Part shown: positions 1 to 31,163 of the stretch, one piece after another
Layout of the letters: each line of letters opens with the position of its first letter
Position numbering within the stretch: the stretch's first letter is position 1
Source of the DNA: a virus
Strand: one strand, 5' to 3'
Length of the DNA stretch: 31,163 nt
Virus record (IMG/VR): IMGVR_UViG_3300046385_000030
Span: 1-31,163 of that record
Notes under the pieces: generated by a model
The model's input: the letters and a program-made list of their open reading frames with translations, nothing else
What the model was told of the DNA's origin: nothing
Database searches by the model: none
Translations under genes and position numbers: made by a program

Positions 1-492
1 AAGCTTAGCGGGAACGTATCTTCAGGTATTGAGCCATGGGCTGCTAATGTTTTTACCGAACAAAGCGCAAAAGGTACTTTCATTCGAAAGAATCCAAGCC
101 TAGTAAAACTATTAAAGAAACATAAAATTAATACAGATGAAATTTGGGCAAAAATATTGGCTGATGGAGGTTCTGTTCAAGATATTGACGAGCTCGATGA
201 TATTATGTTTAATCACGACATACCGGCTAAAGATGTTTTCAAAACGTTTAAAGAGATCAATCAATTAGAATTGGTTAATCAAGCAGGTATTAGACAACAA
301 TATATAGATCAGTCTGTTAGTTTGAATTTAGCTTTTCCTAGTGAAGCAACACCAAAGTGGATCAATAAGGTTCACATGGATGCATGGAAAAAAGGAATTA
401 AGACTCTGTATTATATGCGAACAGAATCAGTGTTGCGTGGCGATCTAGCCGCTAAAGCAATGGATGATGGTTGTTTATCTTGCGACGGATAA
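1..492 (+). CDS. nrdA: Ribonucleoside-diphosphate reductase, large (alpha) subunit, C-terminal part (5' end outside window)
   Basis: The reading frame is open from base 1, so this is the last 163 residues of a longer gene. An ATG- or TTG-initiated small ORF inside it is not the true start. The protein reduces ribonucleoside diphosphates to deoxyribonucleotides, feeding phage DNA synthesis in the cytoplasm. Visible class I alpha-subunit signatures are SGIEPW near the start, the GSVQ block, YIDQSVSLNLAFP, and the paired tyrosines in TLYYMRTES (409-414), which match the radical-transfer Tyr pair of the family. It ends in CLSC followed by Asp-Gly (472-489), the redox-active C-terminal cysteine pair that is re-reduced by thioredoxin or glutaredoxin. 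It is the only + strand gene here and converges on the minus-strand late operon, so it probably belongs to a separate early/middle replication module. Family assignment is firm; origin from the phage rather than the host rests on context. Confidence 0.93.
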   Translation, partial: KLSGNVSSGIEPWAANVFTEQSAKGTFIRKNPSLVKLLKKHKINTDEIWAKILADGGSVQDIDELDDIMFNHDIPAKDVFKTFKEINQLELVNQAGIRQQYIDQSVSLNLAFPSEATPKWINKVHMDAWKKGIKTLYYMRTESVLRGDLAAKAMDDGCLSCDG

Positions 493-589
493 AAGTGCAG
501 TATATTGCATATTATCTTGCAATTTGAATGATATTGTATAATATGTTGTACATAAATGCCATATAACGCATTATGTATAGCAAATAAAA

Positions 590-620
590 AAAGGGGATTC
601 TCGTAATTGAGGTCCCCTTT
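590..620. terminator. Bidirectional intrinsic terminator between nrdA and the late operon
   Basis: The stem AAAGGGGA (590-597) pairs with TCCCCTTT (613-620). It continues inward with CTC (600-602) against GAG (609-611), leaving a six-base loop. On the minus strand the stem is followed by a run of seven T, ideal for ending the late operon after the 2701-residue gene. On the + strand it is followed by CTTTGTTT, a weaker T-rich tail that can end nrdA transcription. Its position between two convergent genes fits a shared terminator. Confidence 0.85.
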
Positions 621-636
621 CTTTGTTTAAGAACTT

Positions 637-657
637 TAGGTATTGCGCCTATTTTTT
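637..657 (+). terminator. Possible weak second terminator for nrdA transcription
   Basis: TAGG (637-640) can pair with CCTA (648-651) around a seven-base loop, followed directly by six T (652-657) on the + strand. The stem is only four base pairs, so it would be a backup at best. Confidence 0.3.
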
Positions 658-664
658 CTTGTTC

Positions 665-3600
665 TTAGTTCATTGCATCATCTATTGAGTCACGAGTAAC
701 CTGCGTCTCTTCCCAAATGCGTTTTCTTTTAATAGCTTTGTCTTCTGCTACATTTCTTAAAGAATCTTTATATTGCTTTCTTTCTTCGCTAGACATATCT
801 TTAATCCTGTCTTGTAATTTAGCTTTTTTAATGATTCTATCTTTAGCAGCTTTTATAGAAGACTCTTCTTTTCTTTCAGCTTTTGCTTCAGCTCTTATTA
901 AGTCTTCACCTTCGTTAAGTGTTCCAACATCAAATGCTTTCCATCCTAAAGCTAAAGCAACACGTTGCCAAGTCTTATTTCTGGAATCCAATACCTCTGA
1001 AACGTTATTAACTTTATCAACAAGTCTATCTAATGGAAAGTTTGTTGTAGAAGCTACTACCTTACCTGCAATATCATAAGACGGGCTAAGATTAAGTTGG
1101 CCGTCTAACGTAACGTCCATTCCTCTCTTATCTATAATGTCTTTATCTATTTTTTCAGTGTTGATAGCACTATAAAGTTTAGCTGCTTTCGATCCAATTG
1201 GTGGTGATATACCTAATGCTGCTACAATTGTTTTAGCCTGATCGCCTTTAAACCCTTTCTCTCTTTCTTCAAAGAATTTTGTAACAACGTTTTTAGCAGT
1301 TGAAACAATAGCCCCAGTAATACCCGTACCTCTTAATATAGTATCAGCCATACCGTTAAGTATATTAGCATACTTTCTTTCGTTTGCCTTAGCTGTTTTC
1401 TCGTCTTCTTCTTCATCATCAAACAATGTTGCAAATAAAGCATTCTGCAAAGCAGAGAATACAATATTTTGTACCGCTCCATAATAAAGAATCTTAGATA
1501 CGTGTGTCTTTGCGTCTCCACGCCCGTTTATAAGGTCTCTAAAGGCTTTTTTCATCAAACGGTTATATTGCATTGGTGTGTTAGCAAAAGCTAATATAAG
1601 ACGTCCTGCTGTGCTCGCTTGTTGTTGAGAAAGTTTACTTGGATCTGATGACTGTTGGGATTCTTCGGTTGCATTGTCAAAATCTTCAAACGCTTTATCT
1701 TCTGCTTCTTTAGTAGATAAACCTTGTTTCTCGTAAGTCTTCACTCTGTTTCTATAAAACGTAGATCCACCAGCTGCAATTGCAAAACTATCCGCTATTT
1801 GTGTTGGTGTATATCCAATCTTAAGTAAATAACTTAAAGCTGCTTTCGCTTTGTTTTTAGATCCTTTAACTGCATTTGCAATCTCAGCTTCATTCACATC
1901 GGCTTTTAAACCTTCTCTTCTCTCTTTTAATTTATTAGAGTTGAAAATCATTGCAAAATCTTTCCAATATTGCGGTTGGTTTAAGAACGCTGCACTAGCC
2001 GCTACAGGATTGTTATCGGTCCAGTTCAAATAGTTGGTCGCTGCAATTGTTTGTAGAATCGCTGATCTTGTGTTAAGGAACATGATAGTACCGTTAGCAT
2101 TGGCAATCCAACTAACAAATGCGCTGGAAAACTTATCTGTCGATGTTTGATTAGAGCCATTTTTCATTCTAAATAACGAATCTTCTAATGCACTTCTATA
2201 ATTTGTACCTAACGCAGCCTCTATTTTATTCAAGTTTTCAGGAGAAAATATTTCATCAGAATTTTCAATAAATTCTTTTAATATATTTCTTCTACCAACT
2301 TTTTCAGTAGCATTGTGCAAATCAGAAACTATAGACTCAACATTCCAGTATTCCGTTGGCTCAACCCAACCTTTTAACTGCCCTGAAGCAATAGAAAGTT
2401 TATCAGCAAATTCTCTTAACTTAGCATCTTTTTTCACAGTATTAGACATTGCCATAACCTCTTTATCTGAAAGACCAGGAACAGCCATATCATTAGCTTT
2501 CCATAAATAAACTCTAACCGCTTGGTCATAAGTAAATTCCTTGCCTTCAACTTTCTTTTTAAGTTTTTTAGACTCGGCAGGATATTCAGCTTTTAATGCT
2601 TTGTAACCTTCTTTTATATTAGCACGAATATTATCTATTCTTTGTATACCTCTAGTGTATGGGCTAATAAGATTTGTCTTAAAGAATTCAAAGTGTTCTT
2701 CTCCTCTTTTGCCTTTACCTAAAAAGTCATAAAGTAATCCAGCAAAATCTTCAGCTGAAGGTGGTACAAAAAATCTAAATTTACCTTTACCGGCACCTTT
2801 TGTTCTTGCTGTTATACTAGAGAACTCTTCTCCTCTTCCAATACCAGTAGTTTCTTCAAGTATTGTATTGAAATCCTCTTTTAGGTTCCTGCTAAACTTA
2901 AGATCCGATGTAGATTGTTTTTGACTATTTTTATCAGGTGTTAATGCAAATACAATACCATTTTCTTCATTAAATGAGTTTACAGAAGTGTATTTCCATC
3001 CTAATTTACCTCCTAATGTGCTAGCCAATGTTTTATATAATCTAACACGGCTTGGTTCAGCAACGTCTACTCCAAAAGCAATTCCTTCTACTTTATTTTT
3101 CTGAATATAATCAGTCAACGCATTTGTAACTATACCTAATACTTCAAACGCATTGCCTGTATTCAAAATTTTAAAACCTAAATTTTTCTCGGTAAAACCA
3201 ACCCATTTTACGTTATCGTTATCTGTTAAATAAGTTAAAGGCAATTCCAAATTATTAGCTATTTTTTCAAGAGCTTCCTCCATGTTGGTTTCCTGTGGAA
3301 TACCATACCCTTTTACAGATCCTATGTTTATAGTATAAGTATATGGATCTACTTTAAAATCTGCTGATGTTACACCAAATTTAGTTTCCCATTCTAAATC
3401 AGCTTTTGTTGTTAGGCTAAATTTAGCATTCAATTCTTTAAGGTTTGAATTCTTCGGCAAAGAAAGTTCTTTAGCTTTCCAGCCTTGATATAATAGCGCA
3501 TTGGATAATTTTACATCAATAGTTTTGTTCCTACTGTCAGCAAACGACTCAGGCACTAATATAGCTGTAGAATTGAATTCTATGTTTTTTTCATTAGCAA

Positions 3601-6600
3601 CTATACTTTTAAATATACTTGACATAACTTTTATTATAGCATCCTCGTGTTCTACCTTATATACAGTTGATTGCCCGCTAGTGTCAATTACAGCACCTGT
3701 TATAGCAGATAAAGCACGCACCCCATTAATTATATTTGCGTTACCAGAAAATATAATTCCTAGTGAATTGATTCTTTTAGCTTTTTCCTCTTTACCTATG
3801 TTTTTTGTGTGGACCCAGGCTCTTAAATTTTCAAAGTATAGTTCTGCTTTTCTCTTATTCACAGCATTAAACTTTGCTAATTCATCTAAATTTTCCTGTA
3901 TTAGCCCTAAGTTTGTAGGGTTGTTTAAAATTATATTCTTAAACTTATCTAGCTTAGTTCTATTTATGCTGGTATATCCTCTTGTTTTAGCAGGTAATTT
4001 TAAGAGCTCTTTTTCTATAGCTGCTTTTATTTTATTAGCTTCTTTTGATATTTCAGAAGCATTTTCAGATACAATGCTATTGAATGTTTGAACTGACTGT
4101 AAATTTATTATATAGTTCAATCTCTCTTCATCTTTAATTACATCGCCGTTTTTATCAATAATCTTTTTATAATCGTTTTTGATAAAATTATAGCTTAGTC
4201 CTGACGTTCTATAATGCAGCCCTAATAAAGATTTTATTAAACCAATATCGTCTGCTAATATATTTGGAAAACTTTTTATTAATTCATTTATAGTTTGCAA
4301 GTGACTTATTAAACTATCTTCTTTAAAGTTTGTTTTCCCTATAACAGAATCTGATAGTGTGTTTAAATCTTTATATTTATAAGAATTTAATATAGCATTA
4401 AATGCTTTAACATACTGCTTGTTTTTTCCATTAACTTTAGAGGGATCTTCCCCTTGTTCAATTCCAAGTACGCCCTCGGCGCTATATTTAATTTCTAATG
4501 AGAATTGTATTTTAGATGCCCCCGCTTTTAAGTCTGCTTGTTGTTCTAATGTTTGAACAGCAGCCATCCTAACAGCGGTATTAGACGCAATTTTACCATA
4601 CAACCTAATCATAGCTAGCATTGTTTGAGCTCTAGGGTCTTTACCTCCAAACGCTAAACCAACACCGTCTTCTTTTATACCAAAAGCAGCAAGAAAATCA
4701 CGATGGGTAATATTCTTTTTTAACTCAAAAGGTATTAACCCTGCCCCTTTGCTAAGCCTTTCTTTTTGATCGTAGAACTCTGCTTGTATTTTTCTAGGAA
4801 TACTTAGTCCGGTGCCTATCAAACTCTCACTTGCCGGTGTGCCTTCTAGTATAGCTCCTTCAGGTAATAACTTTATAAGCTTTACTCTGTTTTCGTATAT
4901 TATTTTTTGTATTGGAGCAATTTCTGGGGTAGCTAAGTTAGCGGCTGCATTTGTCACTTTAGCTGTTGGGATACCAAAGAATTTACCAGTAACTTCAGGG
5001 GCTAAATCATTCAGCTTAGCAAAAGTTAAACTAGCAATTTCTTTTTCATTCATAGCTTCTAACGCAGAATTTACAGCATTAGAATACTCAGTAGATAACT
5101 TATCACCCATCATATCTAACGGATTGATAAGTCCAGATTGTCTCTCTTCTTCTTCTCGCATCTCGTCAAGAGTGGAATCAAAAGAATAATCGTCGTCCAT
5201 GCTATCATTGTACGATGTTGCTCCTTCGTCAATTTCCTTAGAGAATTCTTTAGCTAATATTCTGCGTGATACTTCAATAGCTCTAACAGGAAGATACTTA
5301 TTTATATAAGCAGCCAATGGCACACCAGAGTTTGGATCGTATGCTTTTATCAAGTCGTATAATCCATTTTTACCAGTCTCAAGTTCGTCTGTTAATAGCG
5401 GTTTATCAAACCCAGGAGCATCGCGCCTTTTGTCCACAAGCTTAGCAACTATAGGTTTAAATAATTTGATAATATCAAAAGCACCGTCAACACCTTTGCT
5501 GTCGTATATTTCTTGTACTTTTTCAGAAGCGACTGTTCCCTTGTTTTCTTTTACAATTTTTTCAGCGTCAGCTTCCTCTTTGTCAACTACAGGTTTCTCT
5601 TCTTTTTTGACTTCTACTTTAGGCTTTGGATTCTTAGCTTCTTCTTCTTCTCTGTCAAGTTCATCCATTAATTCATCAAAGCGGTCAACATCTATTTCGT
5701 CTTGAGCCAATTTTTCTTCTAACTCATCTCTTCTTTCGTCTATAGATTTTGAAAACTTTAAATCACCGGCTACCTTCGCTTTATTGTCAATAGATTTTTC
5801 AGCAAATTGCTTTATCAATCCAGTTAATTCACCTTCTTCAAAAGACGAAGAAAAACTTTTTAATAAATCAAGAACATCTTTACCAGTGTTTAAACCTTCA
5901 AATTTTCCAGAGCTTATTTCTTTTTTGAACGTATTTTTAAACGAATCTAATAATTTAGGTAAAAATTTAACGTCTTTTTCTATGTCTCTATCTGAAAGTG
6001 TTGTCAATGCTTTCACTAACTTCTCTTCAGCCACCGCATTTTTTGAAAAGCCAGAGTAATTTTCTTCTACTTTAGCAAATACTTCTTTCATTCCTGAATA
6101 TCTGGAAACCATGTATTTTTCCAGCAAATTAGAAATTTCAGCAATGTTAGCGCCTGATTCTAATATTTTATTGAATATTGTTCTATGAGATGCTTCGTGT
6201 TGTACTACACGACGATCATTAACCGAAGCGGAGTCTCTAACGTGAATTGCTATAGGCATTCCGTCCGCTACGCCAAGCATCGTTCCTGATATGTCAACAG
6301 GTTTGCCTGTTCTAGCCTCAGTCTCTTTTTTACTTTTTTCAATTTCTTTTATAGACTCAAGCATTTTAGCTTTAACTTCTTCACTAGCAGTTGACTGTTC
6401 GACGTTTTGCCTAGCCGTATTTAGCGCTTTTTCTAAAGTGTTTTCAACTACCATTACAGTTTCTACACCGGAATTATTAGCAGCGTTCCAAGCCATATCA
6501 AAGTTCTTTGCTTTTTGTAATTCTTTCGATATAACAGAGTTACCTATAATCCTTTGTTGTCTGTCATTTAAAGTTTTAATTCTTGTGCTAAGATCTTGTA

Positions 6601-8770
6601 TTAGACTTTTTTTATCTACAGAATCGATCTCTGTATTTTCGTTTATTTCGTCTATTCTTTTTCTTAATTCGTATTTTTCAGAATCTATATTAAGTAATCC
6701 TTTTTTATCTTTATTACTCAACTGATCAATCACAGCTTCAGTTTCGCCTTTCAATTTTAGATTGTCATCCAGCAAAGCTTGCTTTCTTTCATTTAAAATA
6801 GATATAGCTTTTTTACTGTCTTCAGTTATTTCGCCAGATAATGTTTGGTTGATTTGCTTATTTATCCTAGCAATCTCAATTGAATTAGATTTCGCTTTAT
6901 TAGCATTACCATCTGCAGAAAACGCTCTATAAATATCAGCAGCTAATACAGGCGATTGGAAACCTAACCCTGACATAAACGCACCGCTTAAGTAAGCTTC
7001 CCCTAATCCGTTAGTTAACGATATATTCTTATCGAGTAAAAATTTATCTGTGGCATTCTGCATTAATTGAGATAAAAGCTCAGCGCTACCTTCTTTATTT
7101 ACGTTTACGCCATAGCTCTTTAAGGCATCGCCTACAGTAAATATTTCATTCGTTAAATCGTCTCTTAAATCAAAACTTTTAGAGTACGCCTTCTTCAATG
7201 TGGTAAGTTGGTCAAGCTCTACTTTTTCTGTTAAGTATTCAGCAGCCCCATATAACAAACCAGACGCATAATATTTAAGTGGAGATATTTTCAATCCAGG
7301 GGTAGATTCTATTTCAATGTCCATATCGGTCATTTTATTACCCGCAGAACCTGCAGATATTAAAGCTAACCCAATTTCTGGCGCTAACAGTGTGGCTGCT
7401 GTGGAAACAACTTGATTACTGAATAAATCAATAGCAAATGATCCAAATTTCTCAGCGCCGCCAGTAATTCCTTCTACAGCACCTATTTCTCTACGTACAG
7501 ATGAATTTATGTCGTCTGATAATTCGCTAGCATTTCTGCTAAAATTTTCAACACCTTCAGTGCTACTATCGATAAATCTACCTACTGGTTTTAAAAAGTC
7601 GGGTAATATAGCTTCAACGCCGTCACCTGTAATTCTTTTTGTTAATCCACCAACTGTTATTTCTTTACCAAGTTTAGCAACGCCTCCAACAGCTTTGACT
7701 AACGTGCTAGCGATTCTTGATGGCCAAACGTCAATTTCTCTATAGCTTCGATTAGCTACGTCGGCAATTGCTGAGAAGTCTTGCGCCTCTTCAATTTTAA
7801 CATTTAATAATTCTAATTCTTTAGATCTTGCAGTCTTAAGTGCATTATAGCTATCTAAAAGTCTATTTCTTTTTATTTCTATGTCAGGAGTCGCATAATT
7901 AGGATTCGCTTTTGCTTTTGAATCAATGTCCGTGATTTCTTTCTGAGCTTCAGCTATACCAACATTATATAATTTCATTTTAGAAATACCGGTTTTTACC
8001 GCTTCGTTTGGTTTTCTAGTAAGTTCATCTGACATTATTTTTCTACCAGCAGAATACAGTATCTCTTTTTCAGTTGGCATAGCTATTCCTCCAACAGCTA
8101 AAGCTCTTGAAGCAACACTTTCCATTACATCTGAAAAGCTAAACATCTTATCCTCGTACTCACTCGTCACTTTTTCAGCTTTAGAGCTAAGCAAGTCCAT
8201 TTTTCTTTCTCTTTTAGCAAGTCTTTTAGCTTCAGCAACGGCATCTTCGCTAGATACTTCTCTGATAGATATTTTATTCTTTTTAGCTATGTTTGTTTTT
8301 GCCGTACCGATATAATCGTCATATACGTTTTTTTCCTCTAACACATACCCATAGTCAGGAGTACCCATTGCATCATAAGTAACAGGCGCTTCCTCCCCGG
8401 AATAGTCAACTCTAGGAACCATCACTTTTCCTTTTTCAACGCTAGTTTCTATTTCATCAGATTCTTCGTCGCTAATAAATATGTCTTTTAGTTTTGTTAA
8501 AGCATCGGAAGTGTAATCAAAAGCATCGTTAACAAAGCTGTCATCTTCTTCTCTAACCTTCCTTTTAAAATTAGAGGCTTTTGGCATTGGAGCCTCTGCA
8601 AGTTTAGAAATACCTAATATTTCATTAGAACCAACATTTGTTTTACCCCATGTTTTGTCAAGCTCTTTTTGCGTTATTTTTTTAGCTGCAGGCTTTTTCT
8701 TTTTAGTATTAAACCCCTTATTCGCAAAGGGGTTGTTATACAATTCATTTTCTTCTCCTATGTTTAACAT
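665..8770 (-). CDS. 2701-residue internal virion 'polyvalent' megaprotein with HExxH peptidase motif
   Basis: Last gene of the late operon, placed like the largest ejection protein in podoviruses. Visible parts in order: a lysine-rich, probably disordered N-terminus; glycine/alanine-rich hydrophobic stretches around residues 345-380 and 455-480; charged coiled-coil about 640-800; a zinc metallopeptidase motif HEASH at 858-862 with AEEKLVKAL near 914-922 offering a third metal ligand; an acidic linker about 1010-1080; a sigma-factor-like stretch about 1140-1280; and a C-terminal helical block about 2240-2460 that resembles the domains found at the ends of phage large polyvalent proteins. DLKFSK (1003-1008) and DLKFSR (1956-1961) recur between blocks. 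No lytic transglycosylase or RNA polymerase DxDGD-type motif was recognised. The start ATG is preceded by A/T-rich sequence without Shine-Dalgarno. Likely carried in the capsid and delivered with the DNA; that role is inferred from position and composition. Confidence 0.75.
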   Translation of the reverse strand: MLNIGEENELYNNPFANKGFNTKKKKPAAKKITQKELDKTWGKTNVGSNEILGISKLAEAPMPKASNFKRKVREEDDSFVNDAFDYTSDALTKLKDIFISDEESDEIETSVEKGKVMVPRVDYSGEEAPVTYDAMGTPDYGYVLEEKNVYDDYIGTAKTNIAKKNKISIREVSSEDAVAEAKRLAKRERKMDLLSSKAEKVTSEYEDKMFSFSDVMESVASRALAVGGIAMPTEKEILYSAGRKIMSDELTRKPNEAVKTGISKMKLYNVGIAEAQKEITDIDSKAKANPNYATPDIEIKRNRLLDSYNALKTARSKELELLNVKIEEAQDFSAIADVANRSYREIDVWPSRIASTLVKAVGGVAKLGKEITVGGLTKRITGDGVEAILPDFLKPVGRFIDSSTEGVENFSRNASELSDDINSSVRREIGAVEGITGGAEKFGSFAIDLFSNQVVSTAATLLAPEIGLALISAGSAGNKMTDMDIEIESTPGLKISPLKYYASGLLYGAAEYLTEKVELDQLTTLKKAYSKSFDLRDDLTNEIFTVGDALKSYGVNVNKEGSAELLSQLMQNATDKFLLDKNISLTNGLGEAYLSGAFMSGLGFQSPVLAADIYRAFSADGNANKAKSNSIEIARINKQINQTLSGEITEDSKKAISILNERKQALLDDNLKLKGETEAVIDQLSNKDKKGLLNIDSEKYELRKRIDEINENTEIDSVDKKSLIQDLSTRIKTLNDRQQRIIGNSVISKELQKAKNFDMAWNAANNSGVETVMVVENTLEKALNTARQNVEQSTASEEVKAKMLESIKEIEKSKKETEARTGKPVDISGTMLGVADGMPIAIHVRDSASVNDRRVVQHEASHRTIFNKILESGANIAEISNLLEKYMVSRYSGMKEVFAKVEENYSGFSKNAVAEEKLVKALTTLSDRDIEKDVKFLPKLLDSFKNTFKKEISSGKFEGLNTGKDVLDLLKSFSSSFEEGELTGLIKQFAEKSIDNKAKVAGDLKFSKSIDERRDELEEKLAQDEIDVDRFDELMDELDREEEEAKNPKPKVEVKKEEKPVVDKEEADAEKIVKENKGTVASEKVQEIYDSKGVDGAFDIIKLFKPIVAKLVDKRRDAPGFDKPLLTDELETGKNGLYDLIKAYDPNSGVPLAAYINKYLPVRAIEVSRRILAKEFSKEIDEGATSYNDSMDDDYSFDSTLDEMREEEERQSGLINPLDMMGDKLSTEYSNAVNSALEAMNEKEIASLTFAKLNDLAPEVTGKFFGIPTAKVTNAAANLATPEIAPIQKIIYENRVKLIKLLPEGAILEGTPASESLIGTGLSIPRKIQAEFYDQKERLSKGAGLIPFELKKNITHRDFLAAFGIKEDGVGLAFGGKDPRAQTMLAMIRLYGKIASNTAVRMAAVQTLEQQADLKAGASKIQFSLEIKYSAEGVLGIEQGEDPSKVNGKNKQYVKAFNAILNSYKYKDLNTLSDSVIGKTNFKEDSLISHLQTINELIKSFPNILADDIGLIKSLLGLHYRTSGLSYNFIKNDYKKIIDKNGDVIKDEERLNYIINLQSVQTFNSIVSENASEISKEANKIKAAIEKELLKLPAKTRGYTSINRTKLDKFKNIILNNPTNLGLIQENLDELAKFNAVNKRKAELYFENLRAWVHTKNIGKEEKAKRINSLGIIFSGNANIINGVRALSAITGAVIDTSGQSTVYKVEHEDAIIKVMSSIFKSIVANEKNIEFNSTAILVPESFADSRNKTIDVKLSNALLYQGWKAKELSLPKNSNLKELNAKFSLTTKADLEWETKFGVTSADFKVDPYTYTINIGSVKGYGIPQETNMEEALEKIANNLELPLTYLTDNDNVKWVGFTEKNLGFKILNTGNAFEVLGIVTNALTDYIQKNKVEGIAFGVDVAEPSRVRLYKTLASTLGGKLGWKYTSVNSFNEENGIVFALTPDKNSQKQSTSDLKFSRNLKEDFNTILEETTGIGRGEEFSSITARTKGAGKGKFRFFVPPSAEDFAGLLYDFLGKGKRGEEHFEFFKTNLISPYTRGIQRIDNIRANIKEGYKALKAEYPAESKKLKKKVEGKEFTYDQAVRVYLWKANDMAVPGLSDKEVMAMSNTVKKDAKLREFADKLSIASGQLKGWVEPTEYWNVESIVSDLHNATEKVGRRNILKEFIENSDEIFSPENLNKIEAALGTNYRSALEDSLFRMKNGSNQTSTDKFSSAFVSWIANANGTIMFLNTRSAILQTIAATNYLNWTDNNPVAASAAFLNQPQYWKDFAMIFNSNKLKERREGLKADVNEAEIANAVKGSKNKAKAALSYLLKIGYTPTQIADSFAIAAGGSTFYRNRVKTYEKQGLSTKEAEDKAFEDFDNATEESQQSSDPSKLSQQQASTAGRLILAFANTPMQYNRLMKKAFRDLINGRGDAKTHVSKILYYGAVQNIVFSALQNALFATLFDDEEEDEKTAKANERKYANILNGMADTILRGTGITGAIVSTAKNVVTKFFEEREKGFKGDQAKTIVAALGISPPIGSKAAKLYSAINTEKIDKDIIDKRGMDVTLDGQLNLSPSYDIAGKVVASTTNFPLDRLVDKVNNVSEVLDSRNKTWQRVALALGWKAFDVGTLNEGEDLIRAEAKAERKEESSIKAAKDRIIKKAKLQDRIKDMSSEERKQYKDSLRNVAEDKAIKRKRIWEETQVTRDSIDDAMN

Positions 8771-8802
8771 ATTGTTAGTTTAATAGTTTATTCAGATATT
8801 AA

Positions 8803-10242
8803 TTAAAACCCGTATTTAGCTTTCTCTGAAGCAGTTAGCGGTATTTCATCAGCCGGAGCGTTTGGTAAGCTTGGGTCTTTAACAATACGTACCAACTTGC
8901 CATTGATTAATCGTATTTTACCGTCTTGAGACAAAGCGTAGTCTCCTTTACCATTCTTTACTTTTTTGTATCGCTCTTGAATATAAGAAATTTCTTCTTG
9001 TTGTTTTTTCTCGGATTGAGTAACCTTACCGCCTTTTCCCGTAGTTTTGCTTTCCGAAGCTCTCTTGATAAACTCAGGATTGCTAACGGCTTGTTCGTTT
9101 GGCACTTCAGTTAATAAAAACAATTTTTGCATGTTTCGCTTAAATTTAGAATAATCGGAATTAGGATCATTCTTTTGGTCATCAGTAGCGGGTTTTTTTC
9201 TATCTATAACAAAATCTCTACTTAGTTCTTCAAGCTGTAGTACAGCAGGCACCGCATCTTTGTTCTTTATTAACGGCAGCATTTTACTATTATATATAGA
9301 TAAAGCATCGGAACCACTCGTTTCAAACATAGCTTCCGCTTTTGCTATTACAGGAGTCATTAGAGACGCGTTATTCATCATAGACGTTTTGTCTACCTCA
9401 TATATGTTTTGAACATAAACACCAGATGCTGTAGCTTTTTTCTCTTGTCTAACGAGTTTTTTACTCACAAACGCCTCGCTTATCTCGCCTGTATTGGCTC
9501 CGTTTTCGTCTTTAGCATAAACGTTTATACTGTTCTTTTTAACGTCAGAAAACGTCTTAGAAAGGCCTGGTATTTTGACAATGCCTCCCCCTGAGTTGTT
9601 TACCATCTTCTGGTAATCATTATAATCAATCTCCCCTTTTACATCTTTGCCTGTTTTTGGATCTTTGTATTTATAAGCCATACCAACCCTTTTGTTGTCT
9701 CCTCCAATAAATGTTGGTGAAACAGAACCTGGTATTCTATTTGACAATATAGAAACAATAGCTACAGCGGTAGGATCGGAAGTGGCAAAATCAATAGCTC
9801 CTTCTCCTTGAAGTCCTTGTGCTTTTATGAAGTCATCAGAATCCGCTGCCCAGTCTTCTAGCATACCTTTTACTTTAGGTACAGAAGCTAGAATCTCATC
9901 TATTTCTCTTTGGTCTTCAACAGGAGAAGCGGATGATTTCTTTTTTAACCCAATTCTAAGTTCTTTAAGTCTATTTATTTTAGGTTCAAAAGCAGATACT
10001 AAGTCTATACTACTGCCTTCCGGCGCAGCTGCTTGAGCATTATATACAGATTGCCTTAGCTTACTAGCTTCAGCTTCACCGTACTCAATTATAGCCTCAT
10101 TCTTTTTTTTGTTTTCCTCAACGTATTCGCTTACCTCTTTTGCTGCTTTTGTAAAATTGCTTGATATTTCATCTGTAGCTGCTGCCCAAGCATTTCCTGA
10201 CTGTGTGTCTATTATTTGTTGTGGATTTTCGTATGCTCCCAT
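8803..10242 (-). CDS. Probable internal virion (ejection) protein, 479 residues
   Basis: I recognise no named domain. The N-terminal 130 residues are strongly helical and charged (KEVSEYVEENKKKNEAI and following), the middle (about 180-270) looks mixed alpha/beta with GVYVQNIYEV-type strands, and the C-terminus is lysine-rich and ends near a SEKAKYGF tail. No signal peptide or membrane segment is seen. It lies between a 272-residue Ala/Gly-rich protein and the 2701-residue megaprotein, which reproduces the order small, medium, very large of the T7-type gp14-gp15-gp16 ejection genes. By that context it is probably one of three proteins packed in the head and injected to form a conduit. Position supports this; sequence alone does not. 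Confidence 0.6.
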   Translation of the reverse strand: MGAYENPQQIIDTQSGNAWAAATDEISSNFTKAAKEVSEYVEENKKKNEAIIEYGEAEASKLRQSVYNAQAAAPEGSSIDLVSAFEPKINRLKELRIGLKKKSSASPVEDQREIDEILASVPKVKGMLEDWAADSDDFIKAQGLQGEGAIDFATSDPTAVAIVSILSNRIPGSVSPTFIGGDNKRVGMAYKYKDPKTGKDVKGEIDYNDYQKMVNNSGGGIVKIPGLSKTFSDVKKNSINVYAKDENGANTGEISEAFVSKKLVRQEKKATASGVYVQNIYEVDKTSMMNNASLMTPVIAKAEAMFETSGSDALSIYNSKMLPLIKNKDAVPAVLQLEELSRDFVIDRKKPATDDQKNDPNSDYSKFKRNMQKLFLLTEVPNEQAVSNPEFIKRASESKTTGKGGKVTQSEKKQQEEISYIQERYKKVKNGKGDYALSQDGKIRLINGKLVRIVKDPSLPNAPADEIPLTASEKAKYGF

Positions 10243-10273
10243 ATATTTTTATATTCAGTAAATTGTTTGTTTT

Positions 10274-11092
10274 TTATGATGGAAACCCAGTTAGATCAAC
10301 GTCCACTTCGGTAGGTAATGGCGGTTTAGCGAATTTACCCGCTGGCGAAGACGGACTCATTGCCATTGCGGAACCTGCTGAAATCAAACCGCTCGCTGCT
10401 CCAGAAAAGCCCGACGCTAAAGCCTTGGATCTATCCATATTAGCTTGGTTCTGGGCCGCGGCAGCATTATCCATTTGACCTGCCACTCTATTAAGTTTTT
10501 GCATCTCTCTGGTTTCTCTAGCATTAAACATAAACTGTTGTCCTGCAGCTTCTCCAACTTGCAATCTTTCTCCTTCTGACATTTGAACATTTTGTATTCT
10601 TTGCGCTTCAGACATTTTTGCTCTCTGAAGTACTTGTTCGCCTTCCGCTCTTAACTTTTCATTTTGAGCCTCTTGCGATTCTATACTGGCACTAACACCT
10701 TGCTTTGATTTTAAAGCGGCTTGTGCTAATGCGGTAGCGCCCCCGGCTGAAGCTCCTGTTTCTCTTAAAGTATCTAATGTATTTGCGAGAGATAGATCGG
10801 CCTCCTCTATTTGCATTTCAGCCGCTTTTGTAGCAACACCTAAATTTGCAAATGTATTTGTAAGCATTCCAGAAGTATCTTTTGCTATAGAACTTAAATT
10901 AGTATATCCAGCATAAGGATTAGTTATTGCTTGTCTTGAATTTTCTAATCTATTAAGTTCTATACCTAAAGCTTGTTTTTCTTTAGCAGCGGCTCTAGCT
11001 CTTTTTTTAGCTTGTCCGCCTCCTATTAATCCGCCTATTAAACTTGAAGCTGCGCTCGCAAGTCCTGCAACGGCCATTATTGGTAGTGGCAT
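10274..11092 (-). CDS. Probable small internal virion protein (T7 gp14-like position), 272 residues
   Basis: The N-terminus is a hydrophobic, glycine-rich helix (residues 3-27, with GLASAASSLIGGLIGGG) followed by a basic cluster KKRARAAAK, and the rest is a long alanine/glutamine/glutamate-rich helical region with a second small-residue hydrophobic stretch near 228-245. A hydrophobic Gly-rich start followed by continuous helix is typical of podovirus internal virion protein B, which inserts into the host envelope during DNA ejection. It follows the propeller-like tail gene and precedes the other two probable ejection genes. The N-terminal segment should not be read as a signal peptide: there is no cleavage motif and the protein is probably loaded into the head. 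Confidence 0.62.
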   Translation of the reverse strand: MPLPIMAVAGLASAASSLIGGLIGGGQAKKRARAAAKEKQALGIELNRLENSRQAITNPYAGYTNLSSIAKDTSGMLTNTFANLGVATKAAEMQIEEADLSLANTLDTLRETGASAGGATALAQAALKSKQGVSASIESQEAQNEKLRAEGEQVLQRAKMSEAQRIQNVQMSEGERLQVGEAAGQQFMFNARETREMQKLNRVAGQMDNAAAAQNQANMDRSKALASGFSGAASGLISAGSAMAMSPSSPAGKFAKPPLPTEVDVDLTGFPS

Positions 11093-11120
11093 ATTTTATA
11101 TATTTTTTAAATTGTTTGCT

Positions 11121-12590
11121 TTAGTAAGTTAGTTGCTCAAAGTTAGTAGAAACAGAAAACAATTCTTTTGGTTTCCCTAAATCGGTATCGGCATCGGTAG
11201 ACATTGTAACGGTCGCAAAATATCCTTTTATACCAGATATTTCATTTCCAAATAATATCTCACCTTGGTTAGCTAAACTCTTGTTCATTATAGCTGCCAT
11301 GTATTTGTTTTCTTTTCTGTCAAAACCTGCTCTGTTTATAGGCGGGTATAATATTGAAGGGTAAGAATTACCGTAGTTGTCGTAAGCTCCCATCATATAA
11401 CTGAATACAGCCGGGCTTTGTAATACACCTGCTTCATCAAAGCTATTTGAATATGCCGATGCAAATAAATCTTTCCCCGTTGAATCGGATACAAATGAAT
11501 CTACTTGCCATCCATTAGATCCTTCGTAGTTTATTGTGTTGAATATTTTAGAAACGCTAGGGTTTGTATTGAATACGAAAACAACTTTAGAAGGCTCTGT
11601 AACGCCATAAAAACTACCTCTATTAGCTGTAGTACTGTAATGTTGCCAAAGTTGGCCGTTACGCATTGTAAAGAACTTATTCTTGATGCTAATAATTTGT
11701 TCTGGGGCATAACTAAAGAAACTTGTAAACCCTTGAGTGGTTTCATCAAATGCCAACGTACTATAACTCCTGTTAGGGTCTATTGTGCTTGTGCCTGGAT
11801 TTGTTTTACTTTTCTGAATAGACACAACGTATTGTTTGTTATGTATATCCCAGCCTCCAAATATCTTGCCATTACCATAAACAGAAGAATCAACACTGTT
11901 TAATTCATCTCTAAAGAAATCAAGCATTCCATATTCAGAAATCTCTGTTATTCCATCTTGCGACAATCTTAAAATAGCATTACGATCTTTATCAGCAAAG
12001 TATTTTCTATATCCATAAACGGCAAAGCTTTCAGGGTTCCTACTTATGCCATAGTTTCCAGCGTAAGCTTGCACTTGACCTATAACAACTTTAGAAGATG
12101 TTACGGTTCCGCCACCCTCAGCAGAGTATATTGCATCTTTATCTATCAATGCTCGGCTAACTTTATTCTCTTGGAATATTATTAAGTTAGTGTCTTCTGC
12201 ATACAACTTCTGTATTGTACCGTTAGCTGGATCCAATGACTTAGTTATATCTTCACCAACCGAAAACTGGTTTGTATTGTTAACTCCGGTTCTTGAATTA
12301 AATACGCCAGAATATATTAGAGAGTTACCTCTTATAGCAGCACTGTTGTCAGCATCAACTATATATGCTTTCACTCCAAAATCGGTAGTAGTATTATTAA
12401 AACCACCTGTTATCCTAGCTTCTTCTATAACCCATTGTTTAGCAGGCGTATTAGTTACCCCCGCGACTGGAAATCCTCCGGCTGCTTGAGGTATGCCAAG
12501 GGACCCCGCCCAAACGGGATCCCCTGTGCCATTAACTAATTTCTTTAAAAAAAACGAGTTAAAATATTTTATTTCTATTATTGCTGGCAT
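11121..12590 (-). CDS. Tail protein, second propeller-like component (tail tube/muzzle-type)
   Basis: The 489 residues are almost entirely beta-strand in character, with strings such as VIEEARITGGFNN, SLIYSGVFNSRTGVN, NLIIFQENKVSRALID and NPESFAVYGYRKYFADKD. These patterns are familiar from the tail-nozzle or 'muzzle' proteins of crAss-like and Cellulophaga podoviruses, where blades of a beta-propeller build the tube below the neck. It lies immediately downstream of the 1034-residue tail protein, 40 bases apart, and the two probably assemble together. The start ATG at 12588-12590 has an A/T-rich leader. No enzyme motif was seen. Assignment as tail protein is good; which tail layer it forms is not resolved. 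Confidence 0.68.
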   Translation of the reverse strand: MPAIIEIKYFNSFFLKKLVNGTGDPVWAGSLGIPQAAGGFPVAGVTNTPAKQWVIEEARITGGFNNTTTDFGVKAYIVDADNSAAIRGNSLIYSGVFNSRTGVNNTNQFSVGEDITKSLDPANGTIQKLYAEDTNLIIFQENKVSRALIDKDAIYSAEGGGTVTSSKVVIGQVQAYAGNYGISRNPESFAVYGYRKYFADKDRNAILRLSQDGITEISEYGMLDFFRDELNSVDSSVYGNGKIFGGWDIHNKQYVVSIQKSKTNPGTSTIDPNRSYSTLAFDETTQGFTSFFSYAPEQIISIKNKFFTMRNGQLWQHYSTTANRGSFYGVTEPSKVVFVFNTNPSVSKIFNTINYEGSNGWQVDSFVSDSTGKDLFASAYSNSFDEAGVLQSPAVFSYMMGAYDNYGNSYPSILYPPINRAGFDRKENKYMAAIMNKSLANQGEILFGNEISGIKGYFATVTMSTDADTDLGKPKELFSVSTNFEQLTY

Positions 12591-12630
12591 ACTTTTATTA
12601 TTACTTATTTACTTATTAAATTACAGCAGA

Positions 12631-15600
12631 TTAGCAATACTGCACACCTGTTATCATGACATTTCCTTGAGGCGAATAAACCGAGTTAATTTTCGCACAG
12701 CTTACTTGGCTTTGGCTTCCGGAAGTAAATTGATGTGTTATCAGGTTATTCGTGTAGCAGTCTCTGTATTTTACCTCGCATTGTGTTCCGGAAGGAGCAG
12801 TACAAACAAGATTATAAACCTGGCATACAACGCATGCATTCTGACAATCTTGCAATGTAGCATAAGTTCCGCTTTGGTTTGGCACAACTTGACATCCACC
12901 CTGTAATGGCACACAGTTATATGTAAATGCTGGTGTATAACTTAACATTATCATATATGTATCAGTAGCTCCACCGGCATCCGTGACTCTTACGGTAACT
13001 CTATATAAACCCACGGCTTGTAAACCTGTGTCCCTAAGCATTCCACTTGGCGTTGCTGGGCTATTAACTATAGAAAATATAGTTGTGTTAAACCAGTTAC
13101 CACTTTGTTCTGCTTCTTGTGAAACTATTGTCCAAACAAGATCATCTGTACTTTTTCCTCCAAGCGCATTAGAGCCATTAACAGCGTTGAATTGATAAAC
13201 ATCAGCAACAGCTTGCGAATATTCAACAAGGGTATCTGTGTTAGTTATATCCGGCGCAACGTTCGTTAATCCACCTTGTTTGCTTAGTATTGATTGAACC
13301 CCATTTGCTTGTACCGTGAAATAAAAAACATACGTCTCAAGTTGAGCAGCGTTCAATCCGTAGTAAAAGTAATCATTGGTTACTATCTTATATGTGCCAG
13401 GAGAACTTCCTGCTTGTATTTGGAATTTGCTTGTGCGTATATCGTTGTTAAGATTACGAACCTCCATTACAGGCATGCTAGTTGGAAATACTGGTACACC
13501 AGATAAATCTGTAAATCCGAAATTATTAACGACTGTAGTTCCTACCGAATTAGCTTCAGACATATTAAATGTCCATCCTGTAACAATAGCAGCTCCTCCT
13601 GAGTCGGTAAGAATTGCATTATTTAATTCACTGATTAAACCAACTGTTGACGTTTCCCAGTATATATCTAATTTTGATTCTACCGGTTTTGTTTCGTATA
13701 CAGCTAGATTTTGAACATCGCTTGTAGATACAACACCAAGTTGTAATTCTGTTGAAATTCTAGCTATAAATGGATTTGATTCTACTTGGTAGAATTCATC
13801 GTAATTAGCTGGCAGAGATAACGGATCAACATTAAATAAAGAACTATTTGTAGCAATCGTACTAACAAAAGCATATTTATTACCTGGGAATGCCTGAGCA
13901 TTGCTGCCATCCGTGTTGTTTACTCTATTATATAAAGTAACACTACTTCTAAATTGCGTTTGAGTTGGACCTACCTCTTTTAAATCTCTGGGTACTTTAT
14001 TTATGTTGTCATTTATTAAAACAGCATGAGCAGTCTTGCTTAACTCTTTTGTAGGATCTCCTGGATATGCAGCCATAACGCCTGGAAGATATACATTATA
14101 ATAATCTTGCTCTGTTTGTTTTACAACTATCTTATAAGAATACCAACCAGTAGGATTGTAATTTGGACTGTTAGGATCTCCGTTGTATAATCCAGGCCAA
14201 CCCGTATTTACATCTGGACCGTTTGAAGGTATTGGATCATTAAATAAAACTTTCAATGAAAAACCTGGCCAATCTTTAATGTTATAATCATCTGATAAGT
14301 AAGGCACGTAAAGCGATGATGCTCCAAAGTCTGCAATACTAGATGTAATTTTATCTGATAATATTACTCCTGACTGTCTACCATATTTATCGCCTAATAT
14401 TACGCCTATCTGATAATTTCTATTTTGCTTTAATGTATGGTTAGGGTATTCGATTATGCTAGAACCTTGCATTGAGTTAAATCCAAATGGAAACTTCTCG
14501 CTATATCCTACGTTGTAGTTTAAATACTTAGGGTACGATGCTTTGTCCTGAAAATTGCTATACACAACACGATTGCTTATTATTTCTTGCCCCAAAGCTT
14601 TTAATGGCACTCTATCATATACACGGATAATATCTCTCTCTGGTAGTGTTTTAAACGGCTTCTTTGATTGATATTCGTATTCGTATGTTGTACTTGATCC
14701 GGATGCAGAGGCTATCTTAGAAACCGGTATAGAATCTACAACGCTAACTACAGGTGAATCTGACTCTTTGTATATTATTTCTACCTCACTTATTTTATAT
14801 GCACTAGCTAAAGTATTAGCAGCACCTGGAAGTATCATCTGTAATAATATATTGTTAACTTTATTCTGCATAAACCTAACAATAGTACTTCTATACGCAT
14901 CCTCTTCATCACCTGTCATAAAAAACCCATCCTGCTTTGGTATATAAGCAACCTGTGTAAATGGTGCAAATATTGAATATTCACCATCTTCAAACTTATA
15001 TCTATAGCTAAATCTAACCATTTTGCTTTCTAGATACTTAGGATCCCCTTCGTACCCATTTTGCCAATAAGGATTTGCCGCATTATTAGGGTAGAGTTCA
15101 CTGGACACATCGTACATGGATGTTTCGTATTGATTTGGCGCAATAGCTGCATTACTAGCTCTTCTCTTGTATAAGTTAAATGGATGTAATGGACTAACCT
15201 TAGCGACAGATATTTGATCTTCTGTAGTATAGTACCCGGCAGTATTAATAGCCTTAGATACGTTTATTTTTCTAGGTTGATTTCTGTTGTCTGTCCAAAA
15301 TAATAAATCCTCTATTACGTTTATTCCGTATACTGGATTTGTTGTAGAAAAGTTTAACCAGGCTCCTTCTATTAATTTTGTTGTAGTTCCTGCTTTTATA
15401 TCTCTAACATATATAAAGTTTTTAGCCGTAGGGCTATACTGTGGTGAAAAGCCAGGATTAGTATAGTTAGTTAAAAATATATATATTCGGTCTGTAGTAT
15501 TATCAACAAAAGACCCGATACACTGAAGTAAAGGGTCTGTTGTTATTTGTTCTATTTGATTAAAGTCAACGACTAATTCGTTTCCTTGTGCATTCTGTAA

Positions 15601-15735
15601 TGTACCAACATTTGAATCGCTAGACTTATTTATCTCAAGGTTAAGAGCATATCTGTATTCGTTAGCAGGTATTAATCTATCATCTACGTCTCGGTTCATT
15701 TTAGAACCAAGGAAGTTGTTTTTAATTTCCGCCAT
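12631..15735 (-). CDS. Tail tube/muzzle-like protein with cadherin-like and cysteine-rich C-terminal domains
   Basis: The N-terminus has the pattern FLGSKMNRDVDDRLIPANEY followed by LNLEIN, GTLQNAQGNE and LLFWTDNRNQPRKINVSKA, which is characteristic of the large propeller-type tail proteins of crAss-like phages (the counterpart of T7 tail tubular protein B). Residues about 830-938 look like an Ig/cadherin-type domain (DLVWTIVSQE, then YRVTVRVTDAGGATDTYMIM). The final 94 residues, 941-1034, contain ten cysteines (C941 to C1034, the last residue), while the rest of the protein has almost none. This would form the distal tail or an exposed domain stabilised by disulfides, possibly touching the host surface. 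The gene ends 40 bases before the second propeller gene. The tail assignment is strong; the receptor-contact idea is inference. Confidence 0.75.
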   Translation of the reverse strand: MAEIKNNFLGSKMNRDVDDRLIPANEYRYALNLEINKSSDSNVGTLQNAQGNELVVDFNQIEQITTDPLLQCIGSFVDNTTDRIYIFLTNYTNPGFSPQYSPTAKNFIYVRDIKAGTTTKLIEGAWLNFSTTNPVYGINVIEDLLFWTDNRNQPRKINVSKAINTAGYYTTEDQISVAKVSPLHPFNLYKRRASNAAIAPNQYETSMYDVSSELYPNNAANPYWQNGYEGDPKYLESKMVRFSYRYKFEDGEYSIFAPFTQVAYIPKQDGFFMTGDEEDAYRSTIVRFMQNKVNNILLQMILPGAANTLASAYKISEVEIIYKESDSPVVSVVDSIPVSKIASASGSSTTYEYEYQSKKPFKTLPERDIIRVYDRVPLKALGQEIISNRVVYSNFQDKASYPKYLNYNVGYSEKFPFGFNSMQGSSIIEYPNHTLKQNRNYQIGVILGDKYGRQSGVILSDKITSSIADFGASSLYVPYLSDDYNIKDWPGFSLKVLFNDPIPSNGPDVNTGWPGLYNGDPNSPNYNPTGWYSYKIVVKQTEQDYYNVYLPGVMAAYPGDPTKELSKTAHAVLINDNINKVPRDLKEVGPTQTQFRSSVTLYNRVNNTDGSNAQAFPGNKYAFVSTIATNSSLFNVDPLSLPANYDEFYQVESNPFIARISTELQLGVVSTSDVQNLAVYETKPVESKLDIYWETSTVGLISELNNAILTDSGGAAIVTGWTFNMSEANSVGTTVVNNFGFTDLSGVPVFPTSMPVMEVRNLNNDIRTSKFQIQAGSSPGTYKIVTNDYFYYGLNAAQLETYVFYFTVQANGVQSILSKQGGLTNVAPDITNTDTLVEYSQAVADVYQFNAVNGSNALGGKSTDDLVWTIVSQEAEQSGNWFNTTIFSIVNSPATPSGMLRDTGLQAVGLYRVTVRVTDAGGATDTYMIMLSYTPAFTYNCVPLQGGCQVVPNQSGTYATLQDCQNACVVCQVYNLVCTAPSGTQCEVKYRDCYTNNLITHQFTSGSQSQVSCAKINSVYSPQGNVMITGVQYC

Positions 15736-15739
15736 ATAT

Positions 15740-16969
15740 TTAGTGTTTAATCCATTTTGATTGTCCTCTTAATACTTGTGTAATTTCTTCAAGCTTTATA
15801 TTAGACAATCTTATTTTTGCGTTTCTTAATTTAGCGCTCTTTTCTTGCTTCAATCTATTAACAATGTATTCCGGCTGACCAGCTCTTGTTGAAATGACAG
15901 CGTGTAATATATGCGCATACATTGCTTCTTCCGCCATCTTAGGTACTTTTGTATCTAAATCATAAGCAAGACCATCAGATATATATTCAAACAATATTGA
16001 TATATTAACTAAATCACTTGAGAAACTTATTTTGCCTTCTCTATCGTTTATTGTAAATGTACCATTGAAATTTGCATTCTCAGGGTTTATTCCATATTGT
16101 CTACCGTAACCTTTAGAATAGTCTATTCCGTAATAGTTGTTACCTTGTGCATAATATTCAAGAATATCTGTTTTTAGCGTAGATCCATTATTTTCTTTCC
16201 ATCTTTGTTCAATTATCGATGTACCAGATATATTGTTATCGAAATCATCTTGAATAGCAACGCCCATATCGTCTTGAACAGGCATACTACCAGGATTAGA
16301 TGTTAATCTAGTAGGGTATATTGGATGTTTAACACCATGACCGTCAATCCATGAAACTTTAACATAGTTCACATAATCTTGAGGCAGCGGTATAGAAAGG
16401 TTTTGAGGGACCGTTAGCTCTTGTGATTTTACACTTTTAAGTGTATCATAGCTAAATTCCTGCATAGCTCGTTTAGCGTGAAATATAACATCAGTCTTTT
16501 TAACACTGCTAATCAATTTACCATTGCCAACATAAGCTATCATAAAGTTATTTATAACCTCATCTAATGGGATGTAAGCATAACCACCGTAGTTTTCTTC
16601 AACCGCATCTCCATAAGCAAAACTATTAGGATCTAGTGGATCTCCGTATTTACCACCATCAACTCTTTTTAATTGTACAACTATAATTGTATTGTTTGCT
16701 GGAGCAGTAACAAATGTTATAGTATTTCCAACAACAGAATATGCTTGATTAGTTTCAGCAAACGAATCTGGCATACCGGTTGGACTGGTATATATTTTAA
16801 AGTTATTTAAGTTATACCCACTGCTATTCTGGTTATAATCACCATATACCAAATTGGTATCAAACGTAGTAGTAAAGCTTCTGTTCGTTCCATCACCCAC
16901 GAAGCTCATTGCTCCTTCGTAATATTGTCTGTTTGTTTCGGTAATTAAACCGTTATTAGGTATAGGCAT
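15740..16969 (-). CDS. Neck/tail ring or adaptor-type structural protein, 409 residues
   Basis: The first ~115 residues are beta-rich (SFVGDGTNRSFTTTFDTN, then NTITFVTAPANNTIIVVQLKR) and resemble a small beta-sandwich found on virion proteins. The second half starts with a helical stretch KKTDVIFHAKRAMQEFSYDTL, continues with LPQDYVNYVKVSWIDGHG, and ends with helices rich in Lys/Arg (KLRNAKIRLSNIKLEEITQ). This layout, between a 256-residue ring-like protein and the propeller tail protein, fits a podovirus ring/stopper or upper-tail protein that joins portal to tail. It overlaps neither neighbour: 4 bases separate it from the tail gene and 7 from the ring gene. No enzymatic motif was seen. Structural role is likely, exact layer unresolved. 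Confidence 0.6.
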   Translation of the reverse strand: MPIPNNGLITETNRQYYEGAMSFVGDGTNRSFTTTFDTNLVYGDYNQNSSGYNLNNFKIYTSPTGMPDSFAETNQAYSVVGNTITFVTAPANNTIIVVQLKRVDGGKYGDPLDPNSFAYGDAVEENYGGYAYIPLDEVINNFMIAYVGNGKLISSVKKTDVIFHAKRAMQEFSYDTLKSVKSQELTVPQNLSIPLPQDYVNYVKVSWIDGHGVKHPIYPTRLTSNPGSMPVQDDMGVAIQDDFDNNISGTSIIEQRWKENNGSTLKTDILEYYAQGNNYYGIDYSKGYGRQYGINPENANFNGTFTINDREGKISFSSDLVNISILFEYISDGLAYDLDTKVPKMAEEAMYAHILHAVISTRAGQPEYIVNRLKQEKSAKLRNAKIRLSNIKLEEITQVLRGQSKWIKH

Positions 16970-16976
16970 TGTCTAA

Positions 16977-17747
16977 TTAGCTTTTAGAGTTTATTTCTTC
17001 TGATTGAGATTGCTGCATCGCTACTTGTACTACTTGAGGATCTTTTATAATAACACCTGCATACATAAGTATCTTTAATATCACAGTTGTTTGATCTGAT
17101 TCGTGTAGTTCAAAATTTCTTGATCCAACTGCGGGGGTGACCACTCCATTATATGTAGCTGGGTTATAAACGTATTGTCCTCTTGTACCAACGGTAAAAC
17201 CCCATACAGGGTCTAATGGCTTTCTTATATAGTTAGCTGTAATACCGGTTGTTATAGAACTTGGTGCAATTATAACTTTATTGTTCTCTCTTATGTAAGC
17301 TGGATGTTTTTCTGTAGAAGCAGTTAGTCTTGAGTTTTGTATGTAGTAGAATTCACCTCTTTGTAATTCTTCTAACGGGCCAAGAGTAACGTTGTATTTG
17401 TTTTTATAAGACAATGATCCTAATCGATATACTGGAAAACTATCTCCATATAAATCAACCGAAGGAAGAGTAAAGTAACTTCCCGCGGGATCTGAAACAT
17501 AAGTGCAGTTACCAACAGTTTTAAATATAGATATTTTTTCTTCTATATGTGCAACACGATCAGCATAATCGCTATCGCTGTTTTGTACACGTAAAAGTTG
17601 GTTCAAGTCTTCAAAATATTTTTCGAATATTTCAAGTTGTACCTGAGTAGCTACCGTGTTAAATTCCTGAGGTGTCATGTAACCTCGCTGCTCTTTGTTA
17701 AGTATCGATAATACCGTTCTGTAAACTGTATTTACATTTATTGCCAT
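16977..17747 (-). CDS. Ring/adaptor protein below the portal, 256 residues
   Basis: The N-terminus (VYRTVLSILNKEQRGYMTP, EFNTVATQVQLEIFEKYFEDLN) is helical, the middle is beta-rich, and the C-terminal part has FELHESDQTTVILKILMYAGVIIKDPQVVQVA, a pattern I associate with ring (adaptor/tail stabilisation) proteins of crAss-like podoviruses. Such proteins form a dodecameric ring between portal and tail and close the channel after packaging. It ends with a polar tail. It lies after a hairpin (17765-17801) that follows the preceding gene, so its transcription may be lowered relative to the capsid gene. Family assignment is by remembered pattern and gene order. Confidence 0.62.
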   Translation of the reverse strand: MAINVNTVYRTVLSILNKEQRGYMTPQEFNTVATQVQLEIFEKYFEDLNQLLRVQNSDSDYADRVAHIEEKISIFKTVGNCTYVSDPAGSYFTLPSVDLYGDSFPVYRLGSLSYKNKYNVTLGPLEELQRGEFYYIQNSRLTASTEKHPAYIRENNKVIIAPSSITTGITANYIRKPLDPVWGFTVGTRGQYVYNPATYNGVVTPAVGSRNFELHESDQTTVILKILMYAGVIIKDPQVVQVAMQQSQSEEINSKS

Positions 17748-17764
17748 ATTGTCTATTTTATTAT

Positions 17765-17801
17765 AATATTAAAGCGGTAACAACAGCTACCGCTCAATAT
17801 T
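17765..17801 (-). terminator. Stem-loop after the 255-residue gene; possible partial terminator or RNA processing site
   Basis: AGCGGTA (minus strand of 17788-17794) pairs with TACCGCT (17773-17779) around an eight-base loop. An outer AATATT/AATATT pairing (17796-17801 with 17765-17770) extends it across small bulges. The following sequence on the minus strand is A/T-rich but lacks a clean T run, so complete termination seems unlikely inside this operon. A stability or attenuation role is plausible. Confidence 0.55.
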
Positions 17802-17813
17802 AATTATTACGCA

Positions 17814-18581
17814 TTATTCAAGTTTTTTCTCTATAGACTTGTATATCTCGACACCTTCGTCGGTCTTAAAATATGCTGCCATAGCAGAGTATGGGTTTTC
17901 GTCAAATGGCACAGTCATTAACTTTTTACCATTAGTAGCCCATTTAAAATCTCTTTGATCTTGTGATAATTTTATGATACCGGCTTCAGTAGCTTTAATC
18001 GCAAAATTTCTAAGTTGTATGTTTTCGTCATTAGCTAAGTTTAAGAACAGTTTTGGGTTCTTCTTAGCAAATACCATAATATCCTTTTTTATCTCCTTAG
18101 AAGTCATATTAGATACCTTAGATCCAATCTCAACACGTAAGATTGCTTCAGCTTGGTCAATATCCATTGATTTAGCTGCATTCATAGCTTCTAATTGCTC
18201 TTCTAAATGATCCAACTCATCTTCTGCTTCAACTACTTTATCAAATTCATAATATTGGATATTACGCATTGGATGAAATAATGATAATAGCTTTTGTAAA
18301 GATTGTTGTTCTTTTGGTACAGTTAAGAATCCGTTTGAAAAAACAACGTGACCTAATGTACACTCTCCTTTTTGATCTGATACAAATACCGATGATTGGT
18401 TTGTAGCATATCTTAATTCTTTTTGTTCTCCTGTTTCAATATCAAACCATAATAGTGGAAACCTTTTAGAGTGTCTACTTGGTATTGTAAATGTTAATGG
18501 AGATGATATTCCTTTTAAGATATATGTTCTATCTTTAATTTCCCATTTAGCTGGGGCTGTATTTTGTTTTGCTTGTGACAT
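17814..18581 (-). CDS. Conserved head-region protein of unknown function, 255 residues
   Basis: I do not recognise a named family. The first ~95 residues are beta-rich (RTYILKGISSPLTFTIPSR, RFPLLWFDIETGE, ELRYATNQSSVFV), like a small SH3- or OB-type barrel. Residues about 115-140 are an acidic helix (EAEDELDHLEEQLEAMNA), and the rest is helical and charged. Placement directly after the major capsid gene, and bracketing by two hairpins, suggests a virion component made in quantity, such as a head decoration or head-completion protein. No membrane segment or signal peptide. Its start context ATATTATATCATGTCA is identical over 16 bases to that of the scaffold-like gene, hinting at matched translation. 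Confidence 0.55.
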   Translation of the reverse strand: MSQAKQNTAPAKWEIKDRTYILKGISSPLTFTIPSRHSKRFPLLWFDIETGEQKELRYATNQSSVFVSDQKGECTLGHVVFSNGFLTVPKEQQSLQKLLSLFHPMRNIQYYEFDKVVEAEDELDHLEEQLEAMNAAKSMDIDQAEAILRVEIGSKVSNMTSKEIKKDIMVFAKKNPKLFLNLANDENIQLRNFAIKATEAGIIKLSQDQRDFKWATNGKKLMTVPFDENPYSAMAAYFKTDEGVEIYKSIEKKLE

Positions 18582-18612
18582 GATATAATATGATTGAATG
18601 TTAATTTTAAAA

Positions 18613-18655
18613 GGGTAAATTCTACCCCCGTCATTTCAACGAGGGTAAAACTACC
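18613..18655 (-). promoter_or_regulatory. Switchable hairpin cluster between the capsid gene and the next gene
   Basis: On the minus-strand RNA a nine-pair stem forms between TACCCUCGU (from 18639-18647) and ACGGGGGUA (from 18623-18631) with a seven-base loop; one pair is G-U and would be a C-A mismatch in the + strand RNA, so the stem is perfect only in the transcribed direction. Each arm can instead pair outward: GGTA of 18652-18655 with TACC of 18644-18647, and GGGTA of 18623-18627 with TACCC of 18613-18617. The central stem and the two outer stems exclude each other. No strong T run follows, so attenuation or mRNA end processing is more likely than full termination. Confidence 0.6.
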
Positions 18656-18665
18656 ATTTTTTGTA

Positions 18666-20087
18666 TTAGTCAACTTTATTGAACAATACGAAGTTGTTAG
18701 CGCCTTGAACACATAAACATCTTTCAGACAAGAAGTGTACTTCCATTGCGTCTAAGTCAGAAGTATATGCTCCACCAACAGAACCTGTAACCCAGTTTTT
18801 CATACGTCTGTCATCAGCTTGTCCAGCTCTATAACGAACGTGTAAGAAAGGTCTACGGATATTAGTTCCTAAGATTTGATCGTATACTGTAGAAGTTCCT
18901 GCAGGAATCAATAATCCTTCGATACCTAATCCATTAGCAGAAGCTCCACGAGTAGAGGCGTCGTTTAAGTATTTCCAGTCAGTTTTGTAGAAATCGTAAG
19001 ATCCACGACGGAAACCAGAGAAGCCTAAGTTCAATGCCATGTCTTGTGAATTTTCGAACAATCCGTAAGCTACACCACCTTGAGCTCCAGAAGATAAACC
19101 AGCAAGCATATCATCAAAAGCAAGAGATAAAGAACGGTTGTTGAACAACATGTTTTCTTCAATAGCTCCTTGAGTATCTAGGTTTTTCAAGATAGCGTCG
19201 AAATCTCCGATTTGTCCACCGAAGTTAGTCAATACGTTACCTCTGTCTTTAACAGCAGCAAATAAACCTTGAGTACCTTTTTTACCAGCAGCTTCAGCAG
19301 CAGATCCAGTAGCAGCTAATTCTCCTTCTACAACAGCCATTTCTAAATAATCTTCGAAACGTAATCTTGTTTCAGACTCAGCTTTCAAATACCAGAAGTA
19401 TCCGTCAGTACCATCTTCAGCAGCAACGTTTACCCATCCGATTTGTGCAGTATCAGATCCATTAACAACATATTTGTTACGGATGATAATTGGAGAGTTA
19501 CTGTATTGAGTGAATGAAGGCTCGATGCTTGTGTAAGCGTCGCTAGTTAAAGTTGAACCTTTAGAGTACTCAGAACCAAATACGAAGATTTTAACTTCAG
19601 CACTTGTAATTCCAGCAGCAGCTAAGTTAGCAGCAGTATAAGGGGCAACAGTTAATACACCTTGAGCAGTACTAGCAGTAACTACAGCTTTCACTTCAGC
19701 CCCAGTAGCTTGGTCAATGATAACGATTGTTTGGTTAACAGAAATTACATTACCAACAAAAGCATCAGCAGTGTTGTTCAATGTAATTGTAAGCTCGTTA
19801 GCTCCAGAAACTTCAACAGCGTTGTAAGCAACGTGTAATCTGTTTTGTTCAGCCCAGATAACTTGGTCAGAGCTCATTGGCATTTCAGCGCCTACCATAC
19901 GCAAGAATCCAGATAAAGTTCTGTTTCCGTAACGCTCTACTTCTGATTCGTAGATCTCAGGTAAATATTGTTGTGCGAATGATACGAAATCAGGGTTAGT
20001 CGTATCAGTAAAGTTTAAATAGTTTGACTCTAAAGCTTGTGCTTTTTGAGAAGGAACAATGCTCCCAAATGTAGGTAATAATGCCAT
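18666..20087 (-). CDS. Major capsid protein (HK97-fold, crAss-like type), 473 residues
   Basis: The N-terminal part (MALLPTFGSIVPSQKAQAL, FAQQYLPEIYESEVERYGNRTLSGFLRMVGAE) and the segment after residue ~190 (YTSIEPSFTQYSNSPIIIRNKYVVNGSD) match what I recall of crAss-like major capsid proteins. Residues about 95-185 are a valine/threonine/alanine-rich beta insertion (for example NQTIVIIDQATGAEVKAVVTAS) that could be a surface domain. Codon use differs from neighbours: TTC, TAC, AAC, GAC and CGT are frequent, as expected for the most abundant product. It follows the scaffold-like gene with a short A-rich leader (AAACAAACAAAAA before ATG). It ends just before a hairpin cluster. Function is well supported by position, size and pattern. 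Confidence 0.85.
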   Translation of the reverse strand: MALLPTFGSIVPSQKAQALESNYLNFTDTTNPDFVSFAQQYLPEIYESEVERYGNRTLSGFLRMVGAEMPMSSDQVIWAEQNRLHVAYNAVEVSGANELTITLNNTADAFVGNVISVNQTIVIIDQATGAEVKAVVTASTAQGVLTVAPYTAANLAAAGITSAEVKIFVFGSEYSKGSTLTSDAYTSIEPSFTQYSNSPIIIRNKYVVNGSDTAQIGWVNVAAEDGTDGYFWYLKAESETRLRFEDYLEMAVVEGELAATGSAAEAAGKKGTQGLFAAVKDRGNVLTNFGGQIGDFDAILKNLDTQGAIEENMLFNNRSLSLAFDDMLAGLSSGAQGGVAYGLFENSQDMALNLGFSGFRRGSYDFYKTDWKYLNDASTRGASANGLGIEGLLIPAGTSTVYDQILGTNIRRPFLHVRYRAGQADDRRMKNWVTGSVGGAYTSDLDAMEVHFLSERCLCVQGANNFVLFNKVD

Positions 20088-20105
20088 TTTTTTGTTTGTT
20101 TAATT

Positions 20106-21233
20106 TTAAAATCTTTTTTGAATTTTCAGTTTTGAAGAATCAACACCATTGACTGCTTTTACTTTAAACCCACCAAGATTAAGACTAGTTGCGTTTTGTC
20201 TTGGTTCTGTAGTTATGTTGTTAGACTTAGCTACAATATCCTTAACCGCATCAGCTTTACCTTGCTCGTAAAAATGTTTTGCAATAGAGTCAACGTTATC
20301 CGCCGCGTACAAAGCTTTGTGGTAACCTTTATAATCTGCTATTTCACCGTCTTTATTTAAGAACTTCTTAATGACGTTATTAATATCAGCTTGCTTTTCG
20401 GCTACAGTATCTACATTATTAACACCGTATCTAAAACTCTTTTCTCCTAAATTAAATTCAAAACCTTTGAATTCGTTAGAGAACATTGCTTTAGTGTTGT
20501 CTTTAAATTTTTGATACCTTTGTTCATTCAACGCTTGATCTTCGTTGTATCGGTTGAAAAAGTCTAAAGCTTTCTGTTGGTCCTTATTAATAGACGGTCT
20601 CAACTTGATTTCGTCATAATATTTGTTTTTAATTCCCTCTAGAAATGCTTTAGCATTTGCAACTTCTTCTTTAAATGCGAGTTTCTTTTTTCTGATGTCT
20701 CGCTCATCATCAATATCTTCATCATAACTAAATTTGTCATCCATAAGGAATTCAATCTCTTCGTTATTTAAGTGAGGTCTTGAGTTTTTGTAATATTCTT
20801 TTAATAGTGCCCCTGCGTCCACTTTAGAATAGTCGATGTTCAATCTTGCATAATCTTCAATCGTACCGCCTGTTTCTTTCATAAACAAAATTAATTTATC
20901 TATGTTTTCAGGTAATTCAATGTTTTTAGATTGAGCTTCCTCTTGCACTGTTTCAGAAGTAATTGGTTTAAACGTATCTTCAACGCTTTCAATTTCTTCG
21001 ATAATATTTACTTCTTCTACAGTAGGCTCTTCAACTTCTTCTTGTATTTCATTCACCATCTCTATTTCTTGTGGCTCTTGAACAATTTCTGTTTCTGCTT
21101 TTAATTCTACTTTGGCTACTTCAGGTTCTTTTATTTCAACCTTAGTGGTAACTTCTGGTTTATTTAATTTTCTAGGCGTAGGCTTTCTCTTTTGTAATTT
21201 GAAATCACCTTCTTGTTTAATAATTTCTGACAT
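20106..21233 (-). CDS. Capsid scaffolding-like protein, 375 residues
   Basis: The first ~110 residues are a low-complexity Glu/Val/Pro/Lys region (EVTTKVEIKEPEVAKVELK and following acid repeats), the rest is predicted helical and highly charged, and the C-terminus is basic (KLKIQKRF). No cysteine-based, membrane or enzymatic motif is seen. A charged helical protein encoded between portal and major capsid protein is the standard place and character of a phage scaffold, which guides shell assembly and leaves or is degraded before packaging. No protease gene of the usual prohead type is adjacent, so it may exit intact. Assignment rests on context and composition. Confidence 0.68.
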   Translation of the reverse strand: MSEIIKQEGDFKLQKRKPTPRKLNKPEVTTKVEIKEPEVAKVELKAETEIVQEPQEIEMVNEIQEEVEEPTVEEVNIIEEIESVEDTFKPITSETVQEEAQSKNIELPENIDKLILFMKETGGTIEDYARLNIDYSKVDAGALLKEYYKNSRPHLNNEEIEFLMDDKFSYDEDIDDERDIRKKKLAFKEEVANAKAFLEGIKNKYYDEIKLRPSINKDQQKALDFFNRYNEDQALNEQRYQKFKDNTKAMFSNEFKGFEFNLGEKSFRYGVNNVDTVAEKQADINNVIKKFLNKDGEIADYKGYHKALYAADNVDSIAKHFYEQGKADAVKDIVAKSNNITTEPRQNATSLNLGGFKVKAVNGVDSSKLKIQKRF

Positions 21234-21265
21234 GATATAATATTATAAAATTGGTTAACTATTGT

Positions 21266-23677
21266 TTATGAGAATAAGTCGTTACTCAAATCCCCCATTC
21301 CGTCGAAGCTAGATTCAAAATCTTTTGGCGTAGTAGCGTTCTGTCTTTGATCAATTAATTGACTTTGTTGAGAACCTTGCATTTTTATACGCTTATCTTT
21401 TCTATCTTCTATTTCAGCAATCTTAGCTTTATTAGCATCTCCTTCTGCTGTAACAAGTTGCATCTTGTATCCGAATTCTTCAGCCATTAATTGTTTCTTA
21501 ATTAATAACTCTTGTTGTAGTTTTTGAATTTCTAAGTTTGCTTTTGCTTGCTCAATCTGTATTTGCGTTTCGGCTAATGCTTGTTGCTTTTGAACCTCTG
21601 CCATTGCTGCAGCTTCTGATGCTTGAGCGTTTGCTTGAGCTTGAGCTTGTATATTAGCTTGTTGCATTTGCTGTTCTTTTTCCATCTTTTTCTTACGCTT
21701 GTATTTCAAAGATTGGTTAGCCAGCTTAAGGTTTTTAATTTCTCTTAAGTCTATAGCATCTTCAAGATCAATACCACCTGATTGCAAAGCTATTTGTATG
21801 TTTTGTTCTAGTTGCGCTTTTTCTTCTTCATCTGGTTCTAATTCTAAGAATATACCAAAGTCATGAATATTTAATGTTTCAAGTTCTTTTAAAGTTTGTA
21901 CATTAAAATTGCTAATGCTTTGCTTAAGAGCATTTGCAGTTAGCGGGAACTTGATCGCATCTGCAATTCTAAGAGCAATATTTTCACACAATCTTAATGT
22001 AATATATAAACTAGATTGATTAATGTGTCTTGTTGCTGTATTAGAACTAGCGGCCGCCATTTTTTGTAATCCAACTAATGAATCGGCATTTGGCATACTA
22101 CCATCTCTCGCTTCATTTAATCCGGTTACATCTCTTATCATTTGTAAATAATATTGATAAGTAGCTATAAGCGATTGTATTTTAGCATTACCGGCTGACG
22201 TCTGTAATTCTTGTATTGGCACTCTGCTTGGGTTTCCTGAGCCATCTTGTGTTTGAGATCTACCAACAATACTACCAGTTTGGAAATACATATTTAATGC
22301 TTCAGCTGGATTGTAATTTGTACCATTACCTAAGTCAACTTCAGCTAATCCATCAACATCGATAAATACACCATCCGGAACCATTCTAGCTAACACTTGT
22401 TGTAGCTTTAAATGCGTTATTTGTATCATATCAGCAAAACCTGTGATTCTACTAACTAATGACTCAATCTTTCCTTTATACATTCTAGGAGCGCATATAA
22501 CATAATTCATAGCTACTCTAGTAGTATCTGCAAAAGGTCTTGTCATATTCTGAGACATTTCCCATCTAAGCATTTTTTCTCTACCTAATATCTTAGCTCC
22601 TGTATATAAAACCTCTATTGTTCTAGATGCGGTAGTAAAGTTATCGTTTGCTGGCGGATTAAATGTATCTGGCTTTTGTAAAGCTTTCTCTAATCCCGAT
22701 TCTGTTTGCTTAATTTTAAATACTTGATTTGAGTAAGTCTTATATTCAAAGTATAATACTTGTACGTTTGACTTATCAAAATCTTGACCGTATATATTTC
22801 TGGTGTAATTGCTATCTCCTGGAAATTTTTCAATGTCTTTTAAATCGTCATCTGTAAGTTCTGGAAATTGCTTTTTAAGTTCTTCTATACTTACTGACTT
22901 TACTTCACCAACATAATATATATCTTCAAAGTTTGGGTCTTCAGTATAAGAGTACACTAAATTAGCTGGATCAACATATTCTAATGTAACACCGTTAGCT
23001 AAGTTGAAATTTGTTTTTGCCGCTCCAATACCAAGCGTAACTAAATCGTAGTTTATTCTTCTGTTAAGTAGCTCGTATCTATTTCTTTCTAAAACAGTAT
23101 TAATAGCTTCTTCTTCTGCTATCTCTACAGCTTGCTTATAATTCAACTGCAGCTTTAATTCCAGTTCGTCGATGTCTTCCGGCAAAGAATCCGGATCATC
23201 TGTACTAAACATATTCACACCTAATGAACCTTTAAGTTCATTTAGCATATCTTTAGCCATCATATCTCTTAATACAGAATCAGCATAATCTGTTTTTCTT
23301 TTCAAAGAGTCTGGATCTTGCGCAAAAGCTTTTATTTCGTAACTCTTACTTGAAATTCCATTAACTACAATATCGACAAATTTCGGTATTACAGGTACAG
23401 GTTTCCAATCTAAGTTTAAATAAGATAAATCGCCATTGATAGACATTTCATCTTTGTATTTACCAACAGACTGTTCTCCCCTAGCGTATAATCTTAACGA
23501 ATTAAAAAGATTCCAGTTAGAACCCCAACGGCTACCTACGCCGTAACCAGATTTGTCGCCTCGGAACCATTCGTTCTCGATAGCTCTACCAACTTTCTGG
23601 CCGTATTCAAGACTTTGTTTTACCTCGTCTGGTACAACCTGACTTGGAAAAGAACTATTACTATTAGTATAAATCAT
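21266..23677 (-). CDS. Portal protein, 803 residues
   Basis: The N-terminal block contains NLFNSLRLYARGEQSVGKYKD and IPKFVDIVVNGISSKSYEIKA, patterns typical of podovirus/crAss-like portals. The middle (MRWEMSQNMTRPFADTTRVAM, RMYKGKIESLVSRITGFADMIQITHLKLQQVL) fits the wing and stem helices. After about residue 660 the chain turns into a glutamine/alanine-rich coiled coil (MQQANIQAQAQANAQAS and on to about 745), like the helical barrel that extends into the capsid. It would form the dodecameric DNA channel. It directly follows the terminase gene: its start lies one base from the terminase stop. The 803-residue length is on the large side and is accounted for by the C-terminal coil. Confidence 0.85.
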   Translation of the reverse strand: MIYTNSNSSFPSQVVPDEVKQSLEYGQKVGRAIENEWFRGDKSGYGVGSRWGSNWNLFNSLRLYARGEQSVGKYKDEMSINGDLSYLNLDWKPVPVIPKFVDIVVNGISSKSYEIKAFAQDPDSLKRKTDYADSVLRDMMAKDMLNELKGSLGVNMFSTDDPDSLPEDIDELELKLQLNYKQAVEIAEEEAINTVLERNRYELLNRRINYDLVTLGIGAAKTNFNLANGVTLEYVDPANLVYSYTEDPNFEDIYYVGEVKSVSIEELKKQFPELTDDDLKDIEKFPGDSNYTRNIYGQDFDKSNVQVLYFEYKTYSNQVFKIKQTESGLEKALQKPDTFNPPANDNFTTASRTIEVLYTGAKILGREKMLRWEMSQNMTRPFADTTRVAMNYVICAPRMYKGKIESLVSRITGFADMIQITHLKLQQVLARMVPDGVFIDVDGLAEVDLGNGTNYNPAEALNMYFQTGSIVGRSQTQDGSGNPSRVPIQELQTSAGNAKIQSLIATYQYYLQMIRDVTGLNEARDGSMPNADSLVGLQKMAAASSNTATRHINQSSLYITLRLCENIALRIADAIKFPLTANALKQSISNFNVQTLKELETLNIHDFGIFLELEPDEEEKAQLEQNIQIALQSGGIDLEDAIDLREIKNLKLANQSLKYKRKKKMEKEQQMQQANIQAQAQANAQASEAAAMAEVQKQQALAETQIQIEQAKANLEIQKLQQELLIKKQLMAEEFGYKMQLVTAEGDANKAKIAEIEDRKDKRIKMQGSQQSQLIDQRQNATTPKDFESSFDGMGDLSNDLFS

Positions 23678-25900
23678 TTATTTTATTATTTTTGAATTAT
23701 AACCTTCGTTACTGTATTTTTTAAAGTTTAATGGAACAGTACTCTTTTTAATATCCGCTGTAGGTACATATCGATGTCTATTGCAAGCCATAATAGCTAA
23801 ACCAGAACTTATCGAGGCATCATGCTTTGTACGATTATTTATATTGAATCTTGCCCAGTCTTCTAATGTCTTTTGGAAATACATTGTTCCGTACTCATCT
23901 CCATTTAAACCAACATGGTCTTCTATGTAACTTTCGATTGCAGCAGCGTGAGCTTGTACAATATCTTGTGATGAGTTGGGTATTCCGCCTATTTCTTTTT
24001 CAGTTACAGATAATTTAGCGTAAACCTTATCAGGTCTATTCATTGAGAATCCTCTATAACCTCTTCTTTTAAAATGATATAGTAATCTAGGTTTGTTATT
24101 TTCAGCTAGTATTGGCATACCGTAGAATATGCAAGCCATTAAAACTTCTTCAAAGAATATTTCAGCTGTTTGTGGTCTAGCTATATATTCTAAGAAAAAA
24201 TGATTAGCAGGAGCATCCTCCATTGAAAATTTGGTAAGACCGTGTAAAGCTCCGTTAGATCCTCTTGTGTCAACAGTTCCCGATATATCGTAACTATCAC
24301 AACCAAAAGCTCCAACGTGCTCATTACCAGGGTATTTAACACCATTCCTTAGTACTACTCTATTTTGTAGATGCGCTGGAGGTACCCACGATATTAAAAA
24401 TCTACCGTCTTTATTAGGATAAAATTGAACTCTTGTATCAGGAATTCCATTCTCCCATTGAAAGCTACCTCTTGTTACTACACTTGTATTTCTTAAATCA
24501 TCGTTATAATCTATTTGTTCGTATATACGAGTAAGATTAAATAATGATTGTTTTGCTTCATCTCTAAAAGCGTGTTGTTCTGTTCTAGGAAACTGTCGGT
24601 AGTATTCGTTCAATCCATCAGGATCGTTTTTTAAACCTTCAACTTCATTTTGCCAGTGTTCAATAACACCGTATTCAATCCATGATCCATCAACCCCTTT
24701 TATCGGTTTTTCTGGAGTGTCGAAGACAGGTACGCCATAAGAATCAATGAATCCCTCGTACGACCATTCCATAGGTATGAACAAACTATATAATCCTGAA
24801 CTAGTCTGTCCATTGCGGTTTCTTTTCGTAACGTCTGAATCATAATATAGCTTCTTAAAGTTTTCTCCTCCTTTATCTAAAGCATTTGATGTTGAACCCA
24901 TCATACACTTACCAATAATTTTGGATCCTAAACGTAAACATGTTTTTGTTACACGCCAGTTATTTAATATATTGTCTGGTTTTTCCCATTTACCACTCTC
25001 ATCGTGTACTAATAGTTTTAGCTTTTCACCATCATAAGAGTTATCTCCTGTATTCTTCCAGTCAATAGTTGTATCCAAACCATCAAGCTCAATAAGCTCT
25101 TCGTTTGAATCTAATTTCTTTCTTGTAAATTTCGATGCAGGAATACGATATGCCAACTCTGTTTTAGGTCGGTCCATACCATCTTGGATAGGCTTAAAAA
25201 AGAAAGGGTAGTTAACAGATATAGGAACAACCTTGTCTGTAAACATTTTCTTAGCATCACCTCCCGATTTTGATAATATACCAAAACGCGCATCACTTGA
25301 TATTGTGGCTTGGTTAACTAGTTCCGCAGATGACATAAATGAAAATCCAGAACGTCTATTCTTTAAATAACACATTCCGTAACATCTATTATCTGCTATA
25401 CACGCTTCCCAAAATATAAAGAACAATCTGTTTGATTCCCTGAAATCAGGCGCTCCAACGTCTATCTTGCTCCATTGCAAGTACATATAATGTGTACCGG
25501 TTATGTATGACGGTTTACCGTTACTATAGTAAAAGAAACCTTCATCTCTATATTTGAATTCGTAATCGATATAGTCATAATACCTTTCCTTAAAATGGTC
25601 AGGTTGTTTATTCCAATCGAATACACTTTTAATCTTTTCTAATTCTTTAGGATATGGAGCTTGTTCCCAATATTGTTCTTCCGGTTTCTCAGATCTCTTA
25701 TAAACATCTTCTGCTAATGGTAAAGCTATCTTAAGATTTTGTATCTCATATATCTCACCAATCTTACCAGTCTTGCTTATAACAACTATATCGTGCTCTT
25801 TATCGTAACCGTAAGCCCAAAGCTTATGTTTGTTCTTATGGTTTATTACTTTTGGTTTTATATACTCATCGAGTACTTTAAACAAGGTTTGTTCATACAT
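23678..25900 (-). CDS. terL: Terminase large subunit (packaging ATPase/nuclease), 740 residues
   Basis: ATPase signatures are a degenerate Walker A, KNRRSGFS (about residues 180-187), and a Walker B LLVHDES with D300-E301. Downstream, GSTSNALDKGGENF fits the coupling region. The nuclease part shows FGCDSYD with D535, an acidic ILAENN segment, and KHDASISS with D694, consistent with the RNase H-like metal site. It pumps phage DNA through the portal into the head and cuts it at the end. The start ATG overlaps the stop of the 91-residue gene by one base, and the portal gene follows at once. The about 170-residue N-terminal extension before the Walker A is longer than in classical terminases but similar to flavobacterial and crAss-like phages as I remember them. 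Confidence 0.88.
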   Translation of the reverse strand: MYEQTLFKVLDEYIKPKVINHKNKHKLWAYGYDKEHDIVVISKTGKIGEIYEIQNLKIALPLAEDVYKRSEKPEEQYWEQAPYPKELEKIKSVFDWNKQPDHFKERYYDYIDYEFKYRDEGFFYYSNGKPSYITGTHYMYLQWSKIDVGAPDFRESNRLFFIFWEACIADNRCYGMCYLKNRRSGFSFMSSAELVNQATISSDARFGILSKSGGDAKKMFTDKVVPISVNYPFFFKPIQDGMDRPKTELAYRIPASKFTRKKLDSNEELIELDGLDTTIDWKNTGDNSYDGEKLKLLVHDESGKWEKPDNILNNWRVTKTCLRLGSKIIGKCMMGSTSNALDKGGENFKKLYYDSDVTKRNRNGQTSSGLYSLFIPMEWSYEGFIDSYGVPVFDTPEKPIKGVDGSWIEYGVIEHWQNEVEGLKNDPDGLNEYYRQFPRTEQHAFRDEAKQSLFNLTRIYEQIDYNDDLRNTSVVTRGSFQWENGIPDTRVQFYPNKDGRFLISWVPPAHLQNRVVLRNGVKYPGNEHVGAFGCDSYDISGTVDTRGSNGALHGLTKFSMEDAPANHFFLEYIARPQTAEIFFEEVLMACIFYGMPILAENNKPRLLYHFKRRGYRGFSMNRPDKVYAKLSVTEKEIGGIPNSSQDIVQAHAAAIESYIEDHVGLNGDEYGTMYFQKTLEDWARFNINNRTKHDASISSGLAIMACNRHRYVPTADIKKSTVPLNFKKYSNEGYNSKIIK

Positions 25901-26175
25901 TATTTGGATCTCCCTTCTGCGAAACCTCTAAAAGGTTTTATTGCCTCTGCATCAGTAGGTTTATCTGCTAATGCTTTTTCTTCTTCATCAACCCTATTAA
26001 GAATTTCAAATGCATCAAATATTGCTAACTTTTTAGTAGCTGCTGCATTCTTAAGTCTATCAGCAGAAAGATCGTCTTCGCTTCCTATGATAGCTTCTTC
26101 TGCAACTTTAATTAATTCCTCAACTGCTCTGCGACCAGCTTGGATTATACTCAACTTCGCTTCCTTCGTAGTCAT
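25900..26175 (-). CDS. Putative terminase small subunit, 91 residues
   Basis: The protein is short, helical and charged: RAVEELIKVAEEAIIGSEDDLSADRL, then KKLAIFDAFEILNRVDEEEKAL, with a polar C-terminus. It lies immediately upstream of the large terminase and its stop overlaps the terminase start by one base, which is the usual position of the DNA-recognition small subunit. I see no clear helix-turn-helix signature, so the role is inferred from size, composition and linkage. The first 56 bases overlap the end of the 201-residue gene in another frame, indicating translational coupling; no later in-frame ATG would give a sensible protein, which supports the chosen start. Confidence 0.5.
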   Translation of the reverse strand: MTTKEAKLSIIQAGRRAVEELIKVAEEAIIGSEDDLSADRLKNAAATKKLAIFDAFEILNRVDEEEKALADKPTDAEAIKPFRGFAEGRSK

Positions 26176-26725
26176 ACTTAATTACAATATCATTTGATTT
26201 CATACAATATAATCGCTGCTGATCTATAATAAATTCGAATTCTCCATAAGGAGTATACCCAACTAGATCACCAGGATTGATTTTAAGCTTGTTTAAGGAG
26301 TCATTTCCATACTTTAGTATTCCAATAAGCTTCCTTTCTTTTTCTAAGCTAAAATCGTCATTATTTTTTATAGGCATAACAAAACATCTATTGGCAAATG
26401 CTTTCCATTTACCGGTATCACCATACATATATATCTGATCAGGTTGTACAAAGTACATATCTTCCATATAATATGATCTACTATTTTTTTGTCTGCCTTT
26501 CATGTCGTAGAATCTCCTAAATACGTTGTGGTGAATTATTACTTTATCACCAACTTTTATATCTGTATCATAAGCAAGTGGTACATTCACGACTTCAGCC
26601 ATGTTATTAACCGCTTTAAATGATTCGATGCGTGTATTTAAGATTAGTTCTTTACCATCAACCATCTTGGAATTATCGTATCGATCTCCAATAGGCTTGA
26701 CTATAAAATCACTAAATGCTTTCAT
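26120..26725 (-). CDS. Protein with two GroES-like halves, 201 residues
   Basis: Two segments each read like a co-chaperonin barrel. In the first (about 5-105) NNMAEVVNVP leads to IKVGDKVIIHHN and then YYMEDMYFVQPDQIYMY. In the second (about 113-190) KLIGILKYGND leads to INPGDLVGYTPYGEFEFIID and then YCMKSNDIVIKYDYEG. The order, a G/E-V-x-V strand, a GDxV turn, then a strand ending in D-I, is that of GroES. Neither half has the GGIxL mobile-loop motif; the first has KELILN at that place. It is distinct from the canonical groES at 29363-29629 in the same operon. It could be an assembly chaperone for a virion protein, or a structural protein that borrowed the fold. Pattern-based, moderate confidence. 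Confidence 0.55.
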   Translation of the reverse strand: MKAFSDFIVKPIGDRYDNSKMVDGKELILNTRIESFKAVNNMAEVVNVPLAYDTDIKVGDKVIIHHNVFRRFYDMKGRQKNSRSYYMEDMYFVQPDQIYMYGDTGKWKAFANRCFVMPIKNNDDFSLEKERKLIGILKYGNDSLNKLKINPGDLVGYTPYGEFEFIIDQQRLYCMKSNDIVIKYDYEGSEVEYNPSWSQSS

Positions 26726-26952
26726 TAATATTCTAGATCAAATTCAACTGATATAGCCATGTTAGAATTAAACTTCTTCCAAGGCATTACTTCATCAACT
26801 TTCTTAATATAGATATTATATGAGTTATCAATTTCATCAAACAGTATATGGGAGATTTTATGTCCCCCGTATACTTCTTGATGTATTGCGTAGTGCATAG
26901 CGTCGTTTTTATAATCAGATCCAATACTTATCTTTCTTATAACGCTACTCAT
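26725..26952 (-). CDS. Small conserved-looking protein of unknown function, 75 residues
   Basis: No family recognised beyond a sense that similar proteins (IRKISIGSDYKNDAMHYAIHQ, then an FDEIDNSYNIYIKK strand and a SVEFDLEY end) occur next to packaging genes in other Bacteroidetes phages. It appears alpha/beta, soluble, without cysteines or membrane segment. The ATG overlaps the stop of the 81-residue gene by one base and its own stop abuts the start of the 201-residue gene, so it is translated as part of the coupled cluster ahead of terminase. Confidence 0.6.
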   Translation of the reverse strand: MSSVIRKISIGSDYKNDAMHYAIHQEVYGGHKISHILFDEIDNSYNIYIKKVDEVMPWKKFNSNMAISVEFDLEY

Positions 26953-27197
26953 TACTCACTTTTTTGCTCTACTTCTTGATAAGATCCATCTTTCAAATCG
27001 ATACTAATAGCTCCGTACTCTGCTTCGAGTTCTGCTTTTGTTTCTTCAATCTCTTTATTGACATCAGCCAAAGCATGTAACATAGCGTGTTTCTGTGCTT
27101 CAGCAGCACCAATATCAGCTAACATTCTTTGTAGTCTAGATTGTTGATCTTGAATCTTCTCTAATTGTTCTTTTGTAATTTGTTTTACTACTTCCAT
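26952..27197 (-). CDS. Small coiled-coil protein of unknown function, 81 residues
   Basis: Residues about 8-60 form a continuous heptad-like helix (EQLEKIQDQQSRLQRMLADI, later VNKEIEETKAELEAEYGA), followed by an acidic polar tail. There is no recognisable domain. Small coiled-coil proteins near packaging and head genes can be assembly or terminase accessory factors, but nothing here decides it. A 73-base A/T-rich gap with no clear promoter precedes it, the longest gap between groEL and the terminase. Confidence 0.6.
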   Translation of the reverse strand: MEVVKQITKEQLEKIQDQQSRLQRMLADIGAAEAQKHAMLHALADVNKEIEETKAELEAEYGAISIDLKDGSYQEVEQKSE

Positions 27198-27270
27198 TAT
27201 ATTTGATTTAATTGTTATATTTATTTAATCACGTAATCTACCTTACTTTTATGATACACAGGTAAATATT

Positions 27271-28458
27271 TTATTTAAGGCCTAAGTTAGCTTTTCTTTT
27301 AGCATTATACTGAGAAAAGTTCATTTTAGCATCAGCCGCTTTTGAGGCCATAATGTTTTGATTCATTGTAGACTCGGGGCTCATGTATGTTTTTCCTTTT
27401 GTAAGGCCTGAATATTTATCAGCTCCATCAGGACTATAAGCTACATCTGTAGGATATTCGTATTTTTGCTTGTATGTTGATTCGTACCCGCCGCTTTCTA
27501 CGTAAGGCTTTTGTCCTCTAACAATTTTATTTAGCGTGCCCATTGCCGCCTCCCCTTTTTCCCCAGCTCTTTTAGCCATATCCATTAGTCCGGCGGTGTC
27601 TCCTCTTTGTAAAAGGGCAGGTCCGTTTCCTTGTCCATCTCGATATATAAATTGACGGCCAAGGTCTCTCTTGCCTGCCTCTATTGTTTGAGCTGTAATA
27701 TTTTTTTCTAACTGAGCATTACGCGTAGGATCTGTTGCTCCTTTAAACGTATTTGGTCTATCGTCGCTAGCAAGACCAGCACCCATATCCCTACCAACGC
27801 GAGACATGTTTTTCTTGCCACCCATTTCTTGGTTAAATTTATCCGCGGCTCCAAAAGATTCCTTAATAACATTGTCCATTTTTGAAAACTTTCCGTTATC
27901 GTAAGTTTCTTTAGTAGCTAACGTTTCTAGCTTGCCTAAATTACCCGGTGACTTGTTATATGAATTATAACTAACACCCATTTTAAAATTTGGAAGTACT
28001 GAGTTTCTATTTTCTTTAACTGTTCCATCAGGGGAATCAGGTTTCATGTTTGGCATAATAGAACCTCCACTCGTAGCTCCTTTAAAACCTTTACCCCCTG
28101 GCAATTGGCTTTCGTTTTGCTTAAGCGTCATTGCTTCAGCTGAGCTTTCAGATGCTTTAGCACTTCCTTTTCCAAAAGAGTATGATGCTTGAGCATCTTT
28201 CAATGTACCACCCACTAAACCGTTTGATTTAATAGATCCATCAAAACTTGCTCTATCTTCAAAAGAAGCATTTTTGTAAGCCATATCGTCTTTAACAGTA
28301 TCTCCTGCTTTTGGGGCTGTAATTTTACCAAATCCAGTTTTAGATTGCGCAACCGCTTCGCTGAATGGGTTTGTTCCTTGAATAGAACTAGTAATTGATT
28401 CTACACCAGCTCCTGTTTTAGGGCCGTCTCCTCTACCAGGTTTTTGTTTATATGCCAT
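27271..28458 (-). CDS. Gly/Lys/Ser-rich, probably disordered protein, 395 residues
   Basis: No family recognised. The whole sequence is low in hydrophobic residues and rich in Gly, Lys, Ser, Ala and Asn, with no cysteine and short recurring units such as FKGAT (twice) and multiple G-x-G/K-G patches (RGDGPKTGAG, GGKGFKGATSGG). The C-terminus (MNQNIMASKAADAKMNFSQYNAKRKANLGLK read as a unit) is basic and helical. Such character suits a nucleic-acid- or capsid-associated internal protein. It sits between two tiny genes and the coiled-coil gene in the late operon. It is a real gene by length, by the close spacing (one base to the preceding gene) and by lack of a competing frame. Confidence 0.65.
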   Translation of the reverse strand: MAYKQKPGRGDGPKTGAGVESITSSIQGTNPFSEAVAQSKTGFGKITAPKAGDTVKDDMAYKNASFEDRASFDGSIKSNGLVGGTLKDAQASYSFGKGSAKASESSAEAMTLKQNESQLPGGKGFKGATSGGSIMPNMKPDSPDGTVKENRNSVLPNFKMGVSYNSYNKSPGNLGKLETLATKETYDNGKFSKMDNVIKESFGAADKFNQEMGGKKNMSRVGRDMGAGLASDDRPNTFKGATDPTRNAQLEKNITAQTIEAGKRDLGRQFIYRDGQGNGPALLQRGDTAGLMDMAKRAGEKGEAAMGTLNKIVRGQKPYVESGGYESTYKQKYEYPTDVAYSPDGADKYSGLTKGKTYMSPESTMNQNIMASKAADAKMNFSQYNAKRKANLGLK

Positions 28459-28459
28459 C

Positions 28460-28669
28460 TTATTTGTTTTTTGCTCTATTAGTAATTGGCCTAGGATCGT
28501 ATTCTGGGCACATAAGTTTTAGTTTCATTCCGTTTTTACCTGAACTACTTCCCTTTTCTTTTGGGAAATCGTTTAATTCAAGTGGTCCGTCAAGTAAAGT
28601 TTGACCTCCAACACCAGCTACTTTAGAACTTGGTACAGAAGGAGTAGTTTCGTTCTGGTTAAATTTCAT
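28460..28669 (-). CDS. Small hypothetical protein, 69 residues
   Basis: No family recognised. It is polar, with a Gly/Ser/Lys-rich centre (KEKGSSSGKNGMKLKLMCPE) and a basic end (NRAKNK). It fits tightly between its neighbours, two bases after the 82-residue gene and one base before the 395-residue gene, and reads in the same direction, which supports it as a real gene. It may be an accessory of the 395-residue protein, as both are disordered in character. Confidence 0.55.
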   Translation of the reverse strand: MKFNQNETTPSVPSSKVAGVGGQTLLDGPLELNDFPKEKGSSSGKNGMKLKLMCPEYDPRPITNRAKNK

Positions 28670-28671
28670 AA

Positions 28672-28920
28672 TTAATAAGTTTGTTGATTATAAGTTGTCG
28701 GTGTTGCAATTCCTGCTTGAGGCTGTTGCGGTACATTAACCATTCTGTCAAATGATCCTGCTACCGGTGTACCAAACATATTTGTCATAGTATTTTGCGT
28801 AGCTGGATTAAAGTTAACAGGAGCACCTGATGGTTTAATACCAGGGTTAAATGTTTGTACCGGCGGTTGCGCGTTAAGATCTTGGCTAAAAGCTGGATCA
28901 ATTTGAGCGTTGTTCATCAT
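28672..28920 (-). CDS. Small Pro/Gln/Asn-rich hypothetical protein, 82 residues
   Basis: The sequence is rich in Pro, Gln, Asn and Thr (AQPPVQTFNPGIKPSGAPVN, later NVPQQPQAGIATPTTYNQQTY), contains no cysteine, and is probably unstructured. It starts with two consecutive ATG codons; the ATGA-type overlap with the stop of the upstream winged-helix-like gene supports the first. Together with the next two genes it forms a run of low-complexity proteins between the chaperonins and terminase. Function unknown. Confidence 0.55.
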   Translation of the reverse strand: MMNNAQIDPAFSQDLNAQPPVQTFNPGIKPSGAPVNFNPATQNTMTNMFGTPVAGSFDRMVNVPQQPQAGIATPTTYNQQTY

Positions 28921-29366
28921 GTTTTTCTATTGTCTTTGTTAACGTTATCTATTGCTTTTTGCAATACCGTATCTGAGTACGTCTTGCCTCTCATTATAGT
29001 ATTCCTTCTTTCGCTAGTAGGAATATCTTCTTCACCGAGCATTATACGGTACATTTTATTTATTAGCTGTTTGCACTTAAAGGAAACTTTATATATGTTG
29101 TATTTTTGTGTTGTCCTGTTTCTTTCTCTCCATACAGTTATCCAACCCTGTTTTAACAAATTGTTCCAGCGCTTACTATCCCAGCTATAAGCGTATGTAC
29201 CCATCATATAATCCTGCTTGGTAAATAGATCCAAACAATCAAAGAATATTAATAACTCTAAGTCTGAATCTGTTAAGTTGTTATTACGGCAAGCCCATCT
29301 ACGTATAACTCTATAATGTTTAAGCAATCCAATATCTTTTATATCTTTTGCTTCTAAACGTCTCAT
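28917..29366 (-). CDS. Winged-helix-like protein, possibly DNA-binding, 149 residues
   Basis: Residues about 15-95 read as a helix set followed by a wing: LKHYRVIRRWACRNNN, DSDLELLIFFDCLDLF, WDSKRWNNLLKQGWITVWRERN, then QKYNIYKVSFKCKQLINKMYRIMLGEE. The L-x-x-L-x-x-x-G-W-I then YxxS pattern is the usual layout of MarR/PadR-type winged helices, in which the 'GW' ends the recognition helix region and the wing follows. The C-terminal 30 residues are basic and probably disordered. It is coupled to groES by an ATGA overlap. Similar proteins occur near head genes in Bacteroidetes phages as I recall. It may regulate late genes or bind DNA in packaging; the fold call is moderate and the role unproven. 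Confidence 0.55.
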   Translation of the reverse strand: MRRLEAKDIKDIGLLKHYRVIRRWACRNNNLTDSDLELLIFFDCLDLFTKQDYMMGTYAYSWDSKRWNNLLKQGWITVWRERNRTTQKYNIYKVSFKCKQLINKMYRIMLGEEDIPTSERRNTIMRGKTYSDTVLQKAIDNVNKDNRKT

Positions 29367-29629
29367 AGAACTCCGATTATATCTTCCTTACGTATAACTT
29401 TGTAATCAACTTTATTTATTTCTACACCGTGCCCAGCGTGCTTATCGTATTTGATACGCATTCCAGGACTAAGAACTTTTGAATCTATTTCATCTCCAAC
29501 AGAGATTACTGTAGCATTTCTATAACGGATGTTTTCTTTATCTTTTTCAAGTAGTAAAATACCACCTTTTGTTTTTTCTGCAACCTCTTTATCAGGTTCG
29601 ATTATGATCACTCTACCTATTGCTACCAT
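29363..29629 (-). CDS. groES: Co-chaperonin GroES, 88 residues
   Basis: The layout matches GroES: GRVIIIEPDKE, then a mobile loop EKTKGGILLLEKDKEN with the GGIxL motif that docks on GroEL, then NATVISVGDE, SPGMRIKYDKHAG and the closing VIRKEDIIGVL. The roof loop between the VGD turn and SPG is short. As a heptamer it caps the GroEL ring and encloses the client. The start ATG overlaps the end of groEL by 17 bases and the stop overlaps the next start, so the three are translated together. It is a little shorter than the bacterial protein (about 95 residues) but lacks no core strand. Confidence 0.9.
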   Translation of the reverse strand: MVAIGRVIIIEPDKEVAEKTKGGILLLEKDKENIRYRNATVISVGDEIDSKVLSPGMRIKYDKHAGHGVEINKVDYKVIRKEDIIGVL

Positions 29630-31163
29630 CGATTCTAAGATTATTGATTACACAATCTGTCGATAATATAGTAGTGGCTACTGACGATGCATTCTTTAAA
29701 GCACTTTTCGTAACTAATAACGGATCAATAATTCCAGTTTCAATCATATTAACAACATCCCCTGAAATTACATTAAGCCCATATCCTTCTTTAAACATGT
29801 TAAAATCGGTTGGGAACTCATCAATACCTGCGTTAGATAATATTGTCAGAAACGGTGCTCTAATTGCGTCTAATAATACAAGTTCCTCGTTTGATTCAAT
29901 TGTATCTTTCAAAATATTAGAAGCATTCAATAAAGCGATACCACCTCCAGGCACAATACCTTCTTTGATAGCTGCTTTGGTTGCACAAATAGCATCTTCA
30001 ACTCTATCTGCTTTTTCTTTAAGCTCTAATTCAGAATTTGCTCCAACTTTTACAATTGCAACTTTAGCAGATAATCTAGCTAGTCTTCTTTCAAGTCTAA
30101 TAATTTCTCCAGGTGCTTTTGTATTGTCAATTTGATTTTTAATATCTTCAATAAGTTGTAGAATGTCTTCAGACAATTCGCCAACCTGTAATATTGTATC
30201 TGAGTCAGTAGTTACACTTTTAATACAAGAACCTAAATGCTCAACAGATATTAAATCCATATCGTCACCTAAGTCTTCATTAATAACTGTAGCCCCAGTA
30301 AGCAAAGCTAAATCAGATAACATATCTTTTTTGTTAACTCCGTATGTTGGTGCGTTAATTACATTCACCTTCATATTCCCTTTAACTCTGTTCATTGCTA
30401 ATACGGATAAAACACTTTGTTCTACGTCTGCAATAATAAGCAATGCTCTGTTTGATTTTATTGTGTATTCTAATACTGATTGTATTTGTCTAATCGTTTC
30501 GATAGGTGATTCTACAATTAATACTAATGGATTTTCTAAAACAGCTTCTCTTTTGTTTTTATTATTAACAAAGTGAGAATTAACTAATCCTTTATCATAC
30601 TGTACACCGTCGATTATTTCAATCTCAGTATCAGTACCTCCATTAGTTTCCATCATTACAACTCCAGTTTCTCCAACGGCTCTAAACGCATCGGCAATAA
30701 TTTTACCAAGCTCTTTATCATTGTTTGTTGAAATAGTAGCAACGTGATCAATCATATCACCTGAAACAGGTATTGCAATTGACTCTAAGTACTTAACTAC
30801 TTTATCAGTCGCTCTGTCAATACCATCTTTTAATTTTCTTTGGTTTGCTGGTGGTTTAACTGAGTAAGCTTGCTCTAATATAGAATGAGCTAATACGGTT
30901 GCAGTAGTTGTTCCGTCACCGGCTTCTTTAACTGTTTTCCTAGCGGCTTCTTTCAATAGTGTAGCTCCCATATTTTCAATAGGATCTAATAGTATAATAC
31001 TATCGGCTACCGAAACACCATCTTTTGTTATAATTGGTTTACCTTGATTATCCTCTAGCATAACACATTTACCACTTGCTCCAAGTGTTGAACTTACAGC
31101 AGAAGTCAATTTGGTTATGCCTTCAAAAACCTTAAGTCTAGCTTCTTCGCCAAAGCTAAGGTT
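29613..31163 (-). CDS. groEL: Chaperonin GroEL (N-terminal few residues outside window)
   Basis: Open to the window edge; the first in-window residues NLSFGEEARLKVFEGITKL align with the first 20 residues of GroEL, so only a few codons are missing and the TTG at 31107-31109 is not the true start. Three ATP-site aspartates are present in TKDGVSV, AGDGTTTATV and RVEDAI, with VPGGGIALL after the last. Apical and intermediate domains are complete. The C-terminus stops after DCVINNLRIDGSNR and lacks the Gly-Gly-Met tail of most bacterial GroEL. Total about 520 residues. Relative to the E. coli protein (from memory) several groove residues that bind clients and GroES differ. The pair with groES ahead of the head genes points to folding of virion proteins. 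Confidence 0.93.
   Translation of the reverse strand, partial: NLSFGEEARLKVFEGITKLTSAVSSTLGASGKCVMLEDNQGKPIITKDGVSVADSIILLDPIENMGATLLKEAARKTVKEAGDGTTTATVLAHSILEQAYSVKPPANQRKLKDGIDRATDKVVKYLESIAIPVSGDMIDHVATISTNNDKELGKIIADAFRAVGETGVVMMETNGGTDTEIEIIDGVQYDKGLVNSHFVNNKNKREAVLENPLVLIVESPIETIRQIQSVLEYTIKSNRALLIIADVEQSVLSVLAMNRVKGNMKVNVINAPTYGVNKKDMLSDLALLTGATVINEDLGDDMDLISVEHLGSCIKSVTTDSDTILQVGELSEDILQLIEDIKNQIDNTKAPGEIIRLERRLARLSAKVAIVKVGANSELELKEKADRVEDAICATKAAIKEGIVPGGGIALLNASNILKDTIESNEELVLLDAIRAPFLTILSNAGIDEFPTDFNMFKEGYGLNVISGDVVNMIETGIIDPLLVTKSALKNASSVATTILSTDCVINNLRIDGSNR

Follow-up and report, generated by a model that had tools for sequence, protein, structure and literature searches.

Why some phages carry a whole chaperonin, instead of using that of the host, is a question on which the lineage described here bears. 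The window (the entire stretch analysed, a viral record of 31,163 bases, probably from a phage of marine flavobacteria) ends in genes for a group I chaperonin, GroEL (29613–31163; 516 codons present), and for the co-chaperonin GroES, or Cpn10 (29363–29629; 88 amino acids); these and all features below lie on the minus strand unless stated otherwise. GroEL matches PF00118 with 212 bits (cut-off 34.3) and phrog_5725 with 450 bits, and has full-length relatives. GroES matches PF00166 with 47.3 bits (cut-off 21.1), and alignment places the hydrophobic tripeptide ILL in its mobile loop. An initial annotation saw here a complete and uncommon pair at the head of the virion operon, and inferred a ring specialised for a small number of phage clients, the capsid protein for example.

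The gene pair and its surroundings

The two genes overlap, as annotated, by 17 bases in the window. The pair is nevertheless not complete: GroEL is cut by the contig end and lacks its first seven codons. Contig L002, with 100% identity across the shared 516 residues, has seven extra codons (MTDAIVK), giving a gene of 523 codons versus 516 in the window; seven codons are therefore missing, and the pair is incomplete here.

Nor do the chaperonin genes head a virion operon that runs straight into head genes. Six relatives with sequence upstream of GroEL carry long repetitive fibre-like ORFs there, together with small ORFs of putative lysis type (classed by eye as putatively holin- or spanin-like); nearly all are on the same strand as GroEL and end 30–60 bases from its start. 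The operon-head position is thus an artefact of the contig end. On the other side, seven genes separate GroES from the large terminase subunit, TerL (23678–25900; phrog_6681), which anchors the packaging and head block. The probable major capsid protein (18666–20087) matches phrog_13704, a virion structural protein of the head and packaging class, and its position suggests the capsid assignment. In bacterial chaperonin operons groES comes first; the order in the window, groEL and then groES, is reversed.

In all relatives whose sequence extends far enough, GroES is followed by a gene for a 149-amino-acid protein (28917–29366 in the window). Its AlphaFold2 model (pLDDT 86.5) is a MarR-like winged helix, the best Foldseek matches all being MarR-family-like, and from this predicted fold and the gene order it could be a regulator of the chaperonin genes or of late genes. 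Elemovirus, ctfjg026 and Panino carry homologues close to their chaperonin genes, oriented the other way.

Elsewhere in the window, two ORFs of 1034 and 489 amino acids (11121–15735) match the crAss-type muzzle protein in its N-terminal (PF25731) and C-terminal (PF25729) portions, where elemovirus and ctfjg026 each have a single long structural ORF; the two ORFs reflect a split gene, a frameshift or an assembly error. A 2701-amino-acid protein (665–8770) has no Pfam or PHROG match and contains a HEASH (HExxH-like) motif. On the plus strand, opposite to the virion genes, positions 1–492 encode the C-terminal end of a large subunit of ribonucleotide reductase (PF02867).

Distribution and origin

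The view that such a pair is uncommon in phages did not survive a wider search. GroEL and GroES lie on one strand in 80 of 80 viral contigs selected by GroEL, and where these contigs reach far enough the 149-amino-acid gene, the gene for a second co-chaperonin-like protein (see below), TerL and the portal follow. Because a set selected by GroEL is biased by that choice, relatives were also picked by TerL (the best 80 matches, a non-random sample). Of these TerL matches, 13 have 8 kb or more of upstream sequence, and 10 of the 13 carry both GroEL and GroES; the three TerL-picked contigs without GroEL are fragments of 12.7–20.3 kb. All of the five longest contigs tested (64–69 kb) contain GroEL, embedded among phage genes.

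The pair is annotated in ctfjg026 and elemovirus, and we found it also in Panino, DAC16, immuto and Calle_3. The GroES genes of Maribacter phage Panino (L084:38129-38395) and Bacteroides phage DAC16 (L155:2706-2969) are labelled 'hypothetical protein'. Elemovirus, ctfjg026 and Panino share the order groEL–groES with the window lineage; immuto, DAC16 and Calle_3 have the bacterial order. Published reports likewise describe phages that carry both chaperonin subunits (PMC7185714), Panino among them (PMC11590407). According to PMC9611531, Marine et al. 2017 linked subunit gene order to GroEL phylogeny, and Nishimura et al. (PMC5332604) reported that 36 environmental viral genomes, putatively from viruses of Flavobacteriaceae, contain GroEL.

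The GroEL gene might in principle be a host fragment at the contig end, or a recent capture from a host. Its identity to Bacteroidota GroEL is just 39–43%. In a GroEL tree the clade is monophyletic (SH-aLRT 100), has elemovirus, ctfjg026 and Panino as its neighbours (85), and is placed outside the 22 Bacteroidota sequences and E. coli, that is, not inside the sampled hosts. The tree covers GroEL only, rests on one alignment program and on a bacterial comparison set of Bacteroidota plus E. coli, and has many long branches; support is low where the phage groups join, and the deeper joins are unsure. A scan of genome contigs recovered lineage copies in only two MAG contigs. That copies are present in two Flavobacteriaceae MAG bins is the one point in favor of capture or a fragment; however, the same bins have their own host-type GroEL, separate from the phage contigs of the lineage. 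Together with the low identity, the place of the clade in the tree and the setting of GroEL among phage genes in contigs up to 64–69 kb, this led us to dismiss both readings as extremely improbable, and to regard the gene as a phage gene. The bins are consistent with flavobacterial hosts for the phage lineage, although binning can mislead.

The binding groove of GroEL

The groove of GroEL is the binding site both for clients and for the mobile loop of GroES. Alignment with E. coli K-12 GroEL (L153; numbering checked at D52, D87, D398, Y199, R452 and E461) revealed exactly the substitutions originally claimed, Y199L, Y203H, L234Q, V263A and V264M, with F204, L237 and L259 kept; S201N is one further change. 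The altered residues fall in three segments: 30570–30587, where LVNSHF replaces the YLSPYF of E. coli positions 199–204; 30471–30482 in helix H, with L234Q beside the retained L237; and 30393–30410 in helix I, with V263A and V264M beside the retained L259. L234Q, V263A and V264M occur in every one of the 72 distinct clade sequences (72/72), in which Y203 is always H, N or S, while the original residues at 234, 263 and 264 are almost invariant among 62 Bacteroidota GroELs. The window does not match the hydrophobic groove of E. coli type: six of nine positions are changed and the hydropathy sum is 7.7, compared to 19.2. Across the clade this sum ranges from 5.8 to 10.4, versus 16.9 to 23.3 in the 62 Bacteroidota GroELs, and the ranges do not overlap.

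The altered hydrophobicity concerns client range and not membership of the GroEL family. As annotated, the ATP site is retained in the window (T30, G32, K51, D52, D87–T91, D398 and D495), and its residues, including D52, D87, D398 and the DGTTT motif, are 100% conserved in 72 clade sequences. The GGM tail is indeed missing, both from the window and from all 88 of 88 clade sequences; it is present in 54 of 62 Bacteroidota GroELs.

One way to judge the groove is to compare it with the remainder of the apical domain. Hosts conserve 111 apical columns at a level of 95% or more; of these, six of the nine groove columns and 64 of the other 102 are changed (Fisher p=0.56). The groove has therefore moved along with the whole apical domain, and we ruled out that it is a uniquely changed site. 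The clade keeps 41 of these 111 apical columns, compared to 75 of 116 host-conserved columns in the equatorial parts. Within the clade, conservation of the groove columns is above that of random apical columns (P=0.008), and the new groove is therefore under constraint. Other phage chaperonins have different groove positions changed.

The mobile loop of GroES also differs from that of hosts. Its tripeptide is hydrophobic in 86 of 90 phage GroES sequences and reads LLL in 71 of the 90 (ILL in the window); host tripeptides are mostly III, LYI or IYI. GroES evolves faster than GroEL, with identities to the window of about 50% and about 70%, respectively, in relatives.

Two explanations for the groove deserve consideration. 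It may have been retuned specifically for a single phage client or very few, the capsid protein for instance, as the initial annotation held, and the fixed substitutions, the hydropathy range without host overlap and the constraint within the clade speak for this. Against it stand the change of 64 of the 102 other host-conserved apical columns, the binding of the same residues by the GroES loop, itself changed, and the alteration of different groove positions in other phage chaperonins. With groove change no more common than its apical background, and with the site shared by the lid, we consider retuning to clients unlikely, and the claim of a tuned ring was not upheld. Alternatively, the changes may be mainly a co-adaptation with the phage lid, giving a self-contained pair that does not mix with that of the host. 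The loop of GroES is well established to dock in the groove, the lineage has LLL or ILL in place of the III or LYI of hosts, and the two genes occur together at every locus; yet groove and loop are nearly fixed in the lineage, leaving no co-variation to score, and clients and lid share the binding site. We hold co-adaptation with the lid to be a serious contender, if somewhat short of probable. By sequence alone, client tuning and lid co-adaptation are inseparable.

Variable ring–ring contacts

The region corresponding to E. coli 452–464 (29811–29849) carries R452L, E461D, S463F and V464P, and the window as a whole has S, P, L, D, F and P at K105, A109, R452, E461, S463 and V464, so that the classical contacts between rings are not reproduced. 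Classical double-ring contacts of E. coli type are no requirement for membership of the GroEL family. Mean entropy in the clade is 2.32 over the ring-contact columns 105, 109, 434, 452, 461, 463 and 464 and 0.78 over the equatorial columns (P about 1e-4, from 20,000 random draws of equatorial columns), a signal that depends in part on the alignment, some columns being in gapped loops and position 452 in a gap-free stretch. The same columns in hosts show no excess (0.74 versus 0.71), and the two sets are alike in overall divergence (mean identity 77% for the clade and 74% for hosts). All 62 of 62 hosts have R at position 452, which in the clade is usually K, E, N, L or Y; E461 is retained as E or D in 47 of 72 clade sequences.

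The chaperonins of the giant phages EL, OBP and AR9 adopt a single-ring form for at least part of the time (PMC5934643, PMC9598537, PMC7185714). Taken with these, the variability of the ring contacts hints at a single-ring or altered double-ring machine, which is a fair hypothesis for the lineage.

A second co-chaperonin-like protein

Two genes before TerL, at 26120–26725, the window encodes a 201-amino-acid protein that matches phrog_13932, 'co-chaperonin GroES', with 88.5 bits. Its C-terminal half matches Cpn10 profiles with hhalign values of 2.5e-5 and 9.4e-5, compared to 0.21–0.66 for column-shuffled controls; the match of the N-terminal half is weak (0.002–0.01; controls 0.02–0.69). The best Foldseek match of the AlphaFold2 model (pLDDT 79.3) is 7ekq_R, by chain name a Cpn20 co-chaperonin subunit (213 columns, E 8.9e-5, TM 0.53), and GroES chains come next. 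The N-terminal half also contains a conserved hydrophobic stretch, KELIxNT, which resembles a mobile loop. A search of PDB sequences with the protein gave chance matches only; kinship is thus based on PHROGs, on the hhalign result for the C-terminal half and on the predicted fold. A tandem Cpn10, similar to Cpn20, is the best reading of this protein, with the N-terminal half resting on the model. A shallow search of the literature found no description of a tandem phage Cpn10.

The tandem gene occupies a nearly constant place, 0.8 kb before TerL, in all 59 of 59 contigs with enough upstream sequence. Three of these contigs show no GroEL in the sequence available, which could mean that the protein is a factor for virion or packaging assembly that reuses the Cpn10 fold and is no chaperonin lid; that only the C-terminal half is clearly recognisable by sequence points the same way. 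However, PHROGs and several records name the protein a co-chaperonin, its best fold match is Cpn20, the N-terminal half retains the loop-like KELIxNT, and the three contigs that lack GroEL are fragments. An assembly factor without lid function is accordingly a possibility that we regard as doubtful on balance.

CrAssphage cr111_1 (L160) carries groEL as well as, three genes before TerL, a gene annotated as '10 kDa chaperonin'; the layout resembles that of the lineage. Sequence does not support kinship of this '10 kDa chaperonin' with the tandem protein (E is 0.25 against the profile of the tandem protein and 0.03 against that of GroES); the two are alike in position alone.

A proposed role and its relation to known systems

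The locus probably encodes a phage-made group I chaperonin that folds late phage proteins. Late in infection, the phage would express its own GroEL ring and GroES lid; the ring would cycle by ATP with GroES as its cap, the two presumably working jointly. The chaperonin genes appear to form one block with those for fibres, lysis, packaging and head. The chamber would enclose and fold late phage proteins, for which virion proteins of capsid size are the best candidates, and virion assembly would thereby become independent of the host chaperonin. Groove and lid loop would have changed together. More tentatively, a relaxed ring–ring interface may yield a single ring or an altered double-ring contact, and the tandem-Cpn10 protein may be an alternative or mixed lid like chloroplast Cpn20, or a lid-derived factor in virion assembly. 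Support for a folding machine comes from the intact genes across the lineage, the invariant ATP residues, the retained GroES loop, the conserved and less hydrophobic groove, and the linkage to late genes. A bolder version, in which a lidded single ring without classical double-ring contacts works on virion proteins with two lids, GroES and the packaging-linked Cpn20-like tandem, so that viruses would have reached a chloroplast-like arrangement, we think rather improbable.

The closest known systems are the flavobacterial podophages ctfjg026 (MW202828), Flavobacterium elemovirus and Maribacter phage Panino, in which, as in the window, groES follows groEL and a tandem-Cpn10-like gene immediately precedes TerL; their virion genes are related to those of the window, and they have homologues of the 149-amino-acid protein. 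They differ in that their GroEL is 35–40% identical to that of the window and their groove is different (Y199, for example, is kept); in some, several kb separate the pair from TerL, or the two lie on opposite strands. The putative Flavobacteriaceae viruses from the environment (group 2, PMC5332604) also have a phage GroEL, and the text examined describes none of the groove, ring-contact or tandem-lid features. The virioplankton chaperonins of Marine et al. 2017 are likewise environmental phage GroELs, to judge from their description as cited in PMC9611531. The chaperonins of EL, OBP and AR9 are phage-encoded and ATP-dependent, as the GroEL of the window is predicted to be from its intact ATP site, but are without a known co-chaperonin, whereas the window lineage keeps GroES (80/80 GroEL-selected contigs); the EL protein is about 25% identical to the GroEL of the window. 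T4 gp31 and RB49 CocO are phage-made lids for capsid folding that use the host GroEL, whereas the window phage brings the ring too. In the chloroplast, the Cpn60 system has a single-domain Cpn10 and a tandem-domain Cpn20 as co-chaperonins (PMC5780408), a set that resembles the ring, GroES and predicted tandem lid of the window; chloroplast Cpn20 and the phage tandem protein are 14% identical, and convergence is possible.

Virus-borne chaperonins and GroEL/GroES pairs are already known. What looks new is the combination of a fixed groove change, relaxed ring contacts and a tandem lid-like protein, and the variable ring contacts and the second co-chaperonin-like protein look more informative than the signals singled out by the initial annotation. 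The lineage is common in viral metagenomes and has cultured cousins in elemovirus and Panino. With it, three questions can be put to a direct test: is the groove change for clients or for the lid, does the machine work as a single ring, and is there a lid of Cpn20 type beyond plastids?
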